Part shown: positions 1-64,000 of the stretch, piece after piece
Numbering within the stretch: position 1 is the stretch's first letter
How the letters are laid out: the number at the start of each line of letters is the position of its first letter
Assembly (NCBI GenBank): GCA_946414885.1
Contig: CAMKQH010000006.1
Coordinates: 62,001 to 126,000 of the forward strand
Direction of reading: 5' to 3'
DNA: 64,000 nt
Origin: an uncultured Lachnospiraceae bacterium
GTDB lineage: Bacteria > Bacillota > Clostridia > Lachnospirales > Lachnospiraceae
Notes under the pieces: model-generated
What the model saw: only the letters and a program-made list of their open reading frames with translations
What the model was told of the DNA's origin: nothing
Databases searched by the model: none
Position numbers and translations under genes: made by a program

Positions 1-1
1 C

Positions 2-2113
2 GGACTTCTCAATTATTGGATGGATTCCCTGAAGAGAAGCGGAAAATACAACCACATGGTGACCATCGGCATGCGCGGTGAGCGTGACAGCTCCATGCTT
101 GGGCCGGATTCCACCATGAAGGATAACATTGACCTTTTGAAGAGCGTGATCAAGGCCCAGAGGGGATTGATCATGCATTACGTGAACTTTGACCTGAACA
201 AGGTGCCGCAGCTTCTCGCCCTCTACAAGGAAGTGGAAGCATACTTCTATGGCGATGCGGAGACCGAGGGCCTGAAGGATTGGGAAGAGCTGGAGAACGT
301 CATCTTCATGCTCTGTGAGGATAATTACGGTCACATGAGAACCCTGCCGACGGCGGACATCCGCAATCACAAGGGCGGATTCGGCATGTATTATCACCTG
401 GATTATCACGGCGGTCCCGTTTCCTACGAGTGGATGCCTTCGACGCCGCTGTCCCTGATCTGGGAGCAGATGACGGAAGCTTATGAGTATGGCATCAAAG
501 ACGTTTGGATCGTGAACGTGGGCGACGTCAAGGGAAATGAAGTGGCACTGAATTACTTCCTTGACCTGGCATATGATTTTGAAAAGTGGGGCAGCAGTGC
601 CGTCAACAGTTGGAGACGGTACCTGTCGCAGTGGGCCGGCAAGGTGTTCACCGGTGCCACGAAGGAGCAGCAGCAGGCGCTGGCTGACATCTATGAGGGC
701 TTTGTGAAGCTGAACTTTATGAGAAGGCCCGAGGCATTGCATGCGGGAACCTATCATCCCTGCAACTACGATGAGACGGCGCGGATGCTGAAGACCATCG
801 CAAAGCTGGAGGAATTAAACGAGAAGACCTTTGAAGCCTTAGACAGGGTTTCCAAGCTTCCGGCATACAGCATGATCTATTATCCGGCCCGCAGCAGCAT
901 GAACCTGCTGAAGATGCAGCTTTACGCCGGAAAGAACCAGTATTACGCGGCGCAGGGCCGTAAGGTGGCAAATGTTTACGGTGACCTGGTGAAACAGTGC
1001 ATCGAGGAAGACAAGAATCTTGCGAATGAGTTTAAGGAATTCCGTAACGGCAAATGGGCCGGCATGGAGTTGGAAAAGCACGTCGGCTTCACTAAGTGGA
1101 ATGACGACGGATGGAAGTATCCCGTGAGAAGCGTCGTGGAGCCCGTGACGGCGCCGAGACTTAGCGTTTCGCGTTCGGACGATCCGAGACTTGCAACGAA
1201 GAATTACGGTGCGCCGCAGTGCATCTTCGTGCATGATTTTCTGGATCTGACGAAGAATCACGTGACGCTGGAAATCAGCAATGACGGTATTGGAAGCCTG
1301 CCGTTTGCGGTAAAGGCAGCCGAAGGGGAGATTCCTTCCTGGCTGATCCTGTCCCAGACGGAGGGCGAGACGGAGAACCTTACGGAACTGGTATTGTCTT
1401 GCGACCGCGTGCAGTTGGAGAAGGCCATTCTAGCCAGCCGGGGTGAAGACGGAACGCTGGAAAATGACGGCGTTCAGAGTGCCATGCTATTGATCACCGC
1501 AGGTGATGCCGTGGTGGCAGTGAGCGTCAAGGCAGCGAACGCGGACGTGAGTGGTTTGGAGGCTGGGACGTTCCTGCCGGATCCGGAAGACGGCGTGATC
1601 GTCATGGAAGCAAACCACTATGCCGAGAAGAAAGACGTGGGCGGAGTTGGATTTGTGCATCTTGAGGGACATGGCAGAAGCGGCAACGGCATGAAGGTGC
1701 TGCCTTCCACGGAAGAGTTCCAGCCGAAGGGTGAGAAGCCTGAACTGATCTATCGGTTCATGATTCCTGAGGAAGGAAAGTATCGCGTGGAGCTTTGGAC
1801 TTCTCCCGTCAATTCCGTAGTGAATAATCGTGCGCTTCGCGTACATTTGGAGAACGGAACGCAGTCGAAGAACCTGAACGTTCTGAATCCGAGCTATCGC
1901 GGCGGTGATTACAATGATCCCAAGTGGTCTGCGGCGGTCATGAACCAGATCCACGTGGTTGGCACGGACATGAATTTCGAGCAGGGAACGCAGTTCCTGA
2001 GCATCGGTGCTTTGGAAGCGGGCGTAGTGCTCGAGAGAGTGCTGATCTACCCCTCCGGTAAGAAATTAAAGCCCTCTTACCTTGGGCCGGAAGAGAGCTA
2101 TTGTAAGAATTAA
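2..2113 (+). CDS. Glycosyl hydrolase family 115 protein, xylan alpha-glucuronidase type (5' end missing)
   Basis: The reading frame is open from the first bases of the window, so the N-terminal part lies outside. The translated start (NYWMDSLKRS, then VTIGMRGERD) and the segment GMYYHLDYHGGPVSYEWM are typical of GH115, whose members remove (4-O-methyl-)glucuronic acid from xylan side chains. About 704 residues are visible: the rest of the catalytic barrel, a helical middle part with conserved Asn/Arg/Tyr positions (NLLKMQLYAGKNQYYAAQGR), and a beta-rich C-terminal half. Known GH115 enzymes are about 800-1000 residues, so roughly 150-300 are missing. No signal peptide can be judged. The gene ends just before a strong hairpin terminator. 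The family call is firm; the exact substrate is inferred. Confidence 0.88.
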   Translation, partial: GLLNYWMDSLKRSGKYNHMVTIGMRGERDSSMLGPDSTMKDNIDLLKSVIKAQRGLIMHYVNFDLNKVPQLLALYKEVEAYFYGDAETEGLKDWEELENVIFMLCEDNYGHMRTLPTADIRNHKGGFGMYYHLDYHGGPVSYEWMPSTPLSLIWEQMTEAYEYGIKDVWIVNVGDVKGNEVALNYFLDLAYDFEKWGSSAVNSWRRYLSQWAGKVFTGATKEQQQALADIYEGFVKLNFMRRPEALHAGTYHPCNYDETARMLKTIAKLEELNEKTFEALDRVSKLPAYSMIYYPARSSMNLLKMQLYAGKNQYYAAQGRKVANVYGDLVKQCIEEDKNLANEFKEFRNGKWAGMELEKHVGFTKWNDDGWKYPVRSVVEPVTAPRLSVSRSDDPRLATKNYGAPQCIFVHDFLDLTKNHVTLEISNDGIGSLPFAVKAAEGEIPSWLILSQTEGETENLTELVLSCDRVQLEKAILASRGEDGTLENDGVQSAMLLITAGDAVVAVSVKAANADVSGLEAGTFLPDPEDGVIVMEANHYAEKKDVGGVGFVHLEGHGRSGNGMKVLPSTEEFQPKGEKPELIYRFMIPEEGKYRVELWTSPVNSVVNNRALRVHLENGTQSKNLNVLNPSYRGGDYNDPKWSAAVMNQIHVVGTDMNFEQGTQFLSIGALEAGVVLERVLIYPSGKKLKPSYLGPEESYCKN

Positions 2114-2116
2114 AAA

Positions 2117-2150
2117 AGTGGGTCAGGAAATCCTGACCCGCTTTCTTTAT
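2117..2150. terminator. Bidirectional intrinsic terminator
   Basis: A 12-base arm at 2117-2128 pairs with 2131-2142 (core GGGTCAGGA/TCCTGACCC). T-rich sequence follows on the plus strand and an A-run (2112-2117) precedes it. It sits between two convergent genes and can stop transcription from both sides. Confidence 0.85.
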
Positions 2151-2155
2151 GCGTT

Positions 2156-3472
2156 TTATTCAGTTTCGGCTGCGTCGGATGCCTTGTCGCCGGCTTCGGA
2201 ATCCGCCGCGGGTTCCGGGAGCGTAAGCAGAACCTTCTCGATGCGGTTCTGGTCAACGCCCTGTACCTTTAGGAGCGTGCCGTCCGGCAGGGTTACGGAT
2301 TCACCGTCCTCGGGAAGGTGATCCAAATGCTCGATCAAAATGCCGCCGATGGAGTCATATTCCTCGCTGGCGAGATGGCATTCCAGGGCGTCGTTGACGT
2401 CGTCGAGGTTCATGCTGGCTTCGATCAAATAGGTCTTGTCATCGATCTTTTTGATCTTTTCCATTTCGTCTGCGTCGTATTCGTCACGGATCTCTCCGAC
2501 GATCTCTTCCAGCAGATCTTCCAGGGTGATCATGCCGACGGTAACGCCGTATTCATTGACCACGAAGGTAACGCTGGTCGTCTTTTCCCTGATCTCATAC
2601 AGGAGATCGGAGATCTTTTTGTACTCGTAAGTAAAATGTGCTTCCCTGAGGATGTTGCGGATCTGGAACTTTTCGGGATCATCCGTCAGGATAAAATCCT
2701 TGATGTTGATGAGGCCGATGATGTTGTCCTTATCCTCCTCATATACGGGAAGGCGGGTGTACATGTGCTTCCGGAAGACGGAGAGCACTTCGTGATAATC
2801 ATCATTTACGTTGACGGTGACCATGTTGACCCTTGGGATCATGATGTCCTTTGCCAGTGCGTCAGAGAATTCGAAAACGTTGTAGATGATCTCGCGTTCC
2901 TCTGATTCGATCACGCCGTCCTCGTGGCTTACGTCCACGTAGGTCTTTAATTCGTTTTCCGTCATGGTACTGGTTTTCTCATTGGGATCCACGTGAAGCA
3001 GGAAGAGGATCAGCCATGCGACCTTATCCACCAGGAAGATGACGGGAGTCAGGATCTGCATGAGCGCATAAATCACTCCGCCGTAGGCAAGTGCCAGCTT
3101 GTCGGCATAATGCATTGCCCAAGTTTTGGGGATCACTTCGCCAAAGAGAAGCACCAGAAAAGTCAAAACTCCGGTCGCTATGCCGACGGCCAGGTTCACC
3201 CTTAGGGCGAGAGTCGTGGCGAGGGCGGAAGCGGAAAGGTTGACCACGTTGTTGCCGATCAGGATCGCGCTGAGCATTTTGCTGTTGTGATCCAGGATCT
3301 TGTTAACGCGGGCGGCCCGCTTGTTGCCTTCTTCCTCCAAGGATCTGAGCTTCACCTTGTTTGCGGTGGTGAGCGCCGTCTCCGCCGAAGAAAAGAAACC
3401 GGATAAGATGATCAGTATGACTAAGATGATCAGTTCCGTGACAAATAATTGTATGTCATCTGGGGGAACCAA
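2156..3472 (-). CDS. Hemolysin C/CorC-type CNNM membrane protein with CBS domains
   Basis: A protein of about 438 residues. The N-terminal CNNM/DUF21 region has several membrane segments and the family motifs SGFFSSAETAL, GNNVVN and GEVIPKTWA. A pair of CBS domains follows (roughly residues 200-325) and then a CorC/HlyC C-terminal domain (roughly 345-420) before an acidic tail. Relatives are linked to magnesium or other divalent cation export or resistance. Start choice: the frame stays open far upstream to 3955, but that extension is basic and proline-rich with no homology look. A TTG codon at 3472 has an AAAGGAG ribosome site 11 bases upstream; a GTG at 3484 overlaps that site and is less likely. 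A TTGACA/TAAGAT promoter lies just upstream. Family certain, transported ion inferred. Confidence 0.9.
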   Translation of the reverse strand: MVPPDDIQLFVTELIILVILIILSGFFSSAETALTTANKVKLRSLEEEGNKRAARVNKILDHNSKMLSAILIGNNVVNLSASALATTLALRVNLAVGIATGVLTFLVLLFGEVIPKTWAMHYADKLALAYGGVIYALMQILTPVIFLVDKVAWLILFLLHVDPNEKTSTMTENELKTYVDVSHEDGVIESEEREIIYNVFEFSDALAKDIMIPRVNMVTVNVNDDYHEVLSVFRKHMYTRLPVYEEDKDNIIGLINIKDFILTDDPEKFQIRNILREAHFTYEYKKISDLLYEIREKTTSVTFVVNEYGVTVGMITLEDLLEEIVGEIRDEYDADEMEKIKKIDDKTYLIEASMNLDDVNDALECHLASEEYDSIGGILIEHLDHLPEDGESVTLPDGTLLKVQGVDQNRIEKVLLTLPEPAADSEAGDKASDAAETE

Positions 3473-3513
3473 GAAAAACCACACTCCTTTGTAATCAATA
3501 ATATTTAGAATGT

Positions 3514-3543
3514 ATCTTACAATAAATATGCCCAAGTTGTCAA
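3514..3543 (-). promoter_or_regulatory. Sigma-A type promoter of the CNNM gene
   Basis: Read on the minus strand: TTGACA (3543-3538), an 18-base spacer and TAAGAT (3519-3514). It lies about 40 bases upstream of the TTG start and clear of other genes, which supports the short start chosen for the CNNM protein. Confidence 0.65.
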
Positions 3544-3621
3544 GTTTTCCGCGTGTTTCGCATAGAATGGGCAGTAAGGATACGCCATGAAGGCGGTAAC
3601 TTGGGAAAGGGGAATGGGGAA

Positions 3622-4020
3622 ATGGAGAAGGCGAAGGAAAAGCAAAAGGAATCGGCGGGAGGAATAGTGGTTTGGTTATTAAGTCTGCTGGCGGGTTACG
3701 TGCTGACGGGGGTTCTTTTGTGCGCACTGGCATTTTTGCTGTACCGTTTTTCGCTGAGCGCGGAAATGGTGGGCATCGGCATTGACGTGATCTATTTTTT
3801 GGCAACCTTTTTGGCTGGTTTCCTGGCCGGAAGAAAGGGAAAAAACAGAAGATTTTTATGGGGACTTGTGATTGGATGTGTATACTTTTTGGTCCTTGCG
3901 GTCCTTTCCATGGCAACGGGACTTGGCAACGGCACCACGGGCTTTTGGACGGCACTCCTTTTGTGCGCGGCAGGCGGCATGGCGGGTGGAATGGCGTCGG
4001 GCCTGATCGCGGGAAAATGA
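3622..4020 (+). CDS. TIGR04086/YrzE-like small membrane protein
   Basis: A 132-residue protein with a short lysine/glutamate-rich start (MEKAKEKQKES) followed by four hydrophobic segments, the last two separated by a glycine-rich stretch (AAGGMAGGMASGLIAG). This matches the small four-helix membrane family TIGR04086 of Firmicutes, for which no biochemical function is known. The ATG at 3622 follows a GGGGAATGGGGAA ribosome region; the frame is open back to 3553, but the extra residues do not look like protein of this family. It is transcribed away from the CNNM gene. Family match is by pattern, function unknown. Confidence 0.7.
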   Translation: MEKAKEKQKESAGGIVVWLLSLLAGYVLTGVLLCALAFLLYRFSLSAEMVGIGIDVIYFLATFLAGFLAGRKGKNRRFLWGLVIGCVYFLVLAVLSMATGLGNGTTGFWTALLLCAAGGMAGGMASGLIAGK

Positions 4021-4029
4021 AGGCTTTGA

Positions 4030-4058
4030 TTGACGTTGCATAGGGAATATGATACTAT
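4030..4058 (+). promoter_or_regulatory. Promoter of the sugar ketoisomerase gene
   Basis: TTGACG at 4030-4035, a 17-base spacer and TACTAT at 4053-4058, about 46 bases upstream of the ketoisomerase ATG. It would drive the three-gene set ketoisomerase, aminotransferase, GtrA. Confidence 0.5.
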
Positions 4059-4104
4059 TTTAACGGCATTATTAGGCATTGCACGGATGAACGGAGGAGA
4101 AGGA

Positions 4105-4527
4105 ATGGATACGTATAATCCTGCCCGGATGCTGGAGTTTGTGGAACGCGGGGACGAGCGAGGAAATCTTGTCGTTGTGGAAGGAATGCAGGACGTTCCG
4201 TTTGAAATTAAAAGAGTTTTTTACATTTACGGATCTGACCGGGACGTCATTCGCGGCCGGCATGCAAACAGGGAGAGTGAGTTTGTGCTGGTCAACGTTG
4301 CGGGAACCAGCAAGATCAAGGTGATGGACGGAAAGGGGCATGAGAAGGTTTATTCCCTGGAGCGCCCGAGGACGGGAATCTATCTTCCGAAAATGGTCTG
4401 GAAGGAAATGTATGATTTCAGTGAGGATTCCGTGCTTTTGTGTCTTGCGAGCACGCATTATGACGGCGAGGAGTACATTCGCGACTATGACGAGTTTTTG
4501 AAGATCGTCAATGGTGAGGCACGTTAG
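4105..4527 (+). CDS. FdtA/QdtA-family cupin, sugar 3,4-ketoisomerase type
   Basis: A 140-residue single cupin. The segment starting at VIRGRHANRESEFVLVNVAG and the ending PRTGIYLPKMVWKEM match the FdtA/QdtA/WxcM-like family. Its members convert dTDP-4-keto-6-deoxyglucose to the 3-keto sugar, the step before a C-3 aminotransferase. The following gene is exactly such an aminotransferase class, which supports the role. Odd point: characterised FdtA enzymes carry an HAH pair at the active site, whereas here residues 53-55 read His-Ala-Asn. No dTDP-glucose synthase or dehydratase gene is nearby. Start: ATG 4105 with GGAGGA six bases upstream; the longer frame from 4030 begins in the promoter. The substrate is therefore inferred, and an isomerase with a different substrate is possible. 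Confidence 0.75.
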   Translation: MDTYNPARMLEFVERGDERGNLVVVEGMQDVPFEIKRVFYIYGSDRDVIRGRHANRESEFVLVNVAGTSKIKVMDGKGHEKVYSLERPRTGIYLPKMVWKEMYDFSEDSVLLCLASTHYDGEEYIRDYDEFLKIVNGEAR

Positions 4528-4551
4528 TTACGAAGCGTGGATAGGGGAAAG

Positions 4552-5646
4552 ATGGAAAGAATCATGCCAAATCGCCTCGACAGAGGCTTTTTTCAATATC
4601 AGGCAGAGTTTGAGGCAAAGGCCCTTGAGGTTTTGCGTTCCGGATGGTACGTGCTGGGGAACGAGGTCAAGGGCTTTGAGGAAGAGTTCGCAAGTTACGT
4701 TGGCGCAAAGCACTGCGTTGGGCTGGCCAGCGGACTGGACGCCCTGTGGATTGCCTTTCGCGTCATGGGCATCGGCGCCGGGGACGAGGTGATCGTTCAG
4801 GGGAATACCTATATCGCAAGCGTCATGGGAATCACCATCAATGGCGCGACGCCAGTCTTTGTGGAGCCGGATGAGTTCTTTAACGTGGACGTCACCCGGA
4901 TCGAGGAGAAGATCACGGAGCGGACCAAGGCCATTTTGGTGGTTCACCTCTATGGACAGGCGTCCCAGATGGACGCCATCCTTGCGCTGTGCAAGAAGCA
5001 TGACTTAAGGCTTGTGGAGGATTGCGCGCAGGCGCACGGGGCGAAGTATCACGGGAAGCAGATCGGAACCTTTGGGGACGTGGGATGCTTTTCCTTTTAT
5101 CCTTCAAAGAATCTGGGTGCCTTCGGTGACGCGGGCGCCATTGTCACGAATGACGACAAGATCGCCGAGGACGCTCGCATTTTCCGCAATTATGGATCAG
5201 AAAAACGGTATTACAACAAGGTTGTCGGGGCGAATTCCAGACTGGATGAGCTGCAAGCGGGTCTTCTTCGCGTGAGGCTGAAACACTTGGACGAGCTGGC
5301 GAAGGAGAAGCAAGCGATCTGTGAGAGATACCTGACGGAGCTTAGGAATGACAAGATCGAGCTTCCAAGGATCCGTGAGGGCGCAACGCATATCTGGCAT
5401 CAGTTTGTCATCCGCTCGGAGCAAAGGGACGAACTGCAGCGCTATTTGGACGAAAGGGGAATCGGCACGATCATTCATTATCCGATCCCGCCGCACCTGT
5501 CGGAAGCCTATCAGTATCTGGGCTGGAAGGAGGGAGACCTCCCCATTACGGAAACATACGCGAAGACGGTTCTCTCCATTCCGCTGTACAACGGCATGAC
5601 CAAGGAAGAACAGGATTACGTGATCGGGACGATCAACGCATTTTGA
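4552..5646 (+). CDS. DegT/DnrJ/EryC1/StrS sugar aminotransferase
   Basis: A 364-residue PLP enzyme of aminotransferase fold type I. Family features: the N-terminal MPNRLDRGFFQYQAEFE segment, LRSGWYVLGNEVKGFEEEFA, VEDCAQAHGAKY, and the PLP-binding lysine in SFYPSKNLGAFGD (Lys186). The C-terminal GTIIHYPIPPH and TVLSIPLYNGM motifs complete the fold. Enzymes of this family put an amino group on a nucleotide-linked keto sugar. Placed 24 bases after a FdtA/QdtA-like isomerase, it most likely works as the FdtB/QdtB-type 3-aminotransferase. ATG 4552 is chosen because AGGGGAA lies just upstream; GTG 4537 and ATG 4564 are alternatives. Family certain, product inferred. Confidence 0.9.
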   Translation: MERIMPNRLDRGFFQYQAEFEAKALEVLRSGWYVLGNEVKGFEEEFASYVGAKHCVGLASGLDALWIAFRVMGIGAGDEVIVQGNTYIASVMGITINGATPVFVEPDEFFNVDVTRIEEKITERTKAILVVHLYGQASQMDAILALCKKHDLRLVEDCAQAHGAKYHGKQIGTFGDVGCFSFYPSKNLGAFGDAGAIVTNDDKIAEDARIFRNYGSEKRYYNKVVGANSRLDELQAGLLRVRLKHLDELAKEKQAICERYLTELRNDKIELPRIREGATHIWHQFVIRSEQRDELQRYLDERGIGTIIHYPIPPHLSEAYQYLGWKEGDLPITETYAKTVLSIPLYNGMTKEEQDYVIGTINAF

Positions 5647-5687
5647 TAAAGACCTAAGAAAGGGCCGTCAGGGGACGGCGTGGAACG

Positions 5688-6206
5688 ATGAATATCATTG
5701 AAAACATGACTAGATGGATGCTGGGACTGTTGCCGGTGAAGCTACCGAAGAAGACGGTGGATTCCCTGGTGCAGTTTGTAAAATTCTGCGTGATCGGCGT
5801 CAGCAACACGCTGATCAGCTACGCATTGAACATGCTGACGCTTCTTCTGCTGAAACCGCTTGAACTCTCCTGGGATTATTACGTTGGTAATCTCGTCGGC
5901 TTTGTCCTGAGCGTGCTCTGGTCGTTTTACTGGAACAACCGTTTGGTGTTTACGCTGGAAGAAGGACAAAAGCGCAATGTCGGCAAGGCACTGCTCAAGA
6001 CGTATCTCGCCTATTCCGTGTCCGGCATTTTTATTACCAACATTGGGTCCTATGTTTGGATAGAGATCCTCGGGATCTCGAAAGTGGTGGCGCCCATTTT
6101 GAACCTGATCATCAGCGTGCCCATCAACTACGTGATCAACAAATTCTGGGCATTCCGTCCCGAGGAAGGGATCGCTCCCGGCAAGGATGAGAAAGAAGAG
6201 AAGTAA
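5688..6206 (+). CDS. GtrA family membrane protein
   Basis: A 172-residue protein with four predicted membrane segments and the GtrA-type features FVKFCVIGVSNTLISYALN near the N-terminus and VPINYVINKFWAF at the end of the last helix. GtrA-like proteins are small membrane proteins of surface glycan pathways, thought to help move polyprenyl-linked sugars for cell wall or O-antigen decoration. It follows the ketoisomerase and aminotransferase genes with a 41-base gap, so the modified amino sugar may be carried to the cell surface. Two Val codons after T-ending codons (near 5977 and 6052) break the habit of the rest of the window. No glycosyltransferase gene adjoins it. Confidence 0.85.
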   Translation: MNIIENMTRWMLGLLPVKLPKKTVDSLVQFVKFCVIGVSNTLISYALNMLTLLLLKPLELSWDYYVGNLVGFVLSVLWSFYWNNRLVFTLEEGQKRNVGKALLKTYLAYSVSGIFITNIGSYVWIEILGISKVVAPILNLIISVPINYVINKFWAFRPEEGIAPGKDEKEEK

Positions 6207-6217
6207 TCGAGGGTGAG

Positions 6218-6246
6218 TTGACAGGAAAGAAAAGACGTGCTACAAT
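6218..6246 (+). promoter_or_regulatory. Consensus promoter of the SCIFF locus
   Basis: TTGACA at 6218-6223, a 17-base spacer and TACAAT at 6241-6246, one of the best matches in the window. Transcription should begin near 6253, giving a leader of about 50 bases before scfA. Confidence 0.8.
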
Positions 6247-6301
6247 AGCAAAGATTACTAATAGAGTAAGCGAAATAGGTTTTTTTAAGGAGGTTTCTTA
6301 T

Positions 6302-6445
6302 ATGAAGCACGTTAAGACTTTAACTACCAGAGATCTGAAGGAATCCATGAAGAAGGGCGGATGCGGCGAGTGCCAGACTTCTTGCCAGTCTGCATGCAAG
6401 ACTTCCTGTACCGTAGGTAATCAGAGCTGCGAGAAGTTGAAGTAA
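6302..6445 (+). CDS. scfA: SCIFF peptide precursor (six cysteines in forty-five residues)
   Basis: A 47-residue peptide. The leader MKHVKTLTTRDLKESMKKGG is followed by a core with cysteines at 21, 24, 28, 32, 36 and 43, spaced as in SCIFF peptides (GECQTSCQSACKTSCTVGN). It is the substrate of the radical-SAM maturase encoded next. For the Clostridium thermocellum pair CteA/CteB a thioether between Cys32 and Thr37 is established, and both residues are present at the same positions here. The ribosome site AAGGAGG ends 8 bases before the ATG, and a near-consensus promoter lies upstream, so the gene is built for high expression. The frame is open upstream to 6218, but that part contains the promoter. 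The biological role of SCIFF in its host is unknown. Confidence 0.95.
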   Translation: MKHVKTLTTRDLKESMKKGGCGECQTSCQSACKTSCTVGNQSCEKLK

Positions 6446-6477
6446 GCGATTTGAGTTTTCGAACTGAAAAAACCATC

Positions 6478-6511
6478 ATAAGCAGCGATCCCTGGTCGCT
6501 GCTTATCTTTT
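6478..6511 (+). terminator. Hairpin between scfA and scfB, leaky terminator or attenuator
   Basis: Arms 6478-6488 and 6496-6506 form an 11-base-pair stem (core AAGCAGCGA/TCGCTGCTT) with a 7-base loop, followed by a short T-run CTTTTGAGTTTT. No promoter is evident between it and scfB, so partial read-through would give much more precursor peptide than enzyme. Confidence 0.7.
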
Positions 6512-6540
6512 GAGTTTTAGGATTTTGAGAGGATTTTTTT

Positions 6541-7941
6541 GTGGTACGTCAATATAAAAGTAATGGTTTGAATATTGTGCTGGACGTAAACAGCGGTTCC
6601 GTGCACGTGGTGGATGACATCGTTTATGACATGATTCCCTTGGTGGAACCCTTGGTCAAGGAAGGAATCAAGGATCCCGATACCGTAAAGGCTGCTGTGG
6701 TTCATCTGGCTGGCATTCCCTATCCGGAAGAGGAGATCGGGGAGGCCGTGGAGGAGGTCCTTGAGCTTGAAAAGAGCGGGCAGCTCTTTGCGAAGGACAT
6801 CTATGAAAATTACGTCTTTGATTTCAAAAAGAGGCCTACCGTGGTGAAGGCGCTGTGCCTGCACATTGCCCATGACTGTAACCTGGCTTGCAAGTATTGC
6901 TTTGCAGAGGAAGGGGAATATCACGGCAGAAGGGCGCTGATGAGCTTTGAAGTCGGCAAGAAGGCACTGGATTTCCTGGTGGCCAATTCCGGCAACAGAG
7001 TCAATCTGGAAGTGGATTTCTTTGGCGGAGAGCCTTTGATGAACTGGCAGGTGGTCAAGGATCTCGTGAATTACGGCCGGAGCATTGAAGCGGCGAACAA
7101 CAAGAAATTCCGCTTTACGCTGACCACGAACGGCGTTCTGTTAAATGACGAGATTTTGGAATTTGCCAATAAGGAAATGGCCAACGTGGTCCTGAGCATC
7201 GACGGGCGGAAGGAGATTCACGACAAGATGCGGCCTTTCCGCGGCGGGCAGGGAAGTTATGACCTGATCGTGCCGAAATTCCAGAAGGTGGCGGAGAGCA
7301 GAAACCAGACGAATTATTACGTTCGCGGAACGTTTACGCATCATAACCTGGATTTTTCGAAGGACGTCATTCATCTGGCAGATCTTGGCTTCCAGCAGAT
7401 CTCCGTGGAACCGGTGGTTGCGCAGCCTACGGATGATTACGCGATCACGGAGGAGGATCTTCCGAAGCTTAAGGAAGAATATGACAAACTTGCGGCAGAG
7501 ATGATCAAGAGAAGAAGAGAGGGAAGACCCTTTAATTTCTTCCACTTTATGATCGACCTTGAGGGCGGCCCCTGCGTTGCAAAGAGGCTGTCGGGCTGCG
7601 GTTCCGGAACGGAATATCTTGCCGTAACGCCTTGGGGAGACTTTTATCCCTGCCATCAGTTCGTTGGAAACGAGGACTTCCTGATGGGCAACGTGGACGA
7701 CGGTATCGTCCGGGAAGACATCCGTGATCAGTTTAAGTGCTGTAACGTATATGCGAAGGAAAAGTGTAAGAAATGCTTTGCCAAGTTTTACTGCAGCGGC
7801 GGCTGCGCGGCAAACTCTTATAATTTCCACGGAAACATCAATGATGCATATGACGTTGGCTGTGAGCTTGAGAGAAAACGCGTGGAATGTGCCATTGCAC
7901 TCAAGGCCGTGCAGATGATGGAAGAGGATGAAGAGAATTAA
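6541..7941 (+). CDS. scfB: SCIFF maturase, radical SAM thioether-forming enzyme with SPASM domain
   Basis: A 466-residue enzyme. An N-terminal segment of about 100 residues (start VRQYKSNGLNIVLDVNSGSV) has the size and place of the peptide-binding RRE region. The radical SAM core has the CX3CX2C cluster motif at Cys113, Cys117 and Cys120. The C-terminal SPASM region, with GPCVAKRLSGCGSG, FYPCHQF, CKKCFAKFYCSGGC and GCELER, binds two auxiliary Fe-S clusters. It links cysteine sulfur in the SCIFF peptide to a neighbouring residue. The start is GTG, with GAGAGGA upstream. It is co-oriented with scfA across a leaky terminator. Identification is secure from both the enzyme and its paired peptide. 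Confidence 0.95.
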   Translation: MVRQYKSNGLNIVLDVNSGSVHVVDDIVYDMIPLVEPLVKEGIKDPDTVKAAVVHLAGIPYPEEEIGEAVEEVLELEKSGQLFAKDIYENYVFDFKKRPTVVKALCLHIAHDCNLACKYCFAEEGEYHGRRALMSFEVGKKALDFLVANSGNRVNLEVDFFGGEPLMNWQVVKDLVNYGRSIEAANNKKFRFTLTTNGVLLNDEILEFANKEMANVVLSIDGRKEIHDKMRPFRGGQGSYDLIVPKFQKVAESRNQTNYYVRGTFTHHNLDFSKDVIHLADLGFQQISVEPVVAQPTDDYAITEEDLPKLKEEYDKLAAEMIKRRREGRPFNFFHFMIDLEGGPCVAKRLSGCGSGTEYLAVTPWGDFYPCHQFVGNEDFLMGNVDDGIVREDIRDQFKCCNVYAKEKCKKCFAKFYCSGGCAANSYNFHGNINDAYDVGCELERKRVECAIALKAVQMMEEDEEN

Positions 7942-8033
7942 AGAATCACGGAAACTTACCGAAATAATAAGCGTGAGTCTTACGCATGAAATTATAAGGC
8001 AGAATGGAATAGAAAAGAACGGAGAGAAAAGAA

Positions 8034-10295
8034 ATGAAGGACATGAAAAAAAGTCAGGCATGGATTGTTTTACTTTGTTTGCTGCTTGTTCTGGCGGGAA
8101 TTACCTACGTTGACCTGTTTGGCGTTGATGCCAACGGCAGCGGCAGCGCGGCTGAGATCAAAAAAGGTCTGGACCTCGCAGGCGGCGTCAGCATCACCTA
8201 TCAGGTTGTTGGCGAGGAGAATCCCGACAGCACGGACTTAAAGGATACCATTTACAAGCTGCAGCAGCGCGTGGTTGGTTACAGCACTGAGGCGATCGTA
8301 TACCAGGAGGGCAGCAACCGAATCAGCATTGAGATCCCTGGCGTGCAGGACGCTAACAAGATCCTGACTGAGCTGGGTCGTCCCGGATCCCTTTATTTCA
8401 TTCGCGCAAAAGATGACGAGGGAAACCAGAACTATCATCTGGCTGGCTATGATGCCGACAGTGAACCCGTATATGAGTTGGATAAGGACATTGACACGCT
8501 TCTTGCGGATGGTTCCATCACCCTTTCCGGTACGGACGTGTCCGAAGCGAAGGCAGGTTATCAGCAGGATAACATGCAGAATAATGAAGTTGTCGTAAGT
8601 CTTGTAATGACGGACGCAGGCACGCAGAAGTTTGCAGACCTGACCCAGGAAGCTTACAATAACGGAAACGCATCCATCGCAATTTATTATGACGGCAAGA
8701 TCATCAGCGCGCCCAACGTTCATGCAGTGATCACCAACGGACATGCAGTGATCACCGGACAGAAGAGCTTTGACGAGGCAGAGAAGCTTGCATCCACGAT
8801 CCGAATCGGCGGACTGAAGCTGGAACTGGAAGAGATTCATTCCAAGGTTGTCGGCGCACAGCTTGGCACGGAAGCCATTGAGACAAGCCTTAAGGCCGGC
8901 GCCATCGGACTTATCATCGTGGCAGTATTCATGATCGTTGTATACTTTGTCTCCGGTTTTGCATCTGCCATCGCACTTTGCATTTACGTAGCGCTCGTGG
9001 TTCTTTTGATCCGCGGCTTTGACATGACCTTAACCCTTTCCGGCGTGGCCGGCATCATCCTGTCCATCGGTATGGCGGTGGATGCGAACGTAATCATCTT
9101 CGCACGTATCCGTGAGGAGCTGGCAACTGGCAAGACCACGAAGAGCTCCATCAAGATCGGATTTGACAAAGCGCTTTCCGCAATCGTTGACGGTAACGTA
9201 ACGACCCTGATCGCAGCAGCAGTTTTGATGTTCCTTGCACCTGGTTCCATCAAGGGCTTTGCACAGGCTTTGGCACTTGGTATCGTGGTTTCCATGTTCA
9301 CCGCACTTGTGATCACCAGACTTTTGATGAACGCATTGTATGCCATCGGCATCCGTGATGCAAAGTGGTACGGCATTGGCAAGGACAGAAAGAGCATCAA
9401 TTTCCTTGGCAAGAAGGGCATTTTCTTTGGCGTTTCCATTGCAGTGATCCTTGCAGGATTTGTCGTAATGGGCATCAATGCTTACAATGGCAAGGATGCA
9501 TTGAATTACAGCCTTGAGTTTAAGGGCGGTACCGCAACGACGGTAACCTTTAACGAGAAAATGACCTTGGAAGAAGCAGACCAGAAGGTATCTCCCGTGA
9601 TCACCGAGGTGACCGGAAGCGCCGTTCAGGTACAGACCGTGCAGGATTCCAACGAAGTTATCTTTAAGACCAACACCCTGAGCCTGGATCAGAGAGCAGC
9701 GTTAGAGGACAGACTGGTAAATGATTTTAACCTTGACAGAAGCCTGATCACGACGGAGACCATCAGCTCCACCATCAGTAATGAGATGAAGAGAGACACC
9801 ATCATTGCAGTGGTTGTTGCAATCGTTTGCATGCTGATCTACATTAGGATCCGTTTCAGCGATATCCGTTTTGGCGTCAGCAGCATTGCCGCTCTGATGC
9901 ATGACGTGCTGGTAGTGCTTGCCTTCTATGCGGCAGCAAGGGTTTCCGTGGGTAACACCTTTATCGCCTGCATGCTGACCATCGTCGGTTACTCCATCAA
10001 CGCCTCCATCGTTATCTTCGACCGCGTTCGTGAGAACATGAACGAAAAGGGCAAGAACGAGACCGTTGAGGACGTGGTTAATAAGAGTATCACCCAGACC
10101 TTGAGCAGAAGTATTTTCACCTCCCTGACGACCTTCGTCATGGTAGCTTGCCTGTACGTCCTGGGCGTAACCAGCATTCGTGATTTCGCGTTGCCTCTGA
10201 TGGTAGGTATCGTATGTGGTGCTTACTCATCCGTATGTATTGTTGGCGGACTTTGGTTTGTTCTTCGCAAGAAATTCCCTGGCAAGGCAAAATAA
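8034..10295 (+). CDS. secDF: Protein translocase subunits SecD and SecF, single fused chain
   Basis: A 753-residue membrane protein made of SecD (about 1-450) fused to SecF (about 450-753), the usual arrangement in many Firmicutes. SecD features: LDLAGGVSITYQVV, PGVQDANKILTELGRPGSL, and the helix pair with VAGIILSIGMAVDANVIIFA. SecF features: YSLEFKGGTATTVTF and IVGYSINASIVIFDRVREN. It uses the proton or sodium gradient to help pull proteins through SecYEG. ATG 8034 has GGAGAG upstream; ATG 8043 is also possible. A leader of about 90 bases separates it from scfB; no convincing promoter is visible there, so partial co-transcription with scfAB is possible. The gene ends at a strong terminator. 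Confidence 0.97.
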   Translation: MKDMKKSQAWIVLLCLLLVLAGITYVDLFGVDANGSGSAAEIKKGLDLAGGVSITYQVVGEENPDSTDLKDTIYKLQQRVVGYSTEAIVYQEGSNRISIEIPGVQDANKILTELGRPGSLYFIRAKDDEGNQNYHLAGYDADSEPVYELDKDIDTLLADGSITLSGTDVSEAKAGYQQDNMQNNEVVVSLVMTDAGTQKFADLTQEAYNNGNASIAIYYDGKIISAPNVHAVITNGHAVITGQKSFDEAEKLASTIRIGGLKLELEEIHSKVVGAQLGTEAIETSLKAGAIGLIIVAVFMIVVYFVSGFASAIALCIYVALVVLLIRGFDMTLTLSGVAGIILSIGMAVDANVIIFARIREELATGKTTKSSIKIGFDKALSAIVDGNVTTLIAAAVLMFLAPGSIKGFAQALALGIVVSMFTALVITRLLMNALYAIGIRDAKWYGIGKDRKSINFLGKKGIFFGVSIAVILAGFVVMGINAYNGKDALNYSLEFKGGTATTVTFNEKMTLEEADQKVSPVITEVTGSAVQVQTVQDSNEVIFKTNTLSLDQRAALEDRLVNDFNLDRSLITTETISSTISNEMKRDTIIAVVVAIVCMLIYIRIRFSDIRFGVSSIAALMHDVLVVLAFYAAARVSVGNTFIACMLTIVGYSINASIVIFDRVRENMNEKGKNETVEDVVNKSITQTLSRSIFTSLTTFVMVACLYVLGVTSIRDFALPLMVGIVCGAYSSVCIVGGLWFVLRKKFPGKAK

Positions 10296-10307
10296 GATTA
10301 CGCATTC

Positions 10308-10336
10308 AAAAGGCTGCCTTTGTTAGGCAGCCTTTT
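10308..10336 (+). terminator. Intrinsic terminator after secDF
   Basis: The arms AAAAGGCTGCC (10308-10318) and GGCAGCCTTTT (10326-10336) pair perfectly around a 7-base loop, with T residues at the 3' side. Confidence 0.88.
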
Positions 10337-10365
10337 ATCATCCTTGTAAACTGGAGAGCGTGCGA

Positions 10366-12159
10366 ATGGAAAAGTGGTTTGTTTATGCAAAGAAAGCGGA
10401 TTTCAAGGCATGGGGAGAGCGGCTTGGCGTCGCTCCCGTCGTGGCGCGCATCATTCGCAACAGAGACGTAATGAGCGAGGATGAGGCAGCCAGATTCCTA
10501 AACGGGACGCTGGAGGACTGTCATTCCCCGTGGTTATTGAAGGACATGGAACTGGCAGTGGACGGCGTGCTCTCCGCAGTGATAAACGGGAAACGGATCC
10601 GCGTCATCGGAGATTATGACGTGGACGGCATTTGCTCCGCGTATATCCTTACCAAGGGCATTTCACTTCTTGGTGGTTGCGTGGACACGGCCATTCCGCA
10701 CCGCATTCACGATGGATATGGTTTAAATGATAATTTGATCAGGGAGGCAAAGCAGGACGGGATCGAAGTGATCGTCACCTGCGATAACGGCATTGCGGCG
10801 GCTTCCCAGGTGGAGCTTGCAAAGAGCTTGGGGCTGGACGTGATCGTGACGGATCATCACGAAGTACCCTTTGAAATAACGGATGGCGTAAGGAAAGAGA
10901 TTTTGCCCAAGGCGCTGGCGGTGGTAGATCCGAAAAGGGAAGAAGATTCCTATCCCTTTCCGGGCATCTGCGGGGGCGTCCTTGCGTATAAGCTCATGCA
11001 GGCAGTGGCGGAGCGTTTGGCGAAGGATGCAGTGGCAACGGGGCAATTCCATGCCGGGAGCTTTCTCGCAGCCATGGATGAATTCCTGGAATTTGCGGCG
11101 TTTGCCACCGTCTGCGACGTGATGGAATTAAAGGATGAAAACAGGATCCTGGTAAAGGAAGGACTTCGCAGGCTCCGGAATTCAAAGAATCAGGGGCTCC
11201 GTGCCCTGACGGAGGCGAACGGGATTGACAGACGGAGTCTTTCGGCTTATCATCTTGGATTCGTGCTGGGACCTTGCTTAAATGCAACGGGAAGGCTCGA
11301 CACGGCTACGCGCGCGCTGGAGCTTTTGAATGCAAGGGATGGCGTGGCGGCTGCGAAGGTAGCCAGGGACTTAAAGGAATTAAATGACAGCAGAAAGAAC
11401 CTGACGCTTCAGGGGATCGATCTTGCGATCAAAACCATTCGAGAGGAAGGGCTTTCCGGGGATAAGGTGCTTGTGGTCTATCTGCCGGAAGTGCATGAGA
11501 GCCTTGCGGGGATCATTGCGGGCAGGATCCGGGAGCAGTTTGGAAGGCCTGCGTTTCTTCTGACCAAGGGTGAGGAGGGCGTTAAGGGCTCCGGGCGCTC
11601 CATGGAAAAGTATGACATGTATGCGGCGCTGACGGAGGTAGGTGACCTGCTTACGAAATTTGGCGGGCACAAAATGGCGGCAGGGTTGTCGCTGGAAGAG
11701 GAGAACGTCGGTGAACTCCGAAGGCGCCTCAATGAGAATTGCCAGTTGACGGAGGAGGATTTTGTTCCCGTTCTCCACGTTGACGCGGAGATGCCAATGG
11801 AATACGCTGACCTTGCGCTTGCACGCCAGCTGGAAGCATTGGAGCCCTTTGGCGTTGGAAATCCGAAGCCGCTGTTTGTACAGCGTGATGTCACGTTCCT
11901 TTCCGGCAGCCGCATGGGAAAAGAAGGAAAATATGGGAGATTTCAGGTGCGCGTGTCCTCCGGGGCGAGATTTACCGTCATCTTTTTTGGTGACGTTGAC
12001 GCGTTCCGTAATTTCCTGGATAATAAATATGGGATGGGCAGTGCGGACAAGCTTTTTGCGGGGCAGGGAGCATATTCCGTTACCGTGGCCTATCAGATTG
12101 GGATCCATACCTATCAAGGGAAAGAGGATCTCCAGATTTTGATGAAATCTTACCAATAA
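10366..12159 (+). CDS. recJ: Single-stranded-DNA-specific exonuclease RecJ
   Basis: A 597-residue DHH/DHHA1 phosphoesterase. The catalytic motifs are visible in order: VIGDYDVDGICSAYIL (about residue 80), TCDNGIAA, VTDHHEVP, VCDVMEL and LGPCLNATGRLDTA; the DHHA1 part carries GSGRSM and KFGGHKMAAGLSL. An OB-like C-terminal domain ends the chain. RecJ degrades single-stranded DNA 5' to 3' in recombination and repair. ATG 10366 follows GGAGAG; GTG 10360 is too close to the ribosome site. It lies straight after the secDF terminator, so it needs its own promoter, but none stands out. Length fits the shorter Firmicutes RecJ forms. Confidence 0.95.
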   Translation: MEKWFVYAKKADFKAWGERLGVAPVVARIIRNRDVMSEDEAARFLNGTLEDCHSPWLLKDMELAVDGVLSAVINGKRIRVIGDYDVDGICSAYILTKGISLLGGCVDTAIPHRIHDGYGLNDNLIREAKQDGIEVIVTCDNGIAAASQVELAKSLGLDVIVTDHHEVPFEITDGVRKEILPKALAVVDPKREEDSYPFPGICGGVLAYKLMQAVAERLAKDAVATGQFHAGSFLAAMDEFLEFAAFATVCDVMELKDENRILVKEGLRRLRNSKNQGLRALTEANGIDRRSLSAYHLGFVLGPCLNATGRLDTATRALELLNARDGVAAAKVARDLKELNDSRKNLTLQGIDLAIKTIREEGLSGDKVLVVYLPEVHESLAGIIAGRIREQFGRPAFLLTKGEEGVKGSGRSMEKYDMYAALTEVGDLLTKFGGHKMAAGLSLEEENVGELRRRLNENCQLTEEDFVPVLHVDAEMPMEYADLALARQLEALEPFGVGNPKPLFVQRDVTFLSGSRMGKEGKYGRFQVRVSSGARFTVIFFGDVDAFRNFLDNKYGMGSADKLFAGQGAYSVTVAYQIGIHTYQGKEDLQILMKSYQ

Positions 12160-12174
12160 GAAGGAGGCAGTAAC

Positions 12175-13473
12175 GTGCCAGAACATCGGGATTGGTATAA
12201 ATTGGATCTTTCCGCCATCGTATATCCGACGCTGCAGAGAAGGGATTTTTCTTCCGTATACAGGCTGTCGGTGTTACTCAAGGAGGAAGTGAACCCAGAA
12301 CTTTTACAGCAGGCGTTGGACGTGACGCTCCCCAGGTTTCCGACCTATAAGGCGGCCATTAGAAGGGGGCTTTTTTGGCGTTACCTGGAACCGAATGACC
12401 GTCCAGGACCCTTTGTGCGTCCGGACGTAAAGAACCCTTGTCAGCCCATGAGCTTTTGGGCAAATAACCGTTATCTCGTGCGTGTGTACTATTATCATAA
12501 CAGGATCTCCCTGGAAGCGCATCACAGTCTTGGAGACGGCACGGGGGGCATGTGTCTTTTGCATACGCTGACGGCAGAGTATTTGAGGCTAATGGGTCAC
12601 GTGGAGATCAAAAACGGCGGATTTGTGCTTGACGTAAACGCAAAGCCGGATCCGGAGGAACTGGAGGACGCATACATGCGCTATGCGAATTCCAAGATCT
12701 GTCCGCCAAGACCGGGAGAGAAGACCTATCGCGTCCGCGGGACGAAGGAGCCGTTCTATACGCTGAACATCATCGACGGGATCATGTCGACGGCGGAGGT
12801 TGTCGCCGCGTCGAAGAGGTACGGCGCCAGCATTACCGAGTATTTGAATGCCGTTCTTTTATATGCGCTCCTGAAAAAACAAGAGGAAGACAGAAGGTTT
12901 CACCTGCGCCCCGTGAGGATCGCAATGCCGGTAAACCTCAGAAGGTTCTTCCCGTCAAAGACGCTGCGGAATTTTATTACCATGGTTTACCCGGGCGTCG
13001 ATCCCAGACTTGGGGAGTATACGTTTGAGGAGATCGTAACGCAGGTTCACCATTACATGCGCTATTACGTAAACGATAAGTTCCTTCGCGCCGACATCAC
13101 GACAAACGCACGCACGCAGAGTCACCCGCTGATCCGAATCGTGCCTTTGTTCCTAAAGGACTTTGTCGTAAGACAGTTTTATTCCAAGGTGCAGGATCAT
13201 AACTCCTCGGCAGGACTGACAAACATGGGCGCGCTCTACGTGGATGAGAGCATGCGGCCTTACATTGAGCGGTTTGACATTTGCATGGGTCAGCCGTTTT
13301 CTTCCAGAACAAACTGTGCAATTATCAGTTTCCAGGACGTGCTGACGATCAATTTTGCCAGCAGCATCGTGGAGGCAGACGTGGAGCGTCATTTCTTCCG
13401 GAAGCTTGTGAAGGATGGCATTCACGTGAAGATTGAAAGCAACCGAGACATTCCGGTTGCAGAGATGATTTAG
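12175..13473 (+). CDS. Condensation-domain-like acyltransferase of unknown substrate
   Basis: A 432-residue protein of the chloramphenicol acetyltransferase/condensation fold. The catalytic HHxxxDG motif is intact (His116, His117, Asp121 in AHHSLGDGTGG), and the second half shows the expected VRIAMPVNLRRFFPSKTLRNF segment of the family. Related proteins are annotated as alcohol acetyltransferases or acyl-shuttling condensation proteins. The gene starts with GTG after an AAGGAGG ribosome site. It forms a tight set with a zinc-ribbon membrane protein (12 bases downstream) and an alpha/beta hydrolase. This suggests that an acyl group is added and removed on the same, possibly lipid, substrate; that part is inference. 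Confidence 0.72.
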   Translation: MPEHRDWYKLDLSAIVYPTLQRRDFSSVYRLSVLLKEEVNPELLQQALDVTLPRFPTYKAAIRRGLFWRYLEPNDRPGPFVRPDVKNPCQPMSFWANNRYLVRVYYYHNRISLEAHHSLGDGTGGMCLLHTLTAEYLRLMGHVEIKNGGFVLDVNAKPDPEELEDAYMRYANSKICPPRPGEKTYRVRGTKEPFYTLNIIDGIMSTAEVVAASKRYGASITEYLNAVLLYALLKKQEEDRRFHLRPVRIAMPVNLRRFFPSKTLRNFITMVYPGVDPRLGEYTFEEIVTQVHHYMRYYVNDKFLRADITTNARTQSHPLIRIVPLFLKDFVVRQFYSKVQDHNSSAGLTNMGALYVDESMRPYIERFDICMGQPFSSRTNCAIISFQDVLTINFASSIVEADVERHFFRKLVKDGIHVKIESNRDIPVAEMI

Positions 13474-13485
13474 GAGGGATTAGCG

Positions 13486-14190
13486 ATGTCCTATTGCGTA
13501 AACTGTGGCGTGGAGCTGGATGCTACCGCAAAGAATTGTCCTTTGTGTAATACGCCCGTGATCAATCCAAATGAGATAAAGACGGATAACCTGATTCCAC
13601 CTTTCCCGCAGGAGAAAGCACACGTGGAGGAGGTTCAAAGGGCAGACTTTGGCTGGATGGTTTCCATGGTATGTCTGGCGACGGCCGTCACCTGCGGAAT
13701 ACTGAACTGGCTGGCATTTCCAAACGGATTGTGGTCCCTCGCCGTGATCGGGGCCTGCGTTGTCCTGTGGGTAATGCTGGTGCCTGCCGTGATCTATCAA
13801 AAATGGTCACCCTATCTTTACCTGTTGTTTGACGGCGCGGCGATCATTCTCTATCTGTATCTTATCGCCAGAATGCTGGATAAGTATGAATGGTTTCAGG
13901 GTCTAGGCATTCCACTGGTGCTCTGCACCATTGCCGTGATCGAATTGCTGACCTTGGCCGTTCGCAGATTCCCCAAAGGCATTCTGGTCAGGGGACTCTA
14001 TTCCTTTACGGCGCTGGCAATCTTGTGCGCAGGATACGAAATCATTATTGACTTGTATCGGGACGTTCCCGTGAGCTTGAGCTGGTCCGCGGTCGTTGTG
14101 ACGATCTGCGTGATCGTTGACATTGCAATCATAACCATGTTGTCCCGAAGGAGACTTCGGAATGCCGTTAGAAGGAGGTTGCATTTCTGA
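13486..14190 (+). CDS. DUF6320-type protein: zinc ribbon plus six-helix membrane domain
   Basis: A 234-residue protein. It opens with a zinc ribbon (MSYCVNCGVELDATAKNCPL with a second CPLC pair). A linker rich in Pro/Asn/Glu follows, then about six hydrophobic segments and a basic tail (RRRLRNAVRRRL). I recognise it as similar to proteins annotated DUF6320, which have no known role. The start is ATG after GGAGGGATTAG. It lies between an acyltransferase and a hydrolase, overlapping the latter by one base, so the three proteins are very likely made together, and the membrane part may hold the two enzymes at the membrane. Confidence 0.7.
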   Translation: MSYCVNCGVELDATAKNCPLCNTPVINPNEIKTDNLIPPFPQEKAHVEEVQRADFGWMVSMVCLATAVTCGILNWLAFPNGLWSLAVIGACVVLWVMLVPAVIYQKWSPYLYLLFDGAAIILYLYLIARMLDKYEWFQGLGIPLVLCTIAVIELLTLAVRRFPKGILVRGLYSFTALAILCAGYEIIIDLYRDVPVSLSWSAVVVTICVIVDIAIITMLSRRRLRNAVRRRLHF

Positions 14191-15080
14191 TGGAAACAAA
14201 GCAAAGACTTCTCAGACTGATCAAACTTGCACACGGATTAGTGGAAAACACGGACATTGAAAAGCACCGCCAGTCCCAGGACCAGATCGGAGAACTCTTG
14301 GGGCGGGTAAAGGACTTGAATTATCGCGGCATGGAACTGGACGGCACGCACTGCGAGTGGGTGAGCTTAAACCGTGCGCACGTGCACAAGCAGGTCATTA
14401 TGCACTGTCACGGAGGCGGGTATTCCACCGGCAGCAGTCTCTACGCAAGGACGCTGACGGCGAAGCTTGCATCCTGCACGGGCATGGAGGTGCTGAGCTT
14501 TGATTACAGGCTGGCACCGGAGCATCCGTATCCTGCGGCACTGGAGGATGCCATGAAGGTGTGGGATTATCTGATGCGCGTGGGGTACGGCGCCCGGGAC
14601 GTGATCCTGACGGGGGATTCCGCCGGCGGTAACCTGGCTCTCGCGCTGACGCTGAAATTAAAGGAGCAGGGGAGATTTCTTCCCAGGGGCCTGGTTTTGA
14701 TGTCTCCCTGGACGGATCTGACGTCCACGGGGGAATCCTTTACGTCCAAGAAGGACGTGGATCCGGTACTTAACCCTGGCTATTTGGAGCGCATGATCCA
14801 TGCGTATGCGAGGGGTGAGGATCTGACTAATCCTTTTGTGTCCCCGCTGTTTGGGGATTTTAGGGGATTTCCGCCCACTTACGTGCAGGTGGGCGAAAAT
14901 GAGATGCTGCTCAGCGATAGTATGCGTCTTGTGGATCGGCTAAAGGAAGCGGGCGTCGTGGCCAAATTAGATGTGTTTGAAAACATGTGGCACGTGTTCC
15001 AAATGTCTCCGTTTAAGACGGCCTATGAGGCCATGGACAAGAACGTGGCCTTCATCATAGATGATCTTATGCATTTTTAA
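14190..15080 (+). CDS. Alpha/beta hydrolase, hormone-sensitive lipase-like esterase
   Basis: A 296-residue esterase. The oxyanion-hole motif HGGGY is at residues 74-78, and the nucleophile elbow GDSAGG has Ser144. The acid is probably in NPFVSPLFGDFRGFPPTYVQ and the histidine in NMWHVFQM near the C-terminus, all typical of the hormone-sensitive lipase group. No signal peptide is seen, so it should act in the cytoplasm or at the inner membrane face. The start codon overlaps the DUF6320 stop (TGATG), which indicates translational coupling. It may reverse the acylation made by the upstream acyltransferase. The natural substrate is unknown. Confidence 0.85.
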   Translation: METKQRLLRLIKLAHGLVENTDIEKHRQSQDQIGELLGRVKDLNYRGMELDGTHCEWVSLNRAHVHKQVIMHCHGGGYSTGSSLYARTLTAKLASCTGMEVLSFDYRLAPEHPYPAALEDAMKVWDYLMRVGYGARDVILTGDSAGGNLALALTLKLKEQGRFLPRGLVLMSPWTDLTSTGESFTSKKDVDPVLNPGYLERMIHAYARGEDLTNPFVSPLFGDFRGFPPTYVQVGENEMLLSDSMRLVDRLKEAGVVAKLDVFENMWHVFQMSPFKTAYEAMDKNVAFIIDDLMHF

Positions 15081-15085
15081 GTTTG

Positions 15086-15112
15086 CCTTTTTGTGACGAA
15101 AAAAGGATTTTT
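15086..15112 (+). terminator. Possible weak terminator after the hydrolase
   Basis: CCTTTTT (15086-15092) pairs with AAAAAGG (15100-15106) around a 7-base loop and is followed by ATTTTTG. The stem is short and mostly A-T, so termination may be partial. Confidence 0.4.
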
Positions 15113-15197
15113 GACTGCAGTGCAGAATATTATAGCTAGGGTGAGTTTTGAAAGGTTTGAGGAGGATGTTGACGAATACCGTCAGAAAGGACGATCC

Positions 15198-16202
15198 ATG
15201 ACCATCAGAGAAAACCTTGAACTGTGGGAGAAGGAGTATTTAAGCCCCTATGCATCCCTAAGCATGAATTCCAAAGGGCGGTTAAAGCCCGAAGAGCAGT
15301 GTGACATCCGCCCGGTCTTTCAGAGGGACCGTGACAGGATCATACATTGCAAGGCATTCCGGAGATTAAAGGATAAGACGCAGGTATTCTTAACGCCCGA
15401 GGGCGATCATTACAGAACGCGTCTTACGCATACCCTGGAGGTGTCCCAGAATGCGCGAACCATCGCGAAAGCATTGAAGTTGAACGAAGATTTGGTAGAA
15501 GCCATTGCACTTGGCCATGACCTGGGGCACACGCCCTTTGGACATGCCGGCGAACGCGCCCTGAACAGGGTGTGCCCTTTGGGCTTTGAGCATTCCATCC
15601 AGAGCGTGAGGACGGTTGACCGGCTGGAGAAGGACGGGCAGGGACTGAACCTGACGTACGAGGTGAGGGACGGCATCCTGAACCATCAGACAAGCGGGAA
15701 TCCGCACACGCTGGAGGGCAAGGTGGTCCGTTTTTCCGATAAGATCGCGTACATTCATCACGACATGGATGACGCCGTGCGCGCAGGCATCCTGACGGAG
15801 ATGGACGTGCCGGCGGAGATCCGCGCCGTGCTTGGCAACACGCCGGGACAAAGACTGGACCGCTTTATCCACGACATCGTGACAAACAGCAAGGATAAAA
15901 ATGACATCGTGATGTCAGATACGGTTGCGGATGCCATGAAAAAGCTCCGGGCCTTTATGTTTGAGAGAGTCTATACGAACCCGTTGGCGAAGGCGGAGGA
16001 GAAGAAGGCAGAGGTTCTGATGGAGACGCTGTACTCTCATTTCCTTAAGAATCTGGAGGCATTGCCGGAGGAGTTCAGAAACCTGATCTCCGAGGGAGAA
16101 CAGAAGGAGCAGGTGGTTTGCGATTTCGTGGGTGCCATGAGTGATCGCTACGCCATCTCCCTGTATGAATCGATCTTTATTCCGAAATCATGGCAGATAT
16201 AA
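15198..16202 (+). CDS. dgt: Deoxyguanosinetriphosphate triphosphohydrolase-like protein
   Basis: A 334-residue HD-superfamily protein. Landmarks: KAFRRLKDKTQVFL, the first metal histidine in RLTHTLEVSQNARTIA, the HD pair in ALGHDLGHTPFGHAGE, and later FSDKIAYIHHDMDDAVRAG with the final aspartate. Such enzymes split dNTPs into a nucleoside and triphosphate and so limit dNTP pools. ATG 15198 is preferred because AGAAAGGA lies 7 bases upstream and MTIRENLELWEKE is the usual family start; the frame is open from 15093. It directly precedes dnaG (10 bases) and rpoD, a gene order common in Clostridia, which ties dNTP control to replication and transcription initiation. Confidence 0.93.
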   Translation: MTIRENLELWEKEYLSPYASLSMNSKGRLKPEEQCDIRPVFQRDRDRIIHCKAFRRLKDKTQVFLTPEGDHYRTRLTHTLEVSQNARTIAKALKLNEDLVEAIALGHDLGHTPFGHAGERALNRVCPLGFEHSIQSVRTVDRLEKDGQGLNLTYEVRDGILNHQTSGNPHTLEGKVVRFSDKIAYIHHDMDDAVRAGILTEMDVPAEIRAVLGNTPGQRLDRFIHDIVTNSKDKNDIVMSDTVADAMKKLRAFMFERVYTNPLAKAEEKKAEVLMETLYSHFLKNLEALPEEFRNLISEGEQKEQVVCDFVGAMSDRYAISLYESIFIPKSWQI

Positions 16203-16212
16203 GAGGAGTCAC

Positions 16213-17994
16213 ATGTACTATTCGGACGAAATTGTGGAAGAAGTCAGGGCAAAAAGTGATATTGTGGCCGTTATTTCAGGATACGTGAATTTGAAGAAGA
16301 AGGGCAGTAACCATTGGGGATGCTGCCCCTTTCATAACGAAAAAACGCCGTCCTTTGCCGTCTCCGAAAACAAGCAGATGTATCACTGCTTTGGATGCGG
16401 GGAGAGCGGAAACGTGATCACTTTTTTGATGAAATATGAGAATTATTCGTTTCCGGAAGCCATCCGCGTTCTCGCGGACAGGGCAGGCGTGAAGCTGCCG
16501 GAGATCGAGTATTCCGAGGAACAAAGACAAAGGGCGGGCCGCAGGCAGAGACTTTTGGACGTGAACAAGGAAGCGGCAACGTTCTTTTATTATCAGCTCA
16601 GGAAGAATCCCCACGGCGAAGTCGGCCTGGCTTATCTGAAAAAACGTGAGCTGACGGATGAGACCATGAAGAAATTCGGGCTTGGTTTTGCGGGGAAAAA
16701 CGGTACGGAGCTCGTGCAGTACCTTCGGAAGAAGGGATTTCGCGACGAAGAGATCAGGGACGCGGGCGTGGCGACGTTTTCTGAGAGAAACGGTCTTTCC
16801 AGCCAGTTTTGGAACCGCGTGATGTTTCCCATCCAGGACGTGAATCACCGCGTCATCGGCTTTGGCGGACGCGTGATGGGCGACGGCGAGCCCAAGTATC
16901 TGAATTCGCCGGAGACGGACATTTTTGACAAGAGAAGAAATCTGTACGGATTGAACTATGCGAGAACCGCGCGGGCGGGTAACGTGATCCTTTGCGAGGG
17001 TTACATGGACGTAATCGCGATGCATCAGGCAGGCTTTGGACAGGCCGTTGCATCCCTCGGAACGGCATTTACCCCTGAACAAGCACATCTTTTACACCGA
17101 TATACGGATCAGGTATTGTTGGCATATGACAGCGACGGCGCCGGCGTCAAGGCGGCACTTCGCGCCATCGGGATCCTGCGGGACGAAGGGATGACTGCAA
17201 AGGTCATTAACATGAGGCCCCACAAGGATCCGGACGAGTTTATGAAGGCTCTCGGCCGCGAGGCCTTTCAGGAGCGGATAAATCAGGCGGAAAACAGTTT
17301 CTTTTATGAGATCCGCATGCTGCAGACCGGATATGACCAGAAGGACCCCGAAGAGAGAACCAAATTCCACCGGGAGATCGCTGCGAAGCTTTGTACCTTT
17401 GAGGAAGAGATCGAAAGGGAAAACTATCTGCAGGCGGTGGCTGAAAAATACGGAATTGGCGTGGACAACCTGCGCAAGCTCGTGATCAGCTATGCCGGGG
17501 CGGGAGTGAACAAGCCCGTCACGAGGCCCAAGAGCGGCGTTCAGACCAAGAATGCGGCACAGGAAGGTGCGAAGAGGGCGCAAAAGCTCTTGATCACTTG
17601 GATCGCGGATTATCCCCAAATCTATCCGAAGATCAAGCCTTACGTCACCGAGCAGGACTTCACTGAAGAGCTGTACGCCCGCGTGGCGGAGAGGATGTTT
17701 GCCGCATTGGAAAAGGGCGAAGGCAAGTTCCAACCCGCAGAGGTGATCAGTACCTTTGAGGACGAGGAGCAGCAAAAGGCGGCCGCGGAAGCGTTTTATG
17801 AGGAATTGCCGGCAATGGAGACGGTACAGGAGAAGGAACAGGCCCTGCATGACGTGATCTATGCCGTGAAAAAGAACAGCCTTGAATATTATAAGCAAAA
17901 GCAGGCGGAGCGCAACATTGAAGCCATCACCCAGGTACTTCAGGGGAAAAAGGCTCTGCTGGAGCTCTCAAAGCTGCACATAAGCTTAAATTAG
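16213..17994 (+). CDS. dnaG: DNA primase DnaG
   Basis: A 593-residue primase. The N-terminal CHC2 zinc domain is clear (GCCPFHNEKTPSF, then MYHCFGCGESGNVITF), followed by the primase core (FWNRVMFPIQDVNHRVIGFG) and the TOPRIM motifs LCEGYMDVIAMHQAGF and LAYDSDGAG. The Lys/Gln-rich C-terminal part is the helicase-binding region. It makes RNA primers at the replication fork. ATG 16213 is preceded by AAGAGGA; the longer frame from 16141 overlaps dgt and is rejected. Gene order dgt-dnaG-rpoD suggests one transcript. Confidence 0.97.
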   Translation: MYYSDEIVEEVRAKSDIVAVISGYVNLKKKGSNHWGCCPFHNEKTPSFAVSENKQMYHCFGCGESGNVITFLMKYENYSFPEAIRVLADRAGVKLPEIEYSEEQRQRAGRRQRLLDVNKEAATFFYYQLRKNPHGEVGLAYLKKRELTDETMKKFGLGFAGKNGTELVQYLRKKGFRDEEIRDAGVATFSERNGLSSQFWNRVMFPIQDVNHRVIGFGGRVMGDGEPKYLNSPETDIFDKRRNLYGLNYARTARAGNVILCEGYMDVIAMHQAGFGQAVASLGTAFTPEQAHLLHRYTDQVLLAYDSDGAGVKAALRAIGILRDEGMTAKVINMRPHKDPDEFMKALGREAFQERINQAENSFFYEIRMLQTGYDQKDPEERTKFHREIAAKLCTFEEEIERENYLQAVAEKYGIGVDNLRKLVISYAGAGVNKPVTRPKSGVQTKNAAQEGAKRAQKLLITWIADYPQIYPKIKPYVTEQDFTEELYARVAERMFAALEKGEGKFQPAEVISTFEDEEQQKAAAEAFYEELPAMETVQEKEQALHDVIYAVKKNSLEYYKQKQAERNIEAITQVLQGKKALLELSKLHISLN

Positions 17995-18059
17995 CGTTTT
18001 TTACGTAAACTACAATTCGCAAGAAAAAATAGAACAGTATGGAAGGATGGAACCACAAG

Positions 18060-19172
18060 ATGGACGAAAACACACAGGCAAAATTTGAGGAGAAAGTCAA
18101 AGAGCTGGTCAGTATGGCCAAGAAGAAAAAGAGCATTCTGGAGTACCAGGAGGTCAGCGACTTCTTTGATGGCATGACTCTCGAAGAGGAGCAGATGGAG
18201 CGGGTATTGGATACCCTGGAGCGCAACAACGTGGACGTGCTCCGCATGACGGACGTAGAGGACGACATTGATCCCGAGGAGATCATTCTCTCCGGTGAGG
18301 ACGTGGACGTTGAGAACCTCGACATCTCCATTCCCGACGGCATCAGCATTGAGGATCCGGTCCGCATGTACCTGAAGGAGATCGGTAAGGTGCCCCTGCT
18401 TTCCGCTGAGGAGGAGATCGAGCTGGCGAAGAAGATGGAGGTTGGCGATCAGGATGCGAAAAAGCGTCTGGCAGAGGCAAACCTTCGTCTGGTGGTTTCC
18501 ATTGCAAAGCGTTACGTGGGACGCGGAATGCTGTTCCTTGACCTAATCCAGGAAGGTAACCTTGGTCTGATCAAGGCAGTGGAAAAATTCGATTATCGCA
18601 AGGGATACAAGTTCTCTACCTACGCTACCTGGTGGATCCGTCAGGCGATCACCAGAGCCATTGCGGATCAGGCGAGAACCATCCGTATTCCCGTTCACAT
18701 GGTTGAGACCATCAATAAGCTGATCCGCGTGAGCCGTCAGCTTCTTCAGGAACTGGGCCGCGAGCCGTCTCCCGAGGAAATCGCTGAGGAGATGGGCATG
18801 CCCGTGGACCGCGTGCGTGAGATTTTGAAGATCAGTCAGGAGCCCGTTTCTTTGGAGACCCCCATCGGTGAAGAGGAAGACAGCCATCTTGGCGATTTCA
18901 TTCAGGATGACAACGTGCCCGTTCCCGCGGATGCCGCAGCATTCACGCTCTTAAAGGAGCAGCTGGTGGAGGTGCTTGGAACCTTGACCGAGAGAGAGCA
19001 GAAGGTTCTGCGTCTTAGATTTGGCTTGGATGACGGCCGTGCCCGCACCCTTGAGGAAGTGGGTACCGTATTCAACGTAACCCGTGAGAGAATCCGTCAG
19101 ATCGAGGCGAAGGCACTCAGAAAGCTTCGGCATCCCAGCAGAAGCCGCAAGCTGAAGGATTATCTTGATTAA
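18060..19172 (+). CDS. rpoD: Primary sigma factor RpoD (SigA)
   Basis: A 370-residue housekeeping sigma-70. Region 1.1 is short and acidic; region 1.2 begins [17 protein letters not shown]. Region 2 contains [19 protein letters not shown] and [14 protein letters not shown]; region 3 contains [16 protein letters not shown] and region 4 [20 protein letters not shown]. It recognises TTGACA/TATAAT promoters, consistent with those seen in this window. Two in-frame ATGs exist, at 18039 and 18060; the second gives the usual family start ([17 protein letters not shown]) and has GGAAGGATGGAA upstream. A TACAAT at 18011 may be part of a promoter without a good -35 box. The last 8 bases overlap trmK. 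Confidence 0.97.
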
Positions 19173-19899
19173 GCAAGGAAAACCCATATCTCTTTCAAGA
19201 AGGCTTTGGACGCTGGCGGACATGCTGTCTCCCGGCGGGAGAGTGGCTGACGTGGGCTGTGATCACGGATTTTTGGACGTGTATCTGGTCCAGGCGGGAA
19301 AGATGGACGGGGCGCTGGCCATGGACGTAAGGAAGGGGCCTTTGGCGGCGGCTGCCGCTCACGTGAAGGAAGCGGGGCTGTCGGACCGGATCGAGACCAG
19401 GCTCTCTGACGGGCTAAGCGCATTTCGCGTCGGCGAGGCGGAAAAGCTTGTCTGCGCCGGCATGGGAGGGCCTTTGATGCAAAGGATCCTCACGGACAGT
19501 CCGGAAAAGACGGAGAGCTTTCAGGAAATGATTTTACAGCCTCAGTCAGAGCTTTGTGAGTTCCGTGCATTTTTGCGGGAGAAGGGTTATAGAATAGTGG
19601 AAGAGCGGATACTCGTTGAGGACGGGAAGTACTATTTTCCGATGAAGGTCGTTATCGGAGGCGCACCAGAGGAGCCGTCGGACGAAGGCCGGAGGGAGAT
19701 TTACGACCGTTATGGGAAGGGCTTGATCCTGGGAAAGGATCCGCTTCTTTTGGAGTATTTGAAGGAACAAAAACGGATCATGGAGGACATTTTGACGCAG
19801 CTTCGGGCGCAGGACGCGTCGGAGGGAAGAATGCGCCGCCTCCGGGAAGTAGAAAATGAATGGGAGCTGCTTCATAAGGCAATAGAGCTAATGGAGTAA
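19165..19899 (+). CDS. trmK: tRNA (adenine-N1)-methyltransferase, TrmK family
   Basis: A 244-residue SAM-dependent methyltransferase. The SAM loop [17 protein letters not shown] is near residue 28, [13 protein letters not shown] around 93 is the typical TrmK motif, and [19 protein letters not shown] follows. TrmK methylates N1 of adenine 22 in tRNA in Firmicutes. The start is TTG inside the end of rpoD (8-base overlap), with AAGGA just before it, so its translation is probably coupled to rpoD. Location after rpoD is the usual one in this phylum. Confidence 0.93.
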
Positions 19900-19920
19900 G
19901 ACTTCGGGAAGTGGGGTAGC

Positions 19921-21576
19921 ATGTTTACTGTAAAGATTGAAGGGGATGAAATTCAGGTTCCCGAGAGAACAACCTATGAGCAACTTGTGGAGCCCTATCA
20001 GGGTAAGGATGGAAGACTGATCACCGTCATTTCCTCAGACGGAAAGATCCGCGAGTTGTTTAAGCGCGTAAATAAACCATGTGAGATCAAGTTTTTTACG
20101 TTAAAGGATGACGTTGGATATAAGACCTACGTCAGAACCGCAACCATGTTGTTTATGAAGGCAGTGTTTGACGTATATGGCTGTAAGGCGGCTGCCCAGT
20201 GCCGCATGGAATATGCCATTGGACACGGTTATTACCTTTCGGCAGAGGGAGCGTTCCCCTGTGGCGAGGAAAGTGCAAAGAAGCTGAAGGCAAGGATGCA
20301 GGAGCTGATAAGCCGCAAGATTCCCTTTATGAAAAGAACCTGCCCCATCGATGAGGCCATGGAAGTCTTTGAACGTCAGGGAATGGATGACAAGGTAAAG
20401 CTTTTCCGCTTCCGCCGAACTTCCTCTGTGAACGTCTATGAATGTGACGGATATTATGATTATTTTTACGGCTACATGATGCCGAACACCAGCTACGTAA
20501 AGTGGTTTGACCTGATCCCTTATGAGAAGGGCTTCATGCTTCTTTTGCCCTCTAAGTCAACGCTGGATCACGTGGAAGAGTTTGACGAGCGCAGAAAGCT
20601 CTTCGAAACGCTTCAAAAATCCGATGAATGGGGCAGACAGGTTGGGATCGAGACCGTTGGAGATCTTAACGAGCGCATTTGTTCCGACGCCCTCAGCGAC
20701 GTGATCCTGGTTCAGGAAGCCATGCAGGAGCGGAAGATCGCGGAGATCGCGAGAGACATTGTCAGTCGCGGTGACGTAAAGTTTGTCATGATCGCGGGAC
20801 CTTCTTCCTCAGGAAAGACCAGTCTTTCCCACAGGATTTCCATTCAGCTCCGGACGCTTGGCAAGACGCCGCATCCCATCGCCATGGACAATTATTTTGT
20901 CAACCGCGAGGATACGCCCCGGGATGAAAACGGGGATTACGATTTCGAGTGCCTCGGTGCCATGGACATTGAGAAGTTCAATTCCGACATGCTGAAGCTC
21001 CTGAGCGGTGAGGCCGTGGAGATGCCCACCTTTAACTTCAAGATCGGAAAGCGGGAGTATCACGGCGACGTGATGCAGCTCGGTGAGGAGGACATCCTTG
21101 TCATCGAGGGAATCCACGGACTAAATCCCAAGATGAGCTACGCGCTTCCGGATGAGAGCAAGTATAAGATTTACGTCAGTGCCCTGACTTCCATCAACGT
21201 GGATGCCCACAACCGCATTGCCACGACGGACGGAAGACTCCTCAGAAGAATGGTTCGTGACGCGAGAACCCGCGGTTCTGACGCAAAGCGCACCATCCAG
21301 ATGTGGAATAACGTCCGCAAGGGAGAGGAGAACAACATTTTCCCGTTCCAGGAGGAAGCCGACGCCATGTTCAACTCCACGCTGATCTATGAGCTGGCGG
21401 TGCTCAAGCAATATGCGGAGCCTCTGCTTTTCCAGGTGCCGAAGAACACGCCGGAATATTATGAGGCAAAGAGACTGTTGAAATTCCTGGATTATTTCCT
21501 GAACGTCAGCAGCGAGAACCTGCCGAACAATTCCATCTGCAGAGAGTTTGTCGGAGGGAGCTGTTTCAAGGTCTGA
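19921..21576 (+). CDS. Nucleoside kinase with N-terminal TGS-like domain (uridine kinase related)
   Basis: A 551-residue protein. The first 70 or so residues look like a TGS domain (EIQVPERTTYEQLVEPYQ). A threonyl-tRNA synthetase-like second domain follows (about 80-250, with MEYAIGHGYYLS). The C-terminal half is a P-loop kinase of the phosphoribulokinase/uridine kinase type: VMIAGPSSSGKTSLSHRIS is the Walker A region, followed by AMDNYFVNREDTPRDENGDY and ILVIEGIHGLNP. The combination is common in Clostridia and usually annotated as nucleoside kinase. The nucleoside used is not shown by the sequence. It starts at ATG after GGGAAGTGGGG and is probably the last gene of the rpoD-trmK operon. Confidence 0.85.
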   Translation: MFTVKIEGDEIQVPERTTYEQLVEPYQGKDGRLITVISSDGKIRELFKRVNKPCEIKFFTLKDDVGYKTYVRTATMLFMKAVFDVYGCKAAAQCRMEYAIGHGYYLSAEGAFPCGEESAKKLKARMQELISRKIPFMKRTCPIDEAMEVFERQGMDDKVKLFRFRRTSSVNVYECDGYYDYFYGYMMPNTSYVKWFDLIPYEKGFMLLLPSKSTLDHVEEFDERRKLFETLQKSDEWGRQVGIETVGDLNERICSDALSDVILVQEAMQERKIAEIARDIVSRGDVKFVMIAGPSSSGKTSLSHRISIQLRTLGKTPHPIAMDNYFVNREDTPRDENGDYDFECLGAMDIEKFNSDMLKLLSGEAVEMPTFNFKIGKREYHGDVMQLGEEDILVIEGIHGLNPKMSYALPDESKYKIYVSALTSINVDAHNRIATTDGRLLRRMVRDARTRGSDAKRTIQMWNNVRKGEENNIFPFQEEADAMFNSTLIYELAVLKQYAEPLLFQVPKNTPEYYEAKRLLKFLDYFLNVSSENLPNNSICREFVGGSCFKV

Positions 21577-21599
21577 CCGGCGCTGAAAGGAATTTTTCC

Positions 21600-21628
21600 T
21601 TGCGTACTTTGGCAGAACATATTATAAT
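21600..21628 (+). promoter_or_regulatory. Promoter of RNase P RNA
   Basis: TTGCGT at 21600-21605, a 17-base spacer and a perfect TATAAT at 21623-21628. The start point predicted near 21635 agrees with the first paired base of the RNA. Confidence 0.85.
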
Positions 21629-21636
21629 GACATTTG

Positions 21637-21985
21637 GCGTAAGCAGGACAGGCGATCGCGGCCATGCGAAAGCATGGGTGAGGAAAGTCCGGGCTTCATA
21701 GGGCAGGATGCCGGATAACGTCCGGTGGAGGTGACTCCCAGGCCAGTGCAACAGAGATATACCGCCGGTGCAACCGCACCGGTAAGGGTGGAAAGGTAGT
21801 GTAAGAGACTACCGTCCGTCTGGTAACAGGCGGAGCCATGTAAACCCCATCCGAAGCAAGACCAAGCAGAGAGCAATAGGCTTGCCCGGCCTGCTCTCAG
21901 GTGGGTCGCTTGATGCGGCTGGTAACAGTCGTACTAGATAGATGATCGCTCAACGACATAACCCGGCTTATCGTTCTGCTTACGC
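21637..21985 (+). ncRNA. rnpB: RNase P RNA
   Basis: The conserved core is clear: GAGGAAAGTCCGGGCTTCA near the 5' end, GGTAAGGGTGGAAAGGTAG-type middle segments, and AACATAACCCGGCTTAT-type sequence near the 3' end. The terminal helix P1 is formed by GCGTAAGCAG (21637-21646) and CTGCTTACGC (21976-21985), ten perfect pairs, which fixes both ends at about 349 nucleotides. RNase P RNA is the catalytic part that trims 5' leaders from tRNA precursors. It has its own promoter and terminator and fills the only large gap between protein genes in the window. Confidence 0.95.
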
Positions 21986-21993
21986 TTAAAAGG

Positions 21994-22033
21994 TGCCGTA
22001 AACTTTGGAGATCCCAGGTTTACGGTATTTTTT
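21994..22033 (+). terminator. Intrinsic terminator of rnpB
   Basis: Arms 21994-22003 and 22018-22027 (core CCGTAAAC/GTTTACGG) form the stem, followed directly by six T residues (22028-22033). Confidence 0.9.
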
Positions 22034-22075
22034 AGTAACGTAAGACCTCAAAAATCATGAAAGGAAGGGCACGGC

Positions 22076-22867
22076 GTGAAAAAAACTTCATGGAAAGCAA
22101 GAATTTCCCTAGTGCTCGCCGGATTGTTCCTGGCCATGACCGCCTGTGCCAAAGAGCAGGAGGAAAGCGGTACGGAAACAGTCAGTGAAACGGATCAGGA
22201 GAATCAGGAGACAACGCTGGCACCTATCGGGCTGGTGGACGTGGTGACCGTAGAAGATCCCGAGAATCCGGCCGGAAGGATTCAAAACCAGTGCGCCGGT
22301 GCCATGGTGAGGATCCAAGCGGGGAACCTGATCGGAAGCGGCGTGATCTTTGACGCGGAGGCGGAATGGCTTAGGATCGCGACGGCAGCTCACGTACTGG
22401 CAAATGGTGACGGGACGGCAAAGATCACCTTTGATGACGGTTATGAGGTTACTTGTGACAAGATTAAGCAATCGGAAAAGCAGGACCTGGCCATCTTGGA
22501 GATTCCAAGGGACGCACTCTTGGAGGAAAACGGCGCGGACGGCGTGGTGGATCACGGAGAGAGGATACGGCGTGCGAAGTTTTCGCAGGAAGCCTATGAC
22601 GGTGCGGCCAACGGGGATCTTGTGATCGCGCTGGGATCCAGGACTGGCGTTGGGGAAGATGCCTACGCCGGGTGCATTTTGCAAGACTATGCGTATTTCG
22701 TGGATTTTGACGCCTACATGATGCTGGCGGACGTGATGGTGACGCCGGGCATGAGCGGTGGCGGACTGTTTGACGCGGAGGGCAACCTTTTGGGAATCCT
22801 TTGCGGCATTTCCGAGGACGGAGAGGTTGCGGTGGCTCCGATGCTGGGCCTGCTGGCCATAAACTGA
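22076..22867 (+). CDS. Trypsin-like serine protease lipoprotein
   Basis: A 263-residue secreted lipoprotein. The N-terminus is basic then hydrophobic and ends in a lipobox (LFLAMTAC, lipidated Cys24). A Glu/Thr-rich linker leads to a trypsin-fold domain. The catalytic triad is visible: His106 in ATAAHVL, Asp137 in KQDLAIL and Ser227 in GMSGGGLFD, like the GNSGG of HtrA/DegP. No PDZ domain follows, so it is a stand-alone protease of the S1 type at the outer face of the membrane. GTG start with AAGGAAGGG upstream. It follows rnpB and has no clear operon partner. Substrate unknown. Confidence 0.85.
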   Translation: MKKTSWKARISLVLAGLFLAMTACAKEQEESGTETVSETDQENQETTLAPIGLVDVVTVEDPENPAGRIQNQCAGAMVRIQAGNLIGSGVIFDAEAEWLRIATAAHVLANGDGTAKITFDDGYEVTCDKIKQSEKQDLAILEIPRDALLEENGADGVVDHGERIRRAKFSQEAYDGAANGDLVIALGSRTGVGEDAYAGCILQDYAYFVDFDAYMMLADVMVTPGMSGGGLFDAEGNLLGILCGISEDGEVAVAPMLGLLAIN

Positions 22868-22927
22868 CGCGGCCAAAAAGGTAATGGAAATTTAAGAATT
22901 ATTTTCATTTTTATCAAGGGAAATGGG

Positions 22928-22956
22928 TTGACATTCCCACTTCCATGGTAGAAAAT
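22928..22956 (+). promoter_or_regulatory. Promoter of the CobW-type metal locus
   Basis: TTGACA at 22928-22933, a 17-base spacer and GAAAAT at 22951-22956, about 70 bases upstream of the first CobW-type gene. I saw no clear Zur-like palindrome around it. Confidence 0.6.
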
Positions 22957-23029
22957 AGGGGATAGTTAAGCGCGGGGCGAAAGCCTTTGCGATGATGAAA
23001 ACAGTAGAGAAATGGAAAGGGTGACTGAG

Positions 23030-24268
23030 ATGACAAAGATCGACGTGGTATCTGGATTTCTCGGAGCCGGAAAGACGACTCTGATCAAGAAGCTTTTGGC
23101 TGAGGCATTGGATGGTTCCAAGACGGTGCTGATCGAGAACGAATTTGGTGAGATCGGCATTGACGGCGGATTTCTGAAAGAGGCCGGAATTGAGATCAAG
23201 GAGATGAACTCCGGATGCATTTGTTGTTCATTGGTAGGTGATTTTGGAACTTCCCTGAAGGAAGTGGTTAGTACTTATGCGCCTGAGCGCATTTTGATCG
23301 AGCCCTCCGGCGTCGGCAAGCTGTCCGACGTGCTGAAGGCAGTGGAGAACGTGGCGAAGGACCTAGACGTACAGGTAAATAGCGCGGTTGCGGTGGTGGA
23401 TGCCACGAAGTGCAAGATGTATATCAAGAACTTTGGTGAGTTCTTTATCAATCAGATCGAATACGCAGGCACCATCATCCTGAGCCGTACCGACAAGGCG
23501 AGCCAAGAGAAGATCGCCGAGGCGGTGGCGCTGATCCGCGAGCACAACGCGAAAGCAACCATCATCACGACGCCGCTTGCGCAGCTTGAGGGCAAGGCGA
23601 TCCTTGACACCATTGAGGGTGCGGACAAGCTGGATGACCTGCTGGCTGAAATGCTGGAGAAGGCTCATGAGGAGCACGAGCATCATCACCATCATCACCA
23701 CGATGATGATGACGAGGAGTGCTGCTGCGGCCACCACCATCATGACGATGACGACGATGATGACGAGGAGGAGCACGAGCACCACCATCACCATGATGAC
23801 GACGATGATGACGAGGAGGAGCACGAGCACCACCATCACCATCATGACGACGATGATGACGAGGACGAGCACGAGCATCATCATGACGACGATGATGACG
23901 AGGACGAGCATGAGCATCATCATCACGACCATGGTCCGGACTGCACCTGCGGATGCCATGATCATGATCACGAGCATCATCATCACCATCATGCAGACGA
24001 AGTGTTCACCAGCTGGGGCATGGAGACGCCCAACAAATATTCCAGAAGCGAGATTGAGAGCATCCTGACCGCCCTTGACAGCGGTGAGTACGGCGCCATC
24101 CTTCGTGCGAAGGGCATGGTTCCCGCTGAGGATGGAACTTGGATTTATTATGATTACGTTCCCGAAGAGCAGGACGTAAGAACCGGAAAGCCCGAGGTTA
24201 CCGGAAAGATCTGCGTCATCGGCGCGGAGCTGAAGGAAGACAAGCTCGCAGAGCTTTTCCGCAAGTAG
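23030..24268 (+). CDS. CobW/COG0523 GTPase metallochaperone with long His/Asp-rich insert
   Basis: A 412-residue G3E GTPase. The Walker A motif VSGFLGAGKTT is near the start, the metal-binding GCICCSLVGDF motif follows around residue 65, LIEPSGVG and ILSRTDKA are switch and base-recognition regions, and the CobW C-terminal domain spans about 325-412. Between them sits an insert of about 108 residues made almost only of His, Asp and Glu, with cysteine groups ECCCGH and CTCGC. Family members deliver or store Zn, Co or Ni, and His-rich linkers bind these ions. ATG 23030 gives the usual family start; ATG 23012 has a poorer ribosome site. It pairs with the next CobW-like gene, and a ZIP transporter lies close by, which points to zinc or a similar metal. 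Confidence 0.9.
   Translation: MTKIDVVSGFLGAGKTTLIKKLLAEALDGSKTVLIENEFGEIGIDGGFLKEAGIEIKEMNSGCICCSLVGDFGTSLKEVVSTYAPERILIEPSGVGKLSDVLKAVENVAKDLDVQVNSAVAVVDATKCKMYIKNFGEFFINQIEYAGTIILSRTDKASQEKIAEAVALIREHNAKATIITTPLAQLEGKAILDTIEGADKLDDLLAEMLEKAHEEHEHHHHHHHDDDDEECCCGHHHHDDDDDDDEEEHEHHHHHDDDDDDEEEHEHHHHHHDDDDDEDEHEHHHDDDDDEDEHEHHHHDHGPDCTCGCHDHDHEHHHHHHADEVFTSWGMETPNKYSRSEIESILTALDSGEYGAILRAKGMVPAEDGTWIYYDYVPEEQDVRTGKPEVTGKICVIGAELKEDKLAELFRK
23750..23926 (+). repeat. In-frame tandem repeat coding for the His/Asp-rich insert
   Basis: Four units begin at 23750, 23798, 23846 and 23885. The first two steps are exactly 48 bases; the third unit is 39 bases, a loss of three codons. Each unit starts GACGACGATGATGACGAGGA and continues into alternating GAGCA and CAY codons. 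All length changes are multiples of three, so the insert can grow or shrink without breaking the gene. Confidence 0.85.
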
Positions 24269-24280
24269 AGAGGATAAAAC

Positions 24281-25213
24281 ATGAAACCCGTATATGCGAT
24301 CAATGGATTTTTGGAAAGTGGAAAGACGGAATTTATCACCTTCACTTTGAGTCAGCCCTATTTTCAGATCCGGGGCACGACCCTGCTCCTTCTTTGCGAG
24401 GAGGGAGAGAAGGAATATGATCCCGCGCTTTTAAGACGCAGCAACACGGTGGTGGAGCTAATCGAAAACGAGGAAGATTTCAACGCAAATAAGCTTGTGG
24501 AGCTTGAGAAGAAACATAAGCCGGAGCGCATTATCATTGAGTATAATGGCATGTGGAACTACAAAAACATGAAACTTCCCTGGAACTGGAAGATCGAGCA
24601 GCAGATCACCGTCATTGACGGAAGCACGTTCCCTATGTATTACACCAACATGAAGTCTTTGGTGGCGGAGATGATCCGCAAGTCAGAGATGATCATCTTT
24701 AACCGCTGTGACACGGTGCGTGATCAGCTGAATTCTTACAAGAGAAACGTGAAGGCAGTCAATGCTTCGGCTGACGTGATCTTTGAGGACGCCAACGGCG
24801 AGATCGATGAGATCTTTGAGGAGGATCTTCCCTACGATCTTCAAAAAGACCCGATCGTTCTGGACAATCATGGCTACGGCATCTTTTATCTGGATGCCAT
24901 GGATCACTTAGAGCGATACGTGGGAAAGAAGATCCAGTTTGTCGCAATGATCGCGAAGCCCAAGGGAATTCCCGCAAACTATTTTGTCCCGGGAAGAATG
25001 GCCATGACCTGCTGCGCGGAAGACATGGCATTTCTTGGTTACGTCTGTGAGTTCGCAGGGGCAGCCAGCCTAAAGGAACGGGATTGGGTTAAGATCACGG
25101 CCACCGTCTCCAAGGAATATTGGAAGGATTACAATGGCGAAGGCCCCGTGCTTCACGCGGTGAGCGTTGAAAAGACAAAGGCGCCAAAGGATGAAGTGAT
25201 CAGCTTTAGTTAA
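24281..25213 (+). CDS. CobW-like GTPase fused to a DUF1980/YcgQ-type C-terminal domain
   Basis: A 310-residue protein. It begins with a CobW-type P-loop (INGFLESGKTEFI) and has a base-recognition-like IFNRCDTV, but it lacks the CxCC metal motif of its neighbour. From about residue 200 the sequence changes to a segment (FVPGRMAMTCCAEDMAFLGY, then DWVKITATV) that resembles the C-terminal soluble domain of TIGR03943/DUF1980 proteins such as YcgQ. Those proteins accompany CobW GTPases and permeases in zinc-response loci. The start follows AGAGGATAAAAC, 12 bases after the first CobW gene, so both are co-transcribed. A metal-homeostasis role is inferred from the family and the neighbour; the fusion itself is read directly. 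Confidence 0.75.
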   Translation: MKPVYAINGFLESGKTEFITFTLSQPYFQIRGTTLLLLCEEGEKEYDPALLRRSNTVVELIENEEDFNANKLVELEKKHKPERIIIEYNGMWNYKNMKLPWNWKIEQQITVIDGSTFPMYYTNMKSLVAEMIRKSEMIIFNRCDTVRDQLNSYKRNVKAVNASADVIFEDANGEIDEIFEEDLPYDLQKDPIVLDNHGYGIFYLDAMDHLERYVGKKIQFVAMIAKPKGIPANYFVPGRMAMTCCAEDMAFLGYVCEFAGAASLKERDWVKITATVSKEYWKDYNGEGPVLHAVSVEKTKAPKDEVISFS

Positions 25214-25231
25214 AATCAAATGCTTCTTTAA

Positions 25232-25264
25232 TGCGCCGCTTTTGTCACGAAAGCGGCGTATTTT
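25232..25264 (+). terminator. Intrinsic terminator after the CobW pair
   Basis: CGCCGCTTT (25234-25242) pairs with GAAAGCGGCG (to 25258), extended by two further pairs, and is followed by ATTTT. It closes the two-gene CobW operon. Confidence 0.8.
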
Positions 25265-25272
25265 GCTATAAT
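25242..25272 (+). promoter_or_regulatory. Possible promoter of the ZIP transporter gene
   Basis: A perfect TATAAT stands at 25267-25272; the best -35 candidate, TTGTCA at 25242-25247, lies inside the terminator loop with a long 19-base spacer. The -10 box is convincing; the -35 box is doubtful. Confidence 0.4.
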
Positions 25273-25289
25273 AGGATAGAGCAAAAGTA

Positions 25290-26084
25290 TTGGAGCAATC
25301 TTTCGTGATGGGTGTTTGGATTGGCCTGGGTCTCCCGTTTTTGGGAACAAGTCTTGGCGCGGCATGCGTGCTGTTTCTGAAAAAGGAAGTGCATGGGGGA
25401 CTGCAAAGGCTGTTTATTGGATTCGCAGGAGGCGTGATGGTGGCGGCTTCCGTTTGGTCCCTGATCATTCCCGCCATCGAGATGAGGGAGGAAATGGGGA
25501 GGCTCCGGTTTTTGCCGGCACTGATCGGTTTTGCCCTGGGAATCCTGTTTTTACTGGCGATGGACAGTTTGGTACCGCACCTTCACGCAGGGCAGGCATT
25601 GCCCGAGGGGAGGAAGAGTAAGCTTGGCAGAACGGCCATGCTGATGTTGGCGGTGACCATCCACAATTTTCCGGAGGGCGCGGCGATCGGAGCCATTTTG
25701 GCAGGCGCGCTGAGTGAGGAAAGCCCCGTGACCATGACGGCGGCGATTCTTTTGGCAATTGGCATTTCCATCCAGAATTTCCCGGAGGGAGCCATTATTT
25801 CCCTGCCATTCCGGGCGGAGGGAAAAAGCCTAAAGGAATCCTTTGGATTCGGCGTTCTGTCGGGAGTCGTGGAACCGGTCGGAGCCTTGATCACCATAGC
25901 GCTGGCGAAGATCGTGACGCCGGTCCTGCCTTACATGCTCGCCTTCGCGGCAGGAGCCATGATCTACGTGGTGGTGGAGGAACTGATTCCGGAAGCGAAT
26001 GAAGGAAATGACAATAATCGCGGAACCCTGGCGTTTGCCCTGGGCTTTGCACTGATGATGACGCTTGACGTGATGCTGGGGTGA
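25290..26084 (+). CDS. ZIP family metal transporter
   Basis: A 264-residue membrane protein with about eight helices. The metal-path motifs are clear: VTIHNFPEGAAIGAI in helix 4 and IGISIQNFPEGAIISLPF in helix 5, and VVVEELIPEANEGNDNN near the end. It resembles the GufA branch of ZIP transporters, which import zinc and related ions. The start is uncertain: TTG 25290 gives a family-like N-terminus (MEQSFVMGVWIGLGLPFLG); GTG 25305 or ATG 25308 would remove only 5-6 residues. It sits right after the CobW-type pair but behind a terminator with its own -10 box, so it is a neighbour in function rather than a firm operon member. Confidence 0.93.
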   Translation: MEQSFVMGVWIGLGLPFLGTSLGAACVLFLKKEVHGGLQRLFIGFAGGVMVAASVWSLIIPAIEMREEMGRLRFLPALIGFALGILFLLAMDSLVPHLHAGQALPEGRKSKLGRTAMLMLAVTIHNFPEGAAIGAILAGALSEESPVTMTAAILLAIGISIQNFPEGAIISLPFRAEGKSLKESFGFGVLSGVVEPVGALITIALAKIVTPVLPYMLAFAAGAMIYVVVEELIPEANEGNDNNRGTLAFALGFALMMTLDVMLG

Positions 26085-26137
26085 CGGGCTAAGCCGCCCC
26101 CTGGCAGCATTCCTAAAGCGGACGCAGAGGTTAATAC

Positions 26138-26908
26138 ATGGCAGAGAAAAGTGAGAGAGAACTGCAGCAATTTCAAAAGAGACTCCTGGATCTGGCTGAC
26201 AGGTCCTATAAGCAAAACGTATTTACGTTTACGGAGTTTTTGGGGTTGGCGGAGCAGGACGTCTTTTGGAGGACGGAGCCAGAGCTTCGAAGCTACGGAT
26301 GTGAGCTAAATGGCGGAAGGGAAGAGGCGGACCGCGTGGTGATCCGGTTTGGCAATCCCGCGGAATTGGGTTATGAGGCGGCATTTCCGATCAAGTGCGT
26401 TCACGTAACCCCCTTGAACCAAAAGTTTGCCGATGACCTGTCCCACAGGGATTTTTTGGGCGCCTTGATGAATCTGGGAATAGAAAGACAGACCCTTGGG
26501 GATATTATTGTTGGAGAGAAACAGGCATATTGTTTTTGCCTGGAGAACATGGCGGACTTCATCTGCGAGAATCTCACGCAGGTGAAGCACACCAGCGTGA
26601 AATGCAGGATTTGCGAAGAGTGGAAGGAGCTGGCCTGCGAAGAACCAAAGAGGGAGATACTCCAGGTGGCTTCGCCTAGGGCAGATGCCGTGATCGCAAA
26701 GGCATGGAAGCTCTCGCGAGACGACAGCCTGAACTTATTCCGGACGGGGAAGGTGTTCATTAACGGACGGTGCTGTGAGAACAATTCCAGGGTCTTAAAG
26801 GCGGGAGAGACCGTGAATGCCAGAGGCTACGGGAAGCTGATCTTCGTGGGGGAGAAGGGCGAGACCAAGAAGGGAAAAATAAACGTGGAGGTTGCGATCT
26901 ATCGCTGA
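26138..26908 (+). CDS. ylmH: YlmH-like S4 domain RNA-binding protein
   Basis: A 256-residue protein. The N-terminal two thirds match the YlmH core (LDLADRSYKQNVFTFTEFL, HVTPLNQKFADDLSHRDFLG, DIIVGEKQAYCFCLENMADF), and the C-terminal part is an S4 RNA-binding domain (DDSLNLFRTGKVFINGR with GETVNARGYGKLIF). YlmH-type proteins bind ribosomal RNA or stalled 50S subunits and have been linked to ribosome quality control in Firmicutes. Often encoded near cell-division genes; here it is instead followed by a CmpB-like membrane protein, 12 bases away. Confidence 0.88.
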   Translation: MAEKSERELQQFQKRLLDLADRSYKQNVFTFTEFLGLAEQDVFWRTEPELRSYGCELNGGREEADRVVIRFGNPAELGYEAAFPIKCVHVTPLNQKFADDLSHRDFLGALMNLGIERQTLGDIIVGEKQAYCFCLENMADFICENLTQVKHTSVKCRICEEWKELACEEPKREILQVASPRADAVIAKAWKLSRDDSLNLFRTGKVFINGRCCENNSRVLKAGETVNARGYGKLIFVGEKGETKKGKINVEVAIYR

Positions 26909-26920
26909 TCGCGTTGGAGA

Positions 26921-27709
26921 ATGTATCATTATTCCGTTGCGCAATGGGTTTTTTTCTTTTATTTCTATTGCTTTTTTGGATGGTGCTTTGAGTCGACTTA
27001 CGTATCTGTCAAGACGCGTAAGCTGACCAACCGCGGCTTCATGCACGGTCCCTTTTTGCCCCTGTACGGGAGCGGCGCCATCATGATGCTCGTGGCATCC
27101 ATGCCGTTTCAGGACAACGTGCCGCTTACGTATCTGGCGGGATGCGTTGGGGCGACGCTTTTGGAGTACGTGACGGGCGTCGTCATGGAGGCCTTGTTTA
27201 AGGTGAGATACTGGGATTATTCCAGCCAAAAGTTTAATTTTCAAGGTCACGTGTGCCTGAAATCCACGCTGGCCTGGGGTGGCCTGACCATTTTGATGAC
27301 TTCCGTGGTCCATCGTTACGTGGAGCAGGTGGTGCTTTCCGTGCCGATCCAGGTCCTGACCGCGGTGACGTTTGTGCTGACGGCAGTGATCTTTGCGGAT
27401 TTCGCATTGAGCTTCAAGGCGGCCCTGGATCTGCGGGACGTGCTTGTGAAGCTGGAGGAAGCGAAGGCCGAGCTCGCACGGCTCCAAAAGCGCATGGACG
27501 TGCGCATCGCCGTTACTACGGATGAAGTAGAGCGGAAGGTCCGGGAGCGCTACGAAGAATTGCAAAGAAAAAGAACCGAAACGCTGCAAGGGTTGGAAAA
27601 TCGCCTGCGGAAGGTCATTCAGGCATACCCTACGTTTCGGTCCAGCCGGTATCGTGAGACCGTGGAGGAGCTGCGCAAGAAACTGCAGCAACGCCTCGGC
27701 ACGAAGTAA
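26921..27709 (+). CDS. CmpB-type putative ABC transporter permease with coiled-coil tail (PF06541-like)
   Basis: A 262-residue protein. The first 165 residues carry about five membrane segments with the family motifs FFGWCFESTYVSVKTRKLTN, GFMHGPFLPLYGSGAI and YWDYSSQKFNFQGHVCLKS. The last 95 residues are charged and helical (KLEEAKAELARLQKRMD) and likely form a coiled coil in the cytoplasm. Although annotated as ABC permease, no ATPase or binding protein is nearby and the true role is unknown. It may be co-transcribed with ylmH. It ends 16 bases from the convergent pyrI stop, with no terminator visible between them. Confidence 0.75.
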   Translation: MYHYSVAQWVFFFYFYCFFGWCFESTYVSVKTRKLTNRGFMHGPFLPLYGSGAIMMLVASMPFQDNVPLTYLAGCVGATLLEYVTGVVMEALFKVRYWDYSSQKFNFQGHVCLKSTLAWGGLTILMTSVVHRYVEQVVLSVPIQVLTAVTFVLTAVIFADFALSFKAALDLRDVLVKLEEAKAELARLQKRMDVRIAVTTDEVERKVRERYEELQRKRTETLQGLENRLRKVIQAYPTFRSSRYRETVEELRKKLQQRLGTK

Positions 27710-27725
27710 TACATATCAAACTGAT

Positions 27726-28163
27726 TTAGAAAATGGCATTTTCGCGATATTTCTCTTCACAGTATTTGCAACGGTAAACCTCTTTGGCGGAGTCTGCCAG
27801 CACGAAAATGTGGGGGAGCTCCTGCTCAATGGAAGTGATGCAACGGGGATTGTGGCACTTAATCACGTTCTTGATCTGTTGAGGAAGCACGAGCTCCTTT
27901 TTTTGTACGATCTCGCCAGCCTTGATCACGTTGACCGTGATGTTATGGTCGATAAAAGCGAGCACGTCGAGGTCAAGGGTGTTGATGTCACATTCCACTT
28001 TTAAGATGTCTTTCTTTCCCATTTTTTCGCTCCGGGCGTTTTTGATGATCGCCACGGTGCAATCAAGCTTATCAAGTCCAAGGTGCTCATAGATCGAAAG
28101 GCTTTTTCCGGCCTTGATGTGATCGAGCACGAATCCTTCTTCAATCTTTCCTACGTTTAACAT
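27726..28163 (-). CDS. pyrI: Aspartate carbamoyltransferase regulatory subunit
   Basis: A 145-residue PyrI. The N-terminal allosteric domain binds nucleotides (start MLNVGKIEEGFVLDHIKAG, then DILKVECDINTLDLD). The C-terminal zinc domain has four cysteines in KCHNPRC and YRCKYC. It binds the catalytic PyrB trimers and carries feedback control by CTP/ATP. The presence of PyrI shows the multi-subunit, regulated type of enzyme, which B. subtilis lacks but many Clostridia have. It is the last gene of the minus-strand nitroreductase-pyrB-pyrI set. Confidence 0.97.
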   Translation of the reverse strand: MLNVGKIEEGFVLDHIKAGKSLSIYEHLGLDKLDCTVAIIKNARSEKMGKKDILKVECDINTLDLDVLAFIDHNITVNVIKAGEIVQKKELVLPQQIKNVIKCHNPRCITSIEQELPHIFVLADSAKEVYRCKYCEEKYRENAIF

Positions 28164-28223
28164 TTCAGTTCTTCCTCCTCAATTGGTTTGGCGCGGCATC
28201 GCGGCCGGGATGACTGGCGGATT

Positions 28224-29138
28224 TTAGGAAGCCAGTCCTAAGAGCGTCATGATCAGGGCCATGCGGACGTAAACGCCGTACTGGGCCTGGCGGAAGTATG
28301 CCGCCCTGGGATCGTCGTCGACCTCCACGGAGATCTCGTTTACCCTGGGAAGGGGATGAAGCACCAGCATGTCCTCCCTTGCGAGTTCCATCTTAGCAGT
28401 ATCAAGTACGTAGAAGTCCTTTAATCTTACGTAGTCTTCCTCGTTGAAGAAACGTTCTTTCTGAACTCTGGTCATGTACAGCATGTCGAGCTGGGGCATG
28501 ACGTTCTCCAGGCGGATCACTTCTTCGTAAGGTACGTTTTTCTCCCGGAGCATCTCCGTGATGTAATCCGGAACCTTGAGCTCCTCGGGAGAGATGAAGA
28601 TAAATCTGGTCCCGGGATAGCGGACCAGCGCATTGATCAGGGAGTGCACGGTACGGCCGAACTTTAAGTCGCCGCAAAGACCGATGGTAAAGCCGTCCAG
28701 ATGGCCCTTGAGACTCCGGATGGTCAAGAGGTCGGTCAGGGTCTGGGTCGGATGATAGTGACCGCCGTCACCGGCATTGATCACGGGAATGCGGGATTTC
28801 TCGCTGGCTACCATAGGTGCGCCTTCCTTGGGATGACGCATTGCGCAAATGTCTGCGTAGCAGGAGATGACCCGGATGGTATCAGATACGCTCTCGCCCT
28901 TGGCAGCGGAAGAGGAGTTGGCGTCGGCAAAGCCGATCACCCTGCCGCCGAGCCTTGTCATTGCTGATTCAAAGCTAAGTCTCGTTCTGGTGCTGGGCTC
29001 GTAGAAGCAGGTGGCCAGGATTTTTCCGTCGCAGACGTGGGCATATTTTGCCGGATTCTTTTCAATTTCGTTGGCCAGGTCGAAGAGCCTGTCCAATTCC
29101 TCCACGGAAAAATCGAGGGGATTCATTAAGTGTCTCAT
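28224..29138 (-). CDS. pyrB: Aspartate carbamoyltransferase catalytic subunit
   Basis: A 304-residue PyrB. Carbamoyl phosphate binding residues are in [16 protein letters not shown], and aspartate-side motifs include [30 protein letters not shown] and [12 protein letters not shown]. It makes carbamoyl-aspartate in the committed step of pyrimidine synthesis. An AGGAGG ribosome site lies 8 bases upstream of the ATG. A terminator-type hairpin ends directly before that site, leaving no room for a separate promoter, so expression probably depends on read-through from the upstream nitroreductase transcript. pyrI follows 60 bases downstream. Confidence 0.97.
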
Positions 29139-29152
29139 TAGATTGTCCTCCT

Positions 29153-29183
29153 AAGAAAAGGCCGAAGATAAAAATCTTCGACC
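29153..29183 (-). terminator. Terminator or attenuator hairpin immediately upstream of pyrB
   Basis: On the minus strand GGTCGAAGAT and ATCTTCGGCC form a 10-pair stem (one G-T pair) with a TTTT loop, followed by TTTTCTT. The T-run touches the AGGAGG site of pyrB. It can end the nitroreductase transcript and, through regulated read-through, control pyrBI. Confidence 0.85.
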
Positions 29184-29191
29184 CTCATTGA

Positions 29192-29731
29192 TCAGTTTTT
29201 ATAGGTTAATAAATCAGCAACGGTCTTGCGCTTGGGAGCATCGGGATTTTCAGCGGGAAATCCAATGCAGATCAGTGCAACGAGTTCCTGGGTTTCGGGA
29301 ATCTCTAACAGAGCGGTTGCTTCCGCCACGTCAAAGAGTCCAAGGATCACGGTGCCGAGACCCTTTTCATATGCTGCAAGACAAAATGCCTCACTGGCGA
29401 TGCCTGCGTCGAACATCTGCCAGCCATCACCCTTTATGGTGGAGAAGGAGCCGTCCCGCTCATATCCGCAACGGCCTTTCACAACGCTTACCGCAACAAC
29501 CATGGGAGCACTCTCCATACGGGAGGAGTTGCCGGGGAAAATGGAGGTAAGCTTGGAGAGCTTCTCTTTCATTTCGCCTTCCACTGCGGTATAACGGGTG
29601 ATCTGGGTGTTCTTCCAACTGGGAGCGTAGGAGGCGGTGGAAACGATCTCCTCCAAAAGCTCGTGGGGCACGGGCTGATCCGTAAACTGACGAATGCTTC
29701 TGCGTCCAACAATACATTCCTTAGCTGTCAT
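29192..29731 (-). CDS. Nitroreductase family protein
   Basis: A 179-residue FMN-dependent nitroreductase-fold protein. Features: the N-terminal CIVGRRSIRQFTDQPVPHE with the FMN phosphate-binding Arg-Arg-Ser-Ile-Arg, TASYAPSWKNTQITRY, AGIASEAFCLAAYEKGLGTV and ALICIGFPAENPDAPKRK near the end. Members reduce quinones, nitro compounds or flavins with NAD(P)H; the substrate cannot be told. It starts at ATG with AAGGAGG 7 bases upstream and a good promoter before it. It lies directly ahead of pyrB in the same direction, so it may provide the leader transcript for pyrBI. Confidence 0.9.
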   Translation of the reverse strand: MTAKECIVGRRSIRQFTDQPVPHELLEEIVSTASYAPSWKNTQITRYTAVEGEMKEKLSKLTSIFPGNSSRMESAPMVVAVSVVKGRCGYERDGSFSTIKGDGWQMFDAGIASEAFCLAAYEKGLGTVILGLFDVAEATALLEIPETQELVALICIGFPAENPDAPKRKTVADLLTYKN

Positions 29732-29765
29732 GGCGGTTCCTCCTTTTTTGCATCACTCTTATGAC

Positions 29766-29794
29766 ATCATATCATTTTTGGGGGTCTTTCGCAA
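29766..29794 (-). promoter_or_regulatory. Promoter of nitroreductase-pyrBI
   Basis: On the minus strand: TTGCGA (29794-29789), a 17-base spacer and TATGAT (29771-29766), about 35 bases from the nitroreductase start. It is the only convincing promoter seen for the three-gene set. Confidence 0.75.
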
Positions 29795-29853
29795 TGTATT
29801 TTTCTGGTTTTGAAAAAGAATTTTTGGAGGGGAAACCGGAATAGAAAAAAAGC

Positions 29854-29882
29854 TTGTGCTTCCGCGTCAGATTTTGTATAAT
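29854..29882 (+). promoter_or_regulatory. Promoter of the PH-domain gene
   Basis: TTGTGC at 29854-29859, a 17-base spacer and a perfect TATAAT at 29877-29882. Predicted start near 29889, giving a leader of about 85 bases. Confidence 0.8.
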
Positions 29883-29891
29883 AAGTACGAA

Positions 29892-29924
29892 GGAATTCCT
29901 CGCGAAGGTTTGCGACCGGATTCC
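29892..29924 (+). other. 5' leader hairpin of the PH-domain transcript
   Basis: GGAAT (29892-29896) pairs with ATTCC (29920-29924), followed inward by CC/GG and TCGC/GCGA, giving a stem with small bulges around an 8-base loop. It begins within a few bases of the predicted transcription start, a position typical of RNA-stabilising hairpins. No known riboswitch class is recognised. Confidence 0.4.
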
Positions 29925-29972
29925 AAATGAGCTTGAACCATGGAATGGATCAAGGAAAGGCAGGGGATTAAC

Positions 29973-30350
29973 ATGGGATACGTAGAAAGAAAAAGATGGG
30001 TCTTCTTTGCATTACCTTTTACCTTTACCAAATATATCGTTGAGGATGACGTACTGACCATCAGGTCCGGTCTGTTAAAGGTCATCGAAAACGACTGTTA
30101 CATGTATAAGATTCAGGACGTGCAGCACGAAGCAACGCTGTTTGAGCGTATCTTCGGGCTTGGTACCGTTGTCTGCTTTACCGGTGACACGACGCATCCG
30201 AAGCTCGTGCTTTTACACATCAAGAACTCCAAGGAGATCAAGAATTACATTCTGAAAACCTCTGAGGAAGCGAGACTGAAGAGAAGAACCGTGAACATGC
30301 TTGACATCGGTTCCGGGGATCTTGCCGACATTGATGACATTATGGGCTAA
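29973..30350 (+). CDS. PH domain-containing protein (bacterial PH, YdbT-like)
   Basis: A 125-residue protein that fits one bacterial pleckstrin-like domain: a beta-rich first part (FTFTKYIVEDDVLTIRSGLL), then CYMYKIQDVQHEATLFERIF and an amphipathic helix near the end (NSKEIKNYILKTSEEARL). Related domains occur in membrane-associated YdbT/YdbS proteins, but there is no transmembrane segment here. ATG 29973 is chosen because AGGGGAT lies just upstream; the frame opens at 29940. It has its own promoter and terminator and so is a single-gene unit. Molecular role unknown. Confidence 0.75.
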   Translation: MGYVERKRWVFFALPFTFTKYIVEDDVLTIRSGLLKVIENDCYMYKIQDVQHEATLFERIFGLGTVVCFTGDTTHPKLVLLHIKNSKEIKNYILKTSEEARLKRRTVNMLDIGSGDLADIDDIMG

Positions 30351-30356
30351 GAAAAT

Positions 30357-30385
30357 GGGAAACGTCTTTTTGGGCGTTTCCCTTT
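30357..30385 (+). terminator. Intrinsic terminator after the PH-domain gene
   Basis: GGGAAACGTC (30357-30366) pairs with GGCGTTTCCC (30373-30382), one G-T pair, followed by TTTCGTTT. Confidence 0.85.
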
Positions 30386-30446
30386 CGTTTATTTTGCCGT
30401 GAGAGAGCGGACGGAAGGTTTTTAGCTAGTTTGGAGGTTGTTTTCC

Positions 30447-31742
30447 ATGAATTACAGACAGGCACTGGAATATATCGAGGAAATCACGGGGCGGGGAATC
30501 GTGCCGGGGCTTGGCTCCATCAGGGAGCTATGTAAAAGGCTGGGGGATCCGCAGAAGTGCGTCAAGTGGATTCACGTGGCAGGTACCAACGGAAAGGGAT
30601 CCACGGTTGCCTTTATTTCCAATATCCTCACAAAGGCGGGCTATCGCGTCGGGAGATACGTTTCCCCCACGATCCAGGAGTACCGTGAGCGCATCCAGGT
30701 GAATGGCAGGATGATCTCGCAAAAGAGTCTTGCAGAGTGGATGGAGCGCGTGAAGGAAGCCTGCGACGGGATGGTGGCTGACGGATTTCCGCAGCCGACA
30801 CCCTTTGAGGTGGAGACGGCCTTGGGCTTTTGTTACTTCCGCGAGAAAAAATGTGATTTTGGCGTGCTGGAGGTTGGCATGGGCGGACTTATGGACGCGA
30901 CCAACCTGATCGAGGGAACGTTGGTTGAAGTCATTGCTTCGATCGGCATGGATCACGTGAAATTCCTTGGAAACAGCCTGGAAGAGATCGCGGCGCAAAA
31001 GGCGGGGATCATCAAACCAGGTTCGACGGTTGTCTGCATGGATCAAAAGCCGGAGGTTCTGGAAGTCATTCGGAAGAAGGCAGCCGAGGCCGGAGCAAAG
31101 ATGGTTGTCTCGAAGGCAGGAGAGGCTTCGAAAATCCGCTACGGCATTGAAAAACAAAGCTTTTGCTACGGAAACTACGGGAAATTGGAGATACGCCTGG
31201 CGGGTCAGTTCCAGATCACAAATGCAATTCTGGCCATCGATGCCTGCGGCGAGATCGCAAAGCTTGGCTATCAGATCAGCGATTTGGCGGTCCGTGAGGG
31301 ACTGGCGGAAACGCAGTGGCCGGGAAGGCTAACGGTGATCCAAAAGAAGCCGCTCTTTCTCGTGGATGGGGCGCACAATGAGGATGCGGCGGAAAAACTT
31401 GCCAAATCCATTGAATTTTATTTTACAAATCGCAGAATTATTTATATAATGGGGGTATTAAGAGACAAAGATTATGGCAGGATCATAGAGCTTACGCATT
31501 CCTATGCCGATCAGATCATTACGATCACGCCGCCCGAGAATCCAAGAGCCTTACCGGCACTGGAACTTGCCCAAAAGATCGCGGAGGTGCATCCGGCGGT
31601 GACGGTGGCGGGAAGTGTTGAGGAAGCCGTGGAAATGGCGGAGCTCCTTGCGGGGAAGGATGACGTGATCCTGGCCTTTGGCTCGCTGTCCTATTTGGGG
31701 AAACTAATGGACGTGAAGGGGTATCAAGCGGGGAAAACCTGA
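30447..31742 (+). CDS. folC: Bifunctional folylpolyglutamate synthase/dihydrofolate synthase
   Basis: A 431-residue Mur-ligase-type enzyme. The P-loop HVAGTNGKGSTVAF is near residue 45; FEVETALGFCYF, EVGMGGLMDATNLI, SIGMDHVKFLGN and LVDGAHNEDAA are family motifs in order. It joins glutamate to dihydropteroate and to folates. ATG 30447 has GGAGG 9 bases upstream. It leads a run of folate genes (folE, an HD protein, folP, folB-folK), all in the same direction with gaps under 35 bases, so the whole pathway from GTP to folate polyglutamate is encoded together, except for dihydrofolate reductase and the aminobenzoate branch. Confidence 0.95.
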   Translation: MNYRQALEYIEEITGRGIVPGLGSIRELCKRLGDPQKCVKWIHVAGTNGKGSTVAFISNILTKAGYRVGRYVSPTIQEYRERIQVNGRMISQKSLAEWMERVKEACDGMVADGFPQPTPFEVETALGFCYFREKKCDFGVLEVGMGGLMDATNLIEGTLVEVIASIGMDHVKFLGNSLEEIAAQKAGIIKPGSTVVCMDQKPEVLEVIRKKAAEAGAKMVVSKAGEASKIRYGIEKQSFCYGNYGKLEIRLAGQFQITNAILAIDACGEIAKLGYQISDLAVREGLAETQWPGRLTVIQKKPLFLVDGAHNEDAAEKLAKSIEFYFTNRRIIYIMGVLRDKDYGRIIELTHSYADQIITITPPENPRALPALELAQKIAEVHPAVTVAGSVEEAVEMAELLAGKDDVILAFGSLSYLGKLMDVKGYQAGKT

Positions 31743-31766
31743 GTGGGAACAAGAGAGGATAAAGAA

Positions 31767-32324
31767 ATGGTGGATCAGGAAAAGATAAAAGAGGCAGTCC
31801 GGCTTTTGCTGGAGGGGATCGGAGAGGATCCGGGCAGGGCAGGACTGAAGGACACGCCTGACAGGGTGGCCAGAATGTGGCAGGAGCTTGCCGCAGGAAT
31901 GGAGCAGACCGCGGAGGAACCGCTTTCCAGGGTGTTCCCCGTGGAAAACGGCGAGATGGTATTGGAGAAGGACATTACCTTTTACTCCACTTGTGAGCAC
32001 CATCTGATGCCGTTTTACGGAAAGGCGCACGTGGCATACGTGCCAGACGGGAAAGTGGTCGGACTGAGCAAATTGGCGAGAACCGTGGAGGTTTTTGCAA
32101 GAAGACTGCAGATCCAGGAACAGATGACGGGGCAGATCGCGGACGCCTTGATGGAATACCTGTCGCCCAAGGGAGCCATGGTAGTGATCGAAGCTGAACA
32201 TACCTGCATGACCGCCCGGGGGATCAAGAAGCCGGGAAGCAAAACCGTGACAATTGCCACAAGAGGCATTTTTCAAGATAATGAAGCATTGCAGACCAGA
32301 TTTTTTCAAATGTTGGGGAAGTAG
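31767..32324 (+). CDS. folE: GTP cyclohydrolase I
   Basis: A 185-residue FolE. Start region [20 protein letters not shown], zinc ligands in TCEHHLMPF and HTCMTARG (type IA enzyme: one Cys and one His in CEHH, second Cys in HTCMT), and [10 protein letters not shown]. It converts GTP to dihydroneopterin triphosphate, the first step of folate synthesis. ATG 31767 has AGAGAGGA upstream; the frame opens at GTG 31743, directly after folC. Second gene of the folate set. Confidence 0.96.
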
Positions 32325-32357
32325 TCGTTGTTTTCCGTGGGAAAGGGAGGATACCAT

Positions 32358-32840
32358 ATGAAACGAATTGACGATATTTTGCAACATGAGGAGTTCAAAC
32401 GGCAACTGGGCATCATCATCGAGGCAGAGCGGACAAGATGTTTTTGTAATCATGACTTAGAGCATTTGATGGACGTGGCGAGGATTGCCTGGATCATCAA
32501 TCTGGAGGAAGGGATCGGCCTGGATCAGGAATTGATCTACGCAACGGCCCTGCTCCATGACATTGGCAAGGGAAGACAGTATGCGGAAGGCATCGCCCAC
32601 GAGATCGCCGGAGGAGAGATTGCTCCGCAGATCCTGGCTGACTGTGGCTTTTCGGAGGATGAGATCTTCCGGATCAAGAGAGCCATCTTAAGTCATCGCG
32701 ATCCGGCGGTAAAGAATGACAAGAACCTGCGCGGCGTGATCTATCGCGCGGACAAGGCCAGCAGACCTTGCTTTATCTGCAAGACTTCGAAGGAATGCAA
32801 CTGGCCGGAGGAAAAGAAAAATAATCACGTGATTTACTAA
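32358..32840 (+). CDS. HD domain hydrolase inside the folate operon
   Basis: A 160-residue HD-superfamily protein. Metal ligands are visible: His in CNHDLEHLMDVARIAW, the HD pair in ALLHDIGKGRQYAEG, a further His in GIAHEIAGGEIAPQIL, ILSHRDP, and the last Asp in VIYRADKASRP. The end carries two cysteine pairs (PCFICKTSKECN) that could bind an extra metal. It sits between folE and folP with GGGAGG before the ATG. In textbook folate synthesis a phosphatase or pyrophosphatase step must remove phosphates from dihydroneopterin triphosphate between FolE and FolB, and no Nudix gene is present here, so this protein is a good candidate for that step. This role is inferred from position. Confidence 0.8.
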   Translation: MKRIDDILQHEEFKRQLGIIIEAERTRCFCNHDLEHLMDVARIAWIINLEEGIGLDQELIYATALLHDIGKGRQYAEGIAHEIAGGEIAPQILADCGFSEDEIFRIKRAILSHRDPAVKNDKNLRGVIYRADKASRPCFICKTSKECNWPEEKKNNHVIY

Positions 32841-32853
32841 CGGGAGTAAGAAC

Positions 32854-33669
32854 ATGCAAATTGGCAACCGGGAATTTGACGTAAAAAATCATACTTACGT
32901 GTTTGGAATATTGAACGTAACGCCGGACTCCTTTTCCGACGGAGGAAAGTGGAAGGGCGTGGACGGCGCGCTGAAGCACGTGGAGACCATGCTCGCACAG
33001 GGCATGGACGTGCTTGACATTGGCGGAGAATCCACCAGACCTGGATATCAAAGGATCTCCTCGGAGGAGGAAATGGAGCGGGTGCTTCCCGTGATCCGTG
33101 CCGTAAAGGAGCGCTTTGACGTTCCGATCTCCCTGGATACCTACAAGGCAGACGTGGCAATGGAGGGCATTGCCGCCGGCGCGGATCTGATCAATGACAT
33201 TTGGGGATTAAAGGCCGACAGACGCATGGCTGACGTGATCGCGAACGGCGGCGCGGCATGCTGTTTGATGCATAATCGCGCGGAGGCAAACTATCATGAC
33301 TTTATGCCAGACGTGCTGAAGGATTTGGAGGAGTGCCTGCGGCTTGCAAAAGAAGCAGGAATTCCCAAAGAGAAGATCATGGTCGATCCGGGCATTGGCT
33401 TCGGGAAGACCTATGAACAGAATTTGGACGTGTTGGCGAGAATGGAAGACTTTAAGGTGTTTGGGCTTCCAGTCCTTTTGGGGACAAGCCGCAAATCCGT
33501 GATCGGACTGACGCTGGACCTGCCGGCAGACCAGAGGGAGGAAGGAACCTTGGTCACCACCGTGCTGGCCGTGATGAAAGGCATTTCCTTTGTTCGCGTG
33601 CATGACGTGGAAAAGAGCGTCCGGGCGATCAAAATGGCTGAGGCCATTCGTGAAAGGAGCATCCTTTGA
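32854..33669 (+). CDS. folP: Dihydropteroate synthase
   Basis: A 271-residue TIM barrel. Typical motifs: FGILNVTPDSFSDGGKW (pterin loop), DIGGESTRPGYQRIS, ISLDTYKADVA, LINDIWGLKAD, MHNRAEANY, MVDPGIGFGKT and the C-terminal FVRVHDVE. It joins aminobenzoate to the pterin and is the sulfonamide target. ATG start with GGGAG upstream. It ends overlapping the start of the folB-folK gene by one base (TGATG). Confidence 0.97.
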   Translation: MQIGNREFDVKNHTYVFGILNVTPDSFSDGGKWKGVDGALKHVETMLAQGMDVLDIGGESTRPGYQRISSEEEMERVLPVIRAVKERFDVPISLDTYKADVAMEGIAAGADLINDIWGLKADRRMADVIANGGAACCLMHNRAEANYHDFMPDVLKDLEECLRLAKEAGIPKEKIMVDPGIGFGKTYEQNLDVLARMEDFKVFGLPVLLGTSRKSVIGLTLDLPADQREEGTLVTTVLAVMKGISFVRVHDVEKSVRAIKMAEAIRERSIL

Positions 33670-34496
33670 TGGACGAGATCAGGATCGACAATCTGGAGGT
33701 TTACGCTTACCATGGCGTCTATCCCGAGGAGAAGGAAAAGGGACAGAGGTTTTACGTCAATGCCGTTTTGTTCCTGGACGTAAGGCCTGCGGGAATCTCG
33801 GATGAGCTTACGCTCTCCGTGGATTATGGCGCAGTTTGTCACAAGATCACGGAATGGATGAAGGAGAAGAAATACGACCTTTTGGAGACGGTGGCGGAAG
33901 AAATTTCGCTGCGTCTTTTGAATGAGTTTTCTTTGCTCAGGGAAGTGAGCCTGGAAATCCGAAAACCTGAAGCACCCATAGGGCTTCCCTTTGAGAGCGT
34001 GTCCGTAAAGATCCGCAGGGGCTGGCATCAGGTCTATCTTTCCATTGGATCCAACATGGGAGACCGTCAGGCGTATCTGGAGGATGCGATCGAAGCTTTG
34101 GAGGAAGAAAAGGCCATCCGCGGCGTCAAGGTGAGTTCCTTTTTGGAGACGGAGCCTTACGGCGGCGTGGAGCAGGACGATTTCCTGAACGCGGCAGTGG
34201 GACTTGAGACGACGCTGACGCCATTGGAACTGCTTGCGTTCCTGCATCAGATTGAGAAAAAGGCGGGGCGGACAAGAGAAATTCATTGGGGTCCAAGAAC
34301 CCTGGACATAGATATTTTGTTTTATGATAAGGTGACGTATGAAGACGATGACCTGATCCTGCCCCACGTGGATCTGGAGAATCGGGAATTTGTGCTAGAG
34401 CCCTTAAGCGAGATCGCACCCAACTACAGGCATCCTATTTTGGGCAGGACAGTCACGCAACTTTTGGAGGATCTTAAGAAAAAGGGAATCCGTTAG
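33669..34496 (+). CDS. folK: Fused dihydroneopterin aldolase and HPPK (FolB-FolK)
   Basis: A 275-residue two-enzyme chain. FolB part, about 1-115: EVYAYHGVYPEEKEKGQRF with the substrate-binding Tyr/His, and YDLLETVAEEI. FolK part, from about 118: YLSIGSNMGDRQAYLEDAI, TEPYGGVEQDDFLNAAV, and ILPHVDLENREFVLEPL with RTLDIDILFYD. Together they turn dihydroneopterin into the pyrophosphorylated pterin used by FolP. Fusion of the two is known in several Firmicutes. Start ATG overlaps the folP stop; AAAGGAG lies upstream. Last gene of the folate set, followed by a strong terminator. Confidence 0.95.
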   Translation: MDEIRIDNLEVYAYHGVYPEEKEKGQRFYVNAVLFLDVRPAGISDELTLSVDYGAVCHKITEWMKEKKYDLLETVAEEISLRLLNEFSLLREVSLEIRKPEAPIGLPFESVSVKIRRGWHQVYLSIGSNMGDRQAYLEDAIEALEEEKAIRGVKVSSFLETEPYGGVEQDDFLNAAVGLETTLTPLELLAFLHQIEKKAGRTREIHWGPRTLDIDILFYDKVTYEDDDLILPHVDLENREFVLEPLSEIAPNYRHPILGRTVTQLLEDLKKKGIR

Positions 34497-34505
34497 AAAT
34501 ACGCG

Positions 34506-34537
34506 AAAGGCTCCGGTAAGATTGCCGGAGCCTTTTT
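34506..34537. terminator. Terminator after the folate operon
   Basis: AAAGGCTCCGG (34506-34516) pairs with CCGGAGCCTTT (34525 onward) and runs into seven T residues. It separates the folate operon from the convergent Gx transporter gene. Confidence 0.88.
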
Positions 34538-34554
34538 TTCAGGAGAAGACAAAA

Positions 34555-35091
34555 TTAGGAGCGTTCGTTTTCAAATCGGGGCAGGTACTTTAAGGTGAAG
34601 TGGGCGCAAAGACCGGTGAAAAGACCGGTAAGGCATGCACTGACAATTAAGAAGGGCAGATAGACAAGAACCCCGGCAACGCTTGTCAGGAGAAATGCCA
34701 CCGTGATCTGCGCGAGATTGTGGGCGATGGCACCCATAATGCTTGTGAGGAAAATAAAATGTCCTGCAAGCAACCGGTTTACGAGCCAAAGGATCAGAAG
34801 ACAGAAGAGTCCGCCGCTCAGACTGTAGAGGAGGCTTAAGAGACTTCCGAAAAAACAGGCTGACAACAGGATCCTCGACAAAAGAACGAGAAATGCGTCC
34901 CGGGCACCGTAACGCTTTAAGACAATGAGCGTCACGACGTTGGCGAGGCCAAGCTTGATCCCGGGAATGGGTACCAAGGTTGGCAGCATGCTTTCAATGG
35001 CATAGATCATCAGGGCCGCTGCCGTCAGCAGAGACAAAACGGTAAGCTTTTGGATGGAAAGACCACCGGTATTTTTCTTAGAATCATTCAT
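34555..35091 (-). CDS. Gx transporter family protein (PF07456-like)
   Basis: A 178-residue membrane protein with about five to six helices. The segments LLTAAALMIYAIESMLPTLV, GIKLGLANVVTLIVLKRYGA and SIMGAIAHNLAQITVAF match the family once named heptaprenyl diphosphate synthase component I, now grouped with energy-coupling-type S components (Gx). It is usually found beside NusG domain II proteins and ApbE flavin transferases in Clostridia, as here, so it may carry a flavin or related molecule. ATG 35091 has AAGAGG upstream; the frame extends to 35235 without homology. Transported molecule unknown. Confidence 0.8.
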   Translation of the reverse strand: MNDSKKNTGGLSIQKLTVLSLLTAAALMIYAIESMLPTLVPIPGIKLGLANVVTLIVLKRYGARDAFLVLLSRILLSACFFGSLLSLLYSLSGGLFCLLILWLVNRLLAGHFIFLTSIMGAIAHNLAQITVAFLLTSVAGVLVYLPFLIVSACLTGLFTGLCAHFTLKYLPRFENERS

Positions 35092-35108
35092 GAAGATACC
35101 TCTTGGAA

Positions 35109-35522
35109 TCAGTAAGTTAGTGCGTCGACGGCTGATGCGTCCGAAGGGTTTGCCGTCCGAAGCTTGATGACAAGCCGGTTTGGCAGGCAGGTGATCGGCA
35201 GCAGGCTGTCTGAACGAAAGCCTTGGTGCACGCAAATTTTGTCAGGACAGCTTGCTGAAATGACTGCAATGCTGCCGGGCCGGATTTCGATGATGTTTTC
35301 GGCGCCGTTTTCACCAGTGACGTTGAAGGTTTGATTCTCCGTCACCAGATAGAGCGGAATGGTTTTGATCAATATTCCGTTTTGATAAATTTCCGCAACT
35401 AGCGCCTGCTTTCCTGCGCGGGCTTTGACTAACGCGATGCTGCAAAGACTGATGAGCAGGAGCAGGACGATTAGGGCCGTCAGGACGATGGCTGCTTTTT
35501 TGTGGGAAGGGAGCTTATTCAT
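35109..35522 (-). CDS. NusG domain II-containing protein
   Basis: A 137-residue protein with one N-terminal membrane helix (IVLTALIVLLLLISLCSIAL) and an extracellular beta-rich domain ending in SASCPDKICVHQGFR and PITCLPNRLVIKL. This cysteine pattern is typical of the NusG domain II family that is stand-alone, not the transcription factor. It is encoded next to the Gx transporter gene (17-base gap) and opposite apbE. Its ATG overlaps the apbE ATG on the other strand (both use the CATG at 35520-35523), and its ribosome site AAGAGG lies inside the apbE coding region. Confidence 0.85.
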   Translation of the reverse strand: MNKLPSHKKAAIVLTALIVLLLLISLCSIALVKARAGKQALVAEIYQNGILIKTIPLYLVTENQTFNVTGENGAENIIEIRPGSIAVISASCPDKICVHQGFRSDSLLPITCLPNRLVIKLRTANPSDASAVDALTY

Positions 35523-36672
35523 GAAAAAAACCTCTTTTCAAGTGGCGCCGGGCCAAAGGCGAAGGCGCTTTGATCACAGTATAACAGAAAAGGGAAACAA
35601 AGCAAAGAAAAAATCCTTTACACGGTTTTTCCTTGCCTTTTTGTGCGTTTCGTTTTTTCTTCCCTGCTGTGCGTGCAGTCCCCGCAAGGACGGGCAGGCT
35701 GGAACGGAAAAGTTGAGCATTACGGACGTGGCCATGGGAACCGTCGTGAATTTTACCGCATATCCGGGAGAAGGCATGAATGGCGAAGAGGTAAAGGAGT
35801 GTCTTGCGGACGCGCTGCGGCTGGTGAAGGAGCTGGAAGAGAATCGGCTGTCGCGGAAGCTGGAGATGTCGGAGCTTTATCAGATCAATCAGAGTGCCGG
35901 CAGTGAGCAGGGAAGCGCTGTTTCCCAAGAGCTTTCCAGGCTGCTTTCTGACTGCGAGAAAATGCGGGTGGATTCGGAGGGCGCCTTTGACGTATCGATC
36001 GGCGCGCTGACGGTGCTTTGGAAAATGGATGAACGCGCGGCGGGAGAGGAGAATGGAGACCTCCCCTCTGAGGAGGAATTAAGAGAAGCCCTTTCCCATT
36101 GCGGCAGTTCCAAGATCCGGCTTCAGGGGGACCGCATTTTCCTGGAGGAAGGCGTGAAATTAGAGCTTGGAAGCGTCGGAAAAGGTGCTGCGCTGGATGA
36201 AATCGCTGCGTTTCTGGAGGGAAAGGAACTGGCTGGAACCTTCTCCCTTGGGGGAAGCATTCTGACCTACGGGGAGAAGCCGGACGGGGCGCCATGGAAG
36301 GTGGGAGTGACGGATCCGCTGCAACCGGATCAGATCCTGGGAACCTTATCCCTAAAGGGACAGTGGTGCGTGTCCACCTCCGGTGATTATGAAAGATACT
36401 TTTTGCAGGACGGCGTAAGATACCATCACTTGCTGGACCCGGCAACCGGGTATCCCGCAAGGAGCGGGGTTCACTCCGTCACCATCCTTTGCAAGAACGG
36501 CTTTTTAAGCGACGCGCTGTCCACGGCCTGCTTTGTTCTCGGTAAGGAAAAAGGAATGGAACTGGCAAAAAAATATGAGGCGGAAGTCCTTTTTGTTGAC
36601 GAGGACGGAGGGATCAGCATGAGCGACGGATTAAAAAGTATCTTTTCTGTTGCAAATGAAAGGAAGCCTTGA
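35521..36672 (+). CDS. apbE: FAD:protein FMN transferase, lipoprotein form
   Basis: A 383-residue ApbE. A long basic stretch (residues 1-33) precedes a hydrophobic signal (FFLAFLCVSFFLPCCAC) with a lipobox cysteine around 50. The catalytic domain shows ITDVAMGTVVNFTAY, GAFDVSIGALTVLW, LGSVGKGAALDEIA, GTFSLGGSILTYGEKPDG, YHHLLDPATGYPA and SDALSTACFVLG. It moves FMN from FAD onto Thr residues of respiratory proteins such as Rnf or Nqr subunits, outside the membrane. No other start codon exists before the signal segment, so ATG 35521 stands although it overlaps the divergent gene. GGAAGGGA is the ribosome site. Located with Gx and NusG domain II genes, a flavin-related group. Confidence 0.93.
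   Translation: MKKTSFQVAPGQRRRRFDHSITEKGNKAKKKSFTRFFLAFLCVSFFLPCCACSPRKDGQAGTEKLSITDVAMGTVVNFTAYPGEGMNGEEVKECLADALRLVKELEENRLSRKLEMSELYQINQSAGSEQGSAVSQELSRLLSDCEKMRVDSEGAFDVSIGALTVLWKMDERAAGEENGDLPSEEELREALSHCGSSKIRLQGDRIFLEEGVKLELGSVGKGAALDEIAAFLEGKELAGTFSLGGSILTYGEKPDGAPWKVGVTDPLQPDQILGTLSLKGQWCVSTSGDYERYFLQDGVRYHHLLDPATGYPARSGVHSVTILCKNGFLSDALSTACFVLGKEKGMELAKKYEAEVLFVDEDGGISMSDGLKSIFSVANERKP
35578..35605 (-). promoter_or_regulatory. Candidate promoter of the NusG domain II-Gx pair, inside apbE
   Basis: On the minus strand TTGCTT (35605-35600), a 16-base spacer and TATACT (35583-35578). It lies about 55 bases before the NusG domain II start, within the apbE coding region, as the overlapping divergent starts would require. 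Confidence 0.35.
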
Positions 36673-36697
36673 GAAATATGGGGAAAAGGTGTAAAAT
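36669..36697 (+). promoter_or_regulatory. Promoter of the ArsR-type regulator
   Basis: TTGAGA at 36669-36674 (overlapping the apbE stop), a 17-base spacer and TAAAAT at 36692-36697. The leader of about 80 bases is AT-rich and could hold an operator, but no clean inverted repeat was identified. Confidence 0.6.
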
Positions 36698-36783
36698 AGA
36701 TAAAATGGGTTAATGTGGGATATTATGTGACGTGATTAGGAATTCAGCACGTAAAGACTGAGATTCCGCAGGAGGTAGAGGAG

Positions 36784-37137
36784 ATGGAAGAACGGCAGGA
36801 AAACGGATATCTTATCATGACGCCGCAGGAAGCTGCAAAGGTGGAGGAAAAGCTTCCGCCCGCGGAGGAAATGCAGGATCTGGCGGAGTTTTTTAAGGTG
36901 TTTGGCGATTCCACGAGATTAAAGATTTTGCTTGCACTGCTTTGCAGGGAGATGTGCGTCAATGACATTGCGCTTCTTCTCGGCATGACGCAGTCGGCCA
37001 TTTCCCACCAGCTTAGGATCCTGAAACAGATGGATCTCGTAAAGAACCGCAGGGAGGGAAAAACGATCCTCTATGCGCCCGCGGACGCGCACATCGTGTC
37101 CATTTTGAGCCAAGGCTTGGATCACATTGAAGAATAA
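36784..37137 (+). CDS. ArsR/SmtB family metal-sensing repressor
   Basis: A 117-residue winged-helix protein with an acidic N-terminal extension of about 30 residues. The DNA-binding part is LAEFFKVFGDSTRLKILLAL, then IALLLGMTQSAISHQLRILK (recognition helix) and VKNRREGKTILYAPAD (wing). The last helix carries Asp101, His103, His114 and Glu117, with exactly the spacing of the zinc-binding alpha-5 site of SmtB. There is no CVC motif, so it is not an arsenic or cadmium alpha-3 sensor. ATG follows GGAGG. No efflux gene lies beside it; the CobW pair and ZIP gene in this window are possible targets, which is inference. Confidence 0.88.
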   Translation: MEERQENGYLIMTPQEAAKVEEKLPPAEEMQDLAEFFKVFGDSTRLKILLALLCREMCVNDIALLLGMTQSAISHQLRILKQMDLVKNRREGKTILYAPADAHIVSILSQGLDHIEE

Positions 37138-37184
37138 AGGGGCAAAACCGAAAAGAAATACGGAAAGGAACTAGTTAGAGAACA

Positions 37185-38312
37185 ATGGCGGATTTAACGG
37201 AACTTCGGGGACAATTGGATGAAATAGACGCAGAGATCGTTGCACTTTATGAAAAGCGCATGGACGTCTGCAAGGAGGTCGCGCGGTATAAGATCGACAC
37301 TGGAAAGAAGGTGTTCGACAGGGTGCGCGAGCAGGAAAAGCTGGCGAAGGTGAAGTCGCTGACCCATGATGAGTTTTACGGGCGCGGCGTGGAGGAGCTT
37401 TTCGAGCAGATCATGTCTGTCAGCAGAAAGCTGCAGTACAAAATGCTGACAGAGAGCGGCGTGCAGGGGAGGCTTCCCTTTATTGGCGTTGATGAGCTGG
37501 AGAAGACGAAGGCGAGAGTCGTGTTCCAGGGAGCGGACGGCGCTTATTCCCAGGCGGCCATGATGAAGTACTTTGGAAATGCGGTAAAGAGCTTCCACGT
37601 GGATACGTTCCGCGAGGCCATGGAAGCCATTGACGAAGGGGCAGCCGATTTTGCGGTGCTTCCCATCGAGAATTCCACGGCGGGGATCGTCAGCGAGAAC
37701 TATGATCTTCTCGCAGAGTTTGAGGACTACATCGTGGGAGAGCAGATCATCAAGATCGAGCATTGCCTGATGGGACTTCCGGGAACGAAGATGGAAGAGA
37801 TCAAGACCGTGTATTCCCATCCCCAGTCGCTGATGCAGAGCGCAAAATTCCTTTCGGAACATGACTGGCAACAGATCAGCATGCAGAACAATGCCTTCGC
37901 CGCAAAGAAGGTGGCAGGGGACGGAAGGATGGACCAGGCGGCCATCGCCAGCGAACATGCGGCAGACGTATACGGACTGGAAGTGCTGAAGAAGGGCGTG
38001 AACCAAAGCGGCGCCAATTCCACGAGATTCATCGTCGTGACGAATCAGAGAATCTTTTTGAAGGACGCAAAAAAGATCAGCATTTGCTTTGAAGTGCCCC
38101 ATGAGAGCGGATCGCTGTATCACGTGTTGTCCCATTTTATTTATAACGATCTGAACATGACAAGGATCGAAAGCCGGCCAATTCCCGACAGAAGCTGGGA
38201 ATACCGGTTCTTTGTAGACTTTGACGGCAATCTGGCGGACGAGGCCGTAAAGAATGCCTTGAGAGGCATACGCGAGGAGGCCATCGGCCTTCGGATCCTT
38301 GGAAATTATTGA
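37185..38312 (+). CDS. pheA: Bifunctional chorismate mutase/prephenate dehydratase
   Basis: A 375-residue P-protein. The chorismate mutase domain (about 1-90) has LRGQLDEIDAEIVALYEKR and VARYKIDTGKKVFD. The prephenate dehydratase domain (about 110-285) has FQGADGAYSQAAMMKYFG, AVLPIENSTAGIV, TVYSHPQSLMQ and NSTRFIVV. The ACT domain follows with SGSLYHVLSHFIYNDLNMTR and ESRPIPDRSWEYRF, the phenylalanine feedback site. It makes phenylpyruvate for phenylalanine synthesis. The ribosome site is weak (GAAAGGA is far from the ATG). No T-box leader is seen, so regulation is likely through the ACT domain. Confidence 0.96.
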   Translation: MADLTELRGQLDEIDAEIVALYEKRMDVCKEVARYKIDTGKKVFDRVREQEKLAKVKSLTHDEFYGRGVEELFEQIMSVSRKLQYKMLTESGVQGRLPFIGVDELEKTKARVVFQGADGAYSQAAMMKYFGNAVKSFHVDTFREAMEAIDEGAADFAVLPIENSTAGIVSENYDLLAEFEDYIVGEQIIKIEHCLMGLPGTKMEEIKTVYSHPQSLMQSAKFLSEHDWQQISMQNNAFAAKKVAGDGRMDQAAIASEHAADVYGLEVLKKGVNQSGANSTRFIVVTNQRIFLKDAKKISICFEVPHESGSLYHVLSHFIYNDLNMTRIESRPIPDRSWEYRFFVDFDGNLADEAVKNALRGIREEAIGLRILGNY

Positions 38313-38353
38313 TTACGTAACCATTGAATGCTAAAGGAACTTGGAGAGAAAAC

Positions 38354-39655
38354 ATGAGACGCATGGAATTAATCTTGTATCGTGATCTGGCAAAGAAAAC
38401 GCTGTTTGGAAAGATGACGGAGCTGATCCGCCGGTATGACGCCGGCAGTTTCGCCACCGCATCGGAAGAAGAGAAGGAGCTGCTTTCGGACGAGACCTGT
38501 GAGATGGTCCGCGAACTGATCGAACTGGCGGAAGGTTGCGGTTTCGACGGAAACCTCTGGCATTGTTACCTGACGGACCTTTTGGTCAACGCGGAGAATG
38601 CCTACAGCCTGGCGTGTGAGCTGAAAGAGGAGCCGACGGGAACGATCACGGAAGCCGTCTCCAAGGATTTTGAAGTTCTCAAGTATTATTATGACTGGGA
38701 TTTCGCGGGTATGGCGAGGGCGCTTTCCCTGCCGGAGCTTGAGATGATCCTAAACTATCAGCGGGATGACCGAAGCGGAAGAAGATATAATCACCGCATC
38801 AGCGGCCACATCTGCACCCTTGCAAGGAAAATGGCGAAGGCGGAGGATGCGACGCAGATGCGTCAGCGCGTTGCAGGTTTTTACAAGCGATTTGGCGTTG
38901 GAAAGTTTGGACTCCACAAATCCTTTAGGATCTGTCCCGGCGAAAGCGGCGTGGAGATCGAGCCCATCCGCAACATTGCGCACGTGAAGTTTGACGATCT
39001 CGTGGGCTACGAGGGAGCAAAGAAGAAGCTTCGCGACAACACGGATGCCTTTGTCGCCGGGAAACCTGCAAACAATTGCCTGCTCTTTGGCGATGCGGGA
39101 ACGGGAAAGTCCTCCAGCATCAAGGCGATGACGAATGAGTATTATGAGCGTGGCCTTCGCGTGATCGAGATCAACAAGTATCAGTTCCAGTACCTGAGCA
39201 CCGTGATCAGTCAGATCAAGAACAGAGGGTATCGCTTCGTGATCTACATGGATGACCTAAGCTTTGAGGATTACGAGACGGATTATAAATACTTAAAGGC
39301 CGTGATCGAAGGCGGATTGGAGAAAAAGCCGGAGAACGTGCTGATCTACGCGACTTCCAACCGCAGACACCTCATCCGTGAAAATTATTCCGACAAGGAG
39401 GATGAGGACATGCATACCGGCGATACCGTGCAGGAGAAGCTCTCCCTTGCGTATCGCTTCGGCGTGACCATTTACTTTGGGAGACCGGACAAAAAAGAAT
39501 TCCAGATGATCGTACAAACGCTCGCAGAGCGCTATGGCATTGACCTGCCCAAGGAAGAGCTCTTCCTTGAGGCGAACAAATGGGAACTGTCACACGGCGG
39601 ACTTTCCGGCAGGACTGCCAGCCAGTTTATCGATTATTTAAGGGGGACGACGTAA
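38354..39655 (+). CDS. DUF815-type AAA+ ATPase
   Basis: A 433-residue protein. The N-terminal 200 residues are helical and not recognised. The C-terminal part is an AAA+ module: NCLLFGDAGTGKSSSIKAM is Walker A, RFVIYMDDLSFEDYETDYKY is Walker B, and IYATSNRRHLIREN contains the sensor Asn and Arg, a pattern typical of DUF815. ATG 38354 has GGAGAG upstream; TTG 38324 is less likely. The gene abuts the exopolyphosphatase gene (stop and start adjacent), followed by polyphosphate kinase, which suggests one transcript and a possible link to polyphosphate, but the molecular role is unknown. Confidence 0.85.
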   Translation: MRRMELILYRDLAKKTLFGKMTELIRRYDAGSFATASEEEKELLSDETCEMVRELIELAEGCGFDGNLWHCYLTDLLVNAENAYSLACELKEEPTGTITEAVSKDFEVLKYYYDWDFAGMARALSLPELEMILNYQRDDRSGRRYNHRISGHICTLARKMAKAEDATQMRQRVAGFYKRFGVGKFGLHKSFRICPGESGVEIEPIRNIAHVKFDDLVGYEGAKKKLRDNTDAFVAGKPANNCLLFGDAGTGKSSSIKAMTNEYYERGLRVIEINKYQFQYLSTVISQIKNRGYRFVIYMDDLSFEDYETDYKYLKAVIEGGLEKKPENVLIYATSNRRHLIRENYSDKEDEDMHTGDTVQEKLSLAYRFGVTIYFGRPDKKEFQMIVQTLAERYGIDLPKEELFLEANKWELSHGGLSGRTASQFIDYLRGTT

Positions 39656-41206
39656 ATGAGCTTCAAAACCTTCGCCGCCATTTCGGTGGGCAGCTTTGAA
39701 CTGACGATGAAGATTTTTGAGTTTTCCGGCAAAAACACCATGCGGGAGATCGACTGCCTGAGCCAGAGACTTGACTTGGGAAGCGAGACCTATGCGACGG
39801 GAAAGATGAGCAGGGAAAAGATCGACGAGCTCTGCCGCACGCTTCTGGACTACAAGGAAGTCATGAAGACTTACAAGGTGGATGCATTCCGGGCATACGG
39901 CACCAGCGCCCTGCGTGAGACGAAGAATACGTTGATCGTTTTGGATCAGATCGCTCAGCGCACGGGGATCGAGATCAAGATCCTGAGCAATTCCGAGCAG
40001 CGCTTTTTGGATTACAAATCCGTTGCTTCCAAGGGGGAGAGCTTCCGCAGGATCATTGAAGAGAAGACGGCCATCGTTGACGTCAGCAATGGCAGCATTC
40101 AGCTGTCCCTCTTTGACAATGACGCCTTGATGAGCACGCAGAACCTTCGTCTTGGCGTGCTGAGGCTCCAGGAGATGCTGACGCACTTAAATGCCGGGCG
40201 TGACCAGATGGAGGCGCTGGTGGACGAACTGGCAAACGCGCAGCTCGCCACCTACAAGAAACTGTATCTGAAGGATCGTGAGATCCAGAACATCATTATC
40301 ATGGACGATTACATTTCGCCGTGGGCGATCCGCCGCGCGGGAAATGATCCGGATAAATCCACGATCGGGTTGGAGGATTTTGACAGCCTGATGACGCTCC
40401 TTCGCTCCAGCGGGTCCATGGCGGCGGCCAAGGCACTGGGCGTTGCAGAAGAAAAAGTGCCACTGGTGCTGATCAGCGCGGTGCTGACAAGACGGATCGC
40501 GAAAGTCATGGGTGCCAAGAAGGTTTGGGCCCCGGGCGTAACGCTTTGCGACGGCATGGCGTATGAATATGCGGAGGAGATTAAAATGTTCCGCGGCGAG
40601 CATGATTTCGAAAGAGACATCATTGCCTGCGCCGGCGGCATCAGCAAGCGCTACATGGGAAGCCGGAAGCGCGCGGAGACGCTGGAATATCTGGCCATCA
40701 CCATCTTCGACAGCATGAAGAAGATCCACGGCATGGGCAAGCGCGAGAGACTGTACCTGCAGATCGCGGCGCTGCTTCATGACTGCGGAAAGTACGTATC
40801 GCTCGTGGACGTGGGGGAGACTTCCTACGACATCATCATGGCAACGGAGATCATCGGACTCTCCCATGCGGAGCGTGAGATCGTGGCGAGCGTCGTGCGG
40901 TACAATCACAGCGACTTTACCTATTATGGCTATAACGAAAGCCGCGGTTCCGATTTCGCGGGGAAGGAGAGCTACCTTACCATCGCGAAGCTCACGGCGA
41001 TCCTGCGGCTGGCAAACAGCCTTGACCGAAGCCACAAACAGAAGCTTCGCGGCCTAAAGGCACAGCTTTTGGAAGGCGAACTGAGACTGATGATCGACAC
41101 CCAGGAGGACATCACGCTTGAGAAGGGCTTCTTTGACACCTCCTCTGAGTTTTTCCAGGAAGTATACAGCGTGGTTCCCGTACTGAAAACCAATAAGAAA
41201 TTTTAG
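39656..41206 (+). CDS. ppx: Ppx/GppA exopolyphosphatase with HD domain
   Basis: A 516-residue protein. The first 300 residues are the ASKHA-type Ppx/GppA fold (AISVGSFELTMKIFEFS, AYGTSALRETKN, KILSNSEQRFLDYKSVA, TAIVDVSNGSIQLSLF). The C-terminal part carries an HD module (QIAALLHDCGKYVSLVDVG, IIGLSHAERE, VRYNHSDF). It likely splits phosphate from polyphosphate or from pppGpp. The usual first motif reads AISVGSFE rather than the classical DLGSNS, so substrate preference could differ. It lies between a DUF815 ATPase and polyphosphate kinase with gaps of 0 and 9 bases. Confidence 0.88.
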   Translation: MSFKTFAAISVGSFELTMKIFEFSGKNTMREIDCLSQRLDLGSETYATGKMSREKIDELCRTLLDYKEVMKTYKVDAFRAYGTSALRETKNTLIVLDQIAQRTGIEIKILSNSEQRFLDYKSVASKGESFRRIIEEKTAIVDVSNGSIQLSLFDNDALMSTQNLRLGVLRLQEMLTHLNAGRDQMEALVDELANAQLATYKKLYLKDREIQNIIIMDDYISPWAIRRAGNDPDKSTIGLEDFDSLMTLLRSSGSMAAAKALGVAEEKVPLVLISAVLTRRIAKVMGAKKVWAPGVTLCDGMAYEYAEEIKMFRGEHDFERDIIACAGGISKRYMGSRKRAETLEYLAITIFDSMKKIHGMGKRERLYLQIAALLHDCGKYVSLVDVGETSYDIIMATEIIGLSHAEREIVASVVRYNHSDFTYYGYNESRGSDFAGKESYLTIAKLTAILRLANSLDRSHKQKLRGLKAQLLEGELRLMIDTQEDITLEKGFFDTSSEFFQEVYSVVPVLKTNKKF

Positions 41207-41215
41207 GAGCGGAAT

Positions 41216-43354
41216 ATGGCAGAAAAATCAAACGTCGTAATGAAGGATGCGAAGTATTTTGAAAATCGCGAGCTGTCTTGGATTCTCTTTGACCACAGAA
41301 TCCTTGGCGAGGCAAGGGACCGGTCCAATCCCTTGTTTGAAAGACTGAAGTTCCTTAGCATCACGGCCTCCAACCTGGATGAATTCTTTATGGTCCGCGT
41401 TGCTTCAATCAAGGACATGGTGAATGCGGGATATACCAAGAAGGACATTGCCGGCATGACGCCAAAGACACAGCTGGCTGCCATCGGCAGGGCCACACAT
41501 GAGCTGGTGGACCTGCAGTATTCCACTTGGGGCAGATCCTTAAATCCCCAGCTCTTGAAGGATGGTCTGCATATTATTGCGCATCACGAGGATCTGGACA
41601 AGGAAGAGGAAGCGTTTGTGGATCATTATTTCCAGGAGAACGTTTATCCCGTTCTGACGCCCATGGCGGTAGATTCCTCCAGACCGTTTCCGCTGATCCG
41701 GAATAAGACCCTGAACATTGGCGCCATGGTGCGCAAAAAGAAAAAGGGAAGTGAGTTGGAATTCGTTACCGTGCAGGTTCCCAGCGTGTTAAACCGCGTG
41801 GTCGAGCTGCCGATAAAGGAAGGGGAGATCAAGCGCGTGATCCTCCTAGAGGAGATCATTGAAAGAAACATTTCCAAGCTCTTTTTGAACTATACCATCG
41901 TCTGCGCTCATCCGTTCCGCATCATGCGTAATGCGGACCTTACCATCGAGGAGGATGAGGCGGAGGATCTGCTCAAGGAGATCGAGAAACAGATCAAAAA
42001 GCGTCAGTGGGGCGAATGCATCCGTCTTGAGGTGGAGCAGGGCATGGACAAAGATCTCCTGGCCTTCCTGAAGAAGGAATTGTTTATCGCAGACGCTTAC
42101 GTATATGAGATCGACGGTCCCTTGGACCTCACCGTGTTGATGAAGCTGTACGGACTGGACGGATTTGATGATCTCAAGGCGCCCAAATATGAACCCAAGC
42201 CCGTGCCGGAGCTCCCGGCGGGATGCAACATTTTCGAGCAGATCCGCAAGGGTGACGTTTTGATGCAGCATCCCTACCAGAGCTTTGAGCCCGTGGTAGA
42301 CTTTATCCGTCAGGCGGCAGTGGATCCGAAGGTCCTTGCCATCAAGCAGACCCTCTACCGCGTCAGCGGAAATTCGCCGATCATCGCGGCACTTGCGCAG
42401 GCGGCGGAAAACGGGAAGCAGGTGACGGTTCTCGTGGAACTGAAGGCCCGTTTTGATGAAGAAAACAATATTGTCTGGGCGAGAAAGCTGGAGAAGGCCG
42501 GATGCCACGTGATCTATGGTCTGTTGGGATTAAAGACCCATTCCAAGATCACCTTGGTGGTCCGCCGTGAGGAGAATGGCATTCAGCGCTACGTGCATCT
42601 TGGCACCGGCAACTACAATGACGCAACGGCAAAGCTCTACACCGACGTTGGCCTGCTCACCTGCTCTGAGACGGTGGGCGAGGATGCCACGGCAGTGTTT
42701 AACATGCTCTCGGGATATTCAGAGCCCCTGTTCTGGAATAAGCTGTCGCTTGCGCCCCTTTGGCTCAAGGATCGTTTCCTGTTCCTGATCGAAAGGGAAA
42801 AGAAATACGCGCTGGAAGGACGCAAGGCGAGGATCATCGCCAAGATGAACTCCCTGTGTGATCCCGACGTGATCGTTGCCCTCTATGAGGCCAGCGCCGC
42901 CGGCGTAAAGATCGACCTGATCGTGAGAGGCATTTGTTGCCTGCGCGTGGGAATCCCAGGCGTCAGCGAGAACATAACGGTGCGCTCCATCGTTGGCAAT
43001 TTCCTGGAGCACGCGAGAATCTTTTACTTTGAAAACGACGAGCATCCGGAGGTGTATTGTTCCAGTGCGGACTGGATGCCGAGAAACCTGGAGAGGCGCG
43101 TGGAGATCCTGTTCCCCATCGATCAGCCCCAGCTGAAGGAAGAACTGCGGCACGTACTTGACGTACAGCTCGCAGACACGGTAAAGGCATGCATCCTTAA
43201 GCCTGACGGAACCTACGAGAAGGTGGACGGCCGGGGAAAGAAGGCCGTTCTGGCCCAGGAAGTATTCTGCAAGGAGGCAGCCAAGAAGGCAAAGGTTGCA
43301 AAGACGGCGGGAGAGAGCCGCACCTTTAAGCCCAAGATGGCTCCGACGAACTAA
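41216..43354 (+). CDS. ppk: Polyphosphate kinase 1
   Basis: A 712-residue PPK1. Domains in order: N-terminal helical domain (NRELSWILFDHRILGEARD), head domain (PVLTPMAVDSSRPFPLI), and two phospholipase D-like catalytic lobes (LYRVSGNSPIIAALAQAAEN, VLVELKARFDEENNIVWA, GLLGLKTHSKITLVVRR, YVHLGTGNYNDATAKLYTD). His442 in KTHSK is the residue that is phosphorylated in PPK1. The enzyme makes polyphosphate from ATP and reverses it. AGGAG precedes the ATG. Encoded right after the exopolyphosphatase, so synthesis and breakdown are set together. Confidence 0.97.
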   Translation: MAEKSNVVMKDAKYFENRELSWILFDHRILGEARDRSNPLFERLKFLSITASNLDEFFMVRVASIKDMVNAGYTKKDIAGMTPKTQLAAIGRATHELVDLQYSTWGRSLNPQLLKDGLHIIAHHEDLDKEEEAFVDHYFQENVYPVLTPMAVDSSRPFPLIRNKTLNIGAMVRKKKKGSELEFVTVQVPSVLNRVVELPIKEGEIKRVILLEEIIERNISKLFLNYTIVCAHPFRIMRNADLTIEEDEAEDLLKEIEKQIKKRQWGECIRLEVEQGMDKDLLAFLKKELFIADAYVYEIDGPLDLTVLMKLYGLDGFDDLKAPKYEPKPVPELPAGCNIFEQIRKGDVLMQHPYQSFEPVVDFIRQAAVDPKVLAIKQTLYRVSGNSPIIAALAQAAENGKQVTVLVELKARFDEENNIVWARKLEKAGCHVIYGLLGLKTHSKITLVVRREENGIQRYVHLGTGNYNDATAKLYTDVGLLTCSETVGEDATAVFNMLSGYSEPLFWNKLSLAPLWLKDRFLFLIEREKKYALEGRKARIIAKMNSLCDPDVIVALYEASAAGVKIDLIVRGICCLRVGIPGVSENITVRSIVGNFLEHARIFYFENDEHPEVYCSSADWMPRNLERRVEILFPIDQPQLKEELRHVLDVQLADTVKACILKPDGTYEKVDGRGKKAVLAQEVFCKEAAKKAKVAKTAGESRTFKPKMAPTN

Positions 43355-43381
43355 TTACTTGGACGGAAGAGAGTGGAAAGA

Positions 43382-44629
43382 ATGACGTACGTTGTTTTGG
43401 CTTCGGGGTCCCCGAGAAGGCGGGAACTGTTGGAGCAGATTGGAATCAAATTTGACGTAAGGGTGAGCGAGGCGGACGAGGAGATTGCGCCGGGAACGAA
43501 ACCGCATCAGGCAGTGGAGGAATTGTCTTACCGGAAGGCGAAGGCCGTATGGGAGGAACTGCAGGAGAAGGAGACCGTGATCGGGGCGGATACCGTGGTC
43601 GCGCTCGGGGATCAGATCCTTGGAAAGCCCAAGGATGCCGACGAGGCAAAGGAGATGCTGACGCGCCTTCAGGGAAGGGAGCATTATGTCTATACCGGTG
43701 TTACCATCCTGACAAAGGAGGGCAAGAGGGTTACCTTTCATGAAGGGACGAAGGTGACGTTCACGCCCATGAGCCGTGAGGAGATCGAGGCCTACGTGGC
43801 GACGGGGGATCCCCTGGATAAGGCCGGCGCCTATGGCATCCAAGGGGAGTTCGCAAAGTACGTAAAGGGCATCCAGGGGGATTACAATTCCGTGGTGGGA
43901 CTTCCCGCAGGGCGGCTCTATCAGGAATTAATGCGGATCGGGAGGGCCGGCGCACCCAAGAAAGCGGTCATCTTTGATTTGGACGGTACGCTCTCTGACA
44001 CGATCCAAAGCCTTACGTACTGCGGTAATGAAATGCTAAAGGAATTGGGCTATGGTCCCTTTGAAGCAAAGGATTATCAATACTTTGCGGGAGACGGTGC
44101 GGCAAACCTGGTAAAGCGGGCGCTGCGGGCTTCGGGAGACATGGAGCTTCGCTCCTTTGACAAGGCGTTTCCCAGATATAAAGAGATCTTTGCCGTACAT
44201 TGCATGGATGGCGTGAAGCCTTTTGACGGTATCACGGAATTGGTTGCCGAGCTAAAAAAGCGTGGCTTAAAGCTGGCCGTGCTTTCGAATAAACCGCACG
44301 CGGAGACCATACGGGTGGTTGAAACCCTGTTTGGAAAGGGCACCTTCGACGTGCTTCAGGGACAGGAGCCCGGACTTGCACTGAAACCTAGTGCCGACGG
44401 CGTGTTCCGCATTCTGGAGAAGCTTCGCGCTGGCGGGGAGGAAATCTTGCCGGAGAACGTGCTGTATCTGGGTGACACCGGCACGGACGTGCTGACGGGA
44501 CGCGGCGCGGGAGCATTTACCGTAGGCGTTCTCTGGGGCTTCCGCGAGCGGGAGGAGCTTTTGGAAAACGGCGCTGATGCGTTGATCAGCCATCCGGCTG
44601 AGGCACTTTCGTTTTTGACGGAAGATTGA
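43382..44629 (+). CDS. maf: Fusion of Maf nucleotide pyrophosphatase and HAD phosphatase
   Basis: A 415-residue two-domain protein. Residues 1-185 are Maf: VVLASGSPRRRELLEQIG, VIGADTVVALGDQILGKPKD, YVYTGVTIL and DKAGAYGIQGEFAKYVKGIQ. From about 190 it is a HAD hydrolase of the phosphoglycolate phosphatase type: FDLDGTLSDTIQ (Asp199, Asp201), LAVLSNKPHAETIRVVE, and LYLGDTGTDVLTGRGAGAFT. Maf cleaves modified or wrong nucleoside triphosphates to monophosphates. A fused HAD could remove the last phosphate. ATG 43382 is used because GGAAGAGA lies 8 bases upstream; GTG 43373 is possible. Both domains keep their catalytic residues. Confidence 0.92.
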   Translation: MTYVVLASGSPRRRELLEQIGIKFDVRVSEADEEIAPGTKPHQAVEELSYRKAKAVWEELQEKETVIGADTVVALGDQILGKPKDADEAKEMLTRLQGREHYVYTGVTILTKEGKRVTFHEGTKVTFTPMSREEIEAYVATGDPLDKAGAYGIQGEFAKYVKGIQGDYNSVVGLPAGRLYQELMRIGRAGAPKKAVIFDLDGTLSDTIQSLTYCGNEMLKELGYGPFEAKDYQYFAGDGAANLVKRALRASGDMELRSFDKAFPRYKEIFAVHCMDGVKPFDGITELVAELKKRGLKLAVLSNKPHAETIRVVETLFGKGTFDVLQGQEPGLALKPSADGVFRILEKLRAGGEEILPENVLYLGDTGTDVLTGRGAGAFTVGVLWGFREREELLENGADALISHPAEALSFLTED

Positions 44630-44685
44630 CTAGACAAGAAACCATTTTGAATCACGTTACGTTAGAACTTTTTGGAGGTAAAGCG

Positions 44686-44949
44686 ATGAGAGAATATGAC
44701 GATGCCGTATTGGAGTGCTTTTTGAAGAATCAGGGACAGTTATATCCCGAGCCCGTGGCAGAGACCATGGAGGAGGCAGAGGAATTCTTGGAGGATTGCA
44801 TGGCCGTGGTTGCTGACTCTCTGGAAGAGGTTTTGGAGTATTTTGAGGAAGTTGGCGTTGACCTGGAAGGCGCTGAAGGAGAAGAAGTTTTGGAAAACGA
44901 CGAGATCTTTGACGTCGGTGACGGAAGGTATCTGATCGTTGAAGGGTAA
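44686..44949 (+). CDS. Small acidic conserved protein, function unknown
   Basis: An 87-residue protein, highly acidic (about a third Asp/Glu), starting MREYDDAVLECFLKNQGQLY and ending VGDGRYLIVEG. I recognise the pattern only as that of an uncharacterised small protein of Lachnospiraceae. No membrane segment or metal motif is evident. The ATG has a good TGGAGG site 7 bases upstream. It follows the maf gene by 56 bases and ends in an AT-rich hairpin before the pel-like region, so it belongs with the housekeeping side, not with the polysaccharide operon. Confidence 0.7.
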   Translation: MREYDDAVLECFLKNQGQLYPEPVAETMEEAEEFLEDCMAVVADSLEEVLEYFEEVGVDLEGAEGEEVLENDEIFDVGDGRYLIVEG

Positions 44950-44973
44950 AAAAAGTGCTTTAATTTTTTTACC
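44945..44973 (+). terminator. AT-rich hairpin before the polysaccharide operon
   Basis: GGTAAAAAAA (44945-44954) pairs with TTTTTTTACC (44964-44973), overlapping the stop codon of the acidic protein. Most pairs are A-T and no T-run follows the stem, so it may end transcription only weakly. Confidence 0.35.
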
Positions 44974-44978
44974 TTGAG

Positions 44979-44987
44979 TGATATAAT
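44979..44987 (+). promoter_or_regulatory. Extended -10 promoter of the Pel-like operon
   Basis: TGATATAAT combines the TG of an extended -10 with a perfect TATAAT (44982-44987). The -35 area (TTTAAT at 44959) is poor, as is usual for this class. Predicted start near 44994, giving a 56-base leader, too short for a cyclic-di-GMP riboswitch. Confidence 0.65.
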
Positions 44988-45049
44988 AATAATTTGGTTA
45001 TTCGTTCTTCTACCAGTAAATACGGCATTCTTAAAGGAAAGGCGCGCAA

Positions 45050-45313
45050 ATGAACGGCAAGAAGCGATATCAAATACGGCATGCGGCAGGTCAGTACTGG
45101 CTGCTGGACATGGAGCAAAAGCCGGGAAAATACAAGGCGCCAATGGCGCTAAATGAGACGGGAGCCATGATCCTGAACAGTTTTTGGGAGCAGGGCGATC
45201 CGAAGGCGGCAGCCAAGGCATTAAGTGAAGAGTATGAGATCGGAATGGATGAAGCGCTCGCGGACGTGACGGAATTCTTGGGACAACTGAAGCGCCAGGG
45301 CATTGCATTATAG
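45050..45313 (+). CDS. PqqD-like small protein at the head of the Pel-like operon
   Basis: An 87-residue protein with the PqqD winged-helix pattern: a beta hairpin start (YQIRHAAGQYWLLDME), the LNETGAMILNSFWEQG segment and a C-terminal helix pair (VTEFLGQLKRQGIAL). PqqD folds bind leader peptides for peptide-modifying enzymes (RRE), but no radical SAM enzyme or precursor peptide is nearby in this operon. A similar fold may serve here as an adaptor or sensor. ATG follows AAAGGAAAGG; the next gene starts 22 bases on, so it is the first gene of the polysaccharide transcript. Confidence 0.75.
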   Translation: MNGKKRYQIRHAAGQYWLLDMEQKPGKYKAPMALNETGAMILNSFWEQGDPKAAAKALSEEYEIGMDEALADVTEFLGQLKRQGIAL

Positions 45314-45334
45314 AGTTGGAAAGGGCATGGAAAG

Positions 45335-47608
45335 ATGGATATTTTACTGATCGGGAGCACGGGAAGCCTGATGCGGAAAATGGTGGAAAAGCTCCACAAG
45401 GAGGGACACAGGATTTTCGTCCTGACGGAGGAAGGCAAGGACACGTTCTTTAACCGGAGAGTCTTTGAGACCTATCGTTTTGCATATGACAACGCATGTA
45501 TCCGCGAGGTATTTGTGAGCGTAAAGCCGCAAGTTACCTTGTTTTTGGGCGCTTATGACAAGACGTTTCCCTGGAAGACGGGCATGAATACTCCCGTTAA
45601 GTTTAGCTCCAGTCTTCTGAATCTGTTAATGTCCTTCTCTGCATTGCGTCAGGGAAGATTTATCTATCTTTCTTCCGAGGAAGCCTTGGAGGGTTTTGAA
45701 GCGACGGATGACGGCTACGTGGAGCGCAGCAAGAATATCTCAGAAAAGGCACAGTCCATCGCCATGGGAGAGAAAACCTGTCTGGATTACGGCAAGATGA
45801 CCATGGGAGACGTGATGGTGCTTCGCGTTGGAAATCTTTACGGCATTCCGGAGGACGCGTCTGAGCTTGACAACGTCTGCGCAAAGATGTGCATGGATGC
45901 TCTCGATCTGGGCGAGATCAAGCTTCACGCCGGCAGGACCGTCAGTGCCCTGAACGCAAAGCCAGTGATGGAAATGCAGGAGGATGACCTGACGATCCTG
46001 GAAGGAGAAAAGAGCTACCGTCTGCTCCACGTCATGGATGCAGTGGAGTATATTTATAAAATGATGACAGTGAGCGGTCATCAGTCAGACATGTACCAGA
46101 TTGCTGGAAAGACGCTGATCACCCAGAGGGAGATGGCGCAGCTTATCATCTCCGGAATGAAATCGAATCAGCCGGAGGAAGACGCTCCGGTGATCTTGGA
46201 CAGCCTGTTGGATTCCCAGACCAACGTTACCCTCGACATGGAAACAACGGACGAGGAGTTTGGGCTGTTTGAGATGAATCCGCCCAGAAAGGCCTTACCG
46301 ATTCTTGCTGACTATATCAAGAAACACGCCGGAAGATTCTCAAGGCTCTCCGACAGACAGGAGAGTGCGTGGGATGCCTTTGTGCGCAAGGGCAAAGAGA
46401 TGATCCGCGCGGCCGTTCCCTTTGTCGAGAACTTAATCTTGTTTATTCCCTTCTTTATGCTCAATAACCGTGCAACGGATCACGAATACTTTAAGCATCT
46501 GGATTTCTATCTGTTGTACGTGTTGCTCTTTGCGATCGTGCACGGACAGCAGCAGGCGATCTTTTCCTGTCTTCTTGCGATCGCAGGTTATTTCTTCCGC
46601 CAGATGTACTGGCGATCCGGATTTGACGTGCTGTTGGACTACAGTACCTACGTATGGATGGCACAGCTCCTGATCCTCGGTCTTGTTGTTGGTTACATGA
46701 AGGATAAACTGAAGGCCGTTAAGGAAGAGAGTAACAATGAGGTCAAATTCCTTTCGAGACAGCTTGCGGACATGTCTGACATCAACGGAAGTAACGTTCG
46801 CGTGAAGGACGTGCTGTCCGATCAGCTGGTGAACCAGAATGACAGTATCGGAAAGATCTACGAAGTGACTTCCAGCCTGGATCAGTATGAGCCTGAGGAG
46901 GTTCTTTTCTACGCGGCAGACGTTATCGCCAAGATCATGCACTGCAAGGACGTGGCGATTTACTCCGTCTCCGGTGAGGTTTACGCGAGACTCGTATCCT
47001 CCACTTCGGACAAGGCAAGGTCCCTGGGAAATTCCGTACATTACAAGAAGATGGAGCAGATGTATGAAGTGCTCTGTCAGAAAAAGGTTTATATTAACAA
47101 GAACATGACGGAGGAGTATCCTCTGATGGCAAATGCCATTTTTGGCGGTGACCAGATGCAGATCATCATTATGGTTTGGGGCATCTCCTGGGAGAGAATG
47201 ACGCTCGGCCAGGCGAACGTGCTCGCCATTGCCAGTTATCTGACCCAGAACGCCGTACTGCGCGCGGACAAGTACATGGAAGTTCTCCGTTCCCAGAGAT
47301 ACCTTGGAAACACGCACGTCATGGAGGCAGAAGCCTTTGATCAGCTCATAAGTGCCTTCTTAAGGGCAAGGGAAAAGGGCTTTACCAAGTGTACGCTGAT
47401 CAACGTTACCAATACGCAGGGTTATGCGATCGAAGACCTGGACAAAAAGCTTGACAATGTCCTGAGAGACACGGACTACGTGGGTCTTACGGCAGCAGGA
47501 ACCATACAGGTACTTCTGGCGAATTCCGGACCTGCTGACGCGGAGTTCGCGATCAAGCGTCTTCAGAACGCCGGTTTTGAGTGTTATCGCGAGGAGGAGG
47601 CAGTATGA
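45335..47608 (+). CDS. pelD: SDR epimerase-like domain fused to PelD-like cyclic-di-GMP receptor
   Basis: A 757-residue fusion. Residues 1-315 resemble an extended SDR sugar epimerase (ILLIGSTGSLMRKMVEKLHK, FIYLSSEEALEGF, MVLRVGNLYG), but the usual YxxxK catalytic pair cannot be found where expected, so the domain may bind without catalysing. Four membrane helices follow (about 362-460), then a helical linker, a GAF domain (about 515-640) and a degenerate GGDEF domain (about 650-757). In the latter the GGDEF signature is replaced by AAGTI while the I-site RxxD is kept (Arg711, Asp714 in VLRDTDYVGL). Membrane-GAF-degenerate GGDEF with RxxD is the layout of PelD, the cyclic-di-GMP receptor of Pel synthesis. 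Stop overlaps the next start (ATGA). Confidence 0.85.
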   Translation: MDILLIGSTGSLMRKMVEKLHKEGHRIFVLTEEGKDTFFNRRVFETYRFAYDNACIREVFVSVKPQVTLFLGAYDKTFPWKTGMNTPVKFSSSLLNLLMSFSALRQGRFIYLSSEEALEGFEATDDGYVERSKNISEKAQSIAMGEKTCLDYGKMTMGDVMVLRVGNLYGIPEDASELDNVCAKMCMDALDLGEIKLHAGRTVSALNAKPVMEMQEDDLTILEGEKSYRLLHVMDAVEYIYKMMTVSGHQSDMYQIAGKTLITQREMAQLIISGMKSNQPEEDAPVILDSLLDSQTNVTLDMETTDEEFGLFEMNPPRKALPILADYIKKHAGRFSRLSDRQESAWDAFVRKGKEMIRAAVPFVENLILFIPFFMLNNRATDHEYFKHLDFYLLYVLLFAIVHGQQQAIFSCLLAIAGYFFRQMYWRSGFDVLLDYSTYVWMAQLLILGLVVGYMKDKLKAVKEESNNEVKFLSRQLADMSDINGSNVRVKDVLSDQLVNQNDSIGKIYEVTSSLDQYEPEEVLFYAADVIAKIMHCKDVAIYSVSGEVYARLVSSTSDKARSLGNSVHYKKMEQMYEVLCQKKVYINKNMTEEYPLMANAIFGGDQMQIIIMVWGISWERMTLGQANVLAIASYLTQNAVLRADKYMEVLRSQRYLGNTHVMEAEAFDQLISAFLRAREKGFTKCTLINVTNTQGYAIEDLDKKLDNVLRDTDYVGLTAAGTIQVLLANSGPADAEFAIKRLQNAGFECYREEEAV

Positions 47609-48549
47609 CTGGAGCAATCTGGTTTATCCTGATCTTGATCATAAATACGATCATATGCGTCCTGTTTGTGGTATGGGGGCATTTTCAGCAGCTTCGTGAT
47701 GAGGAAGCAAAGCAAAAGCATGCGCTTATGAGTATGCAGGGATATTATATCCAGGCGGGGATCATGTTTCTTTGTCCCGTTGTCGGACCTTTGTTTTTCA
47801 TTACGGCTCAGATCATCTATGCCTATTTCTTCCGGAACGGGCCGGATCTGGCTGACGTTATTTTTGGCAAGGACAAGGTGAAGGCGCCGAGAAAAGCGGA
47901 AGAGGAAGTGGAGAGAAACCGCGTGCCCCTGGAGGAGGCGCTTGCCGTATCTGACAGGCAGAGCGTCCGGAGTCTGATGCTGGACGTGGTCCGCGGAGAC
48001 GTAAGCAAATCCCTGGCTTCCATTAATCTCGCCCTGAACAGTGAAGATTCTGAGACGTCCCACTATGCGGCAACGGTCATGAGAGATTCCCTAAATGACT
48101 TCCGGCAGACCAGCCAATACAAATATCTTGCCTTCAAGGAGGATTACGTTGCGCCTGAAGTGAAGGCCTGTGAACTGATCGAATACATGAATGACATTCT
48201 GACGCAGGACGTATTCCCTGAGATGGAACAAAGGGAATTCGTGAACAAGATGGATGAAGCCTGCAATTTCCTGTATTCTGACGAGGAATACCGCGAGAAG
48301 ATCCTTCCGCAGTACGTGGAATGGGTTGGACTCCTGCAATTAAAGCTGCGTAATTACGACAGGGTGAAATATTGGTGCAACGCATCGAAGGAATTGTTCC
48401 CGAACGAGCTTTCAACGTATACCCTGCAGCTGAAACTATATTTTTGCATGGAGAACAGGGAAAGCTTTTTCCGGGTTATGGACGAGCTGAAGAAGGCGGA
48501 CGTGGTCATCGACCGCGAGACGCTGGAATTGATCCGTATTTTCAACTAA
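47605..48549 (+). CDS. pelE: PelE-like membrane and helical-repeat protein
   Basis: A 314-residue protein. Two hydrophobic segments lie in the first 80 residues (IWFILILIINTIICVLFVVW and AGIMFLCPVVGPLFFITAQI). The remaining part is soluble and helical, with TPR-like pairs (LEEALAVSDRQSVRSLMLDV, WVGLLQLKLRNYDRVKYWCN). Size, layout and place directly after a PelD-like gene match PelE, a scaffold that joins PelD, PelF and PelG in the inner membrane complex. ATG 47605 has GGAGGAGG upstream and overlaps the pelD-like stop. Sequence similarity cannot be tested here; assignment rests on position and architecture. Confidence 0.75.
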   Translation: MTGAIWFILILIINTIICVLFVVWGHFQQLRDEEAKQKHALMSMQGYYIQAGIMFLCPVVGPLFFITAQIIYAYFFRNGPDLADVIFGKDKVKAPRKAEEEVERNRVPLEEALAVSDRQSVRSLMLDVVRGDVSKSLASINLALNSEDSETSHYAATVMRDSLNDFRQTSQYKYLAFKEDYVAPEVKACELIEYMNDILTQDVFPEMEQREFVNKMDEACNFLYSDEEYREKILPQYVEWVGLLQLKLRNYDRVKYWCNASKELFPNELSTYTLQLKLYFCMENRESFFRVMDELKKADVVIDRETLELIRIFN

Positions 48550-48564
48550 GAGGAGAATCCGCTC

Positions 48565-50871
48565 ATGTCAATGCAATTATTGACGCTGTTACAATTACTA
48601 TACATTCTGGTCTTGTACATAGGGGTTGTGATCCTGATCCCTGCGGCAGTGTTTCATTCCAAATTTGAAGATCATCCTTTTTACGTAAGATATATGGCAT
48701 ATACGTGCATTGGTAATTTCTTCCTGATGAATTTGGTTTTTGTGCTGCAGCTTCTGAAGATCTCAAACAGGACCACGCTGATCCTTGGCGTTATCATTCC
48801 GGCGCTTCTCGGGATCGCGGCCTTCCATTGGCAGGAGTGGGTGAAGGCAACTCTCGTGACGGCGGGTGAAACTACGCACAACGTCATGGTGAATACCATG
48901 GGTTTCCGTCTTTTCTTTGTCCGCATCTTCCAAAACGTTGGACAGGCTTTTACCACGACGGTCAAGGCCATTGCGGAAAACCTGATCAACCGTTGGTTTG
49001 ACTGGATCGGAACGATCGTCATCATCGCGGTCATATGCTGGCAGTATGGCGGACATCTATTCGAAGTGTTTGGATACACGACCTCTGACATGTTGGTGCA
49101 CAACCAGTGGATCAACGCCATGGGAAACAATGACATCTTTACTTCAGGCGTTTATCCTTACGGATTTCACTGCATCATTTATTTCTTCCATGCAGTGTTT
49201 GGCATTAAGACTTACGTGCTTCTCCGGCTGTTTTCTTTGGTACAGACGCTGTTGATCCACATGACGCTGTTGTTCCTGCTTCGTCTTGTCTGCAAAACGG
49301 AATCCGCAGCCTACGTTGCTACCGGATTTTTCCTGCTTTTGAACATTTGGGGCGAGAACGCGTACGTCAGATATTACAGTACGTTGCCCCAGGAATACGG
49401 CATGATCTTTATTTTGCCGGCCATTTTCTTCCTGATCCTGTTCTTCCGGGGTCGCGAGGAGGAAGAGGGCACCAAGGGGATCAAGGTTGAAAGCACGAGA
49501 ATGCTTAGACTCTTTTCCATCTGCGTCAGCATGACGCTGGCCGTGCATTTTTACGACACCATCGCATTGGGAATCCTTTGCGTGGCCATTGGCCTTGCTT
49601 TCTGCAGGGTGGTGTTTAAGAAGGAGAATATTGGCAGGATCATTTATGCCGGCGCGATCGGCCTTGTCATTGCCATTCTTCCCATGCTGATCGCTTACGT
49701 TGGCGGAACGCCCATGCAGGGTTCACTTAGATGGGGCATCAACGTCATAGAGGACAGGGGATATCAGGATGACCAGATCGACGTCATGCCGGACCAGAGC
49801 AGACTTTATGATGACAAGGGGCTTTGGGAACAGGCCGGAGCCGATTTTAGAAAACAGATCACAAACGTTGCGGCAGCAGTTACGGCAACGATCAATGACG
49901 CAGGACAGGGTACTTCAAAGGCAGGCGTTAAGATCGCCGGGAGCATTTTTCATACCATGCAGGCGTATCTTGCGGGGTACGTGTTTATCAGCAAACACTC
50001 TTCCTTTGGCGTGATCACGCTGATCCTGATCGTGGCCGGCATCGTTCTGGGAGTGATCACCTTGTTCAGGGATGAAAAAGAGCAGGGCAGAATGTTGCTT
50101 GCAGCTTCCGTCAACATGATTTTCTTCTCCCTCCTTTTGGTGGCAAGGGAATTGCACCTGCCGGTGCTGATGGATAAAAACCGTACGTCCATTTACGTCG
50201 CGTTTTTCCTTATCATCTTGCTGGGAATGATCATGGATTTCTTTATCGACTTGGGAATAGGTCTGATGGAAGGTGACATCCTTAAAAAGGTATCACCGGC
50301 GATCTTTGCAGTCGTATGCTTCGTGTTCCTTGGACTGGCAGGATGGGTCCGCCAGCCGGCGAAGATCGAAGCCTTCCAGAAAAACGGCGCGGTGATCTGT
50401 CTGACGAACATTTTGCGGGACAACGAACCGAAGACGTTCAACATTATCTCCGCAAACGACGAGATCCGCATGGCGGAGGAATATGGTTATCACTACGAGG
50501 CACACGAGCTTCTTTTGCAGAACATGGGCTTTAACGTAAACAATTATCTTGTTGTTCCTTCGTCAAGGGTTTACGTGTTCATAGAGAAGATTCCCGGGGA
50601 CTACGATGCTCCTTATGAGGGAAGCGGACGTCCTCTTTCGAGGGAGAGCGCGTCAAAGCCGCTGCCCTTTGGATCGGGCATTGACGTGTATAAGGGTGAG
50701 AACCGTCACGTTGTCATGTCGAAGCTCTATTACTGGGCGCAGATCTTTGCCAGCATGTACGAGAACGAAATCTCCGTGTATTACGAGGATGATGAATTTG
50801 TATGCTATGAGATCAGACAGAGCGTGGACAGGCCTTTTGACATGTCATTTGATTACGGATATAACAATTAA
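48565..50871 (+). CDS. Large multi-pass membrane protein of the Pel-like operon, unrecognised
   Basis: A 768-residue protein with about 12 or more hydrophobic segments, two extended outside loops, and a C-terminal soluble part of about 180 residues (from AKIEAFQKNGAVICLTNILR). An early loop carries HNQWINAMGNNDIFTSGVYP, and a membrane-edge motif reads AVHFYDTIALGILC. The general form, many helices with Asp/Glu/His-rich first loops and a soluble C-terminal part, resembles GT-C type glycosyltransferases, but I do not recognise a family. It starts at ATG with AGAGGAG upstream, 15 bases after the PelE-like gene. It has no counterpart in the classical pelABCDEFG cluster and may be a specific part of this variant. 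Confidence 0.8.
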   Translation: MSMQLLTLLQLLYILVLYIGVVILIPAAVFHSKFEDHPFYVRYMAYTCIGNFFLMNLVFVLQLLKISNRTTLILGVIIPALLGIAAFHWQEWVKATLVTAGETTHNVMVNTMGFRLFFVRIFQNVGQAFTTTVKAIAENLINRWFDWIGTIVIIAVICWQYGGHLFEVFGYTTSDMLVHNQWINAMGNNDIFTSGVYPYGFHCIIYFFHAVFGIKTYVLLRLFSLVQTLLIHMTLLFLLRLVCKTESAAYVATGFFLLLNIWGENAYVRYYSTLPQEYGMIFILPAIFFLILFFRGREEEEGTKGIKVESTRMLRLFSICVSMTLAVHFYDTIALGILCVAIGLAFCRVVFKKENIGRIIYAGAIGLVIAILPMLIAYVGGTPMQGSLRWGINVIEDRGYQDDQIDVMPDQSRLYDDKGLWEQAGADFRKQITNVAAAVTATINDAGQGTSKAGVKIAGSIFHTMQAYLAGYVFISKHSSFGVITLILIVAGIVLGVITLFRDEKEQGRMLLAASVNMIFFSLLLVARELHLPVLMDKNRTSIYVAFFLIILLGMIMDFFIDLGIGLMEGDILKKVSPAIFAVVCFVFLGLAGWVRQPAKIEAFQKNGAVICLTNILRDNEPKTFNIISANDEIRMAEEYGYHYEAHELLLQNMGFNVNNYLVVPSSRVYVFIEKIPGDYDAPYEGSGRPLSRESASKPLPFGSGIDVYKGENRHVVMSKLYYWAQIFASMYENEISVYYEDDEFVCYEIRQSVDRPFDMSFDYGYNN

Positions 50872-50898
50872 GTTGTTTCATCACGGAAGGAAAAGGAA

Positions 50899-52749
50899 AT
50901 GGTATCCAGAAGAAATTTTTATACAATTCTCACCCTGCTTTTGATCATGATCTTCATGTTCATGTTTTCGGGCGTGATCAAGCAGGAATTAAATGAATAC
51001 GGTACCAATTCTTATGCGGAAGTGGAAGCGGATGAAAAGGCACTGAAGGAAGAGAGCAACGCTCTCAGCGAAAAGCTGGCCGTAAAGAACGGCGTTCGCG
51101 CGGATACGACGGCATATACCGCTGAGCTGGAGACGGGAGACTGGGAGAAGAGAGTCCTCTTTGTCACAAGGGATCCGTCGAATGAGGTTTCAAAGGTGGT
51201 TACTTCCTGGTGCAACTACATGAAGCGCCCTATGATCCGGAGCACTACCTTGACGGACCTGGATCTGGATCAGATTTCCAGACTTCCTGAGGTCATCATC
51301 TTAGACGGCGAGGCCATGGAGTGGACTCAGGAGACGGATGCGGCGCTTAGATTGGCACACGGCGGTGCCTGCGTGATCTTTGCCCGCATGCCAAGCGCAG
51401 AGGAAATGCGAAATAACCAGAGACTTCGCGAGATGATGGGAATCAAGACCGTCTCCCGCGAGGATCAGCACGTGGACGGATACAGACTGTTCCCCGGATT
51501 CCTTTTGGGAACGGAGGAAGAATACGTGGAAGGCCCCGGCAAGGAAGGCTGCCAGGATCTGGATCTGATGATCCCCTGGTACGTGACGGGAGAGGGCTCC
51601 AAAACCTACGTCATGGGCGTGGTGAAGGATGGTTCCAAGGAAAGCGAAGAGCTGCCCTCCATCGTCTGGAGACATGCCTTTGGATACGGTAAGGTCTTTT
51701 GCATCGGCGGTGATTTCATGACGAAGGAAACGGGAATCGGTTTCCTGACGGCATGCCTTGGGGAAAAAGATTCTTATGACGTTTATCCCGTGATCAACGC
51801 ACAGAACCTTGTGCTTGCCAATTATGGCGGCGTTTCGAACGAGAACGCCGAGACGCTAAACCGTTTGTATGACCAGAAGCAGATCCCCTTGTTCCGCGAC
51901 GTGGTCTGGCCCTCCATCATTTCCATGACGGAGCGTTCCGGAAACAAGCTTTCCCTGATGGTTTCTCCCCAGATGGATTATTCCGATGACGTGGAGCCGG
52001 AGGAAGGATTGCTCATTTATTACTTGAAGCTTTTGAATGAAGGTTATGGCGAAGCCGGCCTGTCCACGAAGCAGTTCTCATCGGTTTCCATCCGCGAAAA
52101 GCTTGGGAAGGACAGGGTTTACTGGGAGAAGGAAGCTGGCGAATACAGCCTGAGATCCCTGTATTTACACGACTTTACAAAATATGACGAGGCAAAGCAG
52201 TACGTGCCGGATTTGAGAACCATCGTGACGGATGCAACTGACGGCGAGCCGGTGTTTTACGTGGATGACAACGTAACCTGTCAGGAAACCACAAATCTGC
52301 TCATGACCCACAGGTTTTCCGAGGATATCAAGATGAAGGCCTTTGAGACGGCGCTTGGTTTCTCCAACGTGGTGATGGACATGTCCCTTGTATCCCATCC
52401 GCAGGGCGATGAAGACTACGCAAGCTTTTCCAGACAGACGGCAAGTAATTTCCTTACGTACTGGAAGCCCTATGCCGGATTTGACAAGACGACGCTTTCT
52501 GAGAGCGACCTGCGCATCCGCAGATTCTTCGCTCTGGATTACAGCGATCACAAGCAAGACAATGAGATCTCGCTTCACGTAGACGGGTTTGACGGCCAGG
52601 CATTCTTCATCCTGAAACTGAATCAGGGTGAGATCGATGAGGTGACGGGAGCGGAGGTTACGAACTTAAAGAATGGCTTTTTCCTGCTTGACGTTTCCCA
52701 GGAGGACGTCAAGATCAAGGTGCGTGAGAGACGCCTGTTTTATTATTGA
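50899..52749 (+). CDS. DUF2194-type extracellular protein, possible PelA counterpart
   Basis: A 616-residue protein with one N-terminal membrane anchor (FYTILTLLLIMIFMFMF) and a large outside part. A first domain (about 80-300) is amidotransferase-like in pattern (KRVLFVTRDPSNEVSKVV, YGKVFCIGGDFMTKETGIGF). The second half is compatible with a carbohydrate hydrolase or deacetylase-like fold (SLMVSPQMDYSDDVEPEEGL). This layout agrees with DUF2194 proteins of Gram-positive exopolysaccharide clusters, which stand where PelA (hydrolase/deacetylase) stands in other Pel clusters. I cannot point out a catalytic metal triad. It is tightly placed before pelF (23-base gap). Confidence 0.75.
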   Translation: MVSRRNFYTILTLLLIMIFMFMFSGVIKQELNEYGTNSYAEVEADEKALKEESNALSEKLAVKNGVRADTTAYTAELETGDWEKRVLFVTRDPSNEVSKVVTSWCNYMKRPMIRSTTLTDLDLDQISRLPEVIILDGEAMEWTQETDAALRLAHGGACVIFARMPSAEEMRNNQRLREMMGIKTVSREDQHVDGYRLFPGFLLGTEEEYVEGPGKEGCQDLDLMIPWYVTGEGSKTYVMGVVKDGSKESEELPSIVWRHAFGYGKVFCIGGDFMTKETGIGFLTACLGEKDSYDVYPVINAQNLVLANYGGVSNENAETLNRLYDQKQIPLFRDVVWPSIISMTERSGNKLSLMVSPQMDYSDDVEPEEGLLIYYLKLLNEGYGEAGLSTKQFSSVSIREKLGKDRVYWEKEAGEYSLRSLYLHDFTKYDEAKQYVPDLRTIVTDATDGEPVFYVDDNVTCQETTNLLMTHRFSEDIKMKAFETALGFSNVVMDMSLVSHPQGDEDYASFSRQTASNFLTYWKPYAGFDKTTLSESDLRIRRFFALDYSDHKQDNEISLHVDGFDGQAFFILKLNQGEIDEVTGAEVTNLKNGFFLLDVSQEDVKIKVRERRLFYY

Positions 52750-52772
52750 TAACCGTTGGGAATGGAGACAAT

Positions 52773-54197
52773 ATGAAGATTTGTATCGTTGCTGAAGGCT
52801 GCTACCCCTACGTGGTGGGCGGCGTATCCAGTTGGATCCATAGTTTGATCAAGGCTTTTCCCGAGCATGAGTTTGTGGTGCTTGCCATTTTGGCGAACCG
52901 CTCTTTTCGCGGGAAGTTTGCCTATGAGCTTCCGGAGAACCTTAGCCAGGTGCATGAGGTGTATCTGGAGGATTATGACTGGTGCAGTAAGAAGACGGAC
53001 AGAAAACGCAGAAAACAATTGAGCAATGAGGAATATGAGGCAGTTTTGAGCCTTTTGATCAACCAGAACGTGAAGTGGAGCGTCTTGTTCAACCTGTTCC
53101 AAAAGAGGGAATTCTCACTGAATGAATTCCTGATGGGGCCGGAGTTCCTTAGGGCCGTGCGGGAATGCTATCAGATCAACTACCCGGAGGCAGTATTTTC
53201 GGATTTCCTGTGGACGATGAGATCCATTTACCTGCCGCTGTTCCTGGCACTGAGCACGGAGATCCCGAAGGCAGACCTGTATCACTGCGTTGCCACGGGT
53301 TATGCGGGCGTTCTCGGCGCCATGGCAAAGGAAAAATACGGTTGCGGGCTCCTGATTTCGGAACACGGCATCTACACCCGTGAGCGTGAGGAGGAACTGA
53401 TCCGCGCAAAATGGGTTGCGGGAATTTATAAAAACGTTTGGATCGATCAGTTCAAGAAGATGTCAAGACTGGCTTACTCCAGCGCAGATCTTGTGACCAG
53501 TCTGTATGAACACGCGAGAAAGCTCCAGATCGAGCTGGGATGTAATGAAGAAATCACGATGGTTACGCCCAACGGCATCGACGAAAACCGTTTTGCGGCA
53601 CCTTCGGGAGAGAGGGTTGCCGTTGAAGGCATGGTTCACGTGGGCGCCGTCCTGCGCGTTACGCCCATCAAGGACGTAAAGACGATGATACGCGCCTTTG
53701 CCTTTGCCAAGGAGCGCGTCCCCAACCTAAAGCTTTGGGTCATGGGACCGACGGAAGAGGATGAGAAATACGCAACCGAGTGTTACGAACTGGTAGAAAC
53801 CATGGGTGTACAGGACGTGGCGTTCACGGGAAGGGTTGACGTTACGAAATACTTATGGCAGATGGACTTTACGATCCTCACCAGCATCAGTGAGGGACAG
53901 CCTCTCACGATCCTGGAGTCCTATGCGGCGCACAAGCCCGTGATCGCAACGGACGTTGGTAACTGCCGGGGCCTTATCTTTGGCGAGGATGACGGAATCG
54001 GACCTGCCGGCATCCTGACCCACGTCATGAACGTGGAGGAGATCACGGCGGCCATGGTAGAGCTTGCAACCAATCTGCAAAAGAGACTTGAGCTCGGTGA
54101 AAACGGGTACCGCAGAATGATGGGACGCTACAAGCTGACGGACATGCAGGGTACCTACCGGAATATCTACAATTACTTCGATCAGCAAACGAAATAA
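52773..54197 (+). CDS. pelF: PelF-type GT4 glycosyltransferase
   Basis: A 474-residue cytoplasmic glycosyltransferase. The start CIVAEGCYPYVVGGVSSWIH is the PelF signature, followed by a long N-terminal domain with LISEHGIYTREREEELI, TPNGIDENRF, HVGAVLRVTPIKDVKTMIRA and SISEGQPLTILESYAAHKPV (donor-binding Glu motif). PelF polymerises UDP-activated N-acetylhexosamine to Pel polysaccharide. ATG 52773 has GGAGA upstream; the preceding in-frame ATA/GTG codons are unlikely starts. It is followed by pelG and preceded by membrane parts of the same complex. Confidence 0.92.
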   Translation: MKICIVAEGCYPYVVGGVSSWIHSLIKAFPEHEFVVLAILANRSFRGKFAYELPENLSQVHEVYLEDYDWCSKKTDRKRRKQLSNEEYEAVLSLLINQNVKWSVLFNLFQKREFSLNEFLMGPEFLRAVRECYQINYPEAVFSDFLWTMRSIYLPLFLALSTEIPKADLYHCVATGYAGVLGAMAKEKYGCGLLISEHGIYTREREEELIRAKWVAGIYKNVWIDQFKKMSRLAYSSADLVTSLYEHARKLQIELGCNEEITMVTPNGIDENRFAAPSGERVAVEGMVHVGAVLRVTPIKDVKTMIRAFAFAKERVPNLKLWVMGPTEEDEKYATECYELVETMGVQDVAFTGRVDVTKYLWQMDFTILTSISEGQPLTILESYAAHKPVIATDVGNCRGLIFGEDDGIGPAGILTHVMNVEEITAAMVELATNLQKRLELGENGYRRMMGRYKLTDMQGTYRNIYNYFDQQTK

Positions 54198-54240
54198 GCG
54201 CCTGCGGCGGGGATGCTGATTACCTGGAAAGGAAAAGAGA

Positions 54241-55722
54241 ATGGCTGGAATAGGCATTAAGCTCAATAAAATATTTGGCAAGGAGACCGTTACCACGAAC
54301 CTGATCGGTTTCGGATACAGTACCATGGTGACGGTGGCCCCCATGTTTGTGGTCATAGGCAACATTTTGCTGATGAGCTACTTTTTGCGATATGACGTGA
54401 CGGGATACAAAGGCAGAAACCTGTTTGCCGCAACGATCCTGTACATTTTCATCTTTTCGCTTTTGGCGGCAGCTCCCTATAACGCAGTCATTTCCAGGTA
54501 TTTGTCCGACGTGATCTATGACGAGACCTACGACGACATCCTGCCTTGCTATTACACGGGTCTTGCCGTCACCATTCTGACGGCCTGCCTCATGGGCATT
54601 CCCTTCAGCATTTGGGAGTGCGTGGTGGGAAAGGTGGCTTTGTACTACGTATTTACGGGGTTTTGCGGGTATATCGCGTTGGTGCTGGTCTTTTACTCCA
54701 TGCTATACCTTTCCATCTGTAAGGATTATTCAAAGATTTCCATCTTTTTCTTCTGTGGGATGTTGGCGGCATTTCTTTTGTCGTTCCTGTTTGTCAAGGG
54801 CTTTCACTTTGAAGTGTCCTACGGCATGCTGCTTGCCCTGACCATCGGCTTTGCGCTGACTGCAATCATGGAGCTGGCTACCATACGCCGCTACTTCCAC
54901 AGGAACAACAACAGCTACAAGAAGGTACTGGGATATTTCAAACGCTATTGGAAGCTGATCGTGATCAACTTCTGTTATACGCTGGGTCTGTACGTCCACA
55001 ATTTCGTATTCTGGCACACGGAGCTTCGCATGGTGGTTGCCAACAGCTTTGTCATGGCTCCCGTATATGACGTGGCCACCTGTATCGCCATGTTTACGAA
55101 CATTTCCGCGACGGTGATCTTTATCGCCAGGATCGAGATGCATTTCCATGACCGCTACAAAGCCTATTCCGAGGCCGTGACCGGCGGACGGTGGATGGAC
55201 GTGCAAAACACGAAAAACCGCATGTTCCGGCAGCTTTCCTCGGAGCTGATGAACCTTGTACGGTTGCAGTTCATCATTTCCGTGGTGATCTTCCTGCTCA
55301 TGCTGATCTTCTTGCCGAGGTTTGGATTTGCGGGACTTGTGCTTCAAATCTATCCTTCCCTGGCAGCAGGTTACTTTATCTTGTTTATCATGTATTCTGA
55401 GATCATACTTCTTTACTACTATAACGATCTGGACGGGGCAGTGATCACGTCGGCGGTATTCTGCCTGGTCACGTTCCTCGTTAGCATTTTTGCAACGCGC
55501 CTTACCCCCATCTGGTATGGGCTTGGGGTGATCGTTGGAAGCCTTACGGGCTTTGTTATCGCCTACCTGAGACTTCGGTGGGTGGAAAAGCATCTGGACG
55601 AGCACATTTTCTGCCGGGGAACGTTATTCCCGACAAAGCTTTCCAAGAAACCTTCCACGCTGGTTTATGACCGCAGAAACCCCAACGTAAACGGGGGCGT
55701 GGATGAGAAAATGATGAGCTAG
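54241..55722 (+). CDS. pelG: PelG exopolysaccharide exporter
   Basis: A 493-residue membrane protein with about 12 helices of the MATE/MOP flippase type. Family features: MAGIGIKLNKIFGKETVTTN, GFGYSTMVTVAPMFVVIGNI, ISRYLSDVIYDE, ELRMVVANSFVMAPVYDVAT and ARIEMHFHDRYKAY. The C-terminal tail is hydrophilic. PelG forms the inner-membrane channel that moves the growing Pel polymer together with PelD, PelE and PelF. ATG after GGAAAGGAAAAGAG. The presence of both PelF and PelG next to a PelD-like protein makes the Pel-type assignment firm. Confidence 0.93.
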   Translation: MAGIGIKLNKIFGKETVTTNLIGFGYSTMVTVAPMFVVIGNILLMSYFLRYDVTGYKGRNLFAATILYIFIFSLLAAAPYNAVISRYLSDVIYDETYDDILPCYYTGLAVTILTACLMGIPFSIWECVVGKVALYYVFTGFCGYIALVLVFYSMLYLSICKDYSKISIFFFCGMLAAFLLSFLFVKGFHFEVSYGMLLALTIGFALTAIMELATIRRYFHRNNNSYKKVLGYFKRYWKLIVINFCYTLGLYVHNFVFWHTELRMVVANSFVMAPVYDVATCIAMFTNISATVIFIARIEMHFHDRYKAYSEAVTGGRWMDVQNTKNRMFRQLSSELMNLVRLQFIISVVIFLLMLIFLPRFGFAGLVLQIYPSLAAGYFILFIMYSEIILLYYYNDLDGAVITSAVFCLVTFLVSIFATRLTPIWYGLGVIVGSLTGFVIAYLRLRWVEKHLDEHIFCRGTLFPTKLSKKPSTLVYDRRNPNVNGGVDEKMMS

Positions 55723-55747
55723 TACGCATTGAGAGGTGATACTTCAG

Positions 55748-56140
55748 ATGAAATGGTTTGACGCGATCGTGGACGTATGGTTTTATCTTGGACTCGTAAT
55801 GGTGGGCGTTTCAACGCTTATGTTCGTCATTGCGTTTTTGAGGTATGCCCGGAAGAAAATGAGCGACGGATTTATGTTGATCTGGTTTGTGATCTCCATA
55901 ATCGTCCTTGTGCTGGGCATCGTCCTGATCGTTAACGGATACAGCTCCGGGCTGGTCGTGGCCGTGCTTTCCACGGTCTGCGCGCTCTTACTGATCTTGA
56001 TCTTCGTCGTCAGCAGTATGGTTTCCGAACTGATGATGAAGGTGAGGGAGCTGGCCATGCAGGTTGCACTTTTGAACCAGGAAAATGACAGTATGTTACA
56101 ACAGATCAACAAACTGAAGGAGTCGGAGAAAGATGCCTAA
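55748..56140 (+). CDS. DUF2304-type small membrane protein
   Basis: A 130-residue protein with three hydrophobic helices (GLVMVGVSTLMFVIAFLRYA, FMLIWFVISIIVLVLGIVLI, LVVAVLSTVCALLLILIFVV) and a coiled-coil C-terminal end (MQVALLNQENDSMLQQINKL). It resembles DUF2304 proteins, which commonly accompany polyprenyl-phosphate GT2 glycosyltransferases; such a GT2 is encoded two genes downstream. ATG 55748 follows GAGAGGT. It overlaps the next GT4 gene by 8 bases, so they are translated together. Role unknown; a helper for the GT2 is a reasonable guess. Confidence 0.75.
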   Translation: MKWFDAIVDVWFYLGLVMVGVSTLMFVIAFLRYARKKMSDGFMLIWFVISIIVLVLGIVLIVNGYSSGLVVAVLSTVCALLLILIFVVSSMVSELMMKVRELAMQVALLNQENDSMLQQINKLKESEKDA

Positions 56141-57347
56141 AAACATCTTGTTTGTGATCAATACTTTGAGCAGGGCCGGCGCGGAGACTGCGTTACTTGA
56201 GCTTCTCCCCTGTTTCTTTGGCCCTGAGTGGAAAGTGGACTTATACGTGATCCTGGAACAGGGAGAGCTTGTGGATCTTGTTCCGAGACACGTTACGCTT
56301 CTAAACAAACGCTTTTCCAAGGAATCCGTCCTGACGGGGCGCGGGCGCGTGCGGATGTTTTTCACGGTCTGCCGGGCGCTCATCAGCAGGGGAACCATGT
56401 TTCGACTGTTCCCGTATCTTGTCTCTAGCGCGTTCCGCATGCTGAGACGGGGAGGATTGAAGGTGGATAAGCTTTGTTGGCGTGTCCTCTCGGACGGTGC
56501 GCCGAGGTTTTCCAAGGAGTATGATCTGGCCGTTGCCTACATTGAGGGCGGCTCCTCGTATTACGTTGCAGATCACGTAAATGCGAAGAAGAAGGCAGCA
56601 TTCATTCACGTGGACTATGGAATGTCCGGATATGACAGAAAGCTGGACAAGGATTGCTTTTTGAAGATGGATCACGTGTTCCCAATCTCGGAGGAGACGC
56701 AAAAAAGCTTTTTGGAAGCGTATCCAGAATGTGAGGGAAAGACTTCCACGTTCCACAATATTGTCAATCAGGAAGTCATCCGCGAGAAGGCAATGCTTCC
56801 GGGGGGATTCACCGATGAGTATGACGGTGCCAGGATCCTTACGGTGGCAAGGCTGACAAAGCAAAAAGCATTTCCGACGGCCATTGACGCCATGAAGCTC
56901 CTAAAGGACGCAGGCGTGAAGGCGAGATGGTACGTGCTTGGGGAGGGCGACGAGCGAGGACGACTGGAGCAAAAGATCCGCCAGCTCGGTCTGGAGAAGG
57001 AGTTTATTTTGTTGGGCGCGGTAGGGAATCCTTATCCGTATTACGTTCAGGCTGACCTTTACGTGCATGCTACGGCTTATGAGGGGAAGAGCATTGCGAT
57101 TCAAGAGGCGCAAACCCTTGCCTGTCCCATCATAACGTCCGATATAATAAGTAACAGACAACAGGTGGAGGACGGGGTGGACGGCCTCGTCATCGCACAA
57201 AAGCCAGAGGCGCTTGCAAAGGCCATTCAGGAGCTCCTGAATGATCATGAGAAGGCAAGACGCCTTGGGGAGAATGCGGCAAAACGCAAGTTCTCCTACG
57301 AAAAAGATTTGGAAGGACTATTTAGTTTAACGTCATCGAGGGAATAA
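56133..57347 (+). CDS. Glycosyltransferase family 4
   Basis: A 404-residue GT-B enzyme. The acceptor half begins ILFVINTLSRAGAETALLEL; the donor half has GARILTVARLTKQKAFPTAI, WYVLGEGDERGRLEQKI and YVHATAYEGKSIAIQEAQTL, the E-x7-E sugar nucleotide motif, then ADLYVHA and CPIITSD. It most likely adds a sugar to a lipid-linked acceptor at the inner membrane face. Acceptor and sugar cannot be deduced. It is in the second half of the polysaccharide region and overlaps the DUF2304 gene. Confidence 0.9.
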   Translation: MPKNILFVINTLSRAGAETALLELLPCFFGPEWKVDLYVILEQGELVDLVPRHVTLLNKRFSKESVLTGRGRVRMFFTVCRALISRGTMFRLFPYLVSSAFRMLRRGGLKVDKLCWRVLSDGAPRFSKEYDLAVAYIEGGSSYYVADHVNAKKKAAFIHVDYGMSGYDRKLDKDCFLKMDHVFPISEETQKSFLEAYPECEGKTSTFHNIVNQEVIREKAMLPGGFTDEYDGARILTVARLTKQKAFPTAIDAMKLLKDAGVKARWYVLGEGDERGRLEQKIRQLGLEKEFILLGAVGNPYPYYVQADLYVHATAYEGKSIAIQEAQTLACPIITSDIISNRQQVEDGVDGLVIAQKPEALAKAIQELLNDHEKARRLGENAAKRKFSYEKDLEGLFSLTSSRE

Positions 57348-57348
57348 A

Positions 57349-58134
57349 ATGCAGAATTCAAAGCCTAAGGACTTGCTAATCATTATACCGGCGTATAATG
57401 AAGAGCAAAACATACTGGCTGTGTTGAAGGAGTTAAAGACGCCCGAGATCATGGACATTGCGGACGTATTAGTCATTAATGACGCATCCTCCGACGCAAC
57501 AAACAGAATAGTGAAAAACGCGGGATTTACGCTGATCTCCAATATCTTTAACCTGGGATACGGGAGCACGATCCAGCTTGGCTATAAATATGCCATACGG
57601 CGAAAGTACAAGTACGTGATCCAGATGGACGCGGACGGACAGCATGATGCCTGTAACGTGGTGAAGCTGTATGACAGACTGAAGACGCCGAACCGGGAGG
57701 GAAAGTACCCGGACATCGTATTGGGGTCGCGCTTTATGGACGGAAGCAGTGAATTTGAAGTTTCCGCCGCAAAGCAGTTTGCGTTTATGATTTTTCGTTT
57801 TTTGATCAAGTTGTTCACGGGAAGAAGGATTGCAGATCCGACCACGGGCCTGCAGGGTCTCAGCAACCGTGCCGTGTTGTATTACTCAAAGTACGGCCGG
57901 TTTGATGACCGTTACCCGGACGCCAACATGATCATTTTGATGCTTCTCGTGGGATACCGCGTAGAAGAGATGCCTGCGGTCATGCACAATCGCGTTGGCG
58001 GGGAAAGCATGCATTCCGGCTTTAAGCCGATCGTTTACATGATACGGATGATCTTTTCCATTTTGGCCATTGTGTTCCGCATCAAGATCTTGCAAAAGAA
58101 AGCAGGAGAGAAGAGGGATGTTATCTTTTATTAA
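57349..58134 (+). CDS. GT2 glycosyltransferase, polyprenyl-phosphate sugar synthase type
   Basis: A 261-residue GT-A enzyme. LLIIIPAYNEEQNILAVLKE opens the fold, DVLVINDASSDATNRIV holds the nucleotide-binding Asp, QMDADGQHDACNVVKL is the DxD region, and IVLGSRFMDGSSEFEVS and DPTTGLQGLSNRAV follow, as in DPM1-like enzymes. These make polyprenyl-phosphate sugars that are used outside the membrane. Together with the DUF2304 protein nearby it may form a lipid-sugar donor module. Its last 17 bases overlap the next gene. Confidence 0.88.
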   Translation: MQNSKPKDLLIIIPAYNEEQNILAVLKELKTPEIMDIADVLVINDASSDATNRIVKNAGFTLISNIFNLGYGSTIQLGYKYAIRRKYKYVIQMDADGQHDACNVVKLYDRLKTPNREGKYPDIVLGSRFMDGSSEFEVSAAKQFAFMIFRFLIKLFTGRRIADPTTGLQGLSNRAVLYYSKYGRFDDRYPDANMIILMLLVGYRVEEMPAVMHNRVGGESMHSGFKPIVYMIRMIFSILAIVFRIKILQKKAGEKRDVIFY

Positions 58135-59389
58135 GGGACCGAAGTTCACGCCCGCAGATCCTGCAAAATCCGTGGATCCCGCGGATAATCCGGGGAGAGG
58201 CTGGTACCGCATCTATACCTACCGCCTGGAGGAGGAAACGTGGGAAGATCCGGTCCGGTATGCGGCAGAAAGCCTGGCGTTAGTATTATTTAACGTGGGC
58301 GCGTACAAGGATGAGGATCTGTCGTCCCAGGCCCTTGACAGAATGGACGGGATCCTGCAACGCTTTGAACAATTAGGCTTTGACCTGATCCTTAGAATAT
58401 GTTACGACACGGAAGGAAAAGGGATGGTCAGGGAACCCTCCCTTTTTTCGCACGTCAAAAAACACGTAACGCAGATCGCACCGCTTCTGAAAGGGCATGC
58501 CGATTCCATTTACGTTTATCAGGGGCTGCTGATCGGAAGCTGGGGAGAGATGCATGACTCTAAGTTCTTGAGCGCGCAGTGCTTAAGGGAACTTATGGAA
58601 TTGTTTCTGCGCGAGACGGAAGGGAAGGTACGGCTTGCCATCAGAAAGCCCGTTCAGTGGCGCCTGGCCTTTGCGGAGGGCGAGGAACGAGGCATGACTG
58701 GTTTCTTCAACGATGGTCTTTTGGGGTCGCCTTCACACCTTGGGACCTTTGGACCGGAAACTGCCGGAAGAATGACCTGGAAGGAAGCCTGGAGTCCGGA
58801 GGAAGAGGCGCGTTTTATGATGCCTTTCACGGCGCAGGTGCCATACGGCGGGGAGGTGATCGATGCCACCGTCCCGTTATCGGCGGAGCAGGTTGCGGGG
58901 GAGCTAAGGCGCCTTGGCACGTGCTATTTGAATTCCACCCATGACGCCGCATTGTTGACGAAATGGAAAGAGATGCCCTACGGCGGGCAGAGCTTATATG
59001 ATTACGTTGGCCGCCGGTTGGGATACTGTTTTGACCTGCGGGAAGCGGACTGTAGGGTCAAAAAAGATGACCTGAGGATCACGCTAAAGATTGACAATCA
59101 GGGATTTGGAACGCTATATGACGATGCCGACGCCTGGGTGTTCACAAAGCGGAACGGACAGGCTTCTGATTTTGTGAAGCTGGGAAAGCTCGAGGGAAAC
59201 CTTCGGGGATTGCCGTCTGGGTCCAAAATGGAGCTTCGCGGCTTGTTTTCGATGGAAGGCATCGCGGGACTTGATAAAGGGGAAGAGCTTTTCCTCTACG
59301 TCAGGATCCTTCGCAGAAGAGACGGGAAGATGATCTCTTTCGCGAGGGAAAGCCAAGACGGGTACTTATTGTTTGGCACGATAAAATAA
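58118..59389 (+). CDS. DUF4874/DUF4832 protein, putative glycan-active protein
   Basis: A 423-residue protein without signal peptide. DUF4874 part: DNPGRGWYRIYTYRLEEETW, LVLFNVGAYKDEDLSSQALD and FDLILRICYDTEGKG, which looks like a glycoside-hydrolase-type barrel, with YVYQGLLIGSWGEMHDSKFL. DUF4832 part: GCGGNT-free beta domain from DALLTKWKEMPYGGQSLYDY onward, ending with LRITLKIDNQGFGTLYDDAD. Such proteins are frequent in exopolysaccharide clusters and secreted proteins of unknown activity. ATG 58118 has AGGAGAGAAGAGGG upstream and overlaps the GT2 gene. Lack of a secretion signal is unusual for a hydrolase that should meet an exported polymer. Confidence 0.78.
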   Translation: MLSFIKGPKFTPADPAKSVDPADNPGRGWYRIYTYRLEEETWEDPVRYAAESLALVLFNVGAYKDEDLSSQALDRMDGILQRFEQLGFDLILRICYDTEGKGMVREPSLFSHVKKHVTQIAPLLKGHADSIYVYQGLLIGSWGEMHDSKFLSAQCLRELMELFLRETEGKVRLAIRKPVQWRLAFAEGEERGMTGFFNDGLLGSPSHLGTFGPETAGRMTWKEAWSPEEEARFMMPFTAQVPYGGEVIDATVPLSAEQVAGELRRLGTCYLNSTHDAALLTKWKEMPYGGQSLYDYVGRRLGYCFDLREADCRVKKDDLRITLKIDNQGFGTLYDDADAWVFTKRNGQASDFVKLGKLEGNLRGLPSGSKMELRGLFSMEGIAGLDKGEELFLYVRILRRRDGKMISFARESQDGYLLFGTIK

Positions 59390-59404
59390 CTTGGGAGGTT
59401 CGCC

Positions 59405-60490
59405 TTGAAAAGAATCTGTTTTTTTTCAGGAGACGTGACAAGAAACGGCGGTACTGAACGCGTCGCTGTCACCATAGCGAATGAACTCGCGAAGGATCCG
59501 GAGACGGAGGTTTGCTTTTTGAGCCTTGTGGAGCAAAAGGAAGTGCCCTGCTACGAGATCTCTTCGAACGTATCGCGCCACGCACTCGGCAAGAAGTGGC
59601 TGACGCCGGGCCCTGCCTACCTTCCGCTGATCCCGAAACTGCGAAGGTTTTTGAAAGAGCACCGGATCGATCTGATCATTGACATAGACATTGTGCTGGA
59701 CGTACTCTCCGTGCCTGCGGCGAAGGGATTAAACGTTAAGGTCATTTCCTGGGAACATTCAAACTGTGCGTTTGAATTGTCGGAGGGGTGGTATCGCAGG
59801 ATCATTCTCAATCATTTTACAAAAAAGACGGATGCCATTGTCACGCTGACGCCGGGAGACGCGAAGGCGTTTCAAAAGCATTTTGGAAGGCAGGACCGGA
59901 TCGTCGCCATTGCAAATCCGGCCACGATGACAGACATGGCAAGGCGTGAGCGGCAAAACTGGCTGATCACCGCAGCAAGGCTTGTCCCGGAAAAGGGATA
60001 TGACCTGCTAATGCAGGTGGCGAAGATGGTCCTTTCGAAACGCAGGGACTGGAAGTGGATCCTTTGCGGTGAAGGGTCGGAGAGGGCCGCGCTGGAAGCA
60101 TTCCGCGAAAAGGAAGGTCTGCAGGGGCAGTTGGAATTGGTTGGATACGTTCCCAAGGTGGAAGATTATCTGGCGCAGGCAAAGATTTTTGTACTGACGT
60201 CCAGGGCAGAAGGCTTTCCCATGTGCCTTTTGGAAGCCGGGGCCTGCGGCTTGCCTGCAGTGAGTTTTGACGTTCCCACGGGACCGTCTGATATCATTCA
60301 TGACGGCGTAAACGGATGGCTGATCGAGCCGTTTGACTGCGAATCCATGGCGGAAAAGCTCTTACTGCTCATGGAAGATGAGGAATTGCTTACGGAAATG
60401 GCGGAAAAAGCGCCGGAAGGCATAAGACCGTTCCTGTTGCCGAAGGTCATGGAGCAGTGGAATGCCTTGCTAGGACAGCTTTTGGAGTGA
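59405..60490 (+). CDS. Glycosyltransferase family 4
   Basis: A 361-residue GT-B enzyme. The first half has ICFFSGDVTRNGGTERVAVT and WEHSNCAFELSEGWYRR; the second has ITAARLVPEKGYDLLMQVAK, WILCGEGSERAALEAF and FVLTSRAEGFPMCLLEAGAC with the donor Glu motif, then GPSDIIHDGVNGWLIEP. It probably transfers a hexose or N-acetylhexosamine during assembly of the second glycan. The start is TTG with a strong GGGAGG site 6 bases before it, which clearly fixes it. It is 15 bases after the DUF4874 gene. Confidence 0.9.
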   Translation: MKRICFFSGDVTRNGGTERVAVTIANELAKDPETEVCFLSLVEQKEVPCYEISSNVSRHALGKKWLTPGPAYLPLIPKLRRFLKEHRIDLIIDIDIVLDVLSVPAAKGLNVKVISWEHSNCAFELSEGWYRRIILNHFTKKTDAIVTLTPGDAKAFQKHFGRQDRIVAIANPATMTDMARRERQNWLITAARLVPEKGYDLLMQVAKMVLSKRRDWKWILCGEGSERAALEAFREKEGLQGQLELVGYVPKVEDYLAQAKIFVLTSRAEGFPMCLLEAGACGLPAVSFDVPTGPSDIIHDGVNGWLIEPFDCESMAEKLLLLMEDEELLTEMAEKAPEGIRPFLLPKVMEQWNALLGQLLE

Positions 60491-60497
60491 GATTTCG

Positions 60498-62018
60498 ATG
60501 CGTGCTAAAAACATAGGGAAAAACAGTTTTGTCAGCGTCTTTGCGCAGGCGCTGATCATTCTGGCCGGTTTTTTTAGCCAGAGAGTCATAAATCTAAAGC
60601 TTGGCACGGAGCTGGTGGGCTTAAACGGGGTTGCGTCCAACGTGATCGCCATCTTTTCCGTCACGGAGCTGGGCTTGTCGACTGCCATTGTGTTTCACTT
60701 ATACCGGGCAATGGCGGAAGGAGCGGAAAAAAAGCAGGCTGCACTGATGAACCTGTACCGTAAGGCCTATTACGTCGTGGCCGGGGCGATCGCCATTTTG
60801 GGCTTTTCTTTTCTGCCCTTTGTGCATTTGTTTTTGCGTGAGAATCACTTCTCCCTGTCCTATGTCCGTTTGATCTACGGACTGTGGCTGGTAAAGACGA
60901 TCCTGGGATATCTGTTATCCTACAAGCGATCCATTGTGATCGCGGATCAGAGGGAATACGTAGCGAGCCTCGCGACCATGGTTGTCTCGATCCTGAATTA
61001 CGTTTCCGTGATCGTGATCGTCATGATCTGGGGAAATTACGAGTGGGCCTTGGGAATTGGCATCATGTTCGAGGCCATTGTGAATATTGGTTTGGCAATC
61101 TATGTGGACAAGACCTGGCCATACTTGAAAAAATACCGTAAGGAAAAGGTGGATGGGGGGCTTGTGAGTTCCGTGTTTGCGGACGTAAGGAACCTCTTTG
61201 TCACGAGGATCGCGCAAAAGCTCCTTGGCTGCACGGATAATTTGATCACGTCGAGCTTTATCAGCTTGAGCGTCGTGGGATTTTATTCCAATTACTGCCT
61301 GATCACGCAGTCCTTGATCAACGTCATGCAGGCGCTTTCCGGAGCACTGCAGCCCACGATTGGCAACCTGATCGTGGAAGGGGACAAAAAGCGCGACGGG
61401 GATCTGTTGCAGACCTTTACGTTTGTGTATTTTCTGTTGGGCGCCGTCATTCTGAGCGGCGTGACGGCATTGGCTTCGCTCTTTGTCGGAGGGATCTGGC
61501 TGGGAGAGGAGTTCGTGCTCCCAAGCGTGACGGTGATGCTGATTGCCTTCAATTGTCTGCTTTACGTACTGGTCTTGCCGGTTGGAACGTTCGTCAGCGC
61601 CGGTGGTCTTTTCCAACCGGAGAAACGGGTCGCAATGACGGCGGCCATAGTGAATCTGGTCCTTTCGCTGGCGTTGGTCCGGCCCATGGGACTCAACGGC
61701 GTGCTTCTCGGAACGCTTGTGGCTTACGTGATCTTGTTTCTGGGAAAGTCGTTTGCCTTTTATCATTTTTACATGGAAAAATCCATGGGAAGCTATGTGC
61801 TACAGATGGCTCAATACATGGTACTGTCCGTAGGAGAGGCACTGCTATGCGCGTTCTTGACGGGAAAGATCTGTCAGGGCTTTTCCATTTTAAGTTTTAT
61901 CCTGGCAGGCATGCTTTGCGTTGCGTTGCCGTCAGGCATCAATCTTCTTTTGTATTTTAGAAGTGCCCGTTTTCAGGCGTCCCTCCGCTTTTTGGAGAAA
62001 TACTTGAAACGGGAGTGA
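60498..62018 (+). CDS. Wzx-type polysaccharide flippase (MOP family)
   Basis: A 506-residue membrane protein with about 12-14 helices. Features of the oligosaccharide flippase family: KNSFVSVFAQALIILAGFFS, GTELVGLNGVASNVIAIFSV, NLFVTRIAQKLLGCTDNLIT and GALQPTIGNLIVEGDKKRDG. It flips lipid-linked repeat units across the membrane. This is a second export route beside PelG in the same gene run. Several Tyr-Val pairs (near 60861, 61102 and 61796) use TAT-GTN, unlike the rest of the window, a small hint of separate origin. Starts 8 bases after the preceding GT4 stop, with GGAG upstream. Confidence 0.9.
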   Translation: MRAKNIGKNSFVSVFAQALIILAGFFSQRVINLKLGTELVGLNGVASNVIAIFSVTELGLSTAIVFHLYRAMAEGAEKKQAALMNLYRKAYYVVAGAIAILGFSFLPFVHLFLRENHFSLSYVRLIYGLWLVKTILGYLLSYKRSIVIADQREYVASLATMVVSILNYVSVIVIVMIWGNYEWALGIGIMFEAIVNIGLAIYVDKTWPYLKKYRKEKVDGGLVSSVFADVRNLFVTRIAQKLLGCTDNLITSSFISLSVVGFYSNYCLITQSLINVMQALSGALQPTIGNLIVEGDKKRDGDLLQTFTFVYFLLGAVILSGVTALASLFVGGIWLGEEFVLPSVTVMLIAFNCLLYVLVLPVGTFVSAGGLFQPEKRVAMTAAIVNLVLSLALVRPMGLNGVLLGTLVAYVILFLGKSFAFYHFYMEKSMGSYVLQMAQYMVLSVGEALLCAFLTGKICQGFSILSFILAGMLCVALPSGINLLLYFRSARFQASLRFLEKYLKRE

Positions 62019-62052
62019 TAACCATTGTTTACGGGATGATCGGGGAATTGTC

Positions 62053-64000
62053 ATGAGTAAGATGCTGGTATCCATCATAATTCCAGTCTATAAAACTGAA
62101 AAATATTTGGCTCAGTGCGTGCAGAGCGCGCTCACCCAGCATTATCCCGCAACGGAGATCATTCTGGTGGACGACGGCTCGCCGGACCGTTGTCCGGAGA
62201 TTGTTGACTTTTACGCGCAGAAGTATGAGCGGGTGATCGCGATCCATCAGGAAAACCAGGGGCAGGGCATTGCGCGAAACACGGGCATCCTGGAGGCGCA
62301 GGGCGAGTACGTCTTTATGATGGACTCGGACGACTGTCTGGACGGGCCGGAGGCCATCGCCAATCTTGCTGAGGAAGCGATGCGAAGCGGCGCGGACGTG
62401 ATCGTGGGCAACTACCGGAAATTCATGGACGGAATCATCTGGGACGTGAACCGGCACCATTTGGAAAAGGAGGATGATCCGGACACGGAAGATTTCCGCT
62501 TTGACGGATTTTATCGCTTCGGACACCTGGCATATAACTGGGGCAAGCTTTACCGTAGGGAATTCCTGCTGGAAAACGACGTGTGGAGCATGGATTACCC
62601 TTACACCCAGGATAAGGCGTTCAACATCCTTTGCTATGCGTGCCGTCCGAAGTACTCCTTTATCGATGAGAGCGTTTATTTATACAGGGTTCGGGATGAA
62701 TCCATTACGTTTCAGTATAAGCCGGATTTCAGCGAGATATGGGTCGCCATTGCGGAGGATTTCCATCTGGAGCTGGAGGACAGGGGACTCGAGGATCACT
62801 ATCAGGACATTACGGCGTTTCACGTCTTCTTCGGAAGTTTTTTCCTGGTGAAACAGGAGCTCATGGCCAAGAATGGCATATGGAAGGCGAAGACGGCGCT
62901 CCGGGATTACGGAAGGAATCTTTTTGTGAGAAAGAGATTCCGGGAATTAGCGGGAGGAGCTTACGTTAAGCAGCTTCACTGCCTGCCGTGGAAATTTGTG
63001 ATCCGGGTGGCGTCCATGCTGTTTTCCGCACGCGGGTATTTCCTGTTTACCCTGGGAATTGTTCTTCTGAGGGCCCTAAACATTGACAGGCGCATTACGG
63101 AAAAACGAAACCGTGAAGAAAAACAATCCAGATGGAAAAAGCGGAAAAAAGTAGCGCCCGGCAATATCGTTTCCAAAGAGGCCGAATGCCTGTGCCTTCT
63201 CTTGAGAAGAGCATTGACGGGGGAGGAGGCAAGCCGGCGTGAAAAAGAGCTTCTGGAACGGGTAAAAATGGAGGAAGTGATTTCCATTGCCCGGGAGCAT
63301 AAGGTGCTGCCTATGCTGTGGGACGTGCTTGAGGAGCTCTTTGAAGAAAAAGATCCAAAGCTTTTGGAGTCGGCACGCCCGGCGACGGAAAGCGTTGTAA
63401 AACAAAGCTACCGGCTCCTGTTTTTGACAAAGGAGCTAACGGAAGCCATCCGGGCGAAGAACGTGCCGGTGGTTGCACTGAAGGGATGTGGCGTGGCGGC
63501 TTATTATCCCGTGCCGGAATATCGTAAGTCAGGTGACGTGGACCTCCTGTTCAAAAGCGTGGAGGACGCGCAGGCGGCGGGAAAAATCTTGGAAGGCATG
63601 CATTACGAACTAAAGGAAGAACAGCATGCGAACCATCACTTGGTCTATCAGGGTAAGGAAGAGATCGACGTGGAGCTTCACGCCATGCTTGCGGAGCCCT
63701 TTGATGATGAGAGGATCAATGAGAGAATGGAAGAACTCCTTCCCACCTATCTGGAGGAAGCGGGGGAGACCGAGGTCATGGGTTTGTCCATACCGACGAC
63801 CTCTGAACCGTTGCAGGCATTGGAACTCCTTCTTCACATGCTCCAGCATTTCCTTCGCGCCGGCTTTGGATTAAAGCTTCTGGCGGATTGGGTGGTTTTC
63901 TGGAATCAGGTGGATGACGAAGAAACCGCGGCCCGGTTCCGCAAACTGGCGGAGGAATGCGGCGTTACGGGCTTTGCGAAGGCGGTCACGCTGATCTGTG
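62053..64000 (+). CDS. GT2 glycosyltransferase fused to an NTP_transf_5-like domain (3' end missing)
   Basis: The frame is open from ATG 62053 to the window edge, 649 codons without a stop. Residues 1-330 are a GT2 enzyme: LVSIIIPVYKTEKYLAQCVQ, EIILVDDGSPDRCPEIV, NQGQGIARNTGILEAQGEYV, FMMDSDDCLDGPEAIA (DxD), YNWGKLYRREFLLEN and PYTQDKAFN. A hydrophobic stretch (about 322-345) and a very basic linker (RNREEKQSRWKKRKK) follow. The second part from about 375 shows VVALKGCGVAAYYPVPEYRK and SGDVDLLFKS, the pattern of uncharacterised nucleotidyltransferases (PF14907), then EEIDVELHAML. GGGGA precedes the ATG. One chain may both transfer a sugar and modify it, or add a nucleotide-linked group; this is inference. 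Confidence 0.85.
   Translation, partial: MSKMLVSIIIPVYKTEKYLAQCVQSALTQHYPATEIILVDDGSPDRCPEIVDFYAQKYERVIAIHQENQGQGIARNTGILEAQGEYVFMMDSDDCLDGPEAIANLAEEAMRSGADVIVGNYRKFMDGIIWDVNRHHLEKEDDPDTEDFRFDGFYRFGHLAYNWGKLYRREFLLENDVWSMDYPYTQDKAFNILCYACRPKYSFIDESVYLYRVRDESITFQYKPDFSEIWVAIAEDFHLELEDRGLEDHYQDITAFHVFFGSFFLVKQELMAKNGIWKAKTALRDYGRNLFVRKRFRELAGGAYVKQLHCLPWKFVIRVASMLFSARGYFLFTLGIVLLRALNIDRRITEKRNREEKQSRWKKRKKVAPGNIVSKEAECLCLLLRRALTGEEASRREKELLERVKMEEVISIAREHKVLPMLWDVLEELFEEKDPKLLESARPATESVVKQSYRLLFLTKELTEAIRAKNVPVVALKGCGVAAYYPVPEYRKSGDVDLLFKSVEDAQAAGKILEGMHYELKEEQHANHHLVYQGKEEIDVELHAMLAEPFDDERINERMEELLPTYLEEAGETEVMGLSIPTTSEPLQALELLLHMLQHFLRAGFGLKLLADWVVFWNQVDDEETAARFRKLAEECGVTGFAKAVTLIC

Follow-up and report, generated by a model that had tools for sequence, protein, structure and literature searches.

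The window examined here, a 64,000-nt stretch of DNA from an uncultured Lachnospiraceae bacterium, probably carries a cyclic di-GMP (c-di-GMP)-controlled exopolysaccharide operon of the Pel type in which the finishing step has been exchanged, a reading that best explains the locus as a whole. Operons of this kind, recognized by the gene for a 768-residue membrane protein (P768), are found in a gut and rumen bacterial lineage.

Gene content and core Pel machinery

A sequence-only reading had listed PelD-like, PelE-like, PelF, and PelG parts in that order, together with three further genes, and all seven were confirmed in place on the forward strand with gaps of −4 to 43 nt. The operon opens with a small PqqD-like protein (45050..45313; PF05402, 46.3 bits; cut-off, 23.4), followed by PelD-like (45335..47608) and PelE-like (47605..48549) proteins, P768 (48565..50871), and a DUF2194 protein (50899..52749). 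The GT4 polymerase PelF (52770..54197, first Met at 52773) scored 374.1 bits against NF038011 (cut-off, 100) and has an intact EX7E motif (EGQPLTILE) as well as an R/K motif. PelG (54241..55722), a putative polymer exporter, scored 498.2 bits against PF16933 (cut-off, 29) and was the sole PelG match in the genome. In PelF and PelG trees the window proteins nested among Gram-positive Pel proteins, and family models and trees alike placed both inside the Pel families. With the extra genes also linked in relatives (see below), the earlier suggestion that the cluster is of the Pel type but forms a subtype of its own was borne out.

The PelD-like protein combines a degenerate epimerase-type SDR domain (PF01370, 39.6 bits; cut-off, 20.9), a membrane region, a GAF-like region, and a C-terminal degenerate GGDEF domain. 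Neither GxxGxxG nor YxxxK is present in the SDR part, and the GAF-like region, which had no family match, was assigned by analogy with published PelD architecture. Two weak matches (E values, 0.6 to 0.9) were all that this protein returned from PDB sequences. The GGDEF domain has no GGDEF active motif and retains the I-site residues R711, D714, and R742, which we take to correspond to the c-di-GMP site of Pseudomonas aeruginosa PelD. The RxxD motif (residues 711-714 of the window protein) was found in all 103 aligned P768-bearing loci and in 34 of 36 loci lacking P768, and R742 was kept in 101 of the 103. PelD carries, on this evidence, a putative c-di-GMP I-site on a degenerate GGDEF domain, and the motif, together with PelF and PelG, puts the operon in the Gram-positive Pel kind as judged from sequence. 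There were 34 GGDEF matches in the genome of the window. No Pfam or NCBIfam family matched the PelE-like protein above its cut-off; it was identified by homology to the gene that follows pelD elsewhere and has two N-terminal hydrophobic segments.

The operon extends beyond position 55722 with seven more genes on the same strand, separated by no more than 34 nt. The first three form a cassette: a small, GacJ-like DUF2304 membrane protein (55736..56140), which passed PF10066 narrowly (27.4 bits; cut-off, 25.5), a GT4 glycosyltransferase (56133..57347; PF00534, 110.6 bits), and a GacI-like GT2 resembling polyprenyl-phosphate-sugar synthases (57349..58134; PF00535). All six PDB sequence matches of this GT2 were to dolichol-P-mannose synthase, sll0501 (5eke and kin), or ArnC-type proteins (E values, 2e−4 to 8e−4), and its score was below the NCBIfam PpgS equivalog cut-off (76.9 versus 370 bits). 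By sequence, the GT2 and DUF2304 proteins, linked across loci, resemble a lipid-phosphate-sugar synthase with a small membrane partner. Next come a DUF4874 plus DUF4832 protein (58118..59389, start taken as the ATG at 58118; PF16173, 147 bits; PF16116, 105 bits), a probable glycoside hydrolase with low N-terminal hydrophobicity and no evident signal peptide, and a second GT4 (59405..60490; PF00534, 137 bits). The strongly hydrophobic, multi-helix membrane protein at 60498..62018 (13 hydrophobic windows, some overlapping) matched no Pfam or NCBIfam family and was named by eye as possibly a Wzx-type flippase. The last gene encodes a GT2 fused to an NTP_transf_5-type nucleotidyltransferase (62053..64000; PF00535, 124 bits; PF14907, 137 bits); it continues past the window and ends approximately 370 nt beyond it, the whole open reading frame being 772 amino acids in locus L257. 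An Rfam search over the window identified RNase P only, no c-di-GMP riboswitch passing the curated threshold, and a promoter scan returned 11 sites against a shuffle mean of 15.2, none of them listed on the forward strand between 44500 and 45050.

P768 and the DUF2194 protein

P768 had been called unrecognized, and it has no Pfam or NCBIfam match; it is nonetheless recognizable by its fold, which a high-confidence prediction gives as that of a GT-C glycosyltransferase. All of the fold evidence comes from VIA-align. D175, H179, and E277 are invariant (D175 across 69 sequences), and D175, at the end of the loop following helix 144-166, is a candidate for the conserved acidic residue of an outside loop in GT-C enzymes. 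A P768 profile compared with PDB sequences gave weak, unrelated matches only (best E value, 0.035), and a Pfam scan of 26 P768 proteins returned eight families with one member each, the best being DUF6541 at 3e−4.

The DUF2194 protein (PF09960, 63.3 bits; cut-off, 30.4) had been read as standing in the place of PelA. Instead, on its profile relationships, it is a diverged homologue of PelADA (CE26) without the known catalytic residues. DUF2194 proteins from loci lacking P768 matched the solved Bacillus cereus PelADA (9zau) at an E value of 2.4e−112, and profile comparison put the window protein in the same family with 99.9% probability; the profile of P768-free DUF2194 proteins matched it at 2.4e−12. 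These comparisons and the 9zau match exclude an unrelated replacement of PelA. A profile of window-type DUF2194 proteins compared directly with 9zau gave a weak match (E value, 0.15), and the single window protein had no match among PDB sequences. Its AlphaFold2 model (pLDDT, 89.0) has a predicted fold matching polysaccharide deacetylases, Agd3 (6nwz) and PelA (9cgy); 9zau was not among the fold matches listed, the fold library ending on 8 April 2026. A hydrophobic N-terminal segment corresponds to one predicted membrane helix.

The catalytic Asp-Asp, HxxxH, and His are missing from the window protein, in which none of the five core residues (D262, D263, H350, H354, and H488; B. cereus numbering) is present. 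Pieces of DUF2194 shorter than 350 amino acids, or 500 where stated, were dropped; no DUF2194 row came from survey loci L066, L081, and L115. All 108 DUF2194 rows of at least 500 amino acids from P768-bearing loci kept zero or one of the five. An intact catalytic site was found in 0 of 111 loci with P768 compared with 25 of 30 without it, and in the PelG survey alone in 0 of 39 compared with 25 of 30 scorable loci. Alignment error was ruled out as the cause by an alignment-free check, in which all three motifs occurred in 0 of 109 rows from P768-bearing loci and in 33 of 46 others; single motifs were seen in 3, 1, and 1 of the 109 rows. Among outgroup DUF2194 proteins, 13 of 15 without P768 were intact, and the single one with P768 (L244) was not. 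No Asp, Glu, or His was invariant among 67 DUF2194 sequences from P768-bearing loci (alignment A5). E315, E385, and D405 are nearly invariant in this group, and an active site may have been remade from these other residues. No CE26-like gene other than the DUF2194 gene was found in the genome of the window.

Conservation and evolution of the arrangement

A survey of 397 Lachnospiraceae genomes, excluding that of the window, yielded 72 PelG loci from 69 genomes and 33 genus codes; two pieces in G244 were counted as one locus, and one small piece (in G122) was left out, as were three places that scored below the cut-off. Several loci end at contig ends, so that a gene missing there may lie outside. 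Counts below refer either to set 1 (48 loci with P768, window included, and 33 without) or to a scan set of 69 loci, which comprises the best 80 of 192 confirmed P768 matches minus 11 that overlapped fetched loci. P768 recurs in 39 of the 72 surveyed PelG loci, and the gene set of the window is therefore not due to chance; the predicted linkage of the extra genes in related genomes is conserved. Among the best 80 of the 192 scan matches, P768 adjoins pel genes in 79. The exact order PelD-PelE-P768-DUF2194-PelF-PelG was seen in 22 of 48 P768-bearing loci of set 1 and in 54 of 69 loci of the scan set, and all 11 genes from PqqD through DUF4832 were collinear with those of the window in 16 of 48 and 20 of 69, respectively. 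The position of P768 is not fixed: pelE and the DUF2194 gene flank it in 22 of 48 and 61 of 69, and it is downstream of pelG in 12 of the 48.

PelE homologues, identified by iterative search and position, occurred in 44 of 48 loci with P768 and 28 of 33 without it in set 1. The cassette was strongly partitioned in the same set: DUF2304 in 40 of 48 versus 2 of 33, the cassette GT4 in 38 of 48 versus 2 of 33, and the GT2 in 43 of 48 versus 2 of 33. The PqqD-like first gene, present in the window as had been noted, is not a constant feature; the small gene was found in 22 of 48 P768-bearing loci (directly 5′ of pelD in 20) and in 0 of 33 others, or in 25 of 48 when larger PqqD-domain proteins are also counted. 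DUF4832-type proteins were present in 43 of the 48, homologues of the membrane protein at 60498..62018 in 22, and the less conserved second GT4 in 9. In survey loci, CotH occurred in 1 of 39 with P768 and 26 of 33 without it, and DUF4956 in 1 of 39 and 25 of 33. Exceptions include L074, L170, L173, L178, and L182, which have P768 with no DUF2304 or GT2 found in the stretch, and L095, which has the cassette with no P768 found.

P768-bearing loci formed one clade in both the PelG tree (100 of 102 loci) and the PelF tree (97 of 102), which were of a quick kind with several long branches and omitted PelG domains shorter than 380 amino acids and PelF shorter than 400. On the PelG tree, a well-supported stem of 0.6 changes per column leads to this clade alone. 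With six contig-cut loci left out of the counts, the intact-site state changes once on the PelG tree and P768 twice, with two independent pairs. The trees show one old switch and not repeated convergence, and the association of P768 with deacetylase-site loss, given this single origin, has no support from repeated origins; a Fisher test (P = 4e−23) was rejected as independent evidence for the same reason. The catalytic site is already lost or eroded in P768-free stem lineages (L114, L116, L240, and L246), so its loss did not require the GT-C protein.

Proposed function and relation to known systems

By inference from Pel, the motifs being present, PelF would build a sugar chain on the cytosolic side for export through PelG, with PelD gating export. 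Outside, the DUF2194 protein keeps a three-domain carbohydrate-handling fold and a membrane anchor; since the known catalytic site is lost, it probably no longer deacetylates and could serve as a scaffold that holds the polymer. By analogy with GacI/GacJ, the GT2/DUF2304 pair would make an undecaprenyl-phosphate-linked sugar, which the GT4 might extend and the membrane protein at 60498 might flip. P768, a GT-C enzyme by its predicted fold, would then attach this sugar in the form of side groups as the chain emerges. Where Pel is cationic and partly deacetylated, the Pel-type polymer made here would be glycosylated and largely uncharged. Pel-type systems make a polymer of alpha-1,4-GalNAc/GalN, and Pel is called cationic because PelA/PelADA deacetylates it. 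The available text of PMC13254593 describes deacetylation as needed for B. cereus biofilm. The fuller proposal, that a single ancient switch in Lachnospiraceae took c-di-GMP-gated Pel from a cationic, partly deacetylated to a side-chain-glycosylated polymer, with the deacetylase becoming a catalytically dead scaffold that holds the polymer and an undecaprenyl-phosphate-dependent GT-C enzyme finishing the chain outside, is plausible but tentative. If true, the finishing chemistry of synthase-dependent exopolysaccharide machines can be exchanged: a lineage with culturable members, among them Schaedlerella arabinosiphila DSM 106076 with its P768-bearing locus L158, would have kept polymerase, exporter, and c-di-GMP receptor and have a GT-C module where the deacetylase site is gone. 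Its surface polymers in gut bacteria would be predicted to lack galactosamine and to carry extra side sugars in a P768-dependent manner. A PelF/PelG annotation would then not guarantee Pel chemistry.

It is unlikely that this is ordinary Pel with accessory genes, its polymer still deacetylated by a remodelled DUF2194 protein or another deacetylase and P768 with the cassette serving an unrelated surface glycan from the same operon. Such an arrangement would fit the retained deacetylase fold with its nearly invariant acidic residues, the continuation of the operon into general polysaccharide genes, and the 12 loci in which P768 is downstream of pelG, not among the pel genes. It fits poorly with the complete absence of the three motifs together from 109 rows, the lack of any invariant Asp, Glu, or His, the failure to find a second CE26 gene, and the 22 set 1 loci and 61 scan-set loci that have P768 between pelE and the DUF2194 gene. 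Equally improbable is a re-purposing of PelF and PelG for a main chain other than GalNAc, with P768 decorating or capping a new capsule or wall glycan; loss of a GalNAc deacetylase would then be the discarding of a useless enzyme. The larger cluster, with several glycosyltransferases, a possible flippase, and a nucleotidyltransferase, and the separate, well-supported PelG stem of the P768 clade are in keeping with it, and in the available text of PMC7112168 Whitfield et al. voice a like doubt for Roseburia clusters. However, PelF is well within the NF038011 equivalog, and DUF4832-type proteins accompany most P768-bearing loci; one such protein disrupts Pel-dependent aggregates of Streptococcus intermedius, according to the available part of PMC12345266. 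It is very improbable that P768 is instead a ligase that fixes the Pel chain, or a glycan carried on undecaprenyl, to the wall and so yields a capsule bound to the cell and not side chains. The GT2/DUF2304 pair linked to it suggests that the donor is a single sugar on a lipid monophosphate, and to our knowledge no lipid-linked PelF products are known.

The favored reading, a Pel-type operon with an exchanged finishing step, has partial counterparts. B. cereus pelDEADAFG shares the order pelD, pelE, pelADA, pelF, and pelG and a PelADA of the DUF2194 family, whereas the window operon lacks the catalytic residues and adds the GT-C protein, DUF2304, GT4, GT2, often PqqD, and an SDR domain on PelD. 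The streptococcal and clostridial pel loci (S. intermedius SIR_1591-1594; CotH, DUF4956, and DUF4832) share the SDR-PelD fusion with altered SDR residues and the DUF4832 protein, whereas CotH is rare in P768-bearing loci. Streptococcal PelD lacks the GGDEF domain in the account given by the available text of PMC7112168, whereas the I-site motif of this domain is retained in the window protein. The GacI/GacJ/GacK/GacL system of the group A carbohydrate has a GT2, a DUF2304-type partner, and a GT-C protein (plus a possible flippase) and is thought to add side sugars extracellularly; the available parts of PMC8035078 and PMC8327497 give the GacI/GacJ/GacL precedent and treat DUF2304 as typical of GacJ-like proteins. 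Here the acceptor would, by analogy, be a PelF/PelG polymer and not an ABC-exported rhamnan.

The sequence-only reading, with Pel established in Pseudomonas and B. cereus, had taken this composition in a gut-type Clostridia member as a distinct subtype with a probably different polymer or modification. No published description of the composition was found in the literature searched; clostridial Pel clusters, the SDR-PelD fusion, the DUF4832 gene, and a larger Roseburia cluster already appear in the available text of PMC7112168. The Roseburia pel genes, also from Lachnospiraceae, lie in a larger capsule- or teichoic-type glycan cluster (Whitfield 2020, S7 Fig) and possibly represent the same subtype, a likeness drawn from description and not from gene identity; that text mentions neither a GT-C protein nor a dead deacetylase. 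Fusobacterium nucleatum (by gene names in the available text of PMC9848294) and Cetobacterium likewise combine DUF2194 with PelF and PelG; the Cetobacterium locus had no P768 match, and its DUF2194 protein has the full catalytic set.

Extent and conservation of the P768 operon

The seven genes that the sequence-only reading assigned to a pel operon at window positions 45050..55722 were all present, on one strand and separated by −4 to 43 nt. The span holds for these genes but not for the end of the operon, which continues with genes for DUF2304, GT4 and GT2, followed by those for a DUF4874/DUF4832 protein, another GT4, a membrane protein and a GT2-nucleotidyltransferase fusion that ends ∼370 nt past the window end. 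PelF and PelG scored far over curated cut-offs, and no other PelG was detected in this genome. Among the matches listed, the closest named relatives were a Lachnospiraceae MAG from water-buffalo rumen and Acetatifactor sp. RUI221, with 98% and 95% identity, respectively, in the 768-residue membrane protein P768 (48565..50871, + strand), a predicted GT-C-fold glycosyltransferase.

PelG was identified in 72 of 397 Lachnospiraceae genomes (E value, ≤0.001), 70 over the cut-off. Seventy-two PelG places in 69 genomes other than the window's were taken as the survey loci, to which eight further P768-carrying loci of the same genus and the window were added (set 1; n = 81), and genes in the fetched loci were mapped by iterative profile searches. 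P768 was found in 39 of the 72 survey loci, spanning 33 genus codes, and in 48 of the 81 in set 1. A separate scan of named genomes using the P768 alignment covered the best 80 of 192 matches; P768 adjoined pel genes in 79 of these 80 loci, PelG was present in 74 and DUF2194 in 78. The sole exception, locus L196, reached its contig end 455 nt after P768. The position of P768 relative to the pel genes varies: pelE and the DUF2194 gene flank it in 22/48 P768 loci of set 1 and 61/69 non-duplicate scan loci, and it lies downstream of pelG in 12/48 and 4/69, respectively. The 11-gene order of the window from PqqD to DUF4832 recurred in 16/48 and 20/69. These set 1 counts include the window. In L188 (Eubacterium plexicaudatum ASF492), PelE, P768, DUF2194, PelF and GT4 were each broken into two frames, suggestive of assembly error or decay.

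Pel in Gram-positive bacteria including clostridia, SDR-PelD, DUF4832 and CE26 are already known, as are odd Roseburia pel clusters, whose polymer is left open in PMC7112168. The text of openly searchable papers yielded no published pel operon with a GT-C/DUF2304/GT2 cassette and no published loss of the PelADA site. The Roseburia figure in PMC7112168 may show part of the same composition.

P768 and loss of the deacetylase site

The DUF2194 gene (50899..52749, + strand) encodes a diverged homologue of PelADA (CE26). Across non-duplicate loci with a scorable DUF2194, the full site of five core catalytic residues occurred in 0/111 with P768 versus 25/30 without; in the PelG survey alone the values were 0/39 versus 25/30 (three loci not scorable). 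Five loci lacked both P768 and a full site: L052 and L113 are truncated at contig ends, L114 and L116 have degenerate sites, and the fifth is L095. This locus carries a dead DUF2194 and the rest of the cassette, but P768 was missing from the stretch fetched, and its PelD ORF has 1060 residues; loss of the GT-C is possible. In a DUF2194 outgroup (n = 16), all five residues were present in 13 of 15 proteins from loci without P768, the set being incomplete in L240 and L246, and were missing in L244, where P768 is present.

In the PelG tree, a branch with a support of 99 set the 48 P768 rows apart, with only L052, L095 and the contig-cut L066 among them; in the PelF tree, every one of the 47 P768 rows fell into a 49-row clade whose other two members were L052 and L095. 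One change of the intact-site state and two of P768 were counted on the PelG tree; the locus counts therefore reflect one old switch kept across many genera rather than repeated evolution, and the Fisher value for the association is not independent support. The lineages diverging immediately beneath the P768 clade (L240, L246, L114 and L116) suggest loss of the site before or during P768 arrival. In three loci without P768 (L090, L092 and L096), a second, tandem DUF2194 is degenerate next to an intact copy, an independent-looking second pseudo-deacetylase. L113 (first copy contig-cut) and L093 (copies split) are partial tandem cases, also without P768. PelG ORFs in L086, L088, L090, L092 and L096 were 1080 to 1103 aa, ∼600 residues over the usual length.

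Linked genes and a putative sugar-donor route

Within set 1, loci with and without P768 differed in DUF2304 (40/48 versus 2/33), GT2 (43/48 versus 2/33), GT4 (38/48 versus 2/33) and a small PqqD gene (22/48 versus 0/33); the cassette-carrying loci without P768 were L052 and L095, both within the P768 clade. The reverse was seen in the survey for CotH (1/39 versus 26/33) and DUF4956 (1/39 versus 25/33). At the sequence level, GT2 is similar to dolichol-phosphate-mannose synthase, sll0501 and ArnC. DUF2304 is typical of GacJ-like proteins adjoining gacI homologues (PMC8327497). PMC8035078 describes a lipid-linked sugar made by GacI/GacJ and transfer of the sugar onto the group A carbohydrate by the GT-C protein GacL, proposed to occur outside the cell. 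The gene set, the loss of catalytic residues, the retained I-site motif and the linkage are observations, and the folds are predictions. In the proposed mechanism, PelF would make the chain and PelG export it, the dead PelADA could bind or guide it, GT2/DUF2304 would charge undecaprenyl phosphate, and P768 would add sugars outside. This proposal is weakened by the absence of the GT2/DUF2304 donor pair nearby in some P768 loci, by the variable position of P768, by the single origin and by a possible remodelling of the DUF2194 active site.

Many P768 loci (L046, L048, L053, L065 and others) encode two DUF4832 proteins, of which just one has a hydrophobic N-terminus. Only the kind lacking it is seen in the window operon, which would place a hydrolase in the cytosol.

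PelD and neighboring features

PelD RxxD was found in 103/103 aligned P768 loci and 34/36 others, and a second Arg in 101/103 of the former; together we take these to be the counterpart of the P. aeruginosa I-site, through which c-di-GMP would control the system. GGDEF matches number 34 in the window's genome. The usual cofactor and Tyr-Lys motifs are missing from the SDR part of PelD, as PMC7112168 reports for clostridia.

A short distance upstream of the operon lie Ppx/GppA-type phosphatase and polyphosphate kinase genes (39656-43354). The same source reports a polyphosphate polymerase gene in streptococcal and clostridial pel loci; the proximity here may be coincidence. Just past the window (L257, 8804-11961), an ABC transporter lies beside a 415-aa PqqD-domain protein on the opposite strand, perhaps a peptide-modification system, and several P768 loci have other long PqqD-domain proteins nearby. 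A bacterial class A RNase P RNA is located at 21640-21986.
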